From contig JABHCC010000023.1 in NCBI GenBank assembly GCA_018669475.1, positions 62,001 through 126,000 of the forward strand: a DNA stretch of 64,000 bases, in the 5' to 3' direction. Shown piece by piece: positions 1 through 64,000 of the stretch; position 1 is the first letter of the stretch; each line of letters opens with the position of its first letter. The stretch is from Bacteroidota bacterium (GTDB taxonomy: Bacteria > Bacteroidota > Bacteroidia > Bacteroidales > UBA12481). The position numbers and the translations under genes are program-made. The notes under the pieces are model-generated. The model ran no database searches and was not told the DNA's origin. It saw only the letters and a list, made by a program, of their open reading frames with translations.

Positions 1-231
1 GAAAGTAGCATTTGCAAATCCTGAGTATTGGAGAAACTGCTTTAGGCCTGCAAATGCTCCTTCAACAAAACTCTCTGAATCTGTAATCTCTTCTTCTTGT
101 TCTTGCCCGTTCTTTTCAAGTGACTCAATCTTATCATTTGAATATGAAACTAGTGGCTTATCAGGTACAACGAATGACAGAGTACCCAACAAAACAATAA
201 TACCAATAATGGTTAACCAACGTCGCTTCAT
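1..231 (-). CDS. Na+-translocating methylmalonyl-CoA decarboxylase beta subunit (partial, N-terminus)
   Basis: The first 77 residues are visible before the window edge. They comprise a hydrophobic segment at about residues 5-26, an acidic linker, and then FLQYSGFANATF. That last motif closely resembles the start of the OadB/GcdB/MmdB family, whose beta subunit is the multi-spanning membrane protein that decarboxylates carboxybiotin and exports Na+. The start ATG lies 2 bases after the stop of the biotin carrier gene, so the two are co-transcribed with the other decarboxylase subunits. The family and operon position are well supported. The long acidic N-terminal linker varies in this family, and the rest of the protein is outside the window. 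Confidence 0.85.
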   Translation of the reverse strand, partial: MKRRWLTIIGIIVLLGTLSFVVPDKPLVSYSNDKIESLEKNGQEQEEEITDSESFVEGAFAGLKQFLQYSGFANATF

Positions 232-233
232 GT

Positions 234-653
234 TTAAATAATTTCAAATAATAAATCACCTTGCAACACAGCATCACCAACAGAGACCTTAATTTCACCT
301 ATTGTACCATCTTTTTCTGCCAGCACCTTGTTTTCCATCTTCATGGCTTCATATATCAATACCATGTCTCCTTTTGCAACTACATCACCAGTTTTTTTTG
401 TCACCTGCATAATATTTCCCGGCAAAGGTGCTTTGATCAGGGTAACACCATCTGTCTTTGAGATTTTTGCAGCATTTTCTGGTGCTTTTATCCGCTTCCG
501 AATCAAAGTTGGAGTTTTCGTAGGAATAACTTCTTTCTGAACCCCAACATCATAAGTAGTCCCATTTACCTCAACAACAGCCACATTACCTTCAACTTCC
601 TTTATTTCAACCTCGTAAGGATTACCTTGTATCTTGAATTTAAATTTCTTCAT
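234..653 (-). CDS. Biotin carboxyl carrier subunit of methylmalonyl-CoA decarboxylase
   Basis: This 139-aa protein carries a C-terminal biotinyl/lipoyl domain (about residues 72-139) with the biotinylation motif EAMKM; the acceptor lysine is K105. The N-terminal part (1-40) is a small beta-rich segment and is joined by a Lys/Pro/Thr-rich linker. In the decarboxylase the biotin arm shuttles CO2 from the cytoplasmic carboxyltransferase to the membrane beta subunit. The start codon at 651-653 lies at the very end of a dispersed 117-bp repeat that fills the gap to the upstream OadG-like gene. The downstream beta-subunit gene follows after 2 bases. Confidence 0.92.
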   Translation of the reverse strand: MKKFKFKIQGNPYEVEIKEVEGNVAVVEVNGTTYDVGVQKEVIPTKTPTLIRKRIKAPENAAKISKTDGVTLIKAPLPGNIMQVTKKTGDVVAKGDMVLIYEAMKMENKVLAEKDGTIGEIKVSVGDAVLQGDLLFEII

Positions 654-767
654 CCGTCTATATTTAATTTATTTGTTCCCGGATTGAATCGGGATAGCCC
701 ACACAATAAAAAAAATCATCATCCCAGTGTGTCAAGATGGTTTTGTTTATTGCCATGCTTGTTTCAT
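651..767 (-). repeat. Dispersed leader repeat, copy A
   Basis: This is one of four related copies of a roughly 105-bp element, read on the minus strand from 767 down to 651. It starts ATGAAACAAGCATGGCAATA and ends on GACGGATGAAG, whose ATG is the biotin-carrier start codon. It fills almost all of the 118-bp gap inside the decarboxylase operon and begins 4 bases after the OadG-like stop codon. Copy A is 11-13 bp longer than the others because of a small palindrome (CCCGATTCAATCCGGG). It also has a complementary pair GGGAT/ATCCC where copy C has CGGATG/CATCCG. Function is unknown. Confidence 0.8.
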
Positions 768-771
768 AATG

Positions 772-1137
772 TTATCTCCGGTAGTTACTGTTATTTAGGC
801 CATAGATCTTAGAACTCCAGGGAGAATAACGTTTTGACACCTTTTTTATGGTCATTACCATGTCTTCATTATCATGAATATCATTAAAGTACATATACAG
901 TGCCAGACTAATAGCAGCCCCGGCCTCGCCAGTAATGTCCAAACCATTATTATCATTGGCATTTCGTTTTCGGCCCTGGCGACGCCTCATCTCCCTTAAC
1001 TGAATTTTATATAGTTTAGGGATTGAATTAAAGATCAGATACAATAGCAGCAAGGCAGTGAAAACAGTGATATAGCCAACAATCGCCACAACAATTGCAA
1101 AAGAATTAATTTCTGCTATATAAACCGGAATATCCAT
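772..1137 (-). CDS. OadG-like gamma/delta subunit of the decarboxylase
   Basis: A 121-aa protein with one N-terminal membrane helix at about residues 12-38, followed by a basic cytoplasmic tail containing RRRQGRKRNAND. Size, single helix and position between the carboxyltransferase and biotin-carrier genes fit the OadG/MmdD assembly subunits, which tether the carboxyltransferase to the membrane beta subunit. Sequence similarity in this family is weak, so the call rests mainly on topology and operon context. It starts 11 bases after the carboxyltransferase stop. The gap on its 3' side is longer (118 bp) and is occupied by repeat copy A. Confidence 0.75.
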   Translation of the reverse strand: MDIPVYIAEINSFAIVVAIVGYITVFTALLLLYLIFNSIPKLYKIQLREMRRRQGRKRNANDNNGLDITGEAGAAISLALYMYFNDIHDNEDMVMTIKKVSKRYSPWSSKIYGLNNSNYRR

Positions 1138-1148
1138 TTTTCTATTTT

Positions 1149-2708
1149 TTACAAAGGAATATTTGAGTGCTTTTTCGGAGGATTTGTATCCTTCTTGGTA
1201 GCCAATGTTTGAAGAGCTCTGATAATTCTGAATCGTGTATTCCTTGGTTCAATTACATCATCAATGTATCCGAATTTTGCAGCTTCATAAGGATTGGCAA
1301 ACTTATCTTTATACTCTTTCTCCTTCTTTGCAATGTAAGCAGCACGTTCCTCATCATTGTCCATACTACGGAGAATTGTTCCTTCAAGAACCTCAATAGC
1401 TCCTGAGGCTCCCATCACAGCAATCTCGGCAGTAGGCCAGGCATAGTTTATGTCTCCTCGCAATTGCTTGCAGCTCATAACATCATGTGCTCCACCGTAT
1501 GATTTTCTTATTGTGACTGTAACTTTTGGTACGGTTGCTTCACCATAAGCGAACATTAGTTTAGCCCCATGAGTAATGATTCCACCGTACTCCTGAGAGC
1601 TTCCCGGCAGGAAGCCAGGAACGTCAACCAAAGTTACAAGCGGAATATTAAAGCAATCACATAGTCTGACAAATCGTGCAGCTTTTCTTGATGCGTCAAT
1701 ATCTAAAACTCCAGCCATGAAATTTGGCTGATTAGCAACAATACCAACCGGAACCCCATTGAAAGTAGCAAATCCCACTACAATATTCATTGCATAATTG
1801 CGGTGCATCTCCAGAAATTCATTATCATCCACTATCAGATGGATAATATCTTTTATATCATAGGCCTGATTTGGATTCTCAGGTATTATTTCATTTAGTT
1901 CATCTTCTTTCCTGTCGATAGCATCCTTAGTCTCATATACCGGAGGATCCTCCAGATTATTTTGAGGAAAATAGCTGAGGAATTTACGAATCAACATGAT
2001 ACCTTCTTCCTCGTCCCTGGCTATATAATGAGCAACACCAGATTTTTTACCATGTACTTCAGGGCCACCCAATTGCTCAACTGTAATATCCTCACCAGTA
2101 ACTGATTTAGTCACTCTTGGTCCGGTAACAAACATATATGAGTTCTCTTCACTCATAATTACAGCATCAGTTAAAGCTGGTGAATAGACTGCTCCACCAG
2201 CACATGGTCCAAAAATTGCACTGATTTGTGGAATCACTCCGCTGGCCATAATATTTCGTTGAAAAATTTCGGCATATCCAGCCAGAGAATTAACACCTTC
2301 CTGAATACGGGCCCCTCCACTATCATTAATACCAATAATTGGTGCTCCGACTTTCATCGCCTGATCCATCACCTTGCAAATCTTATTTGCAAATGTTTCA
2401 CTAAGTGAACCTCCAAATACAGTAAAATCCTGTGAAAACACGTAAACAACTCTGCCATCTATAGTTCCATGCCCTGTGACTACCCCATCGCCCAAGAACT
2501 TTGTCTGTTCCATTCCGAAATTATTGCACCGGTGTGAAACGAACATATCAAACTCCTCAAAACTGCCTTCATCCAATAGCATATCAATACGCTCACGAGC
2601 TGTATATTTTCCACGTTTGTGCTGAGCATCAATCCTTTTAATTCCTCCACCGAGCTTCGATTCTTCTCTCTTGTCGATGAGTTGCTTAATCTTTTCCTGA
2701 CTTGACAT
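1149..2708 (-). CDS. mmdA: Methylmalonyl-CoA decarboxylase alpha subunit (carboxyltransferase)
   Basis: A 519-aa acyl-CoA carboxylase beta-type carboxyltransferase of the family's usual length. N-terminal and C-terminal crotonase-like halves are both present, with glycine-rich oxyanion segments such as [11 protein letters not shown] (about 128-138) and [14 protein letters not shown] in the first half and [15 protein letters not shown] in the second. It transfers the carboxyl group of (S)-methylmalonyl-CoA to biotin, yielding propionyl-CoA. The same fold serves propionyl-CoA carboxylase. Here the adjacent epimerase, OadG-like and OadB-like genes favour the Na+-pumping decarboxylase. The gene begins 10 bases after the mce stop codon, indicating an operon. 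Confidence 0.92.
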
Positions 2709-2718
2709 TTAAACTTTA

Positions 2719-3126
2719 TTACTTTTTATTCTGACACAATTCAGTGAGTACTCCTAATGTTGATTTTGGATGCAAAAAGCCAATATCCAATCCCTCAGCT
2801 CCTTTTCTCGGAGATTCATCAATTAGCCTGACACCTTTTTCTTTTGCATCACTTAGCGCATCTTCAATATTATCAACAGCAAATGCTAAATGATGAATTC
2901 CAGCACCTTTTTTTTCTACGAATTTTCCAATAGGTCCTTCCGGATCGGTTGATTCCAGCAGCTCAATCTTTGTGTCACCTACTTTGAAGAAAGCTGTTTT
3001 GACTTTTTGATCCATTACCTCTTCAATTCCATAACATTTTAAGCCCAATACATCAGTATAAAAACTAATTGCTTCCTCTAAGTTCCGAACTGCAATGCCA
3101 ATATGTTCAATGTGCGTTGTTTTCAT
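2719..3126 (-). CDS. mce: Methylmalonyl-CoA epimerase
   Basis: A 135-aa vicinal-oxygen-chelate protein of typical size that interconverts (R)- and (S)-methylmalonyl-CoA. The two beta-alpha-beta-beta-beta modules and likely metal ligands are visible: H8 in the opening IEHIGIAV, a histidine of IHHLAF (78/79) and E129 in LTEL. It is the first gene of the decarboxylase operon. It links adenosylcobalamin-dependent mutase output, which is (R)-methylmalonyl-CoA and is not encoded in the window, to the decarboxylase. A -7 promoter box lies 25 bases upstream. Confidence 0.95.
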   Translation of the reverse strand: MKTTHIEHIGIAVRNLEEAISFYTDVLGLKCYGIEEVMDQKVKTAFFKVGDTKIELLESTDPEGPIGKFVEKKGAGIHHLAFAVDNIEDALSDAKEKGVRLIDESPRKGAEGLDIGFLHPKSTLGVLTELCQNKK

Positions 3127-3150
3127 AATCCATTCATTAATTATTCACCA

Positions 3151-3158
3151 CAAAAATA
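3151..3158 (-). promoter_or_regulatory. Candidate -7 box for the mce-decarboxylase operon
   Basis: On the minus strand this reads TATTTTTG, a match to the Bacteroidota -7 consensus TAnnTTTG, about 25 bases before the mce ATG. No good -33 TTTG was found at the usual 19-21 base spacing, so support is moderate. Confidence 0.45.
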
Positions 3159-3343
3159 CGATCAGATTAGTAAATATTATCGCCAGACCCATATGATTTT
3201 TATCATCAAATACCCAGTAAAGAACAGCCCTGTATGGAAAACATGAGTTTCGTCAATAAATTAGGCAAATAATTAATCGATTTAATAACACTGTTGAAAA
3301 AAACTGTTTTAAAGGCCTTTTTATTATTGTTAGTCAAATAGTT

Positions 3344-3375
3344 TTTGATTCTATTTAATAGCACAGTTATATTAG
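3344..3375 (+). promoter_or_regulatory. Candidate promoter of the hybrid-kinase cluster
   Basis: TTTG at 3344-3347 is followed, after 20 bases, by TATATTAG at 3368-3375. This fits the Bacteroidota TTTG-N19/20-TAnnTTTG pattern with one or two mismatches in the -7 box. It sits about 30 bases upstream of the first ATG of the kinase cluster at 3407. Confidence 0.4.
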
Positions 3376-3406
3376 TGGTCAGAGTTAAAAAACAAACAAG
3401 GGAATT

Positions 3407-4336
3407 ATGCACTTTGGAATACGTGAAAGACTGAATTTCAGCATATTAACTGCTGTATTCATCGTAATCGCCTTACTTGTAGGCTTTTTTTCGATAAACA
3501 TTAGAAAGCAAGCCAAAACAGATGCATTTCTGCTTAGAGATAATATATCTAAAGAAATTAGCAAAGATGCCACCGGCTTATTAAACATTGATTTAGGGTT
3601 CACCCGCTCACTTGCCTCATCCTATGAAGGTTACAGAGGTCAAACAAGAAATACCCTCAAGGTGATGTATGAGAATTTTCTTGAACAGGGCATAAAAAAC
3701 AATCCCAACTATCTGGCATTCTGGATTAGTTTTGAATTAAATGAGATTGATCCGGAATATACACAGGAATATGGACGGGTAACATGGTTGTTTGACAGAT
3801 TATCCGGAAATGCAGAGTTCAGGACAGAGTATCGCGACCTTGATCCTGATAATCTCTCACCTCAATATCAGGACATTAAGCAAACGAAAAAGGAGAGCCT
3901 GATTAATCCCTATTGGTATAAACCTAGCTAAGAGGGTGCTACCCTTGATTCTTTGCTTGAAGCAACTGTTGCTGTACCAGTCTTGGTAAAAAATGAAGTT
4001 GTAGGATTGGCAGGAATTGATTTCACACTTGGTGCACTTCAGAATTTGGCTCAAATCAATAACTCTTTTACCACGCTTGAGCCCATTATAATTGCTAATG
4101 ATGGAGTTATTGTGTCGCACAAGGATTCGACAAGAATTGGTAGTCTGATCACAGAAAACAGCTTCAATAATACTGGAGTAAATGTACTTGACAGCATTTC
4201 TTCAGGTGCAACATTTAGTTTTAGCACCCATATGACTGATGAGGACAGATATTACACTTTTGCTCCCATTTATATCGGTAATTCTACAACACCATGGTCA
4301 GTTTGTGTATCTGTCCCCCTTACAAAGAGGTGTTAG
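3407..4336 (+). pseudogene. Broken N-terminal sensor region of a hybrid histidine kinase
   Basis: Translation from ATG 3407 gives a membrane helix (about residues 11-32) and the first half of a periplasmic dCache/PDC-type sensor, then an in-frame TAA at 3929-3931. The same frame resumes at once with EGATLDSLLEATVAVPVLV and a convincing second Cache subdomain, and runs to a TAG at 4334-4336. Just before that end, restoring one A in the run at about 4324-4326 would give VSVPLTKEVLVTANK and join the second membrane helix of the kinase encoded from 4294. The intact gene would therefore have been about 3407-7563 (roughly 1385 aa). Two lesions within 400 bases indicate either a decaying gene or sequence errors. 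Confidence 0.7.
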
Positions 4337-7300
4337 TTACTGCAAATAAAATATTCTTCAGATCTCTTATGATCGGAGTTTTGGGTCTTCTGTTTCTAGG
4401 TTTAATAGTCTTCATTCTAAGTACTCGAATAATAAAACCGATAGAAGCCACAACAAAATCACTTACTCAATTATCCGAAGGATCACTCGATAGCATAAAA
4501 ATCCTTAAAGTTGACTCCAAAGATGAGATCGGATTAATGGCAAAGGCCCTTAACACACTGAATAATAAATTCGTCAGCATCGCTGACTTCACAAGGGAAA
4601 TTGGACAGGGCAATTTACAAGTGAATTACCCATTCGATTCTGATCATGACATTTTAGGTCAGGCATTAACCCGGATGCAGGATAATCTGGTTAAACTAAA
4701 TATTGAAAGGGAAAAGCAAGATTGGCTTAAGTCCGGAATAAATGGACTGAATGTACAGATCAGGGGAGATAACAACCTGCAAGATTTATCAAGAAAAGTT
4801 ATTTCATATATCAGTAAGTACATCAAAGTCCAGGTTGGCGTACTGTATTATACTGACAACGTAAATCAAAAACTAATCTTTGGTGCTGGTTATGCCTTTT
4901 CAAAGCGAAAAGAATTAAACTCCGTAATTGATTTTGGAGAAGGATTGGTTGGGCAATGTGCTGTTGAAAAGGAAATGATTATTCTTACTGAAGTACCGAA
5001 AGGATATTTCCCGGTAAAATCTGCTACAGGTTCAGCTGACCCTAGTAATGTACTGGTATACCCTTGCATATACAATTCAAATATTCTGGGGGTTATTGAA
5101 ATCGCAAGTTTTGAAGAAATCACTGATAGGCAGATTGAATTTCTCCAAAATGCTGCTCAAAGTCTGGCTATTGGGCTTAACTCAGCCTATGCTAAGGATG
5201 AAATGGAAAAGCTGTTAGCAAAAACACTTGAACAGAAAGAGGAACTTCAGGCTCAGGAAGAAGAACTTCGTGAGGCAAATCTGGAGTTAGAGAAGCAAAC
5301 AGAAATACTTAGAAAATCTGAAGCCAGCCTTCAAGCTCAGCAAGAGGAGTTAAGGGTAACCAATTTTGAATTAGAGAAAAACGCCCAAATGCTTGAAGAA
5401 CAGGCTGAAAAAATCAAAGAAAAGAATCAGGAGCTGGAAACTACGAGGAAGGAGATTGAGAAGAAAGCAGATGAGGTGGCAAAAGCCAGTAAATACAAAT
5501 CTGAATTTCTTGCTAACATGTCACATGAGCTAAGAACACCGTTAAATTCAATGCTCATTCTTTCTCAGTCACTAACTGACAATAACTCTAATCATTTAGA
5601 TCAGGAAGAAGTTGAGGCTGCCGAGATCATATATAACAGCGGCAAGGACCTGCTAAATCTGATTAATGAAGTATTAGACCTTTCAAAAATCGAAGCAGGT
5701 AAAATGGATGTGAATCTGACGATGGTTGATGTAGAATCATTTGTCAGCAATATGCAATCACTATTTATCTCAAGCATAGAAGAAAAAGGATTGAGCTTTT
5801 CATTTGAGATTAATCCAGATATTCCTTCGCAAATATTTACAGATCAGCTGAGAACTGAGCAAATACTGAAGAATTTATTGTCAAACAGTATCAAGTTTAC
5901 CAGCAGTGGAAGTATTAAAATTATTATAAGGCCGCCTAATAAATCAATCAGGTTCTCTCGTAACGACCTGAACCATAATAACTGTATTGCTCTTGAGGTA
6001 AAAGATACTGGAATTGGCATTTCATCTGACAAGCTCCAGCAAATATTCGAAGCTTTCCAACAAGAAGATGGTAGTACATCTCGCAAATATGGTGGCACGG
6101 GATTAGGATTGTCAATATCAAGGGAACTAGCTGCGTTACTTGGTGGCGAACTTCAGCTTGAAAGCAAACAAGGTGAGGGTTCCTCATTCATTTTATATCT
6201 TCCTATAAATAATGACATCAACCCTGATTCTGATCTGTCTGAGCCAATATTATATAGTGAGGTACCTCTGCAAGCTCCTAATACATCAGAGAGCAGTTTT
6301 GCCCCCCCAGAGAATGATAATACTGTATCTGATCCGATAGACGCCAATACAATCTTCATTCAGGATGATAGAAATGATCTTGATGGTAAAAGTCAAGTGA
6401 TTTTGTTAATTGAAGATGATGCAAAGTTTGCTAAAATATTGTTAGATCAGTGCCATAGAAAAGGATTTCAATGCATAGCTGCCGGAACAGGAGAAATAGG
6501 AATTCTTTTAGCCAATGATATACAGCCATCAGCAATAATACTGGATATCAAATTACCGGGAATTGACGGGTGGAAAGTTCTTGAAACACTCAAGCAAGAA
6601 CCAAAAACCAGGCATATACCAGTACACATGATGTCTGCTCTTGAAGAAAGTATTGAAGCATATAAAAAAGGTGCTATCGGATATTTAACTAAACCAGTTA
6701 GCTCCGCAGATATTCAAAATGCTTTCGGCAGAATTGAATCATTTATCGAACCAAATGTAAAGCATTTGCTTCTGGTTGAGGATGATACACAAATGAGAAA
6801 AACCATACATAAGGTTATTAAAGGCAAAGATGTCGAAATCACTGAGGTAAGTACCGGAAGTGATTGCTTAGATAATCTTTCAAATAATTCTTACGATTGC
6901 CTGATACTTGATCTTGGCTTGCCCGACATGGATGGCTTTGAGCTTCTAAAAAGAATCAAAAAGATTAAGAACAGGAGAGTACCTCCAATAATTGTATATA
7001 CAGGAAAAGACCTCACAAAAGAACAGAATACAGAGCTCCACAAATATGCTAAATCAATCATAATCAAAGGCGTAAAATCTAAGGACCGATTACTAGATGA
7101 AACGGCCCTATTTCTCCACCGCGTTGTTGAAGATCTTTCGGATCAGCAGCAAAATATAATAAAAGGTCTTTACGATAAAGAAACCCAATTCGACAATAAA
7201 AAGATATTGGTAGTAGATGATGATATGCGTAATGTTTTTGCTCTTACCAGAATTTTTGAGGAAAAAGGAATAATTGTCAGAAAGGCAGAGAATGGAAGAA

Positions 7301-7563
7301 AGGCATTACAAACACTTGAAGTGGAAGAAGAATTTGACTTAATACTTATGGATATTATGATGCCTGAAATGGATGGCTATGAGGCAATAAAAGAAATTCG
7401 TAAATTGGACAAATATAAAGATCTTCCTATTATTGCCCTTACGGCAAAAGCTATGAAAGAAGATAAACAAAAATGCCTGAATGCTGGTGCATCTGACTAC
7501 ATTACAAAGCCACTTGATGTCGCCAAATTAATGTCCCTCTTAAGGATTTGGTTGTTTAAATGA
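4294..7563 (+). CDS. Hybrid histidine kinase (TM-HAMP-GAF-HisKA-HATPase-3xREC), sensor separated by lesions
   Basis: The 1089-aa reading frame contains a membrane helix (about 22-44), HAMP (45-100), GAF-like (about 150-300) and a long coiled coil (300-400). The HisKA box SHELRTP has phospho-acceptor H411. The HATPase domain carries DTGIGI and GGTGLGLS motifs. Three receiver domains have phospho-aspartates D751, D873 and D1020. The first dozen residues are probably out-of-frame sequence, because the true N-terminus lies in the broken sensor upstream at 3407. If translated alone, the protein keeps its second helix but lacks the periplasmic sensor. It is followed 7 bases later by another hybrid kinase. 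No DNA-binding output domain is present, so signal output must pass to a partner. Confidence 0.85.
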   Translation: MVSLCICPPYKEVLVTANKIFFRSLMIGVLGLLFLGLIVFILSTRIIKPIEATTKSLTQLSEGSLDSIKILKVDSKDEIGLMAKALNTLNNKFVSIADFTREIGQGNLQVNYPFDSDHDILGQALTRMQDNLVKLNIEREKQDWLKSGINGLNVQIRGDNNLQDLSRKVISYISKYIKVQVGVLYYTDNVNQKLIFGAGYAFSKRKELNSVIDFGEGLVGQCAVEKEMIILTEVPKGYFPVKSATGSADPSNVLVYPCIYNSNILGVIEIASFEEITDRQIEFLQNAAQSLAIGLNSAYAKDEMEKLLAKTLEQKEELQAQEEELREANLELEKQTEILRKSEASLQAQQEELRVTNFELEKNAQMLEEQAEKIKEKNQELETTRKEIEKKADEVAKASKYKSEFLANMSHELRTPLNSMLILSQSLTDNNSNHLDQEEVEAAEIIYNSGKDLLNLINEVLDLSKIEAGKMDVNLTMVDVESFVSNMQSLFISSIEEKGLSFSFEINPDIPSQIFTDQLRTEQILKNLLSNSIKFTSSGSIKIIIRPPNKSIRFSRNDLNHNNCIALEVKDTGIGISSDKLQQIFEAFQQEDGSTSRKYGGTGLGLSISRELAALLGGELQLESKQGEGSSFILYLPINNDINPDSDLSEPILYSEVPLQAPNTSESSFAPPENDNTVSDPIDANTIFIQDDRNDLDGKSQVILLIEDDAKFAKILLDQCHRKGFQCIAAGTGEIGILLANDIQPSAIILDIKLPGIDGWKVLETLKQEPKTRHIPVHMMSALEESIEAYKKGAIGYLTKPVSSADIQNAFGRIESFIEPNVKHLLLVEDDTQMRKTIHKVIKGKDVEITEVSTGSDCLDNLSNNSYDCLILDLGLPDMDGFELLKRIKKIKNRRVPPIIVYTGKDLTKEQNTELHKYAKSIIIKGVKSKDRLLDETALFLHRVVEDLSDQQQNIIKGLYDKETQFDNKKILVVDDDMRNVFALTRIFEEKGIIVRKAENGRKALQTLEVEEEFDLILMDIMMPEMDGYEAIKEIRKLDKYKDLPIIALTAKAMKEDKQKCLNAGASDYITKPLDVAKLMSLLRIWLFK

Positions 7564-7570
7564 AATAATA

Positions 7571-9205
7571 ATGGCTATGCAAGAACTTAAGAAAGTGCTG
7601 ATTATTGACGATAATGAAGCCAATCTCTTTAGTCTCAAAAAGATTCTTGAAAGACTAAACATCAATATACATACTGCTATAAGTGGTTTAGTAGGATTAA
7701 AATTGTCAGAGGAGAATAAGTACAGCTTAATTCTGCTTGACATTCAGATGCCTGAGATGGATGGTTTTGAAACTTTGGAAAAACTTCGTCAATCAAAGAT
7801 TAATTCTTTTTCTCCCGTAATTCTTGTATCAGCCATCTTTACTGAAGATCAATATAAGTTAAAGGGAATACTGACAGGGGCATATGACCTAATCCCCAAA
7901 CCGGTTAATCCTGAAATACTTAGAGCGAAAGTAAATATTTTTCTTGAACTAGAGGAACACAAAACAAACCTTGAATTACTTGTCAATGAAGTGGAAGATC
8001 GCAACAAGAAATTAATCTTGGAAATCAGCAAAAGAAAAAAAGTTGAAGCTGACTTGCGGAAAGCTAAAAACAAGGCTGAGCATATGAATGAGCTTAAAAG
8101 CCAGCTTTTAATGAATATGTCTCATGAAATCAGAACTCCCGTAAATTCTATTCTTGGTTTTGCTGATTTGATAGCAAATCCTTCTTTGAAGAATGCTGAC
8201 AAGGAAAGATATGTCAAATATGTATCGCATAGTAGTCAGAATTTATTATTCCTGATTGATGAGATTCTTGACCACTCCAGAATAGAAGCAGGGGAATTTA
8301 TTATTCACAATGGTGAATGTTACTTACCAGGCTTGTTGGATGAGCTTAGTGAAAGCTTTACAAATATCAAGAATCAGCAAGGTAAATCAGAAATTGGGAT
8401 TTTTATCGACAGTCCTGAACAAAATAATTCACTGACGATTGAAACCGACCCACAGCGATTGAAACAGGTACTTATCAATCTTTTATCGAATGCTTTAAAG
8501 TACACCTCTGAGGGAGAAATTCATTTCGGATATCGCCTTGAAGAAAACATATTACGATTTCACGTGAAGGATACTGGAATAGGAATCGATAAAAAGGAAT
8601 TACCTGAAGTATTCAATCGGTTTAAAAGAGTTGAATCACAAGAAAGTTTACAATCTCAAGGAACGGGTTTAGGATTAAGCATCGCCAAGAAGATTGTTGA
8701 ATTACTAGGAGGTAAGATAGGAATAGTTTCAGAAATCAATAAGGGTTCAGAGTTCTTCTTCACCATCCCTAATAAAGTAATCACATCTAAGAAAAAAGTA
8801 GAGGCGAAACCTTCACTTATTGCTAATGAGGATCCAGACTGGTCGAATTTCAATTTACTTATTGCCGAAGATGAAGAAATGAACTACCTATTTCTACAAG
8901 AAGCCTTAAGACTTACAAAAATTAATATCTCCTGGGTGAAAAATGGAATGGATGCAGTCAGTCATTCTTTGCAATTACCTCCTCCTGATCTGGTATTAAT
9001 GGATGTTAAGATGCCAGATATGGATGGTTTTGAGGCAATCCGGCAGATTCGTAAAAAAAACCAGGATATACCCATTATCATTCAAACGGCATTTGCAAGA
9101 TCTGATGATGAATTAGAACACAATGAAAAAATATTTGATGGCTATATTACTAAACCAATAAATCGCATTACGCTTTTTAAAAAAATGAGTGAGTTTTTAG
9201 TATAG
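7571..9205 (+). CDS. Soluble hybrid histidine kinase (REC-HisKA-HATPase-REC)
   Basis: A 544-aa cytoplasmic protein with no membrane segment. It has an N-terminal receiver (phospho-acceptor D57 in LLDIQMPEMDGF), a coiled linker (about 125-170), HisKA (H185 in SHEIRTP), HATPase (DTGIGI, GTGLGLS) and a C-terminal receiver (D478). An N-terminal receiver upstream of a kinase core suggests it takes phosphate from, or is gated by, another kinase, presumably the product of the gene ending 7 bases upstream. Its first receiver, including VSAIF and KPVNPEIL, is clearly paralogous to that of the next kinase at 9329. Confidence 0.92.
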   Translation: MAMQELKKVLIIDDNEANLFSLKKILERLNINIHTAISGLVGLKLSEENKYSLILLDIQMPEMDGFETLEKLRQSKINSFSPVILVSAIFTEDQYKLKGILTGAYDLIPKPVNPEILRAKVNIFLELEEHKTNLELLVNEVEDRNKKLILEISKRKKVEADLRKAKNKAEHMNELKSQLLMNMSHEIRTPVNSILGFADLIANPSLKNADKERYVKYVSHSSQNLLFLIDEILDHSRIEAGEFIIHNGECYLPGLLDELSESFTNIKNQQGKSEIGIFIDSPEQNNSLTIETDPQRLKQVLINLLSNALKYTSEGEIHFGYRLEENILRFHVKDTGIGIDKKELPEVFNRFKRVESQESLQSQGTGLGLSIAKKIVELLGGKIGIVSEINKGSEFFFTIPNKVITSKKKVEAKPSLIANEDPDWSNFNLLIAEDEEMNYLFLQEALRLTKINISWVKNGMDAVSHSLQLPPPDLVLMDVKMPDMDGFEAIRQIRKKNQDIPIIIQTAFARSDDELEHNEKIFDGYITKPINRITLFKKMSEFLV

Positions 9206-9328
9206 TATTTTAACATAACTGCTTTATTGAAATGAGTATGACAAAAACTAAAATCATTATGAAACCCAAAAGAATGAAAATTCTTATGTTTTGCATGCTC
9301 AATCCGACAGATAACCAAATTTAAACGG

Positions 9329-11296
9329 ATGCAAGAGAAAGCCAAAATTCTGATTGTTGATGACAAGGTGGGGAATCTTGTTACTCTGGAAAAATTACTT
9401 TCTACCTTTCCTGTAACCATCGTCAGAGCATTGAGCGGAAATGAAGCTCTCCAGCAAACTCTCAATCATCGTTTCGCATTAGCACTAATTGATGTTCAGA
9501 TGCCAGAAATGGATGGATATGAAACGGTAAGTTTTATGCGCAGTAGCCAGGAAACACGTTTCTTACCAATCATTTTTGTTTCAGCCATCTATCGAGAGGA
9601 TTTTCACGTAGTCAAGGGGATAGAATCAGGAGCTGTGGATTTCATTGCAAAACCAATTAATCCGGAGATTCTAAAGGGTAAAGTCAAGATATTTCTTGAA
9701 TTACACGAACAGAAAGCAAATCTGGAGGAAGAGATTAACAAGCGAAGACTTATCCAACAGCAATTGAGTCAGGGAAATGCTTTATTAAAATCATTTTTAC
9801 ACTCCATCCCTGATTTAGTTTTTTATAAAGATTCGATAGGTCGATATATTAATTGTAATTCGAGTTTTGCTGAATTCACAGGATATTCAATTGATGACAT
9901 TATCGGTAAAACAGATCACGAATTATTTCCTGAGAAAATTGCTAATGAATATTCGAGATCTGATAAGGAGGTGATTGACAAAAAGAAAGCTATTATCATT
10001 GAGCATTGGGACACTTTGCCTTCAGGTAAAAGAGCTCTGTTTGAAACTCATAAGAATCCAATATTTGATAGTCACGGAATTTTTATTGGATCAATTGGTA
10101 TAAGCAGAAATATTACACAAAAACATTTTGATAAGGTAGAATTACAGAAGGCTAAAGATGATGCTGAAGCAGCCAATATGGCTAAGTCAATGTTTCTTGC
10201 CAACATGTCGCATGAAATCAGGACACCAATGAACGGAATCATTGGAATGACCGACATTTTACAGCAAACAAAGCTGAGCTCTGAACAACAGGAATTCTTA
10301 AGAATCATTAGTCTTTCTGGTAATAACTTATTAACTATTATAAATGACATTCTGGATTATTCAGAAATTGAATCCGGAGGAATAGTACTTGAACAAATTG
10401 ATTTTAGGCTTAATGACCCTTTTGATGAAACAATAAAGCTGCTAAATTATAAAGCACAGCAAAAAAACATCTCACTTGATTTAACAATGAATGATGATTT
10501 GCCTGAATTCGTAAATGGTGACTCACTTCGAACCAAACAGATCATTATAAACCTTGTCAACAATGCAATAAAATTCACCGAAAAAGGTGGGGTCATGATC
10601 TCTGCAGAATTACTGGAAGATAGCCGAAATAAAGTTAAAGTACTTTTCAAGATTACTGATACTGGAATAGGAATATCGGAAGAAGGCAAACAACGACTTT
10701 TTAAAGCATTCAGCCAAACCGATGCCTCTACCACTCGAAAGTTTGGAGGAACAGGCTTAGGTTTAACCATTTCAAAAAGACTTGTTGAACTAATGGGCGG
10801 TGAAATCGGGGTTGACAGTGATACAGGTGTTGGATCAACTTTTTGGTTTAGTATTTCTTACAACAAAGCCTCCTCGGCAGGGGCCATTGATCCCAATGTT
10901 TCTGATACAAAAAGTAGGGTTAATGATACAATTAAAATCCTGTTAGTCGAGGATAATCCTATAAATCAAAGAGTTGCTGTTTATAACCTGAAGAAGCTGG
11001 GGCATTATGTTGATATCGCTGAAAATGGAGTTGAGGCAGTGGAATTATTTAATCAAAAATCGTACAATCTTGTTTTAATGGATATACAAATGCCAGTAAT
11101 GGATGGGATGGAAGCCACTCAAAAGATCAGAAAATTGGAGAGAAAAAATAAAGCTAACAGAAGTATCCCAATAATTGCTATGACTGCAAATGCAATGAAA
11201 GGTGACAGAGAGCGATTTATAAAATACGGCTTCACTGATTATATTAGCAAACCTTTCAAGAAAATCGACCTAGAACAAGTCTTAAAACTAACATAA
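9329..11296 (+). CDS. Soluble hybrid histidine kinase (REC-PAS-HisKA-HATPase-REC)
   Basis: A 655-aa protein with a receiver (D55), a PAS domain (about 150-275; SIPDLVFYKDSIGRYI through GISRNIT), HisKA (H295 in SHEIRTPMNG, a BarA/ArcB-like box), HATPase (DTGIGI, GGTGLGLT) and a C-terminal receiver (D585). No membrane segment is seen. The PAS domain could bind a small ligand or mediate dimer signalling. It is separated from the preceding kinase by 123 bases and from the following stand-alone receiver by 14. It is part of a four-gene phosphorelay cluster without a dedicated transcription factor. Confidence 0.92.
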   Translation: MQEKAKILIVDDKVGNLVTLEKLLSTFPVTIVRALSGNEALQQTLNHRFALALIDVQMPEMDGYETVSFMRSSQETRFLPIIFVSAIYREDFHVVKGIESGAVDFIAKPINPEILKGKVKIFLELHEQKANLEEEINKRRLIQQQLSQGNALLKSFLHSIPDLVFYKDSIGRYINCNSSFAEFTGYSIDDIIGKTDHELFPEKIANEYSRSDKEVIDKKKAIIIEHWDTLPSGKRALFETHKNPIFDSHGIFIGSIGISRNITQKHFDKVELQKAKDDAEAANMAKSMFLANMSHEIRTPMNGIIGMTDILQQTKLSSEQQEFLRIISLSGNNLLTIINDILDYSEIESGGIVLEQIDFRLNDPFDETIKLLNYKAQQKNISLDLTMNDDLPEFVNGDSLRTKQIIINLVNNAIKFTEKGGVMISAELLEDSRNKVKVLFKITDTGIGISEEGKQRLFKAFSQTDASTTRKFGGTGLGLTISKRLVELMGGEIGVDSDTGVGSTFWFSISYNKASSAGAIDPNVSDTKSRVNDTIKILLVEDNPINQRVAVYNLKKLGHYVDIAENGVEAVELFNQKSYNLVLMDIQMPVMDGMEATQKIRKLERKNKANRSIPIIAMTANAMKGDRERFIKYGFTDYISKPFKKIDLEQVLKLT

Positions 11297-11310
11297 CAGG
11301 CTCTACAACT

Positions 11311-11712
11311 ATGCAATTAAATAAGAAAACACGAGCAGAGGACCTTGATTGGAATGACAAAACTATTTTGGTGGTAGAAGATGTTGAAACCAATCTGCTG
11401 TTTATTCAGGCTGCTATATCAAAGACAGGAATAAATATCATATGGGCCAAAGATGGTATGGAGGCTATTGAGAAAGTACAGACAGAACCTTCAATCAATA
11501 TCGTTCTGATGGATTTAAGGATGCCAAAACTTGATGGCTTCAAGGCAACTGAAGTAATTAAGAACATTCGTAATGAGCTACCAGTTATTGCTCAAACCAC
11601 CTATACAGAAGATTACGACAAAGACAGGGTTTTTGATGCTGGCTGTGATGCTTATCTTGCCAAACCAATCAGACTGGATGCTTTGTTGGAAACTCTGCAG
11701 AAATTTATTTAG
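11311..11712 (+). CDS. Stand-alone receiver (CheY-like) protein
   Basis: A 133-aa single receiver domain with acidic pocket residues in VVEDVETN, phospho-acceptor D68 in LMDLRMPKLDGF and the conserved lysine in AKPIR. No output domain follows. Its N-terminal extension (RAEDLDWNDKTI) resembles the linker leading into the last receiver of the kinase at 7571 (DPDWSNFNL), so it looks like a receiver detached from a hybrid kinase. It may be a diffusible phosphoryl sink or carrier for the kinases upstream. Its end overlaps the convergent OmpA-family gene by 4 bases. Confidence 0.88.
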   Translation: MQLNKKTRAEDLDWNDKTILVVEDVETNLLFIQAAISKTGINIIWAKDGMEAIEKVQTEPSINIVLMDLRMPKLDGFKATEVIKNIRNELPVIAQTTYTEDYDKDRVFDAGCDAYLAKPIRLDALLETLQKFI

Positions 11713-13643
11713 TTTGACTTAATTATTCTAATCTCAGTCCGCCTATTTGTTGCCCGTCCATCGGCAGTATTATTTTCTGCGATCGGTTGTGACGACCCGG
11801 CACCAAAAGCAGCAATCCTGCTTTCGAGTACACCCATCATTACCAGTCTTTTCTTCAAAGCAGCAGCTCTTTCATAGCTCAAGCTTATATTATATTCATC
11901 TGATCCCAGAGAATCAGTATGACCTGAAATCTCTATTTGCAAGCCAATATTGCTGGTCATGAGTTTATATAACTCCAGTATTTCACTCTCAGAGTCCGGA
12001 CTGATCACCGCTGAATCAAATGAAAAGAACAGATGCTCCAATATTTTTTTTTGCCCCTGTTCAACAGGATCAAGATGGATATTCCATGTAAATGATTCAT
12101 TCGCTCTGATAGAATCTATGGGTACAGGTGAAGAATAATACAAGTACCCTGGCTGGCTAACCACAAAGATAGCCGAATGCTTAATTGGAAGGCCAACAAG
12201 GTATTCGCCGGAAACCGGATCAGCCTCTACATTTTGTAAAACCTTACCAAAAGGACTTGTAACTTTAACCCATGCTCCAATTGACTGTTTAGTTTTAGAA
12301 TCTATAACCTTTCCGCTAACATAACCAATAGACTGTGGTTTCAAATCTTCAGGAAATTCAGCCGTATAAATATCCCGATTCATTGTTGAATCACGACTGC
12401 TACTGAAATACCCTACAAGCCCATTACCATCTGTTGTCAAACCAAAATCATCTGCAAATGTGTTTATAGGATAACCCAGATTAACAGGAAGTGTCCAGAT
12501 GAGGCTATCATTCATCCTACTCAGAAAAATATCCATTCCTCCCATACCCACCCATCCAGAGGAAGAAAAATATAGACTTATTCCATCTCCATGTATAAAT
12601 GGCGACATCTCATCTTCATTGGTATTAATATTTGGCCCAAGGTTCTCAGGCTCTTGCCAGCCCCCATCAGAACTAAACTGGCTGGTCCAAATATCCATAC
12701 CACCAAAGCCTCCCGGACGATTAGTTGCAAAAAACAAACTTCTTCCATCTGGGGTTAGACATGGAGTTGATTCCCAATAACGTGTGTTTACAGGGTACCC
12801 AATATTTACTGGGCGTGACCATTCATTATTGATTCTGTATGATGAATAGAGATCACAACCTCCTTTTGAATCAGGCCGATTACATGAAGTAAAAAACATG
12901 AGTCTTCCATCCTGCCGGATGGTTTGTGTTCCCTCATTATGGTTTGTATTCAAAGGTGCGGGTAGTTTTCGTACATTTTCAAATCCATTAGGTCCAAGAA
13001 CTGCTGAAAAAAGATCCTCCTGCTTAGGTTTGTTACCGCTCTCGGTACTATCAACTTCCTGACGAGTAAATACAAGCATTTTTCCGTCCACTGTCAATGA
13101 TGGAAAATACTCTTCATTCATACTATTAACCGCAGAGATCTTTACAACAGGTGGGTCACCAGAGTATTCAGACAACTCCTTTATTGCAAAACTAATTTGT
13201 TGATCCAGATGTATCATTTTCCGTTCAAACAAATCAGAGGTAATGTGGGGTAAATTCTGATATCTAAGTAGGGCTTTGTTGGCAGTTAAATATTGCCCTT
13301 GCTGAATATTTAACTCAGCAATCCGAAGTAAGACCTCCGGGAAACTTATTGAATCGAGTTCAAGAAACTTACAATAGCCTTTAAGTGCCAGGGCTTGATT
13401 TCTCATATCGTCAGCACATTGTCCTAGGAGTAACCAAGCTTTGGGGAAAAGAGGGTATTTTTCAAGCAACTTGCCAGATAAAGTAAGGCAAGTATTCAAT
13501 TCAACCAACTGATAAGCCTCTGTTGCTTCAATATACATTTTTTCAGCTCTACGTGAATGCTTTTTTTGATCCTGACCATTCATCTGGTAAGATCCAAGAA
13601 TAGTAAGGAGAAACAGCATTATTGTGCTAACCAGGGCTTTCAT
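11709..13643 (-). CDS. PorE-like OmpA-family protein (TPR, PD40 propeller, CRD, OmpA)
   Basis: A 644-aa exported protein with a signal peptide ending near SYQMNGQ. Domains in order are TPR-like helices (about 25-145), a WD40/PD40 propeller (about 165-430; repeated DGRxLxF and GGxDI blades), a carboxypeptidase-regulatory-like beta sandwich (about 438-520) and a C-terminal OmpA peptidoglycan-binding domain (about 530-644, ISGHTDSLGSDEYN). This order matches PorE of the type IX secretion system, though similar OmpA/PD40 proteins are common in Bacteroidota, so the specific role is inferred. The start codon is the last ATG of repeat copy B, and queE lies directly upstream. Confidence 0.85.
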   Translation of the reverse strand: MKALVSTIMLFLLTILGSYQMNGQDQKKHSRRAEKMYIEATEAYQLVELNTCLTLSGKLLEKYPLFPKAWLLLGQCADDMRNQALALKGYCKFLELDSISFPEVLLRIAELNIQQGQYLTANKALLRYQNLPHITSDLFERKMIHLDQQISFAIKELSEYSGDPPVVKISAVNSMNEEYFPSLTVDGKMLVFTRQEVDSTESGNKPKQEDLFSAVLGPNGFENVRKLPAPLNTNHNEGTQTIRQDGRLMFFTSCNRPDSKGGCDLYSSYRINNEWSRPVNIGYPVNTRYWESTPCLTPDGRSLFFATNRPGGFGGMDIWTSQFSSDGGWQEPENLGPNINTNEDEMSPFIHGDGISLYFSSSGWVGMGGMDIFLSRMNDSLIWTLPVNLGYPINTFADDFGLTTDGNGLVGYFSSSRDSTMNRDIYTAEFPEDLKPQSIGYVSGKVIDSKTKQSIGAWVKVTSPFGKVLQNVEADPVSGEYLVGLPIKHSAIFVVSQPGYLYYSSPVPIDSIRANESFTWNIHLDPVEQGQKKILEHLFFSFDSAVISPDSESEILELYKLMTSNIGLQIEISGHTDSLGSDEYNISLSYERAAALKKRLVMMGVLESRIAAFGAGSSQPIAENNTADGRATNRRTEIRIIKSN

Positions 13644-13745
13644 CTGTTTATATTTATTCTAATTTACCTGATGTAGCACACATAACAAAATAGAAATCAT
13701 CCTTGAATTTATCAAAATGTTTCTATTTTTTTATGCTCGGTTCAT
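13641..13745 (-). repeat. Dispersed leader repeat, copy B
   Basis: A 105-bp copy, read on the minus strand from 13745 to 13641. It begins ATGAACCGAGCATAA (a Met-Asn-Arg-Ala-stop micro-ORF) and ends AACAGATGAAA, where the ATG is the start of the OmpA-family gene. The queE stop codon TGA overlaps its first bases (TGATGAACC), so the element exactly fills the intergenic space. It shares with copies C and D the blocks ACCGAGCAT and TTGTTATGTG and a T/A-rich tail. Confidence 0.8.
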
Positions 13746-14368
13746 CAGGGTATACCTATATATTTATGTGTTTGAAGTGATAATCTCCATTCAACATTCC
13801 TTTTAACAAACGCTAAAATGTGCGGAAGTATTTTATCTCTTTCGCTCCATTCGGGTTGCAAAAATAATTTAGCCTTAGAATTAACTTTTTCTGCATTCTC
13901 ACGGGCCCATTCAATATCATCAATAGTTTGAATTATAACTTTCAGTTCACCTGCCTTAGCGAAAAATTCAGCTTTAGGAGGATTCCGTCGTTTGGGAGAT
14001 AAGCAGATCCAGTCCCATTTGCCAGACAAGGAGTAAGCTCCTGAAGTTTCAAGAAAAAGGTCTAATCCAGCAGATCTAAATACATCCGTAAGATAATCCA
14101 TATTATAAAGGCTCGGCTCACCTCCGGTAACCACGAGCGATTTAGCTCCTGCATTCAAGGCATTTTGAAGAATTTCATCAACCTTAACTAAGGGATGTCG
14201 ACCAGATTGCCATGAAAATTTTGAATCACACCATGAACATCCAATGTCACATCCCCCTACCCGAATAAAATAAGCTGGCTTTCCTGTTTGAAATCCCTCG
14301 CCCTGAATAGTGTAAAACTGTTCCATCAGTGGGATAAGCTTACCTCCATTAAAAATATCTACAGACAT
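13745..14368 (-). CDS. queE: 7-carboxy-7-deazaguanine synthase (radical SAM)
   Basis: A 207-aa radical-SAM enzyme that converts 6-carboxytetrahydropterin to 7-carboxy-7-deazaguanine for queuosine synthesis. The iron-sulfur motif CxxxCxxC is C40, C44 and C47 (CDIGCSWCDSKFSW). The N-terminal FYTIQGEGFQTG and the C-terminal LQTHKYIGIP are family hallmarks. VTGGEPSLY is the SAM-binding GGE segment. No other queuosine genes lie nearby. A good -7 box precedes it, and its stop codon merges with repeat copy B. Confidence 0.95.
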   Translation of the reverse strand: MSVDIFNGGKLIPLMEQFYTIQGEGFQTGKPAYFIRVGGCDIGCSWCDSKFSWQSGRHPLVKVDEILQNALNAGAKSLVVTGGEPSLYNMDYLTDVFRSAGLDLFLETSGAYSLSGKWDWICLSPKRRNPPKAEFFAKAGELKVIIQTIDDIEWARENAEKVNSKAKLFLQPEWSERDKILPHILAFVKRNVEWRLSLQTHKYIGIP

Positions 14369-14392
14369 AATAATATTACCTGATTATGTATG

Positions 14393-14400
14393 CAAAGATA
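14393..14400 (-). promoter_or_regulatory. Candidate -7 box of queE
   Basis: The minus strand reads TATCTTTG, an exact TAnnTTTG match 24 bases upstream of the queE ATG. A TTTTTG lies upstream, but at about 23 bases, slightly longer than the usual spacing. Confidence 0.5.
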
Positions 14401-14531
14401 ATTGATTTGAAGTGTATCGCTTTCAAAAAGCATTAAGCGAAGTGTAACTTTTTCTGACATACTGTTGCAAATCGGTACATACAAATATCAACCAACAAGT
14501 CTTAATAGCTCATTTTCTGAACGTTACAATC

Positions 14532-14548
14532 TTGGCACAAAAATAGTT
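14532..14548 (+). promoter_or_regulatory. Possible sigma-54-like or -35/-10 promoter for the efflux operon
   Basis: TTGGCACAAAAATAGTT has a perfect sigma-54 -24 half (TTGGCAC), but its -12 half (TAGT) matches TTGC poorly. The same bases can be read as a -35 TTGGCA with TATTAG 17 bases later at 14555-14560. It lies about 90 bases before the adaptor-protein ATG. Both readings are tentative. Confidence 0.25.
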
Positions 14549-14621
14549 AAGTCGTATTAGATAAAAACTGTAACTTATTAAATATATCAGCGTCTTTTAA
14601 CTGACCAATAACTCGTAAAAC

Positions 14622-15872
14622 ATGGACCGAATAATTGAAAATAAAAGTAAAAAACGTCGTAAAATATTGTGGATCTCAGGATCTGTGCTTTTAGTCGCCT
14701 TTGTAGTTTATCAATTAGTATGGGCTGATCATACATCCAAACTAAATGTTGATAAGGATAAATTAACCATTACCACGATAGTGGAGGAAGACTTTCTTGA
14801 CTACATGACTGCAACAGGCACGGTTGAACCTATAGCAACTATATATCTTGATGCAATTGAGGGTGGTCGGGTTGAGAAAATAATGATTGAGGAAGGCAGC
14901 ATGGTTACTGAAGGAGATATAATTCTTCAACTGAGTAATCCGGATCTTAATTTGCGAATCTTAACAAACCAGGCTAATCTGGCAGAACAAGAGAATCGCT
15001 TGCGTGATACTAAGTTACTAATGGAACAACAACGCATCGATTTACGCAGACAGATAATTCAACTGGATTATGATCTCATTAAACTAAAGCGAGAGTATAA
15101 TCGCAATAAGACCTTCATAAAGAAAGGACTCATCTCAGAAGAAGAGTTTCTACTTTCGGAGGATTCATATAATTTGGCAGAACAAACTCTGAAATTGTTT
15201 GAAGAACGCTCAGAGCAAGATTCAATATTCAGAACAACTCAGGTAATAAATCTGGAACAAGCTTTAACCAGGATGCATGACAACCTCTCTTTAGTGAAAG
15301 AAAAACTTGAGAGTTTGAATATTAAAGCTCCTATAAGTGGGCAACTCGGAACTTTAAATGCTGAAATTGGCCAAACTATCACAACTGGTTATCGTGTAGG
15401 GCAGGTTAATGTCCTGGATAGCTACAAAGTCATGGCCCCAATCGATGAGCATTGGATTGATAGAATAAAACATGGCTTACTCGGTACTCTGGATCGGAAT
15501 GACAAAACTTTTGAGTTAAGTATTACTAAGGTTTATCCGGAGGTACGAAATGGACAATTTGAAATTGACATGGAATTCAACAATGAAAAACCCGAAAATA
15601 TCCGTACTGGCCAAACTTATCGAATTCGTGTTGAGCTAGGTAGGCCAAAAATGGCAACACAGGTATTAAAGGGAGGATTTTATTCTACCACTGGTGGACA
15701 ATGGATTTATGTTGTTGATCCATCCGGTGAATTTGCAACAAAGCGAAGCATTTCAACAGGAAAGATGAATCCACGCTATTATGAGATTCTGGATGGATTA
15801 GTGGCCGGTGAGCAAGTTATTATTTCTCCATACGATGGTTTTGGGGATAATGAAAAGCTCATTCTTAAATAG
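14622..15872 (+). CDS. Periplasmic adaptor (membrane fusion) protein of an ABC/TolC export system
   Basis: A 416-aa HlyD/MacA-family adaptor. It has an N-terminal membrane anchor at about residues 14-34, a first lipoyl half (about 65-110, GGRVEKIMIEEGSMVTEGD), a long alpha-hairpin coiled coil (about 115-225), the second lipoyl half (IKAPISGQLG), and beta-barrel and membrane-proximal domains to the C-terminus. Adaptors of this type bridge an inner-membrane transporter and a TolC channel. The next genes are the ATPase (47 bases downstream) and TolC, giving a three-gene operon without an inner-membrane permease. Confidence 0.9.
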   Translation: MDRIIENKSKKRRKILWISGSVLLVAFVVYQLVWADHTSKLNVDKDKLTITTIVEEDFLDYMTATGTVEPIATIYLDAIEGGRVEKIMIEEGSMVTEGDIILQLSNPDLNLRILTNQANLAEQENRLRDTKLLMEQQRIDLRRQIIQLDYDLIKLKREYNRNKTFIKKGLISEEEFLLSEDSYNLAEQTLKLFEERSEQDSIFRTTQVINLEQALTRMHDNLSLVKEKLESLNIKAPISGQLGTLNAEIGQTITTGYRVGQVNVLDSYKVMAPIDEHWIDRIKHGLLGTLDRNDKTFELSITKVYPEVRNGQFEIDMEFNNEKPENIRTGQTYRIRVELGRPKMATQVLKGGFYSTTGGQWIYVVDPSGEFATKRSISTGKMNPRYYEILDGLVAGEQVIISPYDGFGDNEKLILK

Positions 15873-15919
15873 TCTATTCTTTTTGACAAGAACAAAATAA
15901 CCAATAACACACTTTTATT

Positions 15920-16597
15920 ATGATTAAAACAGTTGACCTAACAAAAGTCTTTCGTACTGACGAGGTTGAAACTACAGCTTTAAATGAAGTTTCGATGGAA
16001 ATAAAGCCCGGGGAATTTGTAGCCATTATGGGTCCATCAGGTTGCGGGAAATCCACATTATTGAACATCCTGGGTTTATTAGACAACCCCAGCAAAGGAA
16101 AATTGATATTTAACGGACAGGATGTTTCAAAGTATTCAGAAAAGCAAAGAACAGGGTTAAGAAAATCCAACATTGGCTTTGTATTCCAGAGCTTCAACCT
16201 TATTGACGAATTGAATGTGTATGAAAACATTGAGTTACCATTATTATACCAGAAGATTCCGAGTTCTAAGAGAAAACAAATGGTTGAAGAGGTGATGACC
16301 AAAATGAATATTGTCCATCGCAAAAAGCACTTTCCGCAGCAACTTTCCGGAGGACAACAACAGCGTGTTGCAATTTGCAGGGCTGTAGTAGGTAATCCAA
16401 AACTCATTCTGGCTGATGAGCCAACAGGTAATCTTGACTCAGTTAATGGTGCTGAGGTAATGGATCTTCTTAGCAAGCTCAATCAGGAAGGAACTAACAT
16501 CATTATGGTGACACACTCACCGACTGATGCATCAAGAGCACAACGTATTATTCAATTATTTGACGGTGAAATCGTTACTGAGAACACTGAAAACTAA
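15920..16597 (+). CDS. ABC transporter ATP-binding protein (MacB/LolD type)
   Basis: A 225-aa ATPase with Walker A GPSGCGKST (38-46), Q-loop in FVFQSF, signature LSGGQQQR, Walker B ILADEPTGNLD and switch histidine in VTHS. The sequence belongs to the MacB/LolD/FtsE group, whose partners are FtsX-like permeases. No permease gene follows: the tolC-like gene starts 10 bases after this stop codon. The ATPase must therefore work with a permease encoded elsewhere, or the permease gene has been lost from this operon. Confidence 0.93.
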   Translation: MIKTVDLTKVFRTDEVETTALNEVSMEIKPGEFVAIMGPSGCGKSTLLNILGLLDNPSKGKLIFNGQDVSKYSEKQRTGLRKSNIGFVFQSFNLIDELNVYENIELPLLYQKIPSSKRKQMVEEVMTKMNIVHRKKHFPQQLSGGQQQRVAICRAVVGNPKLILADEPTGNLDSVNGAEVMDLLSKLNQEGTNIIMVTHSPTDASRAQRIIQLFDGEIVTENTEN

Positions 16598-16607
16598 TTA
16601 TCACAAC

Positions 16608-17960
16608 ATGCGTCATAAAACTATATACCTGTGGGCTTTTCTGGTCCTTAGTCCCGGTTTTTTGAATACCGGGTCGATGGCTCAGAAGGCCTGGACGCTA
16701 GAAGAATGCATCCAATATGCCCAGGATCAGAATATCAACATTAAAAGACAGGACTTACTAATACAATCTTCAAAGAGCAATTATCAGACTGCTCATGCAG
16801 GCCGTTTACCAAGAGTCAATGCCTGGGCATCGCATAATCTTAGTTCTGGTAAAACTATTAATATTGAGGACTACACCTATATAAACCGTCAATATCAGGA
16901 TGGGAACTTGGGAATACGTGGAGACATACCATTATTTGAAGGATTTGGTGTATTGAATAGTATTCGACAGCAGAAATTTGCATTTCAGGCCGCAATTCAG
17001 GAATCAGAGAAATTACGAAATAGTATTTCTATACAAGTTACATCTGCATTTCTACAATTATTGTTTGCAAAGGAATTGCTTCAAGTTGCTAAAGAGCAGC
17101 ATAATGTAAGTTTGGAGCAAGTAGAATCTACTCGGATTTTCGTAGAAGGGGGCAGAATGGCCAACTCTACACTTCTGGAAATGCAGGCTCAGGCTGCCCA
17201 GGATATGTTAATTAAAACTCAGGCAGAATCAACTCTTGAAACTTCAAGACTACAACTTGTTCATTTAATGAATCTATCAGATATTACTAGCTTTAGAATA
17301 TCTCATCCTCAGGAACTTGTATTCACAAATTCACCTTTACCAGATCCTGTCCAATTATTCCAAATCGCTGCCAGGGATCTCCCCAGAATTAAAGGCGCTG
17401 AATTAAGAGTTAAATCATCAGAATATGGACTGGCAGCAACAAAAGGATTGTTGTATCCTAGTATTGGACTGGATGGTGTGTATTACTCAAGATATTCAGA
17501 AATGGGTGTAAATCCTCTTGATCCTGTTGGAGTTTATACTAAAGGTCAACAATTATCAGATAATGCATATAAGCAAGTATCTCTAAGCATTAACTTCCCC
17601 ATTCTCAACCAATTTCAGACAAAAAATCGTATTGCACAGGCCAAGATTACCGCTCTTGATGCCAAGCTGGCGCTGGATGCAGAGAAAATTACGCTCCGAC
17701 AAGAGATTCAACAGTCATATACTGATGCCAGAAATGCATGGTCAAAGTATCTGGCATCTGAAGATGCAGTAAATTCAATCCAGCAATCTTTTGATTTTAC
17801 TAAAGAGAAGTTTGATGCCGGCCTTGCAACCAGTGTAGAATACAGTGTCTCGACAAGCCAGTTAATAAAGACCAGATCCCAATTATTACAAGCGAAATAC
17901 GAGTATATTCTACGTTTAAAGATTTTAGATTTTTATCAGGGAAATCCGATTACACTTTAA
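16608..17960 (+). CDS. TolC-family outer-membrane efflux protein
   Basis: A protein of about 450 aa with a signal peptide (MRHKTIYLW through GSMAQ) and two OEP repeats forming the TolC alpha-barrel. WTLEECIQYAQDQNINIKR is a typical opening. I prefer the ATG at 16608 because it gives a proper signal peptide and starts 10 bases after the ATPase stop, whereas an earlier in-frame ATG at 16527 overlaps the ATPase gene. A strong intrinsic terminator follows 21 bases after the stop, closing the operon. The channel would export the substrate of the adaptor/ATPase system. Confidence 0.92.
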   Translation: MRHKTIYLWAFLVLSPGFLNTGSMAQKAWTLEECIQYAQDQNINIKRQDLLIQSSKSNYQTAHAGRLPRVNAWASHNLSSGKTINIEDYTYINRQYQDGNLGIRGDIPLFEGFGVLNSIRQQKFAFQAAIQESEKLRNSISIQVTSAFLQLLFAKELLQVAKEQHNVSLEQVESTRIFVEGGRMANSTLLEMQAQAAQDMLIKTQAESTLETSRLQLVHLMNLSDITSFRISHPQELVFTNSPLPDPVQLFQIAARDLPRIKGAELRVKSSEYGLAATKGLLYPSIGLDGVYYSRYSEMGVNPLDPVGVYTKGQQLSDNAYKQVSLSINFPILNQFQTKNRIAQAKITALDAKLALDAEKITLRQEIQQSYTDARNAWSKYLASEDAVNSIQQSFDFTKEKFDAGLATSVEYSVSTSQLIKTRSQLLQAKYEYILRLKILDFYQGNPITL

Positions 17961-17981
17961 TACTTGTCAAGCAAAAGACTT

Positions 17982-18012
17982 AAGGGTGAATTCGCTGAAT
18001 TCACCCTTTTTT
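17982..18012 (+). terminator. Intrinsic terminator after the tolC-like gene
   Basis: A perfect 12-bp inverted repeat, AAGGGTGAATTC and GAATTCACCCTT, separated by GCT, is followed by a run of six T. It lies 21 bases after the tolC-like stop codon and ends just before the promoter box of the next gene. Confidence 0.9.
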
Positions 18013-18013
18013 C

Positions 18014-18021
18014 TATCTTCG
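18014..18021 (+). promoter_or_regulatory. Candidate -7 box of the esterase-like gene
   Basis: TATCTTCG differs by one base from TAnnTTTG and lies 32 bases before the ATG at 18054, immediately after the T-run of the preceding terminator. No clear -33 element is seen. Confidence 0.35.
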
Positions 18022-18053
18022 CATTCTTAAAGTAAAAAAGCTCACGAATAAAT

Positions 18054-19010
18054 ATGAGATATAAGGTACTTCTTGTTATTATAGGTTTTCAACTAATCTA
18101 TTCATGTTCTCCTATTGAAATCGAGTCGGTACCAGGCAGATACTTAAGACCAATTTTTGATTCTGTTACCACAACAAAGGATATCCCTTACTCTTCTTCA
18201 CTGACTATCGGTGGTGAACTACAAGTTCAGCATTTTGATTTCTATGAACCTTACAATGATTCAGCTCAAAACAGGAGATGCCTGATTCTTGTGCATGGGG
18301 GAGGCTTCCTGGGCGGAGGGAAAGAACATTTAGAGCAACTTGCTGATTCACTCGCAAAACACGGCTATTGCTGTGTCAGCATAGATTATCGTCTTTATGA
18401 CAAACCCGACAAACCAATTACCCATGACGACTTTACATCAAGTATTTTAATTGGAAGCACCGACATCCTGAAGGCAATAAGTTTTCTTTCCAGGGAATTA
18501 GCTGACACAGATCCATACTGTATTGACAAAGACAACTTTGTTGTTATTGGATATTCTGCAGGTGCCATAGCTGCCTTACACAGTATTTCAAGTCCTTCAA
18601 ATGATTGGGTCTACCCGCCAATCAAAGATTATATCCAAAGTAATGGATGGCTTCTTGAAGATTCACTTATCGAAACAGCTGGCTCTAAAATTCATGGCAT
18701 TATCAGTCTGGCAGGTTCAATAATTGACACAAGTATGATAAATTTACCTTACACTCCGGTTTTTTGCGTACATGGTATGTCTGATCATATTGTTCCTTTT
18801 AGCAATGGGACAATCAATTTAGGTGTCTCAATTAAAGCTTATCCTTCAATGGGTTCACAATTGGTAGTAGAAAGGTGTCAACAACTGGGATTAATCTCGA
18901 ATCTGGTAGCGTTACCAAATATTGACCACATAAATTTTGTAAAGGCTGTATATTACTGGCTTGCAGGTGGAATATTATTTATTGATAAGTGCTTCTCTGA
19001 AGTACAATAA
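18054..19010 (+). CDS. Alpha/beta-hydrolase lipoprotein (esterase/lipase-like)
   Basis: A 318-aa lipoprotein with lipobox cysteine C18 (LIYSC). It has an alpha/beta-hydrolase fold of the carboxylesterase/BD-FAE type: an oxyanion HGGG motif (HGGGFLGGG), the nucleophile elbow GYSAG with S168, a candidate acid in HGMSDHIVPF and a candidate catalytic histidine in NIDHINF. It probably cleaves esters outside the cytoplasm, but the substrate cannot be read from the sequence. The gene is isolated between a terminator and a second promoter, so it is likely monocistronic. Confidence 0.85.
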   Translation: MRYKVLLVIIGFQLIYSCSPIEIESVPGRYLRPIFDSVTTTKDIPYSSSLTIGGELQVQHFDFYEPYNDSAQNRRCLILVHGGGFLGGGKEHLEQLADSLAKHGYCCVSIDYRLYDKPDKPITHDDFTSSILIGSTDILKAISFLSRELADTDPYCIDKDNFVVIGYSAGAIAALHSISSPSNDWVYPPIKDYIQSNGWLLEDSLIETAGSKIHGIISLAGSIIDTSMINLPYTPVFCVHGMSDHIVPFSNGTINLGVSIKAYPSMGSQLVVERCQQLGLISNLVALPNIDHINFVKAVYYWLAGGILFIDKCFSEVQ

Positions 19011-19102
19011 AATGCACTTTGCTTAGTAGCTGAAAACCTGCTATTTCCAGATCAATTTCCCAATTCTGGACAAATATGTCAATAAGTCATTGAAGCAGTT
19101 AA

Positions 19103-19142
19103 AAACAATTATTGTGACAAATTGTTTCCAATAATACTTTTA
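19103..19142 (+). promoter_or_regulatory. Candidate promoter with overlapping inverted repeat
   Basis: TTG at 19112-19114 is followed after 20 bases by TACTTTTA at 19135-19142, close to the Bacteroidota -33/-7 pattern and 15 bases before the ATG at 19157. An 8-bp perfect inverted repeat (AAACAATT at 19103-19110, AATTGTTT at 19120-19127) surrounds the -33 element and could be an operator. Confidence 0.4.
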
Positions 19143-19156
19143 CCATAAAGAATATT

Positions 19157-19783
19157 ATGATGCGAAGAAAGTTGTTGGCAGGACTTATTCTAATAGCGAG
19201 TCCATTAGTAATATCTGCACAGGTTATACCCATACATATTGACCAGGCTGATTTTTTAATTTCTAATGCAGGTTCAGACACTGTAATTTGTAAAAACCAT
19301 TCACTCAATCTGGGATCTGATGAAGTTGCGCAGGGAGGAGTTCCTGGTTATTTCTACAATTGGTTTCCAAGTGTATATTTAGATGACCCTACAAAGGCAA
19401 ATCCGGATTGTTCTCCGGAGGAAACCATTACATATATACTGACAGTCACAGATGCCAAAGGTTGCACCTCAAGTGATTATATAACTGTAGGTATTGATCC
19501 ATGTCTGGGAATTAACATGATAGAAGAAGCTTCAATCATGATTTATCCTAATCCTGTAAAAGATAACTTTAGAATTAGTGGATTACCATTTTCAACTGAT
19601 CGCTTGAATGTAAGTTTGATCAACAAGCTCGGACAAACGGTATTATATAATGATTATACAGCTTTGAGCAGCCTGGGAGAAGTTGAAGTATCCCTTTCAG
19701 GTTTAATACTGCCGCCCGGTGTTTATTTTGTAAAACTGGGATATAAGGGTACTTATTTGGTAAAAACTGTTCAGATCTACTAA
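19157..19783 (+). CDS. Small secreted protein with T9SS C-terminal sorting domain
   Basis: A 208-aa protein with a signal peptide ending near VISAQ. A PKD-like beta domain (about 38-118; GSDTVICKNHSLNLGS, PEETITYILTVTDAKGC) follows. It ends in a type A T9SS sorting domain of about 80 residues (from YPNPVKDNFRIS to the end). The middle domain resembles gliding-motility-associated and adhesin repeats. It is expected to be secreted by the type IX system and attached to the surface or released. The next gene starts 3 bases after its stop, so the pair is co-transcribed. Confidence 0.88.
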   Translation: MMRRKLLAGLILIASPLVISAQVIPIHIDQADFLISNAGSDTVICKNHSLNLGSDEVAQGGVPGYFYNWFPSVYLDDPTKANPDCSPEETITYILTVTDAKGCTSSDYITVGIDPCLGINMIEEASIMIYPNPVKDNFRISGLPFSTDRLNVSLINKLGQTVLYNDYTALSSLGEVEVSLSGLILPPGVYFVKLGYKGTYLVKTVQIY

Positions 19784-19786
19784 GCT

Positions 19787-21163
19787 ATGAAAAAGACTTA
19801 TATCATATTATATATCTTGCCATTCTTTCTTTTTACAGCAATTAATGCGCAGGAATCTACTTGTCTCAACGATACAATTAAACTAACAATTACCGAATTT
19901 CGGGGTGAGCATTACTGGCAACAATCTACGAATGGTTCAGATTGGAGTAGAATTGATGATTATCAAGGCGATACATTGACAATTATAACAAGTGAGAATC
20001 AGTTTTACAGATTTGAAGTTCTGGAAGGGAACTGCATCCCTATCTATTCTGATATTGTTGAATTGATAGTACATAATCCACCAGTTGTCGTTTTGAATGA
20101 TATTGATTCAGTATGTATTAATGAATCAAACATCTTATTAAGTTCTGGTACGCCTACGGGAGGAACTTACTGGGGCAATCAAGGAATCACGGACGGAAGA
20201 TTTATTCCGGCCTTAGCAGGGGCTGGTTCACACAGTTATTTCTACAAATTTGCTGATCCTGTTACTCTCTGTTCAGATACAGCAATGGCCTATATTGAGG
20301 TATTGCCTTTACCAAGCATTCCTCTTGCTGGAGAAGATTTATTAGAGATAATACAAGACTCAGTACAATTAAATGGAAATAGTCCTGAAATCGGCAATGG
20401 ATACTGGGAAATTATTGAAGGTGAAGGAGGTTATTTCTCAGATTCAACTCTGTTCAACACATGGTTCTTTAAAGGCCCTGAAAACAATGCATATAAATTG
20501 CTCTGGACTATCAAGGGCAAATGTGGAACTAATAATGATGAATTGGATCTGATATTCCTCAGGTTAAGTAAAAATCCTTGTCCGGGAACTCCTGTCGTAT
20601 TTGATTCTGAAGGCACAATGTATCCAACTCTTCAAATTGGTAATCAATGTTGGATGAGTGAAAATTTAAATACCGGCATCTATATTGCAAGTACCGAAAC
20701 GTCCCGTGCTCATAGTGATGCATCAGATAATGGAATAATTGAAAAGTATCTTTTTGATAATAATGAAGCTAATGCTGCCCTTTATGGAGGCCTCTATGAC
20801 TGGGATGAAATGATGAATTACAGTGAGGAACCCGGTAGTCAGGGAATCTGTCCTGAAGGCTGGCACATACCCTCAAACGATGACTGGGAAGAGTTGAATG
20901 ATTTCTATGAAAATCGTGATCCTGGTTTACATTTAAAAGAAGGTGGTGATTCTGGCTTTGAAGGCAAACTGGCAGGTGATCGTCACAACCAGGGCTTTTT
21001 TGTAAGTTTTGGAAGCAGTGGATTCTTTTGGTCATCCAACACCTACAGCTACAATGGCGCTAACGACGGCTATATAAGGGAGCTTTGTGCATGTAATGAT
21101 GCACTAGACAAGGTTCACTTCAGCAAGAAAACAGCAGTTTCAGTCAGGTGTATTAAAGACTAG
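19787..21163 (+). CDS. Secreted protein with FISUMP domain
   Basis: A 458-aa protein with a signal peptide (ending near INAQE), Ig/PKD-like beta domains (about 25-260) and a C-terminal FISUMP (Fibrobacter succinogenes major paralogous) domain at about 262-458. That domain is recognised by the pattern IGNQCWMSENL, GGLYDWDE, CPEGWHIPSNDDWEEL and a final VRCIKD. FISUMP proteins are surface or secreted and of uncertain role. No T9SS sorting domain is seen at the end. It is translationally close to the preceding T9SS cargo gene (3-base gap), suggesting a joint surface function. Confidence 0.85.
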   Translation: MKKTYIILYILPFFLFTAINAQESTCLNDTIKLTITEFRGEHYWQQSTNGSDWSRIDDYQGDTLTIITSENQFYRFEVLEGNCIPIYSDIVELIVHNPPVVVLNDIDSVCINESNILLSSGTPTGGTYWGNQGITDGRFIPALAGAGSHSYFYKFADPVTLCSDTAMAYIEVLPLPSIPLAGEDLLEIIQDSVQLNGNSPEIGNGYWEIIEGEGGYFSDSTLFNTWFFKGPENNAYKLLWTIKGKCGTNNDELDLIFLRLSKNPCPGTPVVFDSEGTMYPTLQIGNQCWMSENLNTGIYIASTETSRAHSDASDNGIIEKYLFDNNEANAALYGGLYDWDEMMNYSEEPGSQGICPEGWHIPSNDDWEELNDFYENRDPGLHLKEGGDSGFEGKLAGDRHNQGFFVSFGSSGFFWSSNTYSYNGANDGYIRELCACNDALDKVHFSKKTAVSVRCIKD

Positions 21164-21262
21164 GATATTACATCCATATCTCTTTATTTTCAATTCGTAA
21201 TACAGCCAATAGGGGTAATCAAAAAACTCTTAAGCGGTAGATACTTATCCTCTTAACTATAT

Positions 21263-21300
21263 AAAAAAGATAGGGCAGAACTTATTATTCTACCCTATCT
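21263..21300 (-). terminator. Terminator downstream of tRNA-Arg
   Basis: On the minus strand the arms AGATAGGG and CCCTATCT (8 bp), extended by AGAA/TTCT beyond one mismatch, form a hairpin followed by TTTTTT. It lies 19 bases after the tRNA 3' end. The weaker T content on the other side makes it mainly a minus-strand terminator. Confidence 0.75.
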
Positions 21301-21318
21301 AAACAAACACTTTTATTG

Positions 21319-21392
21319 CGATCCCGGAGGGACTCGAACCCCCGACCCGCAGCTTAGAAGGCTGCTGCTCTATCCAGCTGAGCTACGAGATC
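21319..21392 (-). tRNA. tRNA-Arg (anticodon UCU)
   Basis: A 74-nt cloverleaf on the minus strand. Acceptor arms GATCTCG and CGGGATC pair with one G-T wobble. The D arm contains AGCTCAGCTGGATAGAGC, the anticodon stem is GCAGC/GCTGC with loop CTTCTAA, and the T arm contains GGTTCGAGTCC. The discriminator is G and CCA is not encoded. It lies 51 bases downstream of the GT2 synthase gene in the same orientation. Confidence 0.96.
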
Positions 21393-21443
21393 AAAATTTT
21401 GATCTGCAAAGGTAATTCTTTAATAAGACTTTTGCAATTGTAA

Positions 21444-22883
21444 TCAGAAACTCCGTAGGAAAGCACGCATAGCACCAAATCCTTTTCTCACCATGACACC
21501 CCAGGACTTGTTTCCAGACAAGTAGTCTAAATTCCCACGTATTGCCCAATATAATATGAATGGATGATAAAAAACGGGTTCAAGAAATGCAGTAAACACT
21601 AACTTGATTACGTCAGTCCGTTTTGTGTATTTATGATATGTTAATTCCTCGAACAGAATGGACCAGACAGATTGGGCTACCGCAAAAGTATAGATGAAAC
21701 CAAACATAACTCCAAAGAAGCTCCAGTTTGGATCTCCAAATAGGATAACCATAACAAAATATAGAATTCCGATAAACTCAATTATATGGACCAGCCATTC
21801 AAATAAAAACCAGTAAGGATATCCGAGTACTCCAAAGCGACCATATTTAGGATTCATAAAAATCCTTTTGTGGATATTAAGAGTATCTATCATACCTCGT
21901 GTCCAACGATTTCTCTGTCTCCCAAGTATAGTCAAATTCTCAGGGACCTCAGTCCAACATAAGGGATCAGGAATATATACAACCTCATATGGTTGGTTAG
22001 TTTCAACCATATATCGGCGCATTCGAACAACAATCTCCATATCTTCACCAACCGTTTTTGAGTAATATCCACCACAATCAATTACTAATTGACGGTCAAA
22101 TAAGCCCAATGCTCCGGATATCAGGAGTAAACCATCAAGCTTTGACCAAGCCATTCTACCCATTAAAAAAGAACGGGTGTATTCTAATACCTGAACTCTT
22201 GGTAAAAATTTCTTTGGCAGATTAATCTGAGCAATTTGCCCTCCATCGACCAGACAATCATTTACAACTCGAATAACTCCTCCTGTAGCAATAACCTTTT
22301 TTTCTTTTTCTTCGAGGAATGGTTTCACCATTTTGAGCAAAGCATCAGATTCAATAATTGAATCAACATCAATAGCAATAAACAATTGACCCCTGGCGAG
22401 ATTTATTCCTGCATTGAGGCTATCAGCTTTACCACCATTATTCTTGTCAATAACAATCAGTTTTGAGAAAGATTGGTTTCTTGATTTATAGATTGCCCGA
22501 ACATCCTGGGTAGGAATCAAATAATCCATAAAATGATCTGAGATTTCCAGATCATATTCTTCAATCAGGTTTGACAAAGTATTATCCGTGCTTCCATCAT
22601 TAATCACAACAACTTCAAAATCATTATAATACAACGACAACAAAGCCCGAACATTTTGAATTATAGTTTTACCCTCATTAAATGCGGGAGCAAGGATGGA
22701 TATTGATGGAACAAATGTACAAGATAGAATAGCATTATAATCTACGAAACTGTTCTTTCTGATATAGTGCCTCAGTGCTACAGCAGAATATATTGCCAGT
22801 GAGATATACGATACAATAATTAAGATAGTAATCCCAGTGATAAGAAACTCAAAAGCTACCTGGAAAGCGCTAAATACTCCCAT
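21444..22883 (-). CDS. Membrane-bound processive GT2 glycosyltransferase (PgaC/BcsA-like synthase)
   Basis: A 479-aa integral membrane glycosyltransferase with an N-terminal helix (about 12-36), a cytoplasmic GT-A domain and several C-terminal helices (about 350-445). The processive-synthase signature is present: NDGSTD near 95, DVDS near 168, GED near 280 and QRNRW near 322. It probably polymerises and translocates a beta-linked polysaccharide. PgaC-like poly-N-acetylglucosamine and related synthases are the nearest family, but the sugar is not certain. It starts 6 bases after the stop of the SPOR/HEAT protein and belongs to the putative exopolysaccharide locus. Confidence 0.9.
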   Translation of the reverse strand: MGVFSAFQVAFEFLITGITILIIVSYISLAIYSAVALRHYIRKNSFVDYNAILSCTFVPSISILAPAFNEGKTIIQNVRALLSLYYNDFEVVVINDGSTDNTLSNLIEEYDLEISDHFMDYLIPTQDVRAIYKSRNQSFSKLIVIDKNNGGKADSLNAGINLARGQLFIAIDVDSIIESDALLKMVKPFLEEKEKKVIATGGVIRVVNDCLVDGGQIAQINLPKKFLPRVQVLEYTRSFLMGRMAWSKLDGLLLISGALGLFDRQLVIDCGGYYSKTVGEDMEIVVRMRRYMVETNQPYEVVYIPDPLCWTEVPENLTILGRQRNRWTRGMIDTLNIHKRIFMNPKYGRFGVLGYPYWFLFEWLVHIIEFIGILYFVMVILFGDPNWSFFGVMFGFIYTFAVAQSVWSILFEELTYHKYTKRTDVIKLVFTAFLEPVFYHPFILYWAIRGNLDYLSGNKSWGVMVRKGFGAMRAFLRSF

Positions 22884-22889
22884 TCTTTC

Positions 22890-24848
22890 CTATAATTTAT
22901 TATCCAGAATATGTCGAGCAACAGCTTGGAGATCATCGTCAGAGCGCCTAAGTATATTCTCAATTCCTCTGACACCAAAACTCTCAATTCTTGCCAAAGC
23001 ATCAGCTGCTTCAATTCTGAGTTCATTACTGGGTTCAAGTATTCCAGTCAGGAAGTCAACATTAGATTCTTCCGGCATCTTAGACATTGCCTGAAGGATT
23101 AAAACTTTTCCTGTTTGATCCTCTTTCGTATATCTTGCTTTTAACTCCGGCAGCACATCTAAGACATTCAGCTCTCCAAGAGTAATAATCGCTTCATTTT
23201 TAATGTCTTTATTCTTATGCCCCAAGAGATCAACAACTCTTTTTGTAGCCTCAACCTGTTTAAAAGCATGTATCATTCTCACGCAGAAAAGAACAACTGT
23301 CTCATTTGGTGAGTTCAGCCAACGTGTAAAATCAGGTGCAGGAATTTGATGTCTTTGGATCATTTCATACACATGGAGCTGTTCCCATGCAGTAAATGGT
23401 TTCTCCAGTCTATCAAGAAATGAGAATGGGCTCTCATAGTTCAGTCTCACCATTGCCAACTGAGCTTCCATCCTTAATACGTCATTATCAGAATTAAGAC
23501 AGCGTTCTATTTCATCATTTACTGTCTTAATATTCATTTGGGCTAATTCTCTAAAACCTTTAGCACGAATATGCCACTGAGGAGATTTTGTTTTCTTGAC
23601 AGAGTCATTATCCAAATCAAGATCCAAATATAGCTCACGTAATTTATTTGAAATTTCACCAGAGAGATTCGCATATAGCTGCATAATCTCATCAATAAGG
23701 ATCTGTCTCTTTTTTTGAGTATTAGCAGTACGCAAATTTGCAGGTTCAGCACCTGATTCATCGAACAAATATTCAGAAACAGAGTCCATATATTCATCAC
23801 GAACTTTCTCTGTTTCAACATCCACTCTTTTCCTGCGATTCCGCAGTATGAGCACAAAGATTACAACGGCAATGAGAATTACAATAAATATAATAATGCC
23901 AATTGTTAATGCACCAATACTATCAAGAAGTGGTTGACTTCGCTCCTGTTTCAATAAAACATCGATTTCATTTATTCTGTCACGTGGATAAGTCTTTTCG
24001 GGAGCAAGAACTCTCGCATCACTATAATGCCTGCGAGCCAATAAGTATTCTTTTACAAAAAAGGCTGAATCAGCTTCCTCAATTTTTCTTGAGTATTGAT
24101 CCCGAACAGCTTTCTGATCAAAATCTGAATCTGCCTGAATCCCTTCCTGTTCACCAGCAGGGGTTTGTGGCTCAATTGTCTTATCTTCTTCTGGTTGTGC
24201 GACTTTACTTAATTCAACCGGTTTGATAACAGTCCTTTCAATAGGAGCTAAAACAGCAAAGGCTTTCCCTGACAATCTCATCAGATTTATTGCTTCTTCA
24301 GCAGCATCCAAACTTTGATAATCTCCAATTACATACTTATAATATCCCTCTTCGCGGAAATAATCAACATTTTGTTGCAAATCAAATTTTTCCCTGAAGT
24401 ATTCAGGTCTTATATATGTTCGGGAAGCAGCTAATTGAATTCTGTAAGTCATTTCCTCGACCACTCCAGTTTCTGTAGGAACAGTTTTGGGTACTGTTTC
24501 TTCTCTAACAGGATCCTGAACTACAGGGTCTTCCGATTCAGTCTGTGATGTAAAAGGCACTTTAACGACATACGCCCCTTGCACAGGTACTTCACCAATG
24601 TGACTATTTGCTGCAGCCCATGAGTTATACCGACCTACAAAATATTTGTATCGACCTCCAATATAATGCATTGTAACAGGCTGATTCAGTCCTAAATCAC
24701 TTTGCACTCTTTCATTCGATACCTGATTGGCATGCGAAGCTACCTGGATTTTATAAATATCTGTAGCCTGCGGAGGTCCTGCATTTAGCTCTAAAAGGCA
24801 GAACAACCCAATCACTGTGACAAGAATAAATTTACACAACCTCCTCAT
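22890..24848 (-). CDS. SPOR-like/transmembrane/HEAT-repeat protein
   Basis: A 652-aa protein with a signal peptide. Two SPOR-like modules follow (about 30-78 with YKIQVASHANQV, and about 130-195 with YRIQLAASRTYI), then a linker with a helical segment, one membrane helix (about 312-336, rich in Ile/Val) and a cytoplasmic region with HEAT-type repeats (about 400-652). The layout places SPOR-like domains in the periplasm and HEAT repeats inside. That arrangement suits a scaffold connecting cell-wall position or a polysaccharide to the cytoplasmic GT2 synthase encoded 6 bases downstream. It is not a known enzyme, and the exact role is unknown. Confidence 0.8.
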   Translation of the reverse strand: MRRLCKFILVTVIGLFCLLELNAGPPQATDIYKIQVASHANQVSNERVQSDLGLNQPVTMHYIGGRYKYFVGRYNSWAAANSHIGEVPVQGAYVVKVPFTSQTESEDPVVQDPVREETVPKTVPTETGVVEEMTYRIQLAASRTYIRPEYFREKFDLQQNVDYFREEGYYKYVIGDYQSLDAAEEAINLMRLSGKAFAVLAPIERTVIKPVELSKVAQPEEDKTIEPQTPAGEQEGIQADSDFDQKAVRDQYSRKIEEADSAFFVKEYLLARRHYSDARVLAPEKTYPRDRINEIDVLLKQERSQPLLDSIGALTIGIIIFIVILIAVVIFVLILRNRRKRVDVETEKVRDEYMDSVSEYLFDESGAEPANLRTANTQKKRQILIDEIMQLYANLSGEISNKLRELYLDLDLDNDSVKKTKSPQWHIRAKGFRELAQMNIKTVNDEIERCLNSDNDVLRMEAQLAMVRLNYESPFSFLDRLEKPFTAWEQLHVYEMIQRHQIPAPDFTRWLNSPNETVVLFCVRMIHAFKQVEATKRVVDLLGHKNKDIKNEAIITLGELNVLDVLPELKARYTKEDQTGKVLILQAMSKMPEESNVDFLTGILEPSNELRIEAADALARIESFGVRGIENILRRSDDDLQAVARHILDNKL

Positions 24849-25117
24849 ATTAAGCTGGTTATTGTAAGTTGTTATTAATATTGCATTTACTCATAAATAC
24901 CATCCCTAAATGCTGTATGTTTCCAATTTGAAAGATACTATTAGTATTATTCTTATTATTAGGCTTTACTTTGTATTAATTAACAATTCGAATATTTTAT
25001 TAATGCGTTTTGTCCATTTTCAGGAAAACACCAATACGTATTAATAATATATTAAATGAATCGATCATCATTTGGAGTTTTTTTAATATTTTTAGTCATT
25101 AGGAAAAATACAGCCTT

Positions 25118-27061
25118 ATGGATCTAAACTATTTTTATTCTATTTGTCGGCGCTACTTATTTTTTATTCTACTAGTATTAAGCCCCTTGTGTCAAATAAA
25201 TGCTCAGGAAAAGATTAATATTGATGATTTTGTTTATAATAATGGTTATAAATACCGTGAAATTATAGTATCTGACTCATTGGTTTCTATTGTTCCTGGA
25301 TTATTTGGGCCTAGTCCGTCAAACATGATAAAAAGTCCAATAATCAAATCTGTTAGTTATTATGATAAGGGATTAAGCAGTCGCCTGTGCGTATATTTAA
25401 CAGATACTATTTCATCATGGCTCCAATTAGCTGAATCTCTTAAAGCTCAAGGGATTCCGTATCGTATCACAAAGTCACTTGATGAAGCGCTCGAACATCA
25501 GGTAGTTTTAATTTACCCTGAACTAAGCAGTCGAAACCTGGATCTTACTAGTTTTAAAAAACTGAAGAAATTTCCCACTGATGGTGGAGTTTTGATTTGT
25601 TTTAAGCCTGATGCACCCTCAATGCAAAGTATCTTCGGATATAAATCTTTAGTCAAATCACGATCCCGAGAGCAGGTTGTTTTTAGTGATCAATTAGAAA
25701 CAAGTCTGCAACTTAGTGCTCACGAAGGAAACCCAGGTATTGTTCAAATAGTTTCCAAAACCAACCCTCTTGAAACCGTTGGTTACAGTGAAACAGATTA
25801 TCTCCCTTTAGCTGAGTATGATGATGGTTCAGCTGCGATTATACAAAAAATCTATAATTCAGGTGCTGCTTATGGAATTGGTTTTGATCCGGCGGAATTA
25901 TCAGCAAGTCGCCAAATCGATCAGGGTAATCCCAGCAACTTCCTGAGTAACATATATAATCAACCTGTTGATATTATATTTTGGCTGATTAAGAAGGTCT
26001 TTCAGAATCATAGTGACCATCCCGTTATACTTGGTATGGTTCCAGAATTCAAATTGCTGCCAATTATTATTACACACCATGTGACTAGCCGAATTGGTCT
26101 TCGTAGTGCTATTCTATATCAAAATCTTGAAGCAAACAACGGAATTGTAGCAACATATTTCATTCAATCCAAATACATAAAGGATACACAAGGAACAGCT
26201 TTCTTTAATCCAAATAACATCCAATATTTGAGAAAACTATCCAATAATGGGATGGAAATTGCCAGTACAGGCGTATCCAACACCCCATTTTTTGGTTATA
26301 TGAATCCGGGAACAGGACTGGAAAGTTATCCAGCTTATCGCCCGGTGATTACATCCGAAACATCAGGTTTTAATGAGACTCTTATGGGAGAATTACAAGT
26401 GAGTAAATTCCTTCTTGAGTATTATTTGAGTAACTCTATTATACAAAGTTTCAGTTCACCAACTGAAAAAATACATAAAGATTTGTATACAGGAATGGAA
26501 GTAGCTGGCTATGAATTTTCAACTTGTGCTCATGCTGCACAGGTACAAACTTATCTCCCATATTACAATCAGGAAACCATTAAAGGAAATCGCATCGGCG
26601 AAATATTGGAAATACCAGTTACTTTATCAGCTCAAGAAGTGTCTCATCTTGAAGATCCTTTGAGCTCAACAGTTTTTCGTCTCAGTAATATTGAACAATT
26701 TGGAGGTGTTGCCACAATATCTATCAAACCAAATCTTGATAAGGTCAATATTGAGTATGAGAAACAATTAATAAATCATTATATCGATGATGCCTGGTTC
26801 ACAACAGTTAAGGGATATGGTGAATGGTGGAAAGCAAGGAGCATGATTGAGCTTGATGTTGAAACTACTGAAGATTTTACTTATGTTAATCTATACGCTC
26901 CAAAATTAATAAATGATTTGCCGCTCTTATTGCCATTAGAATGGCAATATATTGGATCTCAACCTCAAGGCATTGAAATGAAAGGTCATGCACAGGGCAT
27001 TCTGATTACTGAACTGGAAGGTCGTTTAAAATTGGCTTTTAAAACTCAGTCAAATAAGTAG
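25118..27061 (+). CDS. Secreted degenerate NodB-fold (polysaccharide-deacetylase-like) protein
   Basis: A 647-aa protein with a signal peptide ending near INAQE. An N-terminal alpha/beta region (about 40-290) comes first. The region from about residue 310 (IIITHHVTSRIGLRS, ATYFIQSKYI, NNGMEIASTG) lines up with the order of NodB/CE4 deacetylase motifs. The catalytic Asp-Asp of motif 1 is replaced by His-His, and the metal-binding HxxxH of motif 2 is absent, so catalysis is doubtful. A beta-rich C-terminus follows. It is transcribed opposite to its neighbours, diverging from the SPOR/HEAT gene and overlapping the TPR/barrel gene by 16 bases at their 3' ends. It could be a PgaB-like exporter partner or a non-catalytic binder. 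Confidence 0.6.
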   Translation: MDLNYFYSICRRYLFFILLVLSPLCQINAQEKINIDDFVYNNGYKYREIIVSDSLVSIVPGLFGPSPSNMIKSPIIKSVSYYDKGLSSRLCVYLTDTISSWLQLAESLKAQGIPYRITKSLDEALEHQVVLIYPELSSRNLDLTSFKKLKKFPTDGGVLICFKPDAPSMQSIFGYKSLVKSRSREQVVFSDQLETSLQLSAHEGNPGIVQIVSKTNPLETVGYSETDYLPLAEYDDGSAAIIQKIYNSGAAYGIGFDPAELSASRQIDQGNPSNFLSNIYNQPVDIIFWLIKKVFQNHSDHPVILGMVPEFKLLPIIITHHVTSRIGLRSAILYQNLEANNGIVATYFIQSKYIKDTQGTAFFNPNNIQYLRKLSNNGMEIASTGVSNTPFFGYMNPGTGLESYPAYRPVITSETSGFNETLMGELQVSKFLLEYYLSNSIIQSFSSPTEKIHKDLYTGMEVAGYEFSTCAHAAQVQTYLPYYNQETIKGNRIGEILEIPVTLSAQEVSHLEDPLSSTVFRLSNIEQFGGVATISIKPNLDKVNIEYEKQLINHYIDDAWFTTVKGYGEWWKARSMIELDVETTEDFTYVNLYAPKLINDLPLLLPLEWQYIGSQPQGIEMKGHAQGILITELEGRLKLAFKTQSNK

Positions 27062-29406
27062 ATTACTCCCATATTCAGAGTAAGTACATTTCTAAATTTC
27101 GCCTGCAAATATTCTTCATATAGTACTCCTGCATACACTCTGAATATCCATTTTTCGGATAACAGCCGGCGGTATGCTCCAACAATCGAATATGCATTCA
27201 GGGATTGTCCCGGATTCCAATTAGGATCATTCACATACCACAAAGGATTATCTGGCGAAACACCTGAACCAACAGAAATTTGAATCCAATCTTCTGATGT
27301 TTGCAGGAAGTGCCTCAGAGATATTGAATATCCAGAAGCTAATTTTGTCACTCCTGTCGGATTAGTCAAGGACACCACCCTATTTGGGGAAAATCTGGCT
27401 CCTACTGTTACCATATTATTCCCAAAATATTTTGTGATTCCTGCATCAAACATGAGAACATTCAATGTATCTGTAGCGTTTTTGTAATATGCATAATTAA
27501 ATCCACCTGACACTTCCCAGCCATTTTTTAATCCCTGATATACATGAGCCCCAAGTACATGCCTGGCAAAAACCGCACTTGGTGAGATCGCATATGAAAG
27601 GTGAAAATACCTTTTCTTAAGTGGGAACATTGGGAAGGCGTCAATCTGAAACTGCACACCTCCATTTTTCATAAAGGGTGTGGTATCATTTGAAACATAA
27701 CCTGTGTTCAAAGAGCCAATAAAGGTGCCAATATCATTTGTTCTGTAATATTTCAGGCTATACATATTCCATCTTCGTATCAATGGTATTGTGTAGCGAT
27801 TGTGCGAAAATTCTGCCGAAATACCGTTGATTGCCATGGGTCCCTTTTGTCGGTAATATGCTTTCCTAAGCTCTTCATTATCCGGATCCAACATGAGAAG
27901 GCTTTCAATAGTTTCATTAGAATCACCAATTTCACCCATTCTTTGTTGAAACTGTGACTTCTTCAACGCCAAAGGCATATCATCCGGATATATATCCAAA
28001 CCATAATCCAATCTTTCAATTGCCTTATCAAATTGCTTGTCCCAGGCTTCAACATTAGCCATGGCAATAATGAGGTCATAATTATCGAAAGAGTCATCCA
28101 ATAGGCTATCAAACCAGGTTCTCGCCTGATTATACTCCTGGTTCCATGCGTATGTATTTCCCATTAATAATCTTGCATCCACATGAGAAGGGTCAATTTC
28201 AAGAACTTGCTGACAAAGTTTTCTTGCATCAAGGATTTGACCTAAGGCAGCCAGGCTACTTGCCTCCACAATCAGATTATCCGCATCAATACTAGTAAGA
28301 TTCTCCGTACTGGAAGCGATATCCAGATGTTCAATGTATTGTCCAGCTCCAGTTTTCCTTAATCTATTATATGCCTGAACATACAAGGCATTATCGGGAT
28401 CCATTAATAGTCCCTGATATATGATCTTTTTAGCTTCAAGCACTCTACCCTGCAATTCAAGTACTTCTGCTCTACGTAAAATAAAAGCCTCATCATCGGG
28501 ATACAACCTACTGCCAAGATCGCAATACTCCAAGGCTTTATAATACTGCTTATCCCATTTTTCAATATCTATGGCCGTAAGAATACCATCATAATATCCT
28601 GTTGCTTCAAGATTTATTTCATCTAACTCTTTGCGGGCATTAATATAATCGCTACCCCAGGCAAAAGTTTGAGCTGCTAATACCCTAGCCTGAAAAAACT
28701 CAGGACGTGCTTCCAGAATATGATATAGCAAATATCTTGATTCACCGTACTCACCTGTCCATGCATATTGTTGTGCCTGTGAAAACAGGGTATCCACATT
28801 AACTATATCGACCGGTCCGAACCTGTTACTCGGATCAACAACAGCTGGCTTCACAGGCACCGCTTCCTTCAATTCAAAGTAAAAAATTCGTGCCTCCTCG
28901 TGCGTAGGTTCTATTCTCAGGAGATTAAGTAATGCCCTTTTAGCAGTGGTAAAATCTCCTGATAATCCAGCTGCTCTGGCCTTCTTTAATAACAAATCTG
29001 TATCCTCAGGATAAAACTCCAATGCAGCATCTGCAACCTCCACAGCAGTTAATGGATGATCTGAAAATATCTCAACATCTACTAAAGCTTTTAAGGCATC
29101 GATATTGGCATTTTCATAATCAAAAATAGTATAATATATATCCCTGGCTTCTCTATATTGCTTGTTCCAGGAGTAGGTATTTCCTAATAATAACCTTGCA
29201 TCCACATACTCAGGCTTATCTCGTAAAATCCTATTACATAACAATCTGGATTGATCATATTGGCCATCCCATGCCATTTGTGTAGCAATTCGAAGGGCTT
29301 CATCATAATTAAAACTTCCTGATGCTACATCCTGAGCACTCAGACTGCCAGACCAGAAGCCTAGTGCCAGGAAAAATACAAATAGAGTTCTTTGCATATC
29401 GATCAT
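27046..29406 (-). CDS. TPR protein with YaiO-type outer-membrane beta-barrel
   Basis: A 786-aa exported protein with a signal peptide ending near SLSAQ. About 500 residues of TPR repeats follow, with repeated units like VDARLLLGNTYSWN and a near duplicate VDARLLMGNTYAWN. From about residue 524 comes a beta-barrel resembling the YaiO family (GISAEFSHNRY, LKYYRTNDIGTF), ending in an aromatic-rich strand (MGVIYLFD). A periplasmic TPR scaffold with a barrel recalls PgaA/AlgK-AlgE-type polysaccharide exporters. It abuts the receiver gene (zero-base gap) in an Hpt-receiver-TPR/barrel operon. The exporter role is inferred from architecture and context. Confidence 0.85.
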   Translation of the reverse strand: MIDMQRTLFVFFLALGFWSGSLSAQDVASGSFNYDEALRIATQMAWDGQYDQSRLLCNRILRDKPEYVDARLLLGNTYSWNKQYREARDIYYTIFDYENANIDALKALVDVEIFSDHPLTAVEVADAALEFYPEDTDLLLKKARAAGLSGDFTTAKRALLNLLRIEPTHEEARIFYFELKEAVPVKPAVVDPSNRFGPVDIVNVDTLFSQAQQYAWTGEYGESRYLLYHILEARPEFFQARVLAAQTFAWGSDYINARKELDEINLEATGYYDGILTAIDIEKWDKQYYKALEYCDLGSRLYPDDEAFILRRAEVLELQGRVLEAKKIIYQGLLMDPDNALYVQAYNRLRKTGAGQYIEHLDIASSTENLTSIDADNLIVEASSLAALGQILDARKLCQQVLEIDPSHVDARLLMGNTYAWNQEYNQARTWFDSLLDDSFDNYDLIIAMANVEAWDKQFDKAIERLDYGLDIYPDDMPLALKKSQFQQRMGEIGDSNETIESLLMLDPDNEELRKAYYRQKGPMAINGISAEFSHNRYTIPLIRRWNMYSLKYYRTNDIGTFIGSLNTGYVSNDTTPFMKNGGVQFQIDAFPMFPLKKRYFHLSYAISPSAVFARHVLGAHVYQGLKNGWEVSGGFNYAYYKNATDTLNVLMFDAGITKYFGNNMVTVGARFSPNRVVSLTNPTGVTKLASGYSISLRHFLQTSEDWIQISVGSGVSPDNPLWYVNDPNWNPGQSLNAYSIVGAYRRLLSEKWIFRVYAGVLYEEYLQAKFRNVLTLNMGVIYLFD

Positions 29407-29778
29407 TTATCTCCGTAAAAGCATCTTTTTTACTCTGATTGATAACTCATTTGGGCTAAATGGCTTTGTCAGATATTCATCAGCACCTAATTCAAATGCC
29501 TGCAGAACAGTATCTTCATTTCCAACTCGTGACAAAACCATAATAGGAAGTTTAGATTGAAACTGCACACGAACGAGATTAATCAACTCCAAACCACTAA
29601 CAAACGGCATTAGCATATCAGTTATAATAATATCAAATGAATCCATAGATCTGGATACCATTTCACTAGCTTCTCTACCATCTTTAGCAATTATAACTTC
29701 ATGTCCATCTGCCTTCAATCTATGCTCTAATGTTTTTAACATCATAAAGTCATCATCACATACCATGATACGTGCCAT
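29407..29778 (-). CDS. Single-domain response regulator (CheY-like receiver)
   Basis: A 123-aa receiver with the acidic pocket (CDDD), phospho-acceptor D54 in ITDMLMPFVSG and conserved K in TKPFSPNE. It has no effector domain. It sits between the Hpt protein gene (12 bases upstream) and the TPR/barrel gene (immediately downstream), so it probably forms a phosphotransfer pair with that Hpt protein. Its output is likely by protein contact, possibly with the polysaccharide machinery. Confidence 0.92.
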   Translation of the reverse strand: MARIMVCDDDFMMLKTLEHRLKADGHEVIIAKDGREASEMVSRSMDSFDIIITDMLMPFVSGLELINLVRVQFQSKLPIMVLSRVGNEDTVLQAFELGADEYLTKPFSPNELSIRVKKMLLRR

Positions 29779-29790
29779 AATAATTAGCTT

Positions 29791-30144
29791 TTAGGTTAAG
29801 ATCGAATTAAAATCTCTTTTTAGTTCCAATAATAATTCCTTACAGAATGTATCGATGATTAGCCATTTTGCAGGAATATCTTCAATATTAAGCTCTTTCT
29901 CAGCAAGCCTCTCTAAATCGTTAGCGACAGGAATAATACTATTTGCACCAATCATATTCAGGTTTGCAATATAACGATGAATTAATTCTCTTACTTCAAC
30001 CCAATCCTCTATTTTCAAAAATTGTTTCATCTCGTCCAAAACTTTCGGAGTATTTGTGAAAAAGTATTGAATCATCTCATTCTTGAAACTCTCATCTCCG
30101 TCGGCTAATTGATCGAGATATTCTAAATCATAGAGCTTATCCAT
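29791..30144 (-). CDS. Hpt (histidine phosphotransfer) domain protein
   Basis: A 117-aa all-helical protein matching the Hpt fold, with phospho-acceptor H56 in ELIHRYIANLNMIGA. It would carry phosphate between hybrid kinases and the adjacent single receiver. It is the only Hpt gene in the window. The cluster of hybrid kinases at 4.3-11.7 kb lacks one, so a connection is possible but unproven. It lies 45 bases downstream of the giant CotH gene in the same orientation. Confidence 0.82.
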   Translation of the reverse strand: MDKLYDLEYLDQLADGDESFKNEMIQYFFTNTPKVLDEMKQFLKIEDWVEVRELIHRYIANLNMIGANSIIPVANDLERLAEKELNIEDIPAKWLIIDTFCKELLLELKRDFNSILT

Positions 30145-30189
30145 GGGTAATCCCTTTCTATCATTTAAATATATTGATTATACTTTTTG

Positions 30190-33100
30190 TCAATCCATCA
30201 TTATGAATCTTTTTGTTAACACCTGATTATTAATAAGTATGCGTATTAAATAAATTCCAGTTTTAAATCCTTCACTTTTTAAGTTCACAACAAACTCAAA
30301 GTTGCCATTAGGGTAATTCTGAGAACCATCATCCAATACCAATACTGTTTCGCCCATTGCATTCATTATCTGCATATTAAATACTGATGCATTCTCCAAT
30401 ATGACCTGAATATACAAATCCTGGCTAACGGGATTAGGATATATCCTTACTTGATTATTAAGGATTTCGGATTTCTCGAGACCACTGGAAGCCTGATTTG
30501 AGCGAAGTGGAGTTGGTTCATTAAAAAATACCCAAGGCAGTCCTGCGTCTGTTGTCCTTCCATAACTGATATTGTTTGTTTGAGCTGGATACATAATATC
30601 ATCAACAACACTCAACTGACCCAAATACCTCTGAGATAAAGCGATATACTCACCCCCGCCTGCTAGTTGGAAGTTGGTATGCTGAACACCCAGGTCTGGA
30701 TCACCACTGGGATAAAGCATTAGGTATCCTTTTGCAGATAATGTGGTTATTTCAGGTGAGGATACAGGGATTTGCCAAAACTCCAAATCTGAACTACGAT
30801 CGGTGATAAATAAACCCCCAATATCAACGGCTTCATCATTTGAGTTATAAATCTCAATCCAGTCATCGTACTGATTAACATTATTCAGATGCACACTAGT
30901 ATTCCTGGCCATGAATTCATTGATATACAAGCCACTTATAGCAGATGAATTGTCTGAATTTGATGCTCCGGGTGTAGGAGAAGCAAAGCTCTGCCATACC
31001 GGGTAGCCATCAGAAGCTCTACCATAAGAAACATCAGTTTGCTGTTCGGTATAGCTTATCTCATCGATAAGAGAATAAGTTCCATTCTGCATTAAATAAA
31101 GTCCGATTTCTCCACTGCTTCCGGAGAGCATAAAAGATAAATGGTATTCACCAGCATCGGAATCATCATCAGCTCTTAACACCATAAAACCATTTGGTTC
31201 AATAAATAATAAATCATCATCCGCGGCACTAAGAATGTGCATGTCCGGTGTACCAAGATCTCTTGTAATGCTGACATCCTTCAAATTAAGCATGTGTGAG
31301 GATCCATTATACAATTCAATCCAATCGCTCACATTTCCATTTTCATCTGGATAAAAAGCATAACTACGTGCCACAAATTCATTTAGAAATAGCTCTTCAA
31401 GCGGAGCAGTTTCATTAGGCTCTCCAGGTGTTCCACCAATGAAATAACTGGTCCTCCAATTTTGCACAAAAGAGTTATCCATGAATGGATCTTTCAGTTC
31501 AAGACTAGGCCCTTTTCCATTTGGCCATTCAGTCCAATCTTCACTATTATTGTAAATGACAAAATCTATTTCTGAGTCATCTGCTGATAATAATCTTACA
31601 ATTCCAGAACTTGAAGGTAAAGATCCATTATCCCATTCAAAGCACTGTATACCCCTGGCTGCATAAATTTCCTTACTCTCACAAATCACTAAATACTGAT
31701 ATGGCATTAACACCTGAGACTGAGGAAAATCATAATTGACATCACCAGTTATTTTGTAACCTGCTAGTTCCACCTGAAAACTATTAGGATTATAGAGCTC
31801 TATAAATTCAGAACTTTGGGCATCTTTGGGAGAATAATGTATCTCATTAATTATTAAAGAACTAAAGCTTTGTCCTCCTCCCAAATATTGGTAAGCACCC
31901 ATTTCGGTGATAGTACCATCATCATCAATTGCTGAAGATGGATCACCGGAGTTGATACAAGGAGATCCTGGAAGTAATGTATAGTCAGATATTCCTTGAT
32001 CATTGAAAACTGGATCTCCCAATATATTGCCAGTCCCGACATGAACTAATTCTGTACTCAATGTGAAATCAAGCTCAAGTGAAACACTTCCCTCCGAATA
32101 TATATCGCTGTCTGACTCCGATAAAACTGAATTATGGATCTGAACACCTGGATTATTTCCGCCAATATTTCCATTAATTATTCGGATGGCCTCATTATTA
32201 TTATGAAAAGTGAGATGATCTACAACAGCTTTTGAGTTACCATACACATAAATACCCACCCCTGAGGTACCAATAGCAGAGTTTTCAACATATAGATTAC
32301 CTGACAAAGATGCGATAGCCACATCCGCAACACCTTCAAAAAATGAGTGCTTAATTATGGCATCTATTTGATTTTCTATCTGAATTCCACTAGCATCCAA
32401 ATCATCAAAATATGAGTTCTCAATAAGTATCTCATCTGTTGTACCTTCTTTTTCACCATAGGATAGTATTGCCATAGGATCTCCAGCACCTACTCCTGCA
32501 TTTGTACCAGGAATATCCACAAAATAGCAGTGATTTATCAATGATGATGATTTTTCAAGTTCAACACCACTTGCCAACCCAGATATGACACAATCCTGCA
32601 TCTCAAGATGAGAGTTGTTCATATATACTGCTTTACCTTCATTTTCAATCAAGTAAACATTATCTAAAACTAAATCAGCATAACTTGATACAATAGCCTG
32701 ATCTTGGAATCTCCCAATATTTGAAGGACTGCCTCCTCCTCCACCTGTAATAAAACAATGTGAGATTGAAGAATAGCTGTTGAGGTTATTAATCTGTATC
32801 CCTCCCCAATTCTCTCCTGATTCAAGAGGCATGATAATGACGGGGTCTTCCTGAGTTCCTTCAATAATAATATTCCCTTCAACAACAAAATTGGCGTATT
32901 TGGAGACAAGAATTCGGGTTCCAGCTTTAATAGTTAATGTGGCCGTTGACGGAATTAGAATCGTATAAGTAATGTGATAATCATGCTCCTTGGTCCAAGT
33001 TTCTGACCTGCCTAATTTCTCATTTCTGGTACGAATAGGACGATACTCATCATATTGCACATGCAGGCTGTCCTCTTCAATTTTCAACACCCCTGATTGC

Positions 33101-36100
33101 TCATATCCCGGATCGATCCAGGATATTCCTAGTCCCTTATTAAAAACAATATTCTGAGTTTGCTTACTGTCCTGTTCCAGATCTAAAGCAATATTCTGAT
33201 TAATCATTTCAGGATAAGGGTATTTTTCTCCTCCAAGCACAGTAATAACGGGAAAAATTTCATTTTTTGTAAAGATTCGTGGAGCTCTCAGATACTCACT
33301 GGACCTAAAATTGGAGCTTTTTGGTGTTGGCGTGTCATATATCATCCATTTCGTGCCTCCATCCGGGTAACAAGCGTAAGATTGATTCTCCGGAATCAAG
33401 TCATACACAATTTTTGACACTAATTGCATGGTGGTAGCATCGCTTTCTAAATAATATAATTCCAACTCTCCTCCTGTATTTTCAGGATTAAGTTGAAGAT
33501 GCGAAAAACCAAGGTCTGGTTTTCCATCCAGATTAAGTAGCAAGAATCCACCAGGCTTTATCAATGTAGCGGAAGGATCAGAGATTGATATTTGATCCTG
33601 CTGTAATATTTTTGAATCTTTTATTATCCATCCCCCTGCATTGACAGCATAATCACTACCATTGAAGATCTCAATCCAGGAAGAAAACTCATCGGCATCA
33701 TTCCTGAAAAAATCTTCATTTTTTAACATTATCTCATTAAAACTAATTTTTGAAAAATCCGGAACTCTGTTCAGCCTGCCAGGTGTTCCCCACACTTCAT
33801 AGCTTGAGCGCCAATTGATCGCTTGTGAATTGTTTTCTTGTGGATCTGATAATTCTAAAGAAAACCCATTTCCATCAGCCAAGGGGGACCATGGTTGTTT
33901 ATCTGAATATTCTATCTGATTGATTATATCGCCAGTAGAGCTAATAAATTGAATAACTTCACCAGTATTGGACAATTTGCCATCATCATATTCAAACACC
34001 TGACATTCCAAATCGGAATATGCATTCTTATCAGCAACAACCATTAAATACTCACCTGCATCCACCCATGTGTCAAATGGGAAAACAAAATCAACAGCTT
34101 TTGATATTTTATATCCGGAGACATTTATCTTATTTGAAGTTGGATTAAAAATTTCAATGAACTCCCATTCGTCATCAGGCCCCTGATTATCAGGAGCATT
34201 ATAATAAATCTCATTAATAATTACATCTCCTGCTGTTCCATTATTGTATGGATACCTGCCCATATCGGTACGGGTACCATCCGGATCGAGCTCACTAAGT
34301 GGGTCACCGGAATCAATTGCTGGCGAACCGTTCAGTAATCTGAAATTATCATCATGTGAATTTAAATATTCAGCTTCACCTTGCAGGTTATTCTCACCAG
34401 GCAAAACTTGCTCATCAGAAAGGCAAAAAAAGAATGCGGGTCCCAAAGAATACTCATCATGCATTTCTTGATCATGATAATTTGTCAAAATTGAATTATA
34501 TACATCTACACCCCCAAAGCGTTGATTGTATAATGGACGTCCGGTTTTGTGGAAGGTAGTATGATTAACAATCACCGAAGACCACCACCCTGAGGAGATT
34601 CCAATATTGCAATCAATAACTAAGCATCTATCATAATATGCAATAGACCTGTACCCTATTGATGAGGCCTTATCAATAATATCATAAAAACCACAATTCC
34701 TGATTATTACATCGGTTTCAAGCATGTCAATCGCATCATCCTCCACATTGACAACAACACAGTTTTCAAATATGGATGGGCCGACAGAATTGTTGTATTC
34801 CTTCCAGAAATATATGCCATCAGCATCATCACTATCAAGAATTCTATCAGGGTCAGGCATATCCATAATCCATGAATTTGATACTTCACTGTATGAATTT
34901 CTAAATTCAGGTCCCATTGCACTGGTGGCAAACAAACAATTATCGATTTTGATTTGCGCGAACTCTGAACCAAATGCTTTACCAATATTATCAAAAACAT
35001 AACAATTTGACAGTTTCAAATCGGCCTGATCAGCCCTGATAACAGCCTGTGTTTCTGTATGATAAAACTGATGATCAAAATCATTCCCGCCAGACACAAA
35101 AAAAGCATAATTCAATTCTGATTCCGAATCCTGCTCTTTGATCCATAACCCTCCCCAGGGTTCATCTTCGTTCTGAGGCATAAAAACAACAGGACGTATT
35201 GATGATCCTCTAATTTCCACCGGGCCATTACTAATGATATTCACCTCATTACCCAGCTTTATTCTGGCCCCTCTTTCAATAGTCAAAGAACCAAACTGAC
35301 CAATATTCAGATCGGTATTAATCAGGTAATCGATACCACTAAGAAGGGTTAAATCAGAGTTGTAATCCTCAAGTAAGGTAATAGCAGGAATTTGATCCTT
35401 TACTTGAACAAAGCACAAATCATCGAGGTCTTCAATGGTAAATTCAAAATCATCTGAAGCTTCAATGGTAGTCAAGACATATCCAACACCTTTTCTACAT
35501 AGGATGGTTGAAGGCGAGAAACTTACATTTGATGCCAAAAGGCTTTTGGCACCTTCAAAACTCTGATCAACTGAACCATCTTCGTTTAGCACTTTAATAT
35601 ATATAGGAACCTGGTCTCCTGATTCAATTTGATATGGCGCAATAATAAATTTAGAATTTGGCAAATTGATATCTCCAGGACTAGGTTCATCATATCTTTG
35701 CCATTCACCTGAACCATCTGGAAATCTCCCGAATGATTCACCATCTCCCTGAATTTCATATTGAATGTAATCAAGTATGGTGATAAATCCAGTAGTAGCC
35801 AGGCTCATAGTTAGATCGCCTGACTTTCCCGAGAGCTTGAAATCTGCATGTAAAGCCCCTTTTTCGGGATCACTATCTGCTACTATCAGGATAAACTCCC
35901 CGGGCTCTAAAATTGTCAACTCAGGTGCTGAATAGTCTATCTGCCATTTCATAGGTTCATCATATCTGTCGCTGAAGTATAATCCAGCGATATCGACAGA
36001 GTGATCTCCTGTATTCGAAATTTCAAACCAATCCAGGTTCTTCAAATATCCCTGGTCAACAGGATTTGCCAATAATTCATTTAAATGAATTCCTTCATAA

Positions 36101-39100
36101 TATCTTGAATTCTCCAGAAGGGGACTTCCTCCAGTAGCCAGGCTAGCAGCCCAATTTTCTGCTAAACTATTATCCTTAGAACCATGAATCAGTTCGATTG
36201 AAGAGCCATTAAGTAAATTATTCAGTGGCCATGGTGCACTAGTTCCATATGTCAGCTGATCGGCGATCTCACCAGAAAGTGCTCTTAGGACAATTGATTC
36301 TCCATCATATGCCAAGTCTCCTGAGGTCCATTGATATATCTTACCCGGAATAGCCTGAAAAACAGAACTATTCTTACAAATTATTACTCTTTCGTTTGGT
36401 ATTAACACTGTACCTGATGGAAAAACAAAATTTATCCCCTCGGTAAAAGTAAATCCACTAACATCAACAGTCTTTTTCGAAAAATTAACCAATTCAACAA
36501 ACTGTGCCTGATTTCCTCCAATATCATCCGCCGGAGCATACAATATTTCTGAAATAAGAATGGGACCCTGAGAAGATTTACTAAAATAGGCGGTTATATT
36601 TAAGTCGACCGAGCTCTCAATGACTAATTTATTTGTAGAGCTGCCCCCTTGTCCTAAACCAATTAATTCTAAATCGAAACTCAGATCAGGTGAATTAACG
36701 CGATCCTGATGAATTTCAACAGCGATAATATTATCTCCAGGCAGCATGTAATCAGACGAAAAGTTATACTCAAAATAAACTGACTCATCTAGCCAAGGAG
36801 TCATCTCTGTAGCAAGACTTGAATAGACAATATTACCGGATGGCATATTAGATCTAGCCACCTCAGTTCCATTTACGTATACTACAGCTCCATCATCTCT
36901 GAGCAAACCGATCCTGATCAAATCAAACTGATCAGGATTATCCACATTAATTGTTTTTCGAAAATAAACAGTGGAAGGCTTATTGTCAGGATCATTGCCA
37001 AACCCAATTTCAGTCTCAACTACATTATCATAGCCAAGAGGCCCTAATCCATTTTTCCAGTCTGTATCATCAAATGACACTTCTCTCCAAATAGTTCCTA
37101 AATCTACTCCAAGTTCATGGTATTTCCAGTCAGATTCCTTTGGAATCAGAATAAGAGAGGAGGTAGCTACACCGGATGACCATGATTCAAAAGAGTACCC
37201 TGGATGAGACAAAGCTTCAAGTTCAAAGGCAACACTATTATACATCTCACCATTGAATTGATCACCAGTTACATATTTTCCATTAACAAGTAATTCGCCA
37301 GCCTCCGCTGGTTCAACAGAAAAAACAGTTGAAATCTTTCCACTTAGGCCAAAATAATTATTCAGATATTGTTCGGTATACTGAGGTCTGTTTTTTGCAT
37401 AATATCTACCTATTTCAACCTTTTGAGCCCAATCTGCCTTGTCAACAACCATACCTGGATAAGTTCCGCCCCATTTTTCCAGATGACGGTTTATTTGATG
37501 ATCAATGCGATCAGCTAAACTATCAATGAAGTGTATCATTCGGTTTTCCTCGAATGTTGTTTGGTCGAGTGCAGCAAGTCGTTGAATAAATCTTTGTCTA
37601 AAACTTTCGTTTGTTATCAATCTGGAGAACACCGGATCGTTATCTCCGATACTTTTAAGAATATCGGCATCAACTATGCTATAACCGTAATCAAGATCAA
37701 ATAATAACCATTTAAACTTGCCACCAGGTACTTTTGGACGCCATACCCGACGGTTATGCCACCAGCTTTTGTTGGCTGTTAAAACCTCTGCTGAGATGTA
37801 ATCTATAAAATTATCAACATCAATCATTGACTCAACAAAATCGAAATTCGAATCAATTGTTAAATCATTGTGTTCAATAAAATTAAGTAATATTTTATAT
37901 GCAGCAGCATCTCCTGCTTTAATCTCAATATATGCTGGTGAGAAGTCATTGTCAATATATAACAGATCAATTCCATTGGGGTCTATTCCATGATGCTTGG
38001 CCAAATAGGATTCATTATATTTTTCTCTGAAATTATGAATCCCCATATACTCCCCATTAATGAAAAGAATACTCTGCTTCAAAGCTTGCACATCCAGGGA
38101 GGTTTGATTCTCAATAGCGCTCTGAATCATTCCATCCTTAAACAGGGTGTATCTCCAATCATCACTAGAACTTCTGAGAATAAAACTTTCAAAATACTGC
38201 AAATCAGAACTGGGGAAAATTGGATAATCAATATAATTCTTACCATCTGTTTCCCTGGGAAATATTGCCAGTGATTTCTGAGGAAAATTAATAGCTCCTC
38301 TACCGAATAGTCTTATATCAACATTGGCGATGAATGCAAGAGAACCATCCTCTTCAAATAGTTCAAATGTTGCCGGGCGCTCCCATTCCTTTCTATCCTT
38401 AACATTCTCATCAATATAAAACCCAATTTCATTATTGTATAAATAATCATCCTCTAAAGCAATTGAAACGATTGGAAGATTTATTCCCTCATTAATCAGA
38501 TAGGTATTCGTTTCAACGAGACTGGATAACACTCCATCTTGTATTATCCTTGCTTTAACAACCTGCGTTTCATTTATAGAAAGTGGACTATTGTATTCAT
38601 GGGAATAGATATCCGGAGTGCTGCCATTTAATGTGTAATAGATCTTTCCAGATTTATTAACATTCCCAATACTCAATTGTATTCCAGAAGTATAAATCCC
38701 CCCTGCTATGCTAAACACTGGTTTTGCTACACGATCAGAAGAGTTAACGCCTAATCCATTATTAGTACCAACAGTGGATTCTGAGAAGAATTGGTTTTCA
38801 TTTATATTATCAGGGTTTCTTCCATACGATATATCAGTTTCCTGCTTTGGAAAGATCAGAGTATCAACAATTCCTCCCTGCCAATCATATAGCCCTAAAA
38901 TTTCACCGTTTGAGGATAGCTGGAAATTAGTATGTCTGAGGGTATCGCGATTATCAGCATAAAAAAGAACAAACTCGCCAGGGCCAAGTTTAATGTTATT
39001 TGGTATACGCCATTTTTCAGTTTCAGAAGGATCATCACTGAGAAAATACCCTGAGATATCCTGTTGTTCATCTGAAACATTATATAATTCAATTAAATCA

Positions 39101-39807
39101 GAAAATTGATTAAAATCTCCTTCGATGAAAGTTGAATGATTAGTAGCATAAACCTCATTAATTATAACAGTTTTTGGAAAGCGTTCTGAAGCTGACAAGG
39201 CCATGTCAAATCCCAAATCAGTACTGGCTGGATCTGCCTGATGTATCTCAACTGCCAGAGTGTTTTCACCTTCAATTAAATCTGCAGCACTTAATGAGTA
39301 GCTATAATATCTACTTTCATCTTCACCACCAGTAGAAGTTAATGCAAGGACATCAAATCCCGTCTTTTCTGGCATATTAGAGAGCAGGATCTTCTGCTCG
39401 TTCAAATAAACTACGGCGCCATCATCTCTGAGTAGCTCTATTTCTATAGAATTGTATTTCTCAGGATCAGGCAAATAAAACTTTTTTCTAAAATAGTAAG
39501 TTATTGTTTTGTCTGCCGGATCGTTTCCATAGAACAATTCCGTTGAAATGTCATCCTCACCGTAGCCAAATTTCCCTGCTCCATATTCCCATTCAGAAGT
39601 GCTATAATCCTCAGTCACCCATGTGGTTCCCAAATCATGGCCCTGATCATTATAATGCCAGATTGAATGGCGATTAATTAAATCTTTTACTTCCTGCGCA
39701 GAGAGATCCATAACTGAAAAGAAACTGCATAGAATTATGATGATAATTAGAACCAGATTGATTCTAACGCAGGTCACTGAGGGTTTTAGTCCATACTTGC
39801 CCATCAT
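30190..39807 (-). CDS. Giant secreted CotH-kinase/lamin-tail/beta-helix protein with T9SS sorting domain
   Basis: A 3205-aa protein with a signal peptide ending near MDLSAQ. In order: galactose-binding-like module (about 40-210), lamin-tail domain 1 (from 212), Fn3/chitobiase-associated domain (about 365-445), CotH kinase domain (about 450-830; FINGEYMGIHN near 580, LLFDLDYG near 703), a second galactose-binding-like module (about 890-1055), lamin-tail 2 and 3 (from 1084), parallel beta-helix (about 1477-1855), lamin-tail 4 and 5 (from 1860 and 2016), second beta-helix (about 2272-2650), lamin-tail 6, 7 and 8 (from 2652, 2804 and 2959) and a T9SS type A sorting domain (from 3117, YPNPVSQ). 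CotH domains are atypical secreted kinases; the other modules suggest matrix or wall binding. The 1178-aa paralogue lies 52 bases upstream. Confidence 0.9.
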   Translation of the reverse strand: MMGKYGLKPSVTCVRINLVLIIIIILCSFFSVMDLSAQEVKDLINRHSIWHYNDQGHDLGTTWVTEDYSTSEWEYGAGKFGYGEDDISTELFYGNDPADKTITYYFRKKFYLPDPEKYNSIEIELLRDDGAVVYLNEQKILLSNMPEKTGFDVLALTSTGGEDESRYYSYSLSAADLIEGENTLAVEIHQADPASTDLGFDMALSASERFPKTVIINEVYATNHSTFIEGDFNQFSDLIELYNVSDEQQDISGYFLSDDPSETEKWRIPNNIKLGPGEFVLFYADNRDTLRHTNFQLSSNGEILGLYDWQGGIVDTLIFPKQETDISYGRNPDNINENQFFSESTVGTNNGLGVNSSDRVAKPVFSIAGGIYTSGIQLSIGNVNKSGKIYYTLNGSTPDIYSHEYNSPLSINETQVVKARIIQDGVLSSLVETNTYLINEGINLPIVSIALEDDYLYNNEIGFYIDENVKDRKEWERPATFELFEEDGSLAFIANVDIRLFGRGAINFPQKSLAIFPRETDGKNYIDYPIFPSSDLQYFESFILRSSSDDWRYTLFKDGMIQSAIENQTSLDVQALKQSILFINGEYMGIHNFREKYNESYLAKHHGIDPNGIDLLYIDNDFSPAYIEIKAGDAAAYKILLNFIEHNDLTIDSNFDFVESMIDVDNFIDYISAEVLTANKSWWHNRRVWRPKVPGGKFKWLLFDLDYGYSIVDADILKSIGDNDPVFSRLITNESFRQRFIQRLAALDQTTFEENRMIHFIDSLADRIDHQINRHLEKWGGTYPGMVVDKADWAQKVEIGRYYAKNRPQYTEQYLNNYFGLSGKISTVFSVEPAEAGELLVNGKYVTGDQFNGEMYNSVAFELEALSHPGYSFESWSSGVATSSLILIPKESDWKYHELGVDLGTIWREVSFDDTDWKNGLGPLGYDNVVETEIGFGNDPDNKPSTVYFRKTINVDNPDQFDLIRIGLLRDDGAVVYVNGTEVARSNMPSGNIVYSSLATEMTPWLDESVYFEYNFSSDYMLPGDNIIAVEIHQDRVNSPDLSFDLELIGLGQGGSSTNKLVIESSVDLNITAYFSKSSQGPILISEILYAPADDIGGNQAQFVELVNFSKKTVDVSGFTFTEGINFVFPSGTVLIPNERVIICKNSSVFQAIPGKIYQWTSGDLAYDGESIVLRALSGEIADQLTYGTSAPWPLNNLLNGSSIELIHGSKDNSLAENWAASLATGGSPLLENSRYYEGIHLNELLANPVDQGYLKNLDWFEISNTGDHSVDIAGLYFSDRYDEPMKWQIDYSAPELTILEPGEFILIVADSDPEKGALHADFKLSGKSGDLTMSLATTGFITILDYIQYEIQGDGESFGRFPDGSGEWQRYDEPSPGDINLPNSKFIIAPYQIESGDQVPIYIKVLNEDGSVDQSFEGAKSLLASNVSFSPSTILCRKGVGYVLTTIEASDDFEFTIEDLDDLCFVQVKDQIPAITLLEDYNSDLTLLSGIDYLINTDLNIGQFGSLTIERGARIKLGNEVNIISNGPVEIRGSSIRPVVFMPQNEDEPWGGLWIKEQDSESELNYAFFVSGGNDFDHQFYHTETQAVIRADQADLKLSNCYVFDNIGKAFGSEFAQIKIDNCLFATSAMGPEFRNSYSEVSNSWIMDMPDPDRILDSDDADGIYFWKEYNNSVGPSIFENCVVVNVEDDAIDMLETDVIIRNCGFYDIIDKASSIGYRSIAYYDRCLVIDCNIGISSGWWSSVIVNHTTFHKTGRPLYNQRFGGVDVYNSILTNYHDQEMHDEYSLGPAFFFCLSDEQVLPGENNLQGEAEYLNSHDDNFRLLNGSPAIDSGDPLSELDPDGTRTDMGRYPYNNGTAGDVIINEIYYNAPDNQGPDDEWEFIEIFNPTSNKINVSGYKISKAVDFVFPFDTWVDAGEYLMVVADKNAYSDLECQVFEYDDGKLSNTGEVIQFISSTGDIINQIEYSDKQPWSPLADGNGFSLELSDPQENNSQAINWRSSYEVWGTPGRLNRVPDFSKISFNEIMLKNEDFFRNDADEFSSWIEIFNGSDYAVNAGGWIIKDSKILQQDQISISDPSATLIKPGGFLLLNLDGKPDLGFSHLQLNPENTGGELELYYLESDATTMQLVSKIVYDLIPENQSYACYPDGGTKWMIYDTPTPKSSNFRSSEYLRAPRIFTKNEIFPVITVLGGEKYPYPEMINQNIALDLEQDSKQTQNIVFNKGLGISWIDPGYEQSGVLKIEEDSLHVQYDEYRPIRTRNEKLGRSETWTKEHDYHITYTILIPSTATLTIKAGTRILVSKYANFVVEGNIIIEGTQEDPVIIMPLESGENWGGIQINNLNSYSSISHCFITGGGGGSPSNIGRFQDQAIVSSYADLVLDNVYLIENEGKAVYMNNSHLEMQDCVISGLASGVELEKSSSLINHCYFVDIPGTNAGVGAGDPMAILSYGEKEGTTDEILIENSYFDDLDASGIQIENQIDAIIKHSFFEGVADVAIASLSGNLYVENSAIGTSGVGIYVYGNSKAVVDHLTFHNNNEAIRIINGNIGGNNPGVQIHNSVLSESDSDIYSEGSVSLELDFTLSTELVHVGTGNILGDPVFNDQGISDYTLLPGSPCINSGDPSSAIDDDGTITEMGAYQYLGGGQSFSSLIINEIHYSPKDAQSSEFIELYNPNSFQVELAGYKITGDVNYDFPQSQVLMPYQYLVICESKEIYAARGIQCFEWDNGSLPSSSGIVRLLSADDSEIDFVIYNNSEDWTEWPNGKGPSLELKDPFMDNSFVQNWRTSYFIGGTPGEPNETAPLEELFLNEFVARSYAFYPDENGNVSDWIELYNGSSHMLNLKDVSITRDLGTPDMHILSAADDDLLFIEPNGFMVLRADDDSDAGEYHLSFMLSGSSGEIGLYLMQNGTYSLIDEISYTEQQTDVSYGRASDGYPVWQSFASPTPGASNSDNSSAISGLYINEFMARNTSVHLNNVNQYDDWIEIYNSNDEAVDIGGLFITDRSSDLEFWQIPVSSPEITTLSAKGYLMLYPSGDPDLGVQHTNFQLAGGGEYIALSQRYLGQLSVVDDIMYPAQTNNISYGRTTDAGLPWVFFNEPTPLRSNQASSGLEKSEILNNQVRIYPNPVSQDLYIQVILENASVFNMQIMNAMGETVLVLDDGSQNYPNGNFEFVVNLKSEGFKTGIYLIRILINNQVLTKRFIMMD

Positions 39808-39859
39808 CGTTAATAAGGAATTGTAATAAAACCACTAATGGCAATAATTGTTGTCAAAT

Positions 39860-42800
39860 TTAATATTCAAGTATCATCTTCCATGCATCCCATAGATATA
39901 GTCCGACCATGCGATAAATGTAAATTCCGGGATCAAGTAATTTTCCCTGATCATCTCTTCCATCCCAATCAACAAAGTATGATCCACGCTTGAAATCCTC
40001 ATCTATAAGATTCCTGACCGGATATCCTTTCATATCAAAAATGGTTAAAACGAGGTGTTGCTCAATGGCCACGTCAAACATGATTTTTGTAGATTCATAA
40101 AAAGGATTTGGAGCATTTTGATGCAGAATAAAAGGAATATTATCCGGTATATCGACTGTATCAGGATCAGCTATGTTACTGGCTCCTGGAGTCGGATATT
40201 TTTTAAACATCACCAATTCATTGCTCCCATCCGTTTCCCTACCATATGATACATTCCTCTCGATACTGGGGAAAGTCAAAGTGTCAAGCCATTGAAACTG
40301 TCCGTCAATATCACATCCAAATCCAACTTGCTCGCCTTCACTGGTGAGTCTGAATCCAACATGATCAAAGCCTAAGACAGTTTGTTCATCAGTCCAGAAT
40401 AACCTGTACTCACCTGCACCAATCATAATTGGAACAGGATCAGCTTTGCTGATAGTATGTTTTTTTGGCTCATTAAAATCATCGGTCATATAAAAGCCAT
40501 TAATTACAACATCCTGATCACCACTATTATAAATTTCAACCCAATCTCTGAAAGCTCCGGTCTCATCTGCGTAAAAATCATAATTACGAGGCATAATTTC
40601 ATTAATGACTAAATCCGGAAGGAAATTATCATCACTAAAAACTGCCACAAGCTGTGTTTTTCCAGAATAACTCTGATTCAGTACAGGATTACTTGATTGA
40701 GTTGTTTGACCATCAGTGAATTGTACTTCAACCATCAGGTTCATATCAAAGGTAAGATCCGAACTTCCCGGAGAAACCTGATGCACCTCAACAGCCAGAA
40801 CATTCTTACCATCTCTGAATGAAAACCCATTAATCTCCTCGCTATAATAGATTTTATCGTCAGATCCTGACACACCTTCAGAAGCCAAAGTACTATATTC
40901 AACAGATCCTGGCCCCATATTCATTCTGGTCATTTCCTGACCATTCAGATAAATGACTATGCCATCATCCCTCTGAACATTGATTTCGACAGGAGCAAAC
41001 TGATTTTTATCGTTTATAGTAAATTCCTTACGAAAGTATGTGGTAATATACTTGTTCCCTTCATCTGTTCCAAAATTCATTATTGTTGAAACATAGCTAT
41101 GGCCATATCCAAAAACTCCATTTCCTGAAGACCATGCCAAATCATTATAATCAGTTTGATTCCAGGAGCTGGCTGGTCTGCTGCCTTTATCCCAGTATTT
41201 CCATTCAGATCTTTTCTTTACCAGTTCGGTTATTTCACCTGCTATAAAATCAGCAACCGTAATTTCCCAATGTGAAAAGAGATATCCTGGCTTATTTAGT
41301 GCTTGTATTTCTGGTGATTGTGGCCCCAGATCTATCCATGCTGTCTTGTCTTCCACAAAGCCAAAATTATCATAAAGAATAGATCCTGAACCCGGAGGAT
41401 CGACACTCAGCTCCAGTGCAAAACTTTCTGGTTTACTAAAGAAATCCATCATTTGCTGCAGGACATACTCTCCACGTACATTAGCTATATCACGGAAATC
41501 CTGAACATTATCCTCCCATGTTGCAAAATCCTCGATCCATGGTTGTTCAAACATACCAGATGATTCGCTGTAATATGTCCAACCATGCTCTCCGTACCAC
41601 CGTTCAATATGTCTCATCATTTCAGGCCTGATAAGGTTTTGAACACTATCAATAACATGAATCATTCTATCCCTTGAAAATGTTGTGTTCATATGATAAA
41701 CCATTGCTTTCCTGAATTGTTCAACAAATCCCTGATTATCCATCAGGCCCTGTAAAATATCAGTATTAGCATATTGCCAAGTAGGATCAACAGCATTAAG
41801 GAAAACATTTATATCGCTATCAAGGAAGCCCCAGTCAAGATCATATAATATCCATCTCCACTTACCAGAGCCATCAATCTTCTGCCAGCACTTTGTGTTT
41901 GAGCCAGGCCAGTCAAGATTTCCAACAAATATTTCAACAATGAGATAATTAATAAAGGCATTAATATCAATTCTCGAGGAGACATATTGATAGTATTCAC
42001 TAATTGACAGATCGTGATCAATAATATACCTTTCCAGAGCAACATATTCTTCATTTGTACCTGTTTTGGCATCCCAGCCACCAGCGACAAAGTCTATTTC
42101 ATTCTTTCCCAATCCAAAGTTATCCTGTATGTAATCAGGTCCGATTCGTTCGCGAATATTGTGTATTCCCCAATATTCACCATTCAGGAACATTATTGCC
42201 GGTTGATAAGCCTGCCAATCCACATCGAGGCGGTTGGCAATAATAGATTGCATCATACCGTCAGCCATCATTGTTAGTCCCCAATCATTACCCGAGCTCC
42301 TGAGTAAAACTTCTTCAAACTCATCCAGGTTTTTAGTCTCAAAAAACTTATAATTCAATTTGCCGGGTCCTAAATCACCTTTAGCTTTGAAGCGAAGAGA
42401 TTTTTGGTTTGCAGTTCTGGTTAGTCCTCCTGCAATCTCAATCCCACCATACTGACTGATTTGCTTATTCCCTTCAGCATCCCAGAATTCGCCATGAGCA
42501 ATTTTCTCCCAGTTTTGCATATAATTTCCATCGGGCCACACAAATCCTCTTCCCTCAGTATAAATCCCATAGTCAAGGTGCCATAAGTTATTTGGCTCTG
42601 TCGTAATTGAAAATACGGGCAATGAAGTAGATTCATTGATAAAATACGTATTGGTTATAATATCTGAAGGGAGATAATCCTTCTTCCAGGCCTGAAACCG
42701 AATCACAGTGGTCTTAGTTATAGTCAAAGGATTTCCAACATACAAGATGCCTGAGGGATATGGATTTGTACCATCAGTAGAATAATAAACATCCCCATCT

Positions 42801-43396
42801 TCAGGAGAAATAAAAGAGATCGATTGAGACCCAATGTAGAATCCGCTCTCAATGTTCGGGATCGGATCAACCATTTTTGCCAGACTTCCTTCACTGGGAT
42901 TAGATGATCCTGGTGTTGCATTAGCCAGGAAAATCCATTCTTCACCACCATCTCCCTTCCTTCCAAAGCTCAAATCTTCCACTTGTTCCCCAAACGACAA
43001 GGAATCAGCTATTTCACCAGATTCATCCAATAGTAAAATCATTTCTCCCGAACCACTGAGTTTAAAATTTGTATGCATTCCAAAATCAAGTCCGTCAGCC
43101 CAAATCAGAATGTGGGATTGAGGATCAATGAAAGTATTTTGCGGAAGAAACCACTTCTCAAGTTCAGTTGTATCATCTGTCAATACCCATCCGGAGAGAT
43201 CAGTCTGCTGCAGAGAAACATTATATATTTCAACCCAATCACCATATTTTGCAGAATCAGGATCAGCAATAGTGCTAGTATTTCTGGCCTGAAATTCATT
43301 GATTAACACCTGACTAAATAACATGCCCGGGAAGATGACAAGCACAATCCCAATAAAGAAAATTCTCCAAAACCTATATCCTGACACTATACTCAT
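39860..43396 (-). CDS. Secreted CotH-kinase/lamin-tail protein with FlgD-like C-terminus
   Basis: A 1178-aa protein with a signal peptide. Domains are lamin-tail (about 29-150), Fn3/chitobiase-associated (about 175-255), CotH kinase (about 265-650; FLNGEYWGIHN, ILYDLDWG near 517), a galactose-binding-like module (about 725-890) shared with the giant neighbour, lamin-tail 2 (from 930) and a FlgD/T9SS-like Ig domain (about 1089-1178; NAPNPF, FDMKGYPV, WDGRDDQG, GIYIYRM). The C-terminal domain may act as a secretion signal, as similar ones do in Bacteroidota. Both CotH genes keep the DLD metal-site motif, so activity is plausible. A -7 box lies upstream. Confidence 0.9.
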   Translation of the reverse strand: MSIVSGYRFWRIFFIGIVLVIFPGMLFSQVLINEFQARNTSTIADPDSAKYGDWVEIYNVSLQQTDLSGWVLTDDTTELEKWFLPQNTFIDPQSHILIWADGLDFGMHTNFKLSGSGEMILLLDESGEIADSLSFGEQVEDLSFGRKGDGGEEWIFLANATPGSSNPSEGSLAKMVDPIPNIESGFYIGSQSISFISPEDGDVYYSTDGTNPYPSGILYVGNPLTITKTTVIRFQAWKKDYLPSDIITNTYFINESTSLPVFSITTEPNNLWHLDYGIYTEGRGFVWPDGNYMQNWEKIAHGEFWDAEGNKQISQYGGIEIAGGLTRTANQKSLRFKAKGDLGPGKLNYKFFETKNLDEFEEVLLRSSGNDWGLTMMADGMMQSIIANRLDVDWQAYQPAIMFLNGEYWGIHNIRERIGPDYIQDNFGLGKNEIDFVAGGWDAKTGTNEEYVALERYIIDHDLSISEYYQYVSSRIDINAFINYLIVEIFVGNLDWPGSNTKCWQKIDGSGKWRWILYDLDWGFLDSDINVFLNAVDPTWQYANTDILQGLMDNQGFVEQFRKAMVYHMNTTFSRDRMIHVIDSVQNLIRPEMMRHIERWYGEHGWTYYSESSGMFEQPWIEDFATWEDNVQDFRDIANVRGEYVLQQMMDFFSKPESFALELSVDPPGSGSILYDNFGFVEDKTAWIDLGPQSPEIQALNKPGYLFSHWEITVADFIAGEITELVKKRSEWKYWDKGSRPASSWNQTDYNDLAWSSGNGVFGYGHSYVSTIMNFGTDEGNKYITTYFRKEFTINDKNQFAPVEINVQRDDGIVIYLNGQEMTRMNMGPGSVEYSTLASEGVSGSDDKIYYSEEINGFSFRDGKNVLAVEVHQVSPGSSDLTFDMNLMVEVQFTDGQTTQSSNPVLNQSYSGKTQLVAVFSDDNFLPDLVINEIMPRNYDFYADETGAFRDWVEIYNSGDQDVVINGFYMTDDFNEPKKHTISKADPVPIMIGAGEYRLFWTDEQTVLGFDHVGFRLTSEGEQVGFGCDIDGQFQWLDTLTFPSIERNVSYGRETDGSNELVMFKKYPTPGASNIADPDTVDIPDNIPFILHQNAPNPFYESTKIMFDVAIEQHLVLTIFDMKGYPVRNLIDEDFKRGSYFVDWDGRDDQGKLLDPGIYIYRMVGLYLWDAWKMILEY

Positions 43397-43427
43397 GTAT
43401 ACAGTTCTTCTTTTGTAACATATTATG

Positions 43428-43435
43428 CAAAGTTA
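43428..43435 (-). promoter_or_regulatory. Candidate -7 box of the CotH genes
   Basis: The minus strand reads TAACTTTG, an exact TAnnTTTG match about 30 bases before the 1178-aa CotH ATG. No matching -33 element was seen. If real, the CotH genes have their own start in addition to read-through from the GH16-like gene. Confidence 0.45.
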
Positions 43436-43465
43436 ATAAATATCTTTTTTGGGACTCTGCTAGTA

Positions 43466-44227
43466 TTAAATTGCCTCGTGATGAAATTTTTTGATGATAA
43501 TTTCAACTTCTTCCTCCCCAACGGGAGGGTTTCCTTTGTAGAGCCACAAATTTATCCGGATATTAACCTTCCTGGGTTTTCGCAATTTCTTCGGATAAAC
43601 CCAGAACTTAATTGGAGTGGCAACCTGGTCATTGGCCAGAACGTGTCCATGATAACTATAAAAATTTACAAAATCAGGATACCATGAGAATTGATGTGTA
43701 GTGTATGATCCTTCCTGCCGGATGGGAAACCGGTAACGATTACCCCGAATATGTGCGGGCTGCACCACATATTGAGCATTAGAGCGGTCAGCTGAATTAC
43801 CCCATGTCGAAAACTCAATATCGACTTCCCTGTTATTATCTCCCTTGTCTGACCAGGTAAACAAACCCAAAACCACTGATGGATCCAATTCATCCAACTG
43901 CCCGATAATCTGGAAATAGTACTTCCCATAAGCAAAATAATCCTTAGTTACCACTTCAGCACAAGTCCATCGATCATCTTCCCAGCGGATTTTAAGGTGG
44001 AGGTTTCCATACTCATCAACCCATACATTATCAGGGGAATTACTAAACCAATTTGGTCCCGGACCTACTCGCTCCGATCCCTTCTTAACTTTCCATTTTA
44101 TCCCAGAAAACTCGATTGTGCGATCAAATGATGTTACTTTTGAATAAGGATTACAGGCCCAAACCATAGCCATCAGACAAATAATAATCCATCTTACTGA
44201 ATGCTGAATAATCCTTGATCTAATCAC
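43466..44227 (-). CDS. GH16-like lipoprotein (concanavalin-like glucanase fold)
   Basis: A 253-aa lipoprotein with lipobox cysteine C25 (MVWAC). It has a GH16-type jelly roll with the catalytic signature EVDIEF; E134 would be the nucleophile, D136 the helper and E138 the acid/base. WSDKGDNNREVDIEF and the later HQFSWYPDFVNFYSYHG segment fit GH16 laminarinase/licheninase-like enzymes. It may trim or remodel a beta-glucan-like polymer made by the nearby synthase, though no substrate can be assigned. Its start overlaps the end of the upstream unknown gene by 8 bases, implying translational coupling. Confidence 0.82.
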   Translation of the reverse strand: MIRSRIIQHSVRWIIICLMAMVWACNPYSKVTSFDRTIEFSGIKWKVKKGSERVGPGPNWFSNSPDNVWVDEYGNLHLKIRWEDDRWTCAEVVTKDYFAYGKYYFQIIGQLDELDPSVVLGLFTWSDKGDNNREVDIEFSTWGNSADRSNAQYVVQPAHIRGNRYRFPIRQEGSYTTHQFSWYPDFVNFYSYHGHVLANDQVATPIKFWVYPKKLRKPRKVNIRINLWLYKGNPPVGEEEVEIIIKKFHHEAI

Positions 44228-45389
44228 GTTTCAGATCTTTATAATACGTTCTCATAATCTTCCTCATAAGGGGCCTGTAATATTCATAGAAGAATTTTTC
44301 TCTGCGAAGTAAATCATTATCGTAAAACATGAAGTCAAGCCATCCTGAGCCAGCAAAATAAGCCGATCTGTCCTTAATGGGATTATCACAGAAATCAGCA
44401 CCAAAATAATAATATGGTGAAGGTCCGGTCGATTCCATCAGCGCCGGAAAACGTGTTGGTATATTAAATCTACGCAATATTGAATCACCTTTGAGGTTAG
44501 GCTCAATTTGAAAACTTGAAACGATCAGGTTACTATCATTTGCCGGAAGAGATATATCAAACCAGAATGGATAGTGGATTTTCCTGGGTAAGCCATATGT
44601 TTTTCTGCCATATCTTCCAGTATAGATATATGGTATTTCCACATTCAGATGAGTGTCAATTTCCAAAATTTCGATGGTATCATCTGATCTCACAAATACG
44701 ATTCCCGCTTTTGTAAATGGCCATTTACCTCCATGCTGGGCTCTGTAATTATCGTACACCCATGCAGGGAGCTCTTCATTATCAGGATAAATCAAAGGAT
44801 CAAAATATCGCCCTATCCATTCGGTCCATTCCGTATTTATCAATTTCTCAGCTTCGTGCCTAATGTATCCTGGAGTTGGGTGATGATAGAAATTAAACTC
44901 TGTAATGAGTAATTTTTGTTGAGCTTTCATCATTTGAAGAAAATGAAGCTCTTTCTCCGTTAGCCCACCGTAAATCTCTGCAGATCTTTCTTTCCACAAT
45001 ATTGTATCTCTGTACCATTCAAACACATACATACCGTACATATCAGTAAAATAGGTCATGTCTTTTTGATAGGCAATAGAATCAATCTGATAATATGACA
45101 ATGAGTCCAGATCTGTCACAAAGAAAGATTCACCTCTTTCAATTGGAAAAAATCCCCAATAGTCATTCTCTATATTATAGAGTTTCTTATTGGGTTTTGA
45201 ATATTTATGATGCGCCAGTAGCCAGTTAAATGATCGGTGTTCGTCCCCTTTACTAAAGAGCACTGTCTTGTCCATTATGAAAATATCAATGGGCTTAACC
45301 GGTTTAATTAGCCAAATCAGGAAGCTCCATACCGGGATTAATAGTACCGCCACAACCAGCCATTTCAATAATTTGGGATAACGCCTCAT
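44220..45389 (-). CDS. Membrane-anchored protein of unknown family
   Basis: A 389-aa protein I do not recognise. It has one N-terminal membrane helix (about 8-28) with a short basic cytoplasmic end, so most of it is probably outside the cytoplasm. The body is rich in Trp, Tyr and Phe (ENDYWGFFPIERGE, FNFYHHPTPGYIRHE, SPYYYFGADFCDNP). It has a basic C-terminal tail. Aromatic richness would suit carbohydrate contact, but no catalytic motif is evident. It is the first gene of the minus-strand run that continues into the GH16-like and CotH genes and overlaps the former by 8 bases. Confidence 0.7.
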   Translation of the reverse strand: MRRYPKLLKWLVVAVLLIPVWSFLIWLIKPVKPIDIFIMDKTVLFSKGDEHRSFNWLLAHHKYSKPNKKLYNIENDYWGFFPIERGESFFVTDLDSLSYYQIDSIAYQKDMTYFTDMYGMYVFEWYRDTILWKERSAEIYGGLTEKELHFLQMMKAQQKLLITEFNFYHHPTPGYIRHEAEKLINTEWTEWIGRYFDPLIYPDNEELPAWVYDNYRAQHGGKWPFTKAGIVFVRSDDTIEILEIDTHLNVEIPYIYTGRYGRKTYGLPRKIHYPFWFDISLPANDSNLIVSSFQIEPNLKGDSILRRFNIPTRFPALMESTGPSPYYYFGADFCDNPIKDRSAYFAGSGWLDFMFYDNDLLRREKFFYEYYRPLMRKIMRTYYKDLKRD

Positions 45390-45521
45390 GATTCAAGAGT
45401 TTTAATTAATAGAGCTACAACACAACAATCCCCTCAAAAGCTAAAAATATAGCAATTTTCATGTGTTTTTTGATGGCTGTGGAATTACTTTTAAACGGTT
45501 TTATTCACACTCAAATATCCA

Positions 45522-47297
45522 TTAATCAGAACTCTTGATCCAGTTCACTAAACCTTTTTTGCGAATAATATCCATGAGTTTATCCGGCAGGGGTTCAAAA
45601 CTGTACTTTTTTCCAGCCACAAGAATCTCACCTTCTTCGAATTTAATCTCCAAAGTATCTCCTGAATTGAATGCATCCACAGCTTCCGGATGAACAATCA
45701 ATGTAAGCCCCTGGTTGATTGCTGATCTGTAAAAGATTCTATTCACAGATTTTGCAATTACTGCCTGAACGCCTGCATGAGCAAGACCAACTGCCGGATG
45801 CTCTCTTGAGCTACCACAGCCAAAATTATCTCCGGCAATTAAAATATCTCCGCTCTGAACTCTACCTGAGAAAGTGGGATCAAAACCTGCAAAGAGGTAA
45901 GGCATAATAGCTTCACCATCTGAGCTTAAAACATTGTATGTCATATTACCAGCAAACATTTGATCGGTATTGACATTATGCTGATCAGAATAGTCCCATA
46001 CAGCATTTGCATACCGATCTTCATCGGCATTAATTTCAGGAGTTTGGCTTTCTGCCCTTTCAGTTCGAAACATTTCCTTTCCGGGTTTATCCCTGGGATC
46101 AGTAATCATGCCCGTTAAAGCAGAACCGGCAACTGTTGCAGGTGAGGCCAGATAAATTGAAGAATTGGGATTCCCCATTCGTCCTTTGAAGTTTCTGTTT
46201 GCAGTACTAATAACTGTGATACCATCAGCAGGAATTCCTTGTCCGGTTCCCAGGCATGGACCACATGATGAGCTCAAAAAATTTGCACCGGCTGAAAGCA
46301 GATCTTCCACGAGACCTTCTTTCATTGCTTGCAAATAGATTTCACGGGATGCAGGAATAACCAATAGTTGAAAACCAGGCTTGATCTGCTTGCCACGAAT
46401 CACCTCTGCGGCCTCCCTGATATCTTCAATTCGTCCGTTAGTGCATGTACCGATCAAACCCTGTTGAACCTGAGTACCTGCAACATCAGCAAGACTTTTA
46501 ACATTATCTACATGATGGGGAGCTGCTACCAAAGGATATAATTCTGAAAGATTGATATTAATCTCTTTGAAATATGTAGCATCAGGGTCAGCCCAAATTG
46601 GATTTACAGGATCAGAGAAATATTCTTCAAGAATCTGATCTGGCGGAAAAACAGCATTTTTAGCACCCATTTCAGATGCCAGATTAGCAAGAGTCATTCT
46701 TTGCGACATATTCAGACCGGCAACTCCATCACCATGAAATTCAATTGAAAGATAATTTGCACCGGCTGAACCAATCAGTCCAATAATATACAGTGACAAG
46801 TCTTTGGCAAATACCCCTTGTGGTAATTGTCCGTTTAAAGTGATTTTAATACTCTCAGGCACTCTGAACCATGTCTCACCCTTCTTCCATATTCCGGCTG
46901 ACTCAGTACGGTCAATACCGGCCGCGAATGCATTAAAAGCTCCGGCAGTACATGTATGCGAATCCGATCCTACAATGATCATTCCCGGCCTTGCATGGTA
47001 TGACATTATTTGATGACAAATACCCCGGCCAGCATCATAAAACTTATCGACACCCTGATCTGCAACAATATCACGAATAGACTGATATTGCGTAGCCAGT
47101 TTCGCACTGGTTGGAGGGGCATTATGGTCAAGTACTATAAGTAATTGTTCAGGATTGGCCACCTTGCTGCCATCCATCTTTTCAAAAGTTTTAAAAATAC
47201 TGGCTGTGTTATCGTGTGTGAGAACCAGGTCAGGTTTCTTAAAAACAATAGCTCCCGCAGGAGCTCCTAATACTTTCTCAACAAATGTTTTTTTCAT
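45522..47297 (-). CDS. Fused LeuC-LeuD-type hydro-lyase, paralogue 1
   Basis: A 591-aa aconitase-superfamily protein in which the large (LeuC-like, about 1-410) and small swivel (LeuD-like, about 430-591) subunits are fused. The 4Fe-4S ligands are the cysteine of GTCTNGR (near 283) and two of SSCGPCLG (near 344-347). The swivel motif is GDNFGCGSSREH near 489. Family members dehydrate 2- or 3-hydroxy tricarboxylates or related acids (isopropylmalate, homocitrate, methylmalate types). No leuA or leuB lies nearby, so the substrate is open. It sits 50 bases downstream of a LytTR response regulator that may control it. Confidence 0.85.
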   Translation of the reverse strand: MKKTFVEKVLGAPAGAIVFKKPDLVLTHDNTASIFKTFEKMDGSKVANPEQLLIVLDHNAPPTSAKLATQYQSIRDIVADQGVDKFYDAGRGICHQIMSYHARPGMIIVGSDSHTCTAGAFNAFAAGIDRTESAGIWKKGETWFRVPESIKITLNGQLPQGVFAKDLSLYIIGLIGSAGANYLSIEFHGDGVAGLNMSQRMTLANLASEMGAKNAVFPPDQILEEYFSDPVNPIWADPDATYFKEININLSELYPLVAAPHHVDNVKSLADVAGTQVQQGLIGTCTNGRIEDIREAAEVIRGKQIKPGFQLLVIPASREIYLQAMKEGLVEDLLSAGANFLSSSCGPCLGTGQGIPADGITVISTANRNFKGRMGNPNSSIYLASPATVAGSALTGMITDPRDKPGKEMFRTERAESQTPEINADEDRYANAVWDYSDQHNVNTDQMFAGNMTYNVLSSDGEAIMPYLFAGFDPTFSGRVQSGDILIAGDNFGCGSSREHPAVGLAHAGVQAVIAKSVNRIFYRSAINQGLTLIVHPEAVDAFNSGDTLEIKFEEGEILVAGKKYSFEPLPDKLMDIIRKKGLVNWIKSSD

Positions 47298-47347
47298 GTT
47301 AATTTTTCAAACCGAAAGATAAAAAAAATGGCAACATAAAGTTCATG

Positions 47348-48073
47348 CTATTCAAACATATCAGCTAATTCCCTAATCCTTTTCTTAACAATAGGCAAAT
47401 CTATAATTCCCTGATTAGACTGAAGATAACACTTCTTTCGCCTGGTATCAACCTGGGTAACAAATCTGGTATTGATAATTAATGATCTACCAATCCTTTT
47501 AAACATGTTTCCTTCAAGCTGGGACTCGATCTTTGCTAGATTTGATGTAATTAATTTGAATGAATTATCACGAAGATGAACCTCTGAATAATTACCATCT
47601 GCTTTAACATATAAAATCTCCCCTATTTCCATGATATAGAAACCATTCAACGTATTGAACCGTATTTTATTTTGATTTACACTGGTAAGGGTTTTAGCAC
47701 CTGTTTTTTCAACATGCATCCTTGCCATTAAATCAATTATGTCAGTATGAATTATTGGCTTCAGTAAATAATCAAAGGCCTGTTTCTTTATTGCCTTCAT
47801 TGCATATTGATCGTAACCAGTAGTAAAAACAATCTTTGGTGTCAATCCTAAAATTCTCAGCTCATCAACGACCTCAAAACCATTTTTACGAGGCATCTCT
47901 ACATCAATAAAAACAATATCCGGGGCCAAATCAGGCACATTATGCAAGGCATCCCCAGTATCAGTAAATTTCCCGACAATATCCAAGCCCTCAATTTTGC
48001 TAATTTGAGCAGCCAGCACACTAACTGCCTTTGGTTCATCATCAATGATTACGCATCTGGTGGTTTTTAACAT
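47348..48073 (-). CDS. LytTR-type response regulator
   Basis: A 241-aa regulator with an N-terminal receiver (D57 in FIDVEMPRKNGF, K in LKPIIH) and a C-terminal LytTR DNA-binding domain (about 140-241; RIGRSLIINTRFV). It binds DNA when phosphorylated, but no LytS-type kinase is adjacent. It lies 45 bases downstream of a LytTR-only paralogue and 50 bases upstream of the fused dehydratase gene, all in one direction. Confidence 0.92.
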   Translation of the reverse strand: MLKTTRCVIIDDEPKAVSVLAAQISKIEGLDIVGKFTDTGDALHNVPDLAPDIVFIDVEMPRKNGFEVVDELRILGLTPKIVFTTGYDQYAMKAIKKQAFDYLLKPIIHTDIIDLMARMHVEKTGAKTLTSVNQNKIRFNTLNGFYIMEIGEILYVKADGNYSEVHLRDNSFKLITSNLAKIESQLEGNMFKRIGRSLIINTRFVTQVDTRRKKCYLQSNQGIIDLPIVKKRIRELADMFE

Positions 48074-48118
48074 AGAAATTCAGGTATTTACATAAGGCTA
48101 AAACAGACTTTTGTTTGG

Positions 48119-48484
48119 TTAAAACAACTCTGACAATTCTTTTACATATCGATGAGATATTGATAAATCAAGCTTGCCAGATGGAATATCAAGCAGACAG
48201 GTATTACTTTGTCTGTTAACATGTGCCAGATAATTAAGATTGATCACTGAAGATCTTCCTATTCTCCTAAAGCCCAGAGGGAGTAACATCTTTGACACAT
48301 ACGCCAAAGTATAAGTGACAAGTTTCTCTTCACCATCTATTAAATGGATAGTGCAATAGTTTCCATTTGCTTTAACATAAGCAATATCACTTATTGATTG
48401 TAGAAAAAACCCTTTCAATGTATTAAAACGACATCTTCCGGATTGGTCGTAATAGCCAATCTTCCCGTCAGGATTAGACTTCAT
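48119..48484 (-). CDS. LytTR DNA-binding protein without receiver
   Basis: A 121-aa protein consisting almost only of a LytTR domain. It aligns by eye with the C-terminal half of the regulator just downstream (RFNTLKGFFLQSISDIAYVK versus RFNTLNGFYIMEIGEILYVK; RRIGRSSVINLNYL versus KRIGRSLIINTRFV). Lacking a receiver, it should bind DNA independently of phosphorylation and could compete with or modulate the full-length regulator. Its start is directly preceded by a dyad that contains a canonical promoter. Confidence 0.88.
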   Translation of the reverse strand: MKSNPDGKIGYYDQSGRCRFNTLKGFFLQSISDIAYVKANGNYCTIHLIDGEEKLVTYTLAYVSKMLLPLGFRRIGRSSVINLNYLAHVNRQSNTCLLDIPSGKLDLSISHRYVKELSELF

Positions 48485-48487
48485 AAT

Positions 48488-48537
48488 ATGTAGGTGGTTG
48501 TCTTCTCAAATGTAAGAAAACCCTACATGTCAAACAA
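48488..48537 (-). promoter_or_regulatory. Promoter inside an inverted repeat upstream of the LytTR genes
   Basis: On the minus strand TTG (48537-48535) and TACATTTG (48514-48507) are 20 bases apart, a full match to the Bacteroidota promoter. The -7 box lies inside a dyad whose outer arms are ATGTAGG (48488-48494) and CCTACAT (48522-48528), with further imperfect pairing inside. The ATG follows a few bases later. The dyad could be an operator for autoregulation. Confidence 0.6.
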
Positions 48538-48637
48538 GCCATATTTCAATAATATGCTGAAACCCATGAAATAATGTGTGAAGCCCGTAAATATATATAT
48601 CAGCTATCAGGTCCCTGCCATTGTTGAAATGAGATTT

Positions 48638-50446
48638 CTAGAATAGCCCACCTTTTTGGAAAATATCCATTTGTACTTCAGAGAAAGGGTTGGCCTGGAT
48701 ACTGGTTCCTTTAGTAATATTCTTAATTTCTCCGCTTTCATAATTCACTTCAAGCATATCACCATTCTCGAGGCTAAGATCTTGTAAACTATCATATGCC
48801 AGAATTGGGAAGGCAGCATTGATTGCATTCCTCTCATAAATAGCTCCATAGCTTTCTGCAAGTATACAATTAACTCCCAGAGCTTTAAAGCAATCGACAG
48901 CTTGCTGTCTGGATGAACCGCTACCAAAATTTTTCTGAACTACAATAATATCACCTTCTTTAACCTCTTTGGCAAAATTCTCATATCCTTCCAGGTTATC
49001 AAAAGCATATTGACCCATTTCTGAAATATCAGTGATAGACAGATATCTGTTATGAAAGATCATGTCGGTATCAATATTATCCTCCCGGATATACCATGAA
49101 CGCCCTGAAACAACCTTCGTAGTGGCGTTTGCGGATGTAGTGTGCTCACCTGTGACCGGAGCCTGAGTAATAGCTTTCTCAATATCTTTAACCTTACTCA
49201 GACCAATTCTTGAAGGATCAGTAATAAAACCAGCCAAAGCAGAAGCAGCTACAACTGCAGGAGAAGCAAGATACACTTCCCCTTTGCCCTGTTTACCCGG
49301 AAAGTTTCTATTTCCGGTACTGATAGTTACCTCACCCGGTCCATTCTGACCTACCTGTCCGGCGGCACATCCTGCACAACCCGCATTTGACAACATAGCT
49401 CCTGAATCCTTAAACACCTTTATTAAGCCATTTTCAAGACATTGTTTCCATATTTCATCAGTTGCCGGAACAATTTTTAGTACAATTCCAGCAGCAATGG
49501 TATTACCTTTAAGAACATCGGCAGCAGCTACCATATCCTCGTATCTCCCATTCGTGCAAGAACCAATAAAAGCTGAGTCAATTGGAGTTCCTTCTTCCTG
49601 CATTACAGTAGCAGTATTATGGGGTGCACCCGGACGTGAAACGCGAGGAATAAAGGCAGACAAATCGAGTTCATAACTCTCTTCATAAGCTGCATCAGGA
49701 TCGGCCTTCACAAGGTCAATTTCCCGGCCCGCTCTTTCTGAACTGTATTTGATAACTTCTTCATTTGGAGTAAAAAGCAGAGTAATTACTCCCATCTCTG
49801 TACCCATTGAAGCGATGGTGATTCTCTCATCAAGAGTCATCTGATCAACAGCTTCACCATATAGCTCCACTGCATATCCCAGAAGAGAATTTGCGCCAAA
49901 ATGATCCAGAAGGTTCAAGACGATGTCTTTAGCTGATAAGCCCTCAGGACGAGTACCATTAAGAGTAATTTTTGCTGATTTTGGCACTTTAAACCAAACT
50001 TTACCATTTGCCCATGCAGCAGCAATATCCTGGTCACCCATTCCTTGTCCGAAAGCACCAACTGCACCTAAAATATTCGCATGTGAATCTGTTGTAACAG
50101 CAGTTGAACCACTAAAAGTTAAACCCTCATGCATTAATGTATGAGTGCCAATTCCATTATCTATATCATAAACCCTTACACCTTCTTCACGAGCATAAAT
50201 CCTGCATTTGTGCTGATTTATGGCATATTTCTGATCTGATCCGGTAGGGTTACAGTCGAAAGTAAAAAAGGTTCTGCTTTTATCCTCTAATGACAAGCCA
50301 TGATCCTGCATGTTTTTCACAACATTAGCCCCGCCAAAATCACGGGCAGCCCGAACATCCATAAATACATCGACTATATCACCCGGCTTAACATTCTTGT
50401 ACTTAGAGTGACTGGCAATAATTTTTTCTATAAGAGTTAGTGACAT
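48638..50446 (-). CDS. Fused LeuC-LeuD-type hydro-lyase, paralogue 2
   Basis: A 602-aa fused large/small-subunit member of the aconitase superfamily. The cluster ligands are the cysteine of GSCTNGR (near 295) and the pair in AGCAGCAAGQ (near 354-357). The swivel motif is NFGSGSSRQQ near 505, differing from GCGSSREH in paralogue 1. The two proteins are distant relatives, not a recent duplication, so they probably act on different hydroxy acids. It starts 49 bases after the methylase gene and is separated from the LytTR genes by 153 bases containing their promoter. Confidence 0.85.
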   Translation of the reverse strand: MSLTLIEKIIASHSKYKNVKPGDIVDVFMDVRAARDFGGANVVKNMQDHGLSLEDKSRTFFTFDCNPTGSDQKYAINQHKCRIYAREEGVRVYDIDNGIGTHTLMHEGLTFSGSTAVTTDSHANILGAVGAFGQGMGDQDIAAAWANGKVWFKVPKSAKITLNGTRPEGLSAKDIVLNLLDHFGANSLLGYAVELYGEAVDQMTLDERITIASMGTEMGVITLLFTPNEEVIKYSSERAGREIDLVKADPDAAYEESYELDLSAFIPRVSRPGAPHNTATVMQEEGTPIDSAFIGSCTNGRYEDMVAAADVLKGNTIAAGIVLKIVPATDEIWKQCLENGLIKVFKDSGAMLSNAGCAGCAAGQVGQNGPGEVTISTGNRNFPGKQGKGEVYLASPAVVAASALAGFITDPSRIGLSKVKDIEKAITQAPVTGEHTTSANATTKVVSGRSWYIREDNIDTDMIFHNRYLSITDISEMGQYAFDNLEGYENFAKEVKEGDIIVVQKNFGSGSSRQQAVDCFKALGVNCILAESYGAIYERNAINAAFPILAYDSLQDLSLENGDMLEVNYESGEIKNITKGTSIQANPFSEVQMDIFQKGGLF

Positions 50447-50495
50447 ACTGCTAATTTTTAATTTATTGTATATGGGAGACTCTGATCAGTGTAAT

Positions 50496-51212
50496 TTAGG
50501 CTAAAAATAGAAAAACTGTTGGCTTTTTATTAAGCTCAGGTTTATTATTTTTCCATGATTTTACATCCATAGTTTTAATAAGCTGATCGGGCTGCGTAAG
50601 ATTCACCGCTAAACATAATCGAGTGTCTGGTGATAGTACTTTTAAAAGATCACTAAGTACCTGATTATTACGATAGGGTGCTTCAATAAATAATTGTGTT
50701 TCACGAGATTTGCCTGAGAATTGCTCTAATTCTCTTATCCTCCGGATCCGCTGTGCCGGTTTTACGGGCAAATACCCCCTGAAAGCAAATTGCTGACCAT
50801 TTAATCCTGATCCAATCAATGCCAGAAGTATTGAGCTGGGTCCGGTAAGTGGAATAACTTCAATATTATTTAAATGCGCCATGTTTACTAATTCAGCACC
50901 AGGATCAGCTATGCCCGGGCATCCGGCATCAGACAAGATACCTGCAGATATTCCATTCATGACTGGCTCCATCAGAAAACCAAACTCCTCAGCTGGAGTA
51001 TGTTCATTCAAAAGTGAGAACTCTACCTCAGAAAGAATATCTCTCATTCCACAACCTACCAAAAACCTTCGGGCATATTTCTCGTTCTCTACTATGAAAT
51101 ATCTGAGACTGCGAATGGTATCCAAAACATCAGGAGCCAGTGACAGCTTAGGCGATCCTTCCCCAAGAAGATTTGGAACCATGTATAGTTTTGCTGATTT
51201 CATATCCCTCAT
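50496..51212 (-). CDS. SAM-dependent methyltransferase of the tetrapyrrole methylase/RsmI-like family
   Basis: A 238-aa protein with the tetrapyrrole-methylase fold: SDAGCPGIADPGAELV is the family GxPxxxDPG-type motif, PLTGPSSILLALIGSG binds SAM, and FRGYLP is the RsmI-like segment. RsmI 2'-O-methylates 16S rRNA C1402. This paralogue is shorter and has a truncated C-terminus, and its start (KLYMVPNLLGEG) differs from RsmI, so its substrate is uncertain. The start could also be the ATG four codons in. Confidence 0.85.
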   Translation of the reverse strand: MRDMKSAKLYMVPNLLGEGSPKLSLAPDVLDTIRSLRYFIVENEKYARRFLVGCGMRDILSEVEFSLLNEHTPAEEFGFLMEPVMNGISAGILSDAGCPGIADPGAELVNMAHLNNIEVIPLTGPSSILLALIGSGLNGQQFAFRGYLPVKPAQRIRRIRELEQFSGKSRETQLFIEAPYRNNQVLSDLLKVLSPDTRLCLAVNLTQPDQLIKTMDVKSWKNNKPELNKKPTVFLFLA

Positions 51213-51241
51213 ATTTAGAATTATGAATTGCGAATTAAGAA

Positions 51242-51985
51242 TTACGTCTCAAATATCCTGTTTACCCTTATTCCCCATTTTTTCATCCGGAAGGAAATTG
51301 CAGTCCATAAAACGCCGAAACCATAGCTTACACTTCTGCTGAAGTTAATTGATGATGCCTCCTGATGGTATTTCGTCGGACAAGTTATTTCTGCTATTTG
51401 GTACCCTTTGAATATTATTTGAGCCAATATCTGATTATCAAAAACGAAATCGTCAGAATTATTTTCAAAATCAACGTTATTAAGAACCTTACCTGAGTAT
51501 GCCCGGTAACCTGTGTGGTATTCAGATAATTTCTGCCCCATAAGAATATTCTGAACCAGCGTCAAAAACCTGTTTGCAATATATCTCCACATTGGCATTC
51601 CTCCATTAAGCGCACCTCTTCCCAATATCCTTGATCCGAGAACTACGGGGTACACTTCCTGAGCAATCAGATAGGCCATTGAATGAATCAATTTTGGTGT
51701 GTACTGATAATCAGGATGGAGCATAATGACAATATCTGCATTCAATGCCAGCGCTTTATTATAACATGACTTTTGATTGCCCCCATATCCCAGGTTAGAT
51801 TTATGCTCAATAATATGTTCGATACCCAGCTTTCTGGCAATATCAACAGTTTCATCAGAACTATCATCGTCTACCAATATCACTTCATCTGTGATATCCA
51901 TAGGAATCTCACTGTAGGTTTGCTCCAGTGTGCCAGAGGCATTGAAGGCTGGTAATACAACTATGAGTTTCTTTCCAAGAAGCAT
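51242..51985 (-). CDS. Glycosyltransferase family 2 (dolichyl-phosphate mannose synthase-like)
   Basis: A 247-aa GT-A glycosyltransferase with no C-terminal membrane helices. It has VVLPAFNASGTLEQT, the DDDSSDET nucleotide-sugar site and MLHPDYQYTP in place of the usual DxD. The family transfers sugars to polyprenyl phosphates or builds cell-surface glycans. It lies 48 bases downstream of the FKBP lipoprotein genes and 29 bases upstream of the methylase, so it may share their transcript. Confidence 0.9.
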   Translation of the reverse strand: MLLGKKLIVVLPAFNASGTLEQTYSEIPMDITDEVILVDDDSSDETVDIARKLGIEHIIEHKSNLGYGGNQKSCYNKALALNADIVIMLHPDYQYTPKLIHSMAYLIAQEVYPVVLGSRILGRGALNGGMPMWRYIANRFLTLVQNILMGQKLSEYHTGYRAYSGKVLNNVDFENNSDDFVFDNQILAQIIFKGYQIAEITCPTKYHQEASSINFSRSVSYGFGVLWTAISFRMKKWGIRVNRIFET

Positions 51986-52033
51986 TAAAGCATTTTTCGT
52001 TATTACCTACTGAGTCAGGATTAAGCTTTGTTA

Positions 52034-52483
52034 TTAGTATACATCCAGAAGTTCAACCTCGAACAGTAATGTTGTGTATCCTGGTATAGATTGACTACCG
52101 GATGAGCCATAAGCCATGTTTGAAGGGATAATAAGAATTGCTTTTCCACCCTCTTTCATGTAATTAATTCCTTCATCCCATCCCCTTATCACCTGTCCTA
52201 TGCCAATGGTAAATTCAAATTCTCCTGAATCAAATTCATTACCATTCAAAAATGTTCCAGAATATTTTACTCTCACTCTGTCGCCACCATCTGCAGGTAC
52301 ACCAGAGCCAGCAAGAGTCTCAATATAGTATATTCCACTGTATGTAGGTTCAGCAGTTATATTGTTCTCAAGCAAATACTCATCCAGTTTTGTCATTTCC
52401 TCATCCCAATCTGAGACCTTATTACAACTGACACTTGCCAATAATCCGATAGCCAGTATTGATAAAATTATTTTTCGTGACAT
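52034..52483 (-). CDS. FKBP-type peptidyl-prolyl isomerase lipoprotein
   Basis: A 149-aa lipoprotein with lipobox cysteine C20. The FKBP domain (about 50-149) shows VKYSGTFLNGNEFDS, the IGIGQVIRGWDEGINYM core and IPSNMAYGSSG. It should act as a periplasmic prolyl isomerase and chaperone for exported proteins. Its start is 2 bases after the stop of the preceding FKBP lipoprotein, making a tandem family. Confidence 0.93.
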   Translation of the reverse strand: MSRKIILSILAIGLLASVSCNKVSDWDEEMTKLDEYLLENNITAEPTYSGIYYIETLAGSGVPADGGDRVRVKYSGTFLNGNEFDSGEFEFTIGIGQVIRGWDEGINYMKEGGKAILIIPSNMAYGSSGSQSIPGYTTLLFEVELLDVY

Positions 52484-52485
52484 GT

Positions 52486-53334
52486 TTATTGTATATCTAT
52501 TAGTTCAACATCAAAAATCAGGCTGGAATATGGAAGAATTTTATTGCCATTTCCTTTATCAGCATAAGCTAATTTTGAAGGAATAATAAAACGTGCTTTT
52601 CCACCTTTTTTAATTTGCATAAATCCTTCATCCCATCCTTTTATAACTTCACCTCGTCCAATAACAAATTTTAATGGTCGCCCTCTTTCCAAAGATGTAT
52701 CAAAAATTTTCCCATCTACAGTTTTGCCCGTATAATGAACTGTTAAAGTCTGTCCGGCAACCGGCGTCAGGCCAATACCCTCACTTTTATGTACAACATA
52801 TAAACCGGATTCCGATGGCTCAACAGTAGTATTTGTTCTCTCAATATATTCTTTCAGAAGTTGAATCTCCTGTTTTTCATCTGTATGATAGTATCCCCTT
52901 CTTTCAGTTTCCAATGATTTTGCACTAATAATGTTTTTGAGTCTCAGATAAACAAAAATGGGATCACCCTGCTGCAGCTCTTTCGGAAGATCTCTTTTTC
53001 TTGTTTTTTCATAAAAATCTATGGCCTGTAGTTTGAAACATACACTATCTCCGACCTGCAGCATTTGCAAACCATTATTAATATCCCCCTGATAGGCAGG
53101 TATGCTCACCTGCATTCGATAGAAATCTGATTCATCAATCAACTTATCTTCTTCAGACAAATACTTGACAGAAAGAACCACGATATCACCTATTTTTGGC
53201 GACTTCCCAGATGGATTTGTTTCGATAAACTTATATTTCAAACCTGATGAGTGACTTGAATATCCATCGCTTTTCATGTTGCAGCTTACAGTCATCAGCA
53301 ATAATAGAAACAGAGTCAAAGACAATACTTTCAT
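52486..53334 (-). CDS. FKBP-type peptidyl-prolyl isomerase lipoprotein, two-domain
   Basis: A 282-aa lipoprotein (MKVLSLTLFLLLLMTVSC, lipobox C18). I chose the ATG at 53334 rather than a longer reading frame from 53385 because it gives the lipoprotein signal and coincides with the end of repeat copy C. A divergent N-terminal FKBP-like domain (about 40-140) precedes a canonical C-terminal one (about 185-282; VHYTGKTVDGKIFDTS, VIGRGEVIKGWDEGF). It probably acts on exported proteins in the periplasm. Confidence 0.9.
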   Translation of the reverse strand: MKVLSLTLFLLLLMTVSCNMKSDGYSSHSSGLKYKFIETNPSGKSPKIGDIVVLSVKYLSEEDKLIDESDFYRMQVSIPAYQGDINNGLQMLQVGDSVCFKLQAIDFYEKTRKRDLPKELQQGDPIFVYLRLKNIISAKSLETERRGYYHTDEKQEIQLLKEYIERTNTTVEPSESGLYVVHKSEGIGLTPVAGQTLTVHYTGKTVDGKIFDTSLERGRPLKFVIGRGEVIKGWDEGFMQIKKGGKARFIIPSKLAYADKGNGNKILPYSSLIFDVELIDIQ

Positions 53335-53435
53335 CCCTTTATATTTAATTTTATTTGTCGGATGGAGCTCGCACAACAAAAACAATCATCCGCGTGTGTG
53401 TTAAAATATTTTTCCTTTTGTCATGCTCGGTTCAT
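53332..53435 (-). repeat. Dispersed leader repeat, copy C
   Basis: A 104-bp copy on the minus strand. It begins ATGAACCGAGCATGA (Met-Asn-Arg-Ala-stop) and ends AAGGGATGAAA, where the ATG starts the two-domain FKBP gene. Inside, CGGATG and CATCCG are perfectly complementary and flank a T/G-rich loop. It starts about 36 bases after the stop codon of the upstream FKBP gene. Confidence 0.8.
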
Positions 53436-53470
53436 GCTAGTATAATTTTGTACAAAAATAAGGGAATATA

Positions 53471-54001
53471 TCAATCCGGAGTATCGATTTTAAGAAGTCT
53501 CATATGGTAAACCAAAATACTTCTTGGTGGCACTTTAACACCATCCCCTGCCAAGCCAAATCCCAAATAAGGAGGCAGCACCATTAACACGCTATCACCT
53601 AGATGCAGCTGTTTCGACAATTCATTCCAACCAGACTCAACAGTGCTGTAATTAATCCTGAACTTTCTGGCTCCTGCTGAATCAGATGAGTAACACAGAA
53701 CCCCATTCAGCAATTCTGTACGATACGAAAATGATACTTCATCCCCATTTTTTGGCAAGGGCCCATCTCCTTTGGCAAGAATTTGATAAAAAACTCCAAT
53801 TTCGGTCTCTTCGAGATCCCATAATCTTTTTTTGGCAGCAGCTTTTATCCTATCAATATCTTCCTTTATAAATTGTTGGTTTATTTTAATAAGAGTTTCC
53901 TCGCTTGGAGGTGGCTCCTCAATATTCTGTACTTTTTTACTTTGACAAGATCCAATCAGGGCCAACAAAACAACAATTGAGACTATTTTGATTGTGTTCA
54001 T
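53471..54001 (-). CDS. FKBP-type lipoprotein, GldI-like
   Basis: A 176-aa lipoprotein with lipobox cysteine C19 (LIGSC) and one divergent FKBP domain (about 75-176; GDEVSFSYRTELLNG, ESGWNELSKQLHLGD, LPPYLGFGLAG). In gliding Bacteroidota, gldI encodes an FKBP lipoprotein found close to a DHH phosphoesterase gene and ndk. The same order here makes a GldI-like role in gliding or type IX secretion plausible. Its start codon overlaps the nrnA stop by 4 bases (ATGA). Confidence 0.82.
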   Translation of the reverse strand: MNTIKIVSIVVLLALIGSCQSKKVQNIEEPPPSEETLIKINQQFIKEDIDRIKAAAKKRLWDLEETEIGVFYQILAKGDGPLPKNGDEVSFSYRTELLNGVLCYSSDSAGARKFRINYSTVESGWNELSKQLHLGDSVLMVLPPYLGFGLAGDGVKVPPRSILVYHMRLLKIDTPD

Positions 54002-55080
54002 CCGTTTACAATTTCACCTGAGGTATCAAAAGTAACTTGCAGTATATTTTCAAAACTTTTAATGGCATCACTCATCGTACCAAAAAACTTTCCTCCGGCA
54101 GCATTCCTATGGCCTCCCCCTTCGTAGTATTTTTTAGCTATTTGATTTACTGCAAAATCAGGCTTTGATCGTAATGAGAGCTTGATACAATCATCTTGCT
54201 CTGTAAACAATACAGAAAATCTAACATTTGCCATTGATAATGGATAATTAACAAAACCCTCAGTATCACCTTTTTTATGATTAAATCGCTCAAGATCAGC
54301 AATAGACAAATAGATACAAGCAGCCTGATACTTTTCGTAAATAATCATCCGGGAGGAGAGACTAAAGCCAAGTAATTGCATTCTGTCAGCTGAATACTGA
54401 TTATATACTTTATCAAAAATTAAGTCTTTATTGGCACCCAGAGCCATAAGTTTCATGGTAACCTCAAACACATCAGGATTGGAACTTGCAACTTTAAAAC
54501 CCAGAGTATCAGTTATAATACCTGTCAGCAAACAAGTGGCACCAGACTCATTGAGATATTCGAGGAGATCAAAATGATCGAGGAAAGAAAATACAATTTC
54601 TGCTGTACTTCCTTTATTCGTATACACAAAATTATGGCTGGCAAAATTTTTACCTGCCGGATGATGGTCTAACAAAATGCTGGGGCCCTGAAAAGTTTGA
54701 ACAACAGGCTCAAGCTTCCCTATCCGTTCAGTATCACCAAAATCAAGACAAAAGACTAAATCAGCCGACTCAACCATTCCCTTTGCCTTTTCAGGATTAT
54801 AGCCAAAAATCACAACATCCTGATAAGCTGGCAACCATCGAAGAAAACCTGGAGCTGAGTCAGGAAGCACAACATGCACATCCTTTCCTCTATCTCTAAG
54901 TGCCTGAGTCAAACCTAAGGCTGAGCCAATTGCATCGCCATCGGGATTTTTGTGAGTAAAAATTACTATTTTTCGGGACTCAATCAGGAGTTTCCTGACT
55001 GCAGCCTCAGTAGAATTATTTATATCCTTAAAACAATTTGGATTTCCAGATGTAAACATATTTTCAAAGATAGAAATCAT
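53998..55080 (-). CDS. nrnA: DHH-family phosphoesterase (NrnA-type oligoribonuclease/pAp phosphatase)
   Basis: A 360-aa enzyme with DHH domain motifs HKNPDGDAIGS (43-53) and LLDHHPAG (about 137-144), and a C-terminal DHHA1 domain with GGGHRNAAGG. It degrades nano-RNAs and/or dephosphorylates 3'-phosphoadenosine 5'-phosphate in the cytoplasm. Its ATG is only 14 bases from the divergent ndk ATG; an internal ATG (residue 8) is an alternative start. It is translationally coupled to the GldI-like FKBP gene. Confidence 0.92.
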   Translation of the reverse strand: MISIFENMFTSGNPNCFKDINNSTEAAVRKLLIESRKIVIFTHKNPDGDAIGSALGLTQALRDRGKDVHVVLPDSAPGFLRWLPAYQDVVIFGYNPEKAKGMVESADLVFCLDFGDTERIGKLEPVVQTFQGPSILLDHHPAGKNFASHNFVYTNKGSTAEIVFSFLDHFDLLEYLNESGATCLLTGIITDTLGFKVASSNPDVFEVTMKLMALGANKDLIFDKVYNQYSADRMQLLGFSLSSRMIIYEKYQAACIYLSIADLERFNHKKGDTEGFVNYPLSMANVRFSVLFTEQDDCIKLSLRSKPDFAVNQIAKKYYEGGGHRNAAGGKFFGTMSDAIKSFENILQVTFDTSGEIVNG

Positions 55081-55094
55081 AAAACTAAATCAAC

Positions 55095-55562
55095 ATGAGT
55101 AAGACAGGAAACATAACATTTACTATTATAAAGCCAGGTGCTGTAAGCAATGAACATATTGGTGACATTCTGCAGAAGGTTACAAATGCAGGTTTTTGGA
55201 TTGCAGCTATGAAATATATTAAGCTTAGCAATAAACAGGCTGAAGAGTTTTATCGTGTGCATTCAGAAAGGCCTTTTTACAATGATCTGGTTAAGTTTAT
55301 GACCTCTGGTCCGATTGTAGTAGCTGTTCTTGAAAAGGATAATGCGGTTGATGATTATCGCAAATTGATTGGCGCTACTGATCCCTCAAAAGCTGAAGAA
55401 GGCACCATTAGAAAGCTATTCGCTGAGTCGATTGAGAGAAATGCGGTACATGGATCTGATAGTAATGACAATGCGATTATTGAATCGAATTTCTTTTTCT
55501 CAAGAAGTGAACGTTTTACCAAGGACGGTGATTTTCTGACGTTTTCACCTTGTGGGTGCTAG
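55095..55562 (+). CDS. ndk: Nucleoside-diphosphate kinase
   Basis: A 155-aa enzyme transferring gamma-phosphate among nucleoside triphosphates. The active-site histidine is H119 in RNAVHGSDS, and the ATP site KPGAV and [14 protein letters not shown] are present. It is a little longer than average owing to a C-terminal tail of about 15 residues. It is divergent from nrnA and convergent with the DUF721 gene, 9 bases away. Confidence 0.96.
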
Positions 55563-55571
55563 CAATTAATA

Positions 55572-55874
55572 TTATTTCAGAATAATATCATCTATCACAG
55601 GTTCCTCATAAGCCTGATTCAATTCGGTAATAAGTCCGTCTTTAATCAGGCTTATTTCGTTACGGATTACAGCTGAGTGGATATTCACAAATAACTTACG
55701 ATCTCGTATATATATTGTCTTTGTGGCATTAGCAATCATACGTCCGGTAATCTCATACCATCGTCTGATCAATTCCTGTTCCTGAAGTCCTTTATCGAGG
55801 TGATTCTCTTTAAGTACCTCCCGGATAACATCACGGATGTTTCTTGGTTTAGTTCTCCTGATCACCATTCTCAA
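55572..55874 (-). CDS. DUF721 (DciA-like) protein
   Basis: A 100-aa protein of the DUF721 family, related to the DciA helicase-loading factor: DVIREVLKENHLDKGLQEQELIRRWYEITG and IRDRKLFVNIHSAVIRNEIS are the family core. Adjacency to recF is conserved in Bacteroidota. Its start overlaps the recF end by 26 bases (20 if the second ATG, two codons in, is used), implying coupling. Confidence 0.9.
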   Translation of the reverse strand: MRMVIRRTKPRNIRDVIREVLKENHLDKGLQEQELIRRWYEITGRMIANATKTIYIRDRKLFVNIHSAVIRNEISLIKDGLITELNQAYEEPVIDDIILK

Positions 55875-56973
55875 TCATTGTTATATATCCATCATTCACT
55901 CTGAATACCCGATGTTCAATTGGTATATGTGCTAAAATACCAGCAAGATGTTGTTCGCTCTTATCTGTTATGAAGGTTTGTCCGAAATGCTCTTCGCTAA
56001 CTAACTTTATTAATTGTGTGACCCGTCTATTATCCAGTTTATCAAAAACATCATCCAGCAATATCATGGGTTTTATCTTACTGATTGTTTTTAAGAAATC
56101 ATACTGAGCTAATTTCAGAGCTAACAAGAAAGTTTTTTGCTGTCCCTGAGAACCTTGTCGCTTAATAGGATAACCTGTAAGCGTAAGTTTAAGGTCATCG
56201 CGATGAATTCCTACTGTACTGTGCTGTAAAATTCTGTCTTTTTGCCTCGCATTCCGGATTATCTCAAGCCAGTTTGTATCAATCCCTTGTGATTGGTAAA
56301 TGAGGTCAACCTTCTCATGTCCTGCGGCAATAAAATCATAATAGTATTGAAAAATTGGCAGTAGCTCATTAATAAAACCGCTACGCTTATTATGGATATA
56401 CCCGGCAAGTTCAGCTAATTGCTGATCCCAGATATCCAGTGCTTCTTCATCATAGCGCTTGTTTCTGGCAAATTCCTTGAGAAGGCTGTTACGTTGAAGA
56501 AGGACCTTATTGTATCTTATCAGATTGTTGAGGTAGAGTTTATCAAACTGCGATATTACTCCATTGATGTACTTTCTCCTCTCTTCACTCCCATCAACTA
56601 TTAATGCAGCATCGGCAGGTGACACCATTACCAGGGGAATTAATCCTATATGCTCTGCAAGGCGTTGATACTCGTTACCGTTTCTTTTAAATTGTTTCTT
56701 ATGATTTCTCTTTAATCCACAATATATTTTTTCGCTTTGATCTGCCTTCGAAAACTCTCCCTGAATGACAAAGAAATCATTATGGTGCCGAATATTTTGA
56801 GAATCTGCAGGATTGAAATATGATTTACAGAAGGAAAGATAGTAGATTGAATCAAATAAATTGGTTTTGCCCTCACCATTATCACCTACAAAGCAATTTA
56901 TCCCCTTGCTCAATGTGACATCCAACTCGCTGAAATTCTTAAAATTAACCAGGCTTAATCTTTTTAGATACAT
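55849..56973 (-). CDS. recF: DNA replication and repair protein RecF
   Basis: A 374-aa SMC-like ATPase that loads RecA at single-strand gaps with RecOR. Walker A GDNGEGKT is at about 30-37, the signature segment RQGSQGQQKTFLLALKLAQ near 285 and Walker B ILLDDVFDKLD near 315. The start MYLKRLSLVNFKNF is canonical. The leader contains repeat copy D and a short upstream ORF. DUF721 overlaps its end. Confidence 0.96.
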   Translation of the reverse strand: MYLKRLSLVNFKNFSELDVTLSKGINCFVGDNGEGKTNLFDSIYYLSFCKSYFNPADSQNIRHHNDFFVIQGEFSKADQSEKIYCGLKRNHKKQFKRNGNEYQRLAEHIGLIPLVMVSPADAALIVDGSEERRKYINGVISQFDKLYLNNLIRYNKVLLQRNSLLKEFARNKRYDEEALDIWDQQLAELAGYIHNKRSGFINELLPIFQYYYDFIAAGHEKVDLIYQSQGIDTNWLEIIRNARQKDRILQHSTVGIHRDDLKLTLTGYPIKRQGSQGQQKTFLLALKLAQYDFLKTISKIKPMILLDDVFDKLDNRRVTQLIKLVSEEHFGQTFITDKSEQHLAGILAHIPIEHRVFRVNDGYITMIENGDQEN

Positions 56974-56995
56974 ATCGACACCAACTTATTCAGAG

Positions 56996-57019
56996 TTAGC
57001 ACAAGTATATGTATTTCAT
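56996..57019 (-). other. Seven-codon upstream ORF in the recF leader
   Basis: The terminal ATG of repeat copy D opens MKYIYLC-stop, which ends 22 bases before the recF ATG. In the other three repeat copies the same ATG starts a full gene. Whether it is translated is unknown. Confidence 0.3.
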
Positions 57020-57122
57020 CCGATTTTATCTATTTTTAATTGCCGGATGGAGCTCACATAACAAAAAATAAGCATCGTTTTGTGTTTCAAAATGGTTTTC
57101 TTTATTGTCATGCACGGTTCAT
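57017..57122 (-). repeat. Dispersed leader repeat, copy D
   Basis: A 106-bp copy on the minus strand, starting ATGAACCGTGCATGA (again Met-Asn-Arg-Ala-stop with a synonymous Arg codon) and ending ATCGGATGAAA. It lies in the recF leader, 43 bases before the recF ATG. It shares GAGCTCCATCCG with copy C and is about three quarters identical to it by eye. Confidence 0.8.
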
Positions 57123-57189
57123 CTGTTTTCCCATCTCCATTCATTTGACTTTTTTCAACTTAATATTTCATTATACGATTGAAATGTTC

Positions 57190-57197
57190 TACATTTG
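57190..57197 (+). promoter_or_regulatory. Candidate -7 box of the TPR-ribH genes
   Basis: TACATTTG, an exact TAnnTTTG match, lies 33 bases before the ATG at 57231. No convincing -33 element is present at the normal spacing. Confidence 0.5.
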
Positions 57198-57230
57198 CGT
57201 GTTTTTCAAACGAGATTAATTAACAAGTAT

Positions 57231-57923
57231 ATGGTTAGTAAGAAGAAAGACCAGGGAAACCAAAATCTTGAGGCTGTTGAATCAGCTTTAAGCCGCACAG
57301 AACTTTTCATAGAAGACAACTCCAAGATGGTTACGTATATCGCTATTGGATTGATTGTTATTGTTGCAGGATTTATTGGCGTTAAGAAACTTATAATTGC
57401 TCCTCAGGAAGTTGAAGCACGTGCCCAGATGTTCATGGCTGAACAGTATTTTGAAAAAGATTCTTTTAATCTGGCCCTGAATGGAGACGGTAATTATCTG
57501 GGATTCCTGGATATTCTGGATGAGTATAAGATTACCAAATCGGCTAATCTTGCCAAGTATTATTCCGGAATATCCTATCTGCATCTTGGACAATTTGAGG
57601 ATGCGATTGAGTATTTAGGGAAGTTTAAATCTAAAGATAAAATGATTTCACCAATGGCCAGGGGCGCTATGGGTGATGCCTATTCTGAGTTAGAACAAGA
57701 TGATGAAGCTGTAATTCATTACATTAAGGCTGCTCAGGATGGAAAGAATGAATTTACTTCTCCGATATTCTTTATGAAAGCGGCTGCTACGCTTGAAAAG
57801 CAGATGCACTTTGACCGGGCCTTAAAGAACTATCAAAAAATCAAGGATGATTATCCCGATTCAAATGAAGCCCGACAGATTGACAAGTACATTTCAAGAG
57901 TACAAAAAGAATTAAACAAATAA
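57231..57923 (+). CDS. Membrane-anchored TPR protein (YfgM/YbgF-like)
   Basis: A 230-aa protein with a short charged N-terminus, one membrane helix (about 37-58) and TPR-type helices to the end (YSGISYLHLGQFEDAIEYLG, ARGAMGDAYSELEQDDEAV, DRALKNYQKIKDDYPDSNEA). I chose the ATG at 57231 over an upstream TTG at 57195, which lies within the probable promoter. The topology resembles YfgM, an ancillary SecYEG/chaperone factor, but the function is not established here. A terminator-like hairpin follows. Confidence 0.85.
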   Translation: MVSKKKDQGNQNLEAVESALSRTELFIEDNSKMVTYIAIGLIVIVAGFIGVKKLIIAPQEVEARAQMFMAEQYFEKDSFNLALNGDGNYLGFLDILDEYKITKSANLAKYYSGISYLHLGQFEDAIEYLGKFKSKDKMISPMARGAMGDAYSELEQDDEAVIHYIKAAQDGKNEFTSPIFFMKAAATLEKQMHFDRALKNYQKIKDDYPDSNEARQIDKYISRVQKELNK

Positions 57924-57928
57924 ATACT

Positions 57929-57952
57929 AAGCCGGTTAATCCGGCTTTTTTT
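57929..57952 (+). terminator. Terminator hairpin abutting the ribH start codon
   Basis: AAGCCGG and CCGGCTT form a perfect 7-bp stem with a 5-base loop, followed by seven T. The ribH ATG comes directly after the T-run. It should end the TPR transcript, and read-through would be the only visible way to express ribH from upstream, so it may act as an attenuator. Confidence 0.75.
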
Positions 57953-58453
57953 ATGTCTGAAAAGAAAACAAATCTATCATCCTATGACTCAGCAGCAATT
58001 CCTTCAGCTGCTGACATGCGCATTGGAATAGTTGTTGCTGAATGGAATCCTGAAGTTACACAGGCTCTCCTTTCAGCTGCTCAGACAAGCCTTTTTGAGC
58101 ATGGCTTAAGAGCAGCTAATCTTTTTGTTCAAGCGGTACCTGGAAGCTTTGAATTACCTTCAGGAGCTCAATTCCTTCTGGAGAAGCACAAGCCTGATGC
58201 AGTGATTATTCTGGGCTGCGTAATACAGGGAGAAACCCGGCATTTTGACTTTATCTGTCAAGGTGTAACTGAAGGGATAATGAGCTTAAACCTTGAGTAT
58301 AAAACTCCTGTAATCTTTGGATTACTGACCACACAAAACCAGGAACAAGCCATGGCCCGTTCTGGAGGAAAGCATGGTAATAAGGGAATAGAAGCTGCCA
58401 TTACAGCAATTAAAATGGCAGCTCTCTGGCAAAACAACTCTACCGATAAATAA
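57953..58453 (+). CDS. ribH: 6,7-dimethyl-8-ribityllumazine synthase
   Basis: A 166-aa enzyme of riboflavin biosynthesis that condenses 5-amino-6-ribitylaminouracil with dihydroxybutanone phosphate. Family motifs are NLSSYDSAAIPSAADMRIGIVVAEWN at the start, VPGSFELP and the active-site region GETRHFDFI. The conserved N-terminus supports the ATG at 57953, although it abuts a terminator hairpin and leaves no room for a ribosome-binding site. An internal ATG (residue 22) would delete conserved residues. It is convergent with yidC with a 4-base gap. Confidence 0.95.
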   Translation: MSEKKTNLSSYDSAAIPSAADMRIGIVVAEWNPEVTQALLSAAQTSLFEHGLRAANLFVQAVPGSFELPSGAQFLLEKHKPDAVIILGCVIQGETRHFDFICQGVTEGIMSLNLEYKTPVIFGLLTTQNQEQAMARSGGKHGNKGIEAAITAIKMAALWQNNSTDK

Positions 58454-58457
58454 TAAC

Positions 58458-60338
58458 TTACCTCTTCTTTTTAGGTTTATTCGCTTGTTGTCTTTCCCTG
58501 GCAAGTTTCTCAAGTCGTGACTGGAAACTACTTTTCTTTTTTTCCTTTTTCTGATTCTGATTGAGTTTCTTCAATATTTTTTCCTCATTGATCGACCTCT
58601 TAATAATTGTCATTTGCAAGAAGGTAATCATGTTTGAAACAAAGTAATAGAAGCTCAATCCAGAGGCATATGAATTAAAGAAGAACAACATCATTACAGG
58701 CATCAGATAGGTCATCATTTTCATTCCCGGCATTCCTTGACCTGTATCAGTTTGTGACATGTTTATCTTTGTCGTAATAGCCATAGAGATAGCCATCAGT
58801 AAAGTAAATAAACTTACATGGTCACCATAAGCAGGTATAGTAAAGGGAAGTGTCAGTATTGAATCGTATGATGATAAATCAGTTGCCCAAAGGAAAGATT
58901 GTTGTCTCAATTCGATTGATGCCGGAAAAAATCGAAACAGAGCTAGCCAGATAGGCATCTGCAGCAACATAGGCAGGCAGCCACCCATTGGATTAACCCC
59001 GGCCTTTTTATACAATGCCATTGTGGCTTGTTGCTTCTCCATTGCCTTATCTTTGGAGAATTTTTTTCCTATTTCATCAATTTGAGGCTTGAGGACACGC
59101 ATTTTTGCCCCTGACACAAAAGATTTGTAACTCAGTGGCAGTAGTACAGTTTTAAACAGAATCGTCAGAATGATTATTATAATTCCATAATTTCCGATCC
59201 CTTTCTCAAGGTAATGGAAGATATTAATAACAAACCACTTGTTAATCCATGAAATAAATGGCCAGCCAAGGTCTACCAGTTCACTGAACTCATGCCCAAG
59301 TTCTTTAAGTTTCTTGAAATGATTTGGCATGAAATAGAAACTAAATGGAATAGTTACACTTGGTTTACTGTCAACCGGAATACTTATAGTAGAAGAACAA
59401 AGTTTCAAATAACCTGATTCTTCAGGCATATTTGAAGTTGATATGGTAGCTGATGTAAAATGATCTTCAGCTAATAATACTGAGGAGAAAAATTGTTGCT
59501 TAAAGCCAATCCACTTAACTTTAGTTGGCAGATCTTCATATCCATCTTTCCCGGTTCGTCCTCCCTTTAGATGTCCAACCTCATCTTCAAAATACTTATA
59601 ATATATATTAGAGTACTGGCCTTCAAATTTTGCACCTCTTTCTTGTTGCTTGAGTGGATATGACCAATCCAGGTCAATAAAAGGATTAGCTCTTCCAAGA
59701 ACCTGATCCATTCCATTCATTTTTATCTCAAATCCAAGTCTGTAACTCTCTGGCTCTAAGGAATAGACAAAATCCATGTATTTACCATCACCGGCTTGCA
59801 AACGCATAGCAATACTTTGCTTTCTATTCGTAGCATCAAGTTGATCAACATTTGACTGAGGGACAAAGAAGAGATTCTGCGTAGCGATAGCTTTATTATC
59901 AGCAAAGAACTTTAAGTTAAACTCATGGTCGCCACCTTCAAACAGGATGAGAGCTTGCTTATCCCAACTCTGATATTCTTTCAGCTCCACAGAGTAAATC
60001 TGTCCCCCTTTATTTGAAATTAATATGCGAAGCTTATCATTCTCCAGGGTAATATATTTTTCCTCACCTTCTGCAAGAGCAGCGAAACTACCTAACTCAC
60101 GCTCCCTATTATCTTGTTTCAGATCATTATTGGTGCTACTAGTCTCTTTCTGAGCAATGCTATCCTGTTCCTGTTGCACCTTCAGTGCTTCCAGCTTTCT
60201 GTCAAATTCAACCTGCTGAATTGAATCTCTCCTAAATTGATTCGCAGCAATTTCTTCTTTAGATGGTCTTGTCCAGATACTATAGGCAATTAATAAGCCT
60301 CCGATCAACAACAGACCAATCAGTGATTTTCTATCCAT
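58458..60338 (-). CDS. yidC: Membrane protein insertase YidC
   Basis: A 626-aa insertase. It has an N-terminal helix (about 5-22), a large periplasmic beta-sandwich domain (about 75-350), the conserved Oxa1/Alb3 core with five helices (about 360-590; LPLSYKSFVSGAKMRVLKPQ, GCLPMLLQMPIWLALF) and a lysine-rich C-terminal tail that may contact ribosomes. It inserts and folds inner-membrane proteins with or without SecYEG. It follows pyrG by 53 bases in the same direction. Confidence 0.96.
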   Translation of the reverse strand: MDRKSLIGLLLIGGLLIAYSIWTRPSKEEIAANQFRRDSIQQVEFDRKLEALKVQQEQDSIAQKETSSTNNDLKQDNRERELGSFAALAEGEEKYITLENDKLRILISNKGGQIYSVELKEYQSWDKQALILFEGGDHEFNLKFFADNKAIATQNLFFVPQSNVDQLDATNRKQSIAMRLQAGDGKYMDFVYSLEPESYRLGFEIKMNGMDQVLGRANPFIDLDWSYPLKQQERGAKFEGQYSNIYYKYFEDEVGHLKGGRTGKDGYEDLPTKVKWIGFKQQFFSSVLLAEDHFTSATISTSNMPEESGYLKLCSSTISIPVDSKPSVTIPFSFYFMPNHFKKLKELGHEFSELVDLGWPFISWINKWFVINIFHYLEKGIGNYGIIIIILTILFKTVLLPLSYKSFVSGAKMRVLKPQIDEIGKKFSKDKAMEKQQATMALYKKAGVNPMGGCLPMLLQMPIWLALFRFFPASIELRQQSFLWATDLSSYDSILTLPFTIPAYGDHVSLFTLLMAISMAITTKINMSQTDTGQGMPGMKMMTYLMPVMMLFFFNSYASGLSFYYFVSNMITFLQMTIIKRSINEEKILKKLNQNQKKEKKKSSFQSRLEKLARERQQANKPKKKR

Positions 60339-60391
60339 AACTTACACACTATTATTTCCTCAATTAAAAAAAGCAGGCCAAAAATACAATA

Positions 60392-61996
60392 TTATTTTAA
60401 TGAAGCCTGTACAAAATTTACAAAAAGAGGATGCGGACGAACAACTGTACTTTGATATTCAGGATGAAACTGCACCCCAACGAACCACTTATGCTTAGTA
60501 ATTTCCATGGCTTCAACCAGATTACTGTCCGGATTAATACCCGTAGCTATCATTCCACTTTCAGCAAAAGCACTCTGATATTCATTATTATATTCATACC
60601 TATGACGGTGCCGTTCCTTCACATTAAGCTCTCCATAAGCTTTTGCCATCTTACTATTTTTTTCAATGGTGCAATTATACAAACCAAGACGCATAGTTCC
60701 GCCCATATTAGTTATATCCTTTTGCTCCTCCATAATGTCGATAACAGGATAAGGAGTTTTAGAATCCATTTCAATACTATTTGCATCCTTTAATCCCAAT
60801 ACGTTTCTGGCAAATTCAATTACTGCACACTGCATACCAAGGCATATTCCGAAAAAAGCAATATCATTTTCCCTGGCAAATTTTACAGCATTAATTTTAC
60901 CTTCAATACCCCTATGACCAAATCCAGGGGCAACCAGCAATCCTTTCAAACCAGTTAATTTATTCTCCCATCCATCCTCTTCTAAATTCTCAGAATGAAT
61001 AAACTCCAATTCCACTTTGCAGTTATTGCTTGCTCCAGCATGCACAAAGGCTTCTGAGATAGACTTATATGAATCTTTTAGCTCAACATATTTCCCAATC
61101 AAACCAATCCTGACTGTTCTGGCAGGTTGCTTCACCTTGTTAACGAACTCTTTCCATTGCTCAAGCTCAGGCTTCTGAATATTAGTAAGATTCAGTTTAT
61201 CCAGAACAATTTCATCCAGTTTCTCTTTATACATCTTGAGAGGGACTTCGTAAATCGTTGAAACATCTTTCGATTGAATAACTGCTCTTTCATGTACATT
61301 ACAGAAAAGTGCGACCTTTCTCCTTATGTCTCTTCCAAGATCTTTTTCGCTTCTAAGAACCAAAACATCTGGCTGGACTCCTTCTTCGAGCAACATTTTT
61401 ACTGAATGTTGCGTAGGCTTTGTTTTCAGCTCACCAGCAGCACTAAGATATGGAACAAGAGTAAGGTGGACTACCAGCACACGATCATCAAGTTCCCATT
61501 TAAGCTGACGAACAGATTCAATATACGGCAGTGACTCAATATCACCAACTGTTCCACCAATTTCAGTAATTAATACATCATATTTACCTTTGCTTCCAAG
61601 ATATTTTATGCGCCTCTTTATTTCATCGGTAATATGCGGAATGATCTGCACTGTTTTACCAAGGTAATCTCCCTTCCTCTCTTTATTAATAACCGATTGG
61701 TATACCTGGCCAGTGGTTACGTTATTGGCCTGGGATGTACTAACATTCAGAAAACGCTCATAATGTCCTAAATCCAAATCTGTTTCAGCTCCATCAACAG
61801 TTACGTAACACTCACCATGTTCATAGGGGTTAAGGGTACCGGGATCAACATTAATATATGGATCGAGCTTCAGGATTGTAACTGACAATCCTCTTGCCTG
61901 CAACAATTTAGCAAGAGAAGATGATATTATTCCTTTTCCCAGAGAAGACGTAACTCCTCCCGTAACGAAAATATATTTGGTTTTCTGTGCAATCAT
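60392..61996 (-). CDS. pyrG: CTP synthase
   Basis: A 534-aa bifunctional enzyme that aminates UTP to CTP with glutamine. The N-terminal synthetase domain carries [10 protein letters not shown] and [18 protein letters not shown]. The C-terminal class I glutamine amidotransferase has its nucleophile cysteine in GICLGMQCA (near 385) and the His/Glu of FHPEYQS (near 510). It is of normal length. It starts 5 bases after the stop of the TonB-dependent receptor and precedes yidC. Confidence 0.97.
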
Positions 61997-62001
61997 AGGT
62001 T

Positions 62002-64000
62002 CTAGAAAGACCAGTTAACACCTATCGTTGGCATAAATGGAAGTTGATCTACTCTTTCATACCTGACCCTGTCAAAATAGAATATATTGCTTCGGTTATA
62101 CACATTGGTAATACTAAATGAAGCCACAATCTGACTATTTTCTCCTACGACAAAAGTCTTTTTCAGATTAACATCCAAGCGATGATAGTATGGTAAACGT
62201 CCTTGATTTAAAGGGCCATACACAATACCTAATTCACCATTAGCAGTAGTATAATCAGTATTTATACCATCATGAAACGGAATCTTTTCATAAAATCCCT
62301 GAGTTTGAGTAAACGGAAATCCTGATCCTAAGTTCCAGCGTGTGCTAAATTCCCAGTCCAAATCAGTTCCGAATGTATAAGCTCCAACCAGGTTAACATT
62401 ATGACGTCGGTCAAAATGAGGTGGATAAGATGTAATACCATCATATCGAGTGACAAATCCCATGGAATAGACCGTCCAGAAATACAATCTTTTATAATCA
62501 TATTTCAGCAGGAAGTCAATACCATAAGCCTGACCGGTTTCAATAATGAAATCCTTTCTCAGGTATTCAGGCTTATCCTGGTTCTCACCGGTGTCATCGT
62601 ATAGTTTATTTCTATTAATATTTGTCAGTTGAACATTGTCTTTAATATAGCCTTCAACATTAAGGTTCAAACGATTAGTTAAATCAAATTCAAATCCCAG
62701 AATTGCGTGATTTGATTTTTGAAGCTTAGACGTAACCTTCTTACCATCAAACTCTTTCTGTAGGTTTTCAGGTCCGCTGAGGAAACCATAAAATAAATTA
62801 ACAACATCCCTGTCTGAGTTAGCTGCTATTAAATTCTGTGAATACATTCCACCTGAAAATTTCACTCTGAATGTTTCACTAATGTTGTATTTCATACCTA
62901 AGCGAGGCTCAGGACTTGCTTCACCTAAGGAGGCATAATAATGTAATCTGAAACTTGGCTCCAACAGCAATTTCCCTAGGGTCATTTTATATTTTGCATA
63001 AACTGCCAGTTCAGTAGTAAACTGGGTCTGAGAAATCTTCCGACCGACTGAATTGAAATAGTCGAAGTTTGTATTGAAACCCAAGGTTTCAACCCCATAA
63101 TCTAATTCGTCTTTTCCAAAGAAATAAACAAAAGACAAACCAACATTGAAGCCGTTTATTGAAGATTGACGGGGTGATTGATCGGCTTCTACCATGTTGA
63201 TAGTATAGGAAGAATATGCAATATTAGCCTTAATCAGGGCCGGATAATTGCCAGGAACCAAAACAACGTTAGAGCCACCTCCAACAGAATTCCATCCAAT
63301 ATCTGTTATTCCACGGTAAGTCACATTATCAGAGTAATTAAAACCAAAGAAATTTACTTTACTACCATTACGTGAGTTAATAGATACCTTACCATAAAAG
63401 TCAGTAAAATTAAATGGCAGTCCGGCTGAATCTACGTAGGCGTAAAGGTATTTTGAGGTCTGTTCCAGATAAGAGTGTTTTGCGCTCAATATAAAAGAGG
63501 AACTTCCATCATATTCGTCACGAGCTTTCTTTAGCGGACCTTCAACCAAAACCTTCGACATGAATGTACTGGATGAAACTTTGCCGCTGAGCCTATTTTT
63601 ATTTCCGTCTCGTGTTGTAATATCCATAATCGATGATATCCGGCCACCATATTGAGCTCCAAATCCACCAGTATAGATATCGGCATTTCTGATAACATCG
63701 GAATCGAAAACCGAAAATAATCCAATTGAGTGAAAAGGATTATAAATGATCATTCCGTCGAGCAGAACCTTATTCTGAATTGGTGCCCCACCTCTAATGT
63801 ATAGCTGACCTCCCTGGTCTCCTGTAAAGATCACACCGGGTAGTACCTGCAGATATTGGGCTAAATCAGGCTCACTACCAATAGTTGGAATCTTAGCCAT
63901 CTGCTTAGGGGTCACTTTCACAATAGAAGTATGAATCTGGGTCCGCATTTCCTGACGCTCACCACTCACAACAACTTCATCAATACTCTGAACACTTTTT
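62002..64000 (-). CDS. TonB-dependent receptor (partial, N-terminus outside window)
   Basis: The reading frame is open to the window edge. A GTG at 63969 is not the start, since [16 protein letters not shown] is continuous plug-domain-type sequence. The plug follows ([56 protein letters not shown]), then a 22-strand-type barrel ending in a terminal Phe (GVNWSF). Such receptors import iron complexes, cobalamin or glycans; no partner SusD or substrate clue is visible. It ends 5 bases before the pyrG start. Confidence 0.92.

Follow-up and report, generated by a model that had tools for sequence, protein, structure and literature searches.

Can a CotH domain that is built into a giant, presumably secreted protein still work as a protein kinase, or does it serve another purpose there? 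This question is raised by one gene in the window, i.e. the whole stretch of 64,000 nucleotides from a Bacteroidota bacterium (GenBank assembly GCA_018669475.1, contig JABHCC010000023.1) that was analysed here. An earlier note on this DNA had described the gene product, in the following named CotH2, as a 3205-residue CotH protein with eight lamin-tail domains (LTDs) and two beta-helices, and had seen in it an exported matrix or surface protein that modifies its partners. Judging from the sequence we suggest, with a probability of about 0.6, that CotH2 is a T9SS-exported scaffold of a synthase-dependent exopolysaccharide matrix, its CotH domain being more likely a ligand-binding or regulatory pseudokinase than an ordinary kinase. 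The features of CotH2 are the following (positions of the window, residues of the protein):

30190..39807, minus strand: CotH2 (P0001), predicted exported protein of 3205 aa; whole open reading frame, ATG start, no internal stop
39694..39807, minus strand: signal peptide region, residues 1-38, recognised by eye from the sequence
39193..39690, minus strand: N-terminal segment without Pfam family, residues ~36/40-205, resembling residues 884-1080
38758..39174, minus strand: LTD1, residues ~212-350 (Pfam LTD, 4.6e-14)
38515..38706, minus strand: CHB_HEX_C_1 / Fn3_assoc domain, residues 368-431 (Pfam)
37378..38316, minus strand: CotH domain, Ser-type, residues 498-810 (Pfam, 1.3e-32; fold by model)
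36568..37158, minus strand: second segment without Pfam family, residues 884-1080 (segment scan)
35638..36564, minus strand: lamin-tail pair 2-3, residues ~1082-1390 (Pfam)
34258..35637, minus strand: beta-helix 1 region, residues 1391-1850 (alignment with helix 2, AlphaFold2 model, Foldseek)
33298..34236, minus strand: lamin-tail pair 4-5, residues ~1858-2170 (Pfam)
31864..33240, minus strand: beta-helix 2 region, residues ~2190-2648 (Beta_helix PF13229, 2.3e-13)
30493..31860, minus strand: LTD6-8, residues ~2650-3105 (Pfam)
30202..30444, minus strand: T9SS C-terminal sorting domain, residues 3122-3202 (Por_Secre_tail, 34.4 bits vs. a cut-off of 27)

LTD1, the CHB_HEX domain and the CotH domain are followed by a family-less segment, LTD2-3, helix 1, LTD4-5, helix 2, LTD6-8 and the sorting domain. 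The segment scans agree with the order given in the earlier note (a lamin-tail pair and a beta-helix, twice, then three lamin-tails and a T9SS domain), and the domain inventory is confirmed by the open reading frame and by Pfam, which recognised the LTDs, the CotH domain, helix 2 and the sorting domain; Foldseek supports the CotH domain and helix 1. Pfam finds eight LTD stretches in the whole protein (E 2.7e-93), grouped as one (ahead of CotH), two, two and three, with starts placed by sequence near residues 212, 1082, 1239, 1860, 2020, 2650, 2804 and 2958. Three of the five LTDs that were scanned singly score slightly below the cut-off of 34.3 bits (LTD2 30.1, LTD3 34.2, LTD5 27.8), partly because the segment cuts clipped some LTDs.

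The Pfam scan gave no match for beta-helix 1 and no family for the segments ~36-205 and 884-1080. When aligned, helix 1 and helix 2 share 28% identity. The AlphaFold2 model of helix 1 (three sequences) has a mean pLDDT of 70; over model residues 91-390 most values are 80-92, falling to 55-60 in places. In Foldseek the top rows for this model belong to proteins with a right-handed beta-helix (E from 1.1e-05, TM only 0.2-0.4), including PL6 lyases, the AlgG epimerase, tailspikes and the PfbA adhesin; this fold is common to polysaccharide lyases, epimerases and tailspikes. Whole CotH2 has no match among PDB sequences, and its N-terminal segment has three weak ones (E 0.29-0.66). An alignment also relates residues 43-189 to the second segment in an orthologue of CotH1, the product of the adjacent gene (see below).

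CotH2 has the features of a T9SS cargo, namely a signal peptide (by eye) and a sorting domain, in a genome that also encodes the T9SS parts SprA and PorU. It is predicted to be exported by this system into the matrix of the neighbouring exopolysaccharide locus, where its beta-helices and lamin-tail domains may form a long rod binding polymer and/or the cell surface. The role as matrix or surface protein proposed in the earlier note holds up, together with architecture and secretion signal, and is strengthened by the exopolysaccharide neighbourhood.

That CotH2 might be an assembly chimera, a caveat of the earlier note, is ruled out by two observations. The same genome (G000) encodes on contig C77 a full-length paralogue (3186-3190 aa) that aligns with CotH2 over 3164 residues at 47% identity, and in the relative G005 three contigs carry collinear CotH2 pieces at their ends, flanked by the neighbour genes of the window in the same order. 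We infer that these three pieces are one CotH2-like gene. The C77 paralogue (L051) likewise has serine in its active-site motif (N-R-S-W-R-H-N), and next to it are three more proteins (987, 428 and 378 aa) that can be aligned with CotH2 outside the CotH domain.

The model of CotH2 residues 427-878 (AlphaFold2, 36 sequences; pLDDT 86, pTM 0.88) matches Bacillus cereus CotH, 5jd9 and 5jda, with Foldseek E-values of 5e-13 and 4e-13. Structural alignment yields Z-scores of 33.5 (5jd9) and 33.4 (5jda) with an rmsd of 2.3-2.4 A over 330-331 residues, the next rows (PI4K, PI3K, Fam20) being far lower (Z 9-12). The modelled domain has the CotH fold. CotH is reported to keep the equivalents of PKA D166, N171 and D184 (accessible text of PMC12189002), of which CotH2 has lost the first and kept the other two:

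37765..37767, minus strand: codon of Ser681 at the position of the catalytic Asp (B. subtilis D228 / PKA D166; profile alignment)
37753..37758, minus strand: His684-Asn685 of the S-x-x-H-N motif (Asn = PKA N171; alignment)
37696..37698, minus strand: Asp704, kept (B. subtilis D251 / PKA D184; alignment)

In the profile alignment to 5jd9 the catalytic Asp corresponds to Ser681 and the second Asp to Asp704. The loop containing Ser681 is one residue shorter, and the spacing from Ser681 to Asp704, counted by hand, is 23 as between D228 and D251 of B. subtilis. An alignment error at the motif is ruled out by this spacing and by the recurrence of the same motif in HMM-derived alignments before and after enlargement of the set. 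A comparison of the kinase residues with the CotH structure, as advised in the earlier note, therefore gives a divided result: the catalytic Asp is absent but Lys511, Glu595, Asn685, Phe703, Asp704 and Asp706 are present. Phe703 occupies the position of Trp245, which according to the accessible text of PMC12189002 forms the adenine sandwich of CotH together with Tyr142; the position of the latter falls close to Leu615, where the alignment has many gaps.

The CotH variants D228Q and D251A were reported as catalytically inactive (PMC7821199, accessible part), and two Legionella families lacking D166 but possessing N171 and D184 are termed pseudokinases in the accessible part of PMC9758233. The absence of the catalytic Asp speaks against CotH2 being an ordinary kinase. 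Since this residue is replaced by Ser in a loop shortened by one residue, CotH2 most likely does not perform CotH-like protein phosphorylation, and the assumption that it modifies its partners finds no support as far as this domain is concerned. With the kinase fold and the conserved pocket maintained around Ser681, the domain most likely binds a ligand or partner instead of phosphorylating proteins. Binding of nucleotide or metal is possible because the other pocket residues are kept; these same residues (Lys511 to Asp706 as listed above) count to some degree against the preferred explanation, as they allow nucleotide binding and residual or altered activity.

The serine is not restricted to CotH2. 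Among 188 distinct CotH domains (213 aligned domains after removal of contained copies) the catalytic position is occupied by Asp in 133, Ser in 48, Glu in two, Phe in one and Leu in one, with three domains not reaching it; this set is enriched for the Ser-type because one query (A2) had been built from Ser-type proteins. In the nearest genomes only 6 of the 131 domains reaching the motif have Ser, besides 118 with Asp, three with Glu, three with His and one with Asn. The latter count is based on Pfam CotH matches in 60 related genomes including the own one (138 domains or fragments, seven of them not reaching the motif) and left out two N-terminal fragments (G028:C332 and G024:C163). The four single domains with other residues (L186 and L210 with Glu, L126 with Phe, L129 with Leu) possibly represent separate losses of the Asp. 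Five weak CotH matches (L270, L272, L273, L274 and L275, the second from the window's own genome) show His, Asn or Glu at this position, where their alignment is uncertain; three of them read xHGxxWHNQR, and the five may be a second lineage without Asp.

All 48 Ser-type domains share Asn679, Ser681, His684 and Asn685. Asp704 and Asp706 are invariant (47/47 each) and Lys511 is found in 45 of 47. Since Ser, His and Asn are invariant across these 48 domains, Ser at the catalytic position marks a subfamily and not decay. The distance between Ser and Asn is 4 in 48/48, compared with 5 between Asp and Asn in all 28 Asp-type domains with the shared His591 and Arg594; a spacing of 4 is not diagnostic by itself because that of the Asp-type varies (n = 133; 5 in 99, 4 in 8, other values in 26). 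An aromatic residue at the Trp245 position occurs in 8/47 Ser-type but 122/133 Asp-type domains, and position 595 is acidic in 20/48 but 127/133. Unlike most gathered Ser-type members CotH2 itself retains both (Phe703 and Glu595).

Of 48 named loci in public genomes 40 have the Ser motif, seven lack it (all Fibrobacter by record title) and one is a fragment. Record titles assign 39 of the 40 to Bacteroidota. The remaining one (L073, JABHYP010000547.1) is a short contig of 3.7 kb labelled Latescibacterota, with a Ser-type CotH 42% identical to CotH2, reflecting either transfer or mis-binning. Of 393 genomes in the order, 103 match the domain profile A2 at E <= 1e-40. The window's own genome matches CotH 12 times, including once in a different frame, 3190 residues long, whose domain is 58% identical. 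Large CotH proteins are thus less exceptional than the word "unusual" in the earlier note implied for this combination of domains.

Trees of CotH domains were computed with the motif masked and 26 Ser-type representatives. A quick tree of 149 rows splits the Ser-type in two, so two changes are needed and starred branches force two, whereas in a reduced tree of 82 rows the Ser-type is joined with one change (support 84, not starred). In the AU comparison the one-clade tree is 66 log units better than the tree from the free search (p-AU 0.966). A single ancient origin of the Ser motif is preferred but not proven; two independent origins are disfavoured, not disproven, by the 82-row tree and the AU comparison. 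Among the matches listed in a literature search, whose coverage mostly excluded subscription journals, no CotH clade lacking the catalytic Asp was found. It is conceivable, though rather doubtful, that the S-x-x-H-N domains form an ancient, mainly bacteroidotal subfamily whose pocket was rebuilt to serve another reaction or ligand outside the cell, e.g. modification or binding of exopolysaccharide. This would be in line with a pocket in which Ser, His, Asn and two Asp do not vary and the adenine-stacking aromatic is usually missing, and other kinase-fold proteins that were re-purposed provide a precedent.

The same residues bear on the explanation that CotH2 is still a protein kinase, with His684 or water serving as base or with the Asp being dispensable. 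Invariant His684, Asn685, Asp704 and Asp706 and almost invariant Lys511 would fit it, and some pseudokinases retain activity (PMC9403797, accessible part), but the inactivity of D228Q CotH (PMC7821199, accessible part) and the loss of the adenine-stacking aromatic in 39 of 47 gathered Ser-type members make such a mechanism unlikely.

Alternatively, CotH2 could be a plain structural adhesin with its CotH domain a fossil retained for folding alone, as LTDs and beta-helices make up much of the chain and the catalytic Asp is lost. With corrected segment boundaries the CotH domain is 62% identical between CotH2 and the C77 paralogue, and among 16 approximate segments only LTD8 (66%) is higher; in the comparison with G005 the CotH segment reaches 46%, next to LTD8 with 47% and the N-terminal segment with 46%. 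A fossil is not expected among the best conserved segments of the protein, nor does it agree with five invariant residues (Ser681, His684, Asn685, Asp704, Asp706) throughout the Ser-type set, and hence this alternative seems quite improbable.

The suggested role of CotH2 as a matrix scaffold draws on its neighbours, which look like a synthase-type exopolysaccharide locus as far as their sequences tell:

44220..45389, minus strand: family-less 389-aa protein, conserved with the locus (no Pfam or NCBIfam match above cut-off)
43466..44227, minus strand: GH16-like protein (1.8e-05)
39860..43396, minus strand: CotH1, 1178 aa, two LTDs and a CotH domain with intact catalytic Asp; adjoins CotH2
29791..30144, minus strand: Hpt-like protein (family search)
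29407..29778, minus strand: single-domain response regulator (family search)
27046..29406, minus strand: TPR and YaiO outer-membrane beta-barrel protein, presumably for polymer export (family search)
25118..27061, plus strand: family-less 647-aa protein, conserved in the locus (no Pfam or NCBIfam match above cut-off)
22890..24848, minus strand: SPOR and HEAT-repeat protein (family search)
21444..22883, minus strand: GT2 glycosyltransferase, PgaC-like (family search)

From the family-less 389-aa gene through the YaiO barrel the genes are nearly contiguous on one strand (gaps of -8 to 69 bp). The GT2 scores 124.9 bits against the PgaC equivalog, far below its cut-off of 422.3, so that no particular polymer can be assigned to the locus, a point against the preferred explanation. 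The YaiO barrel protein is likewise under the Pga equivalog cut-offs. The 647-aa protein, considered as a candidate PgaB deacetylase, has no Pfam or NCBIfam match; its gene ends convergently on the YaiO gene with an overlap of 16 bp. The Hpt-like protein keeps its His (..IHRYIANLNMIGA..) and lacks the residues that usually follow it. Its orthologues in G005 and G001 (L055 and L067) read alike, IHKFTPNLNM and IHRFIPNLNM, and this conserved degenerate Hpt adjoins a stand-alone receiver.

The order of the window is kept in G005, with the family-less 389-aa gene, GH16 and CotH1 on one side of CotH2, CotH1 adjoining its start, and with Hpt, response regulator, YaiO barrel, 647-aa gene, SPOR-HEAT and GT2 on the other side. 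In G001 the downstream half of this order lies on one contig, and another carries the family-less gene, GH16, a beta-helix/LTD protein and CotH1; CotH1 and the C-terminal part of CotH2 are both present, on different contigs. The beta-helix/LTD protein preceding this CotH1 has 1062 aa and matches the part of CotH2 after the CotH domain. A same-genus CotH1 orthologue (L262, G001:C66, 4990-8073) has one in-frame stop between collinear pieces of 879 and 148 aa, which is either a real interruption or an assembly error.

GT2 relatives (E <= 1e-60) occur in 11 of the 60 genomes, own included. Five other GT2 loci, two from the same family (G006, G009) and three from the same order (G018, G037, G039), combine GT2 with HEAT protein, YaiO barrel and response regulator. 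Four of these five, including G006 and G009, have no match to CotH1 or CotH2; the locus of G037 also contains the family-less gene, GH16 and a CotH with Asp. CotH1 and CotH2 accompany the exopolysaccharide core in G000, G001 and G005, all three belonging to this family. Since most other GT2 loci lack them, both CotH genes look like a later addition to an older exopolysaccharide core. That the link is seen in few genomes counts against the preferred explanation. None of the 40 Ser-motif loci, many on short contigs, match the exopolysaccharide genes, and in gene lists inspected by eye without family searches for 12 loci (11 named Ser-type ones and the C77 paralogue) no shared partner is evident.

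Adjacency of the two CotH genes leads to a further, possible but doubtful explanation by analogy, namely that the CotH2 pseudokinase would bind CotH1 and activate or localise it on the matrix as in the pair Fam20A-Fam20C, which offers a precedent (PMC4421793, PMC7948968, accessible parts). CotH1 keeps the catalytic Asp, Lys, Asn and both downstream Asp, its gene is separated from that of CotH2 by 52 bp on the same strand, and the arrangement in G005 and co-occurrence in G001 would be compatible with a functional pair. On the other hand just 2 of the 40 Ser-motif loci, many on short contigs, hold another CotH without the motif, and the residue lost by Fam20A is a different one (PMC7948968, accessible part).

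We return to the matrix scaffold with a putative pseudokinase domain as the preferred reading. The Pfam model matched by CotH2 is named "CotH kinase protein", yet it covers a Bacteroidota lineage without the catalytic Asp and with an otherwise conserved pocket. If our reading is correct this would be a natural family of extracellular bacterial pseudokinases or re-purposed kinases. A kinase/pseudokinase pair in a single exopolysaccharide locus would make it directly testable what CotH does in matrix assembly, a role mentioned without explanation for Pel loci in the accessible parts of PMC7112168 and PMC12345266. The connection between CotH and exopolysaccharide is already known in outline; new are the Ser-type site and the setting in Bacteroidota.

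With PgaA-PgaC and YaiO-type systems the window shares a PgaC-like GT2 and a TPR/YaiO outer-membrane barrel; it differs in that both remain below the cut-offs and in additional genes for HEAT protein, response regulator, GH16 and CotH. The Bacillus spore-coat kinase CotH (PF08757, 5jd9/5jda) agrees with CotH2 in fold (Z 33.5), family profile, active-site Asn and second Asp. In contrast with it CotH2 has Ser for the catalytic Asp in the shorter loop, and its domain is one part of a 3205-aa chain that also has a T9SS tail and arrays of LTDs and beta-helices. Fam20A and Fam20C (accessible parts of PMC4421793 and PMC7948968) resemble the two CotH proteins in the related atypical kinase fold and in the extracellular occurrence of an inactive (Fam20A) or Asp-less (CotH2) paralogue beside an intact one, but a different residue was lost and the pairing of CotH1 and CotH2 consists in gene adjacency only. 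Secreted CotH proteins such as SIR_1594 are encoded with synthase-dependent Pel loci of Gram-positive bacteria, and the SIR_1594 mutant showed reduced aggregation (PMC7112168, PMC12345266, accessible parts). As there, CotH stands in the window beside a synthase-dependent exopolysaccharide system; polymer system and accessory domains, on the other hand, are different ones.
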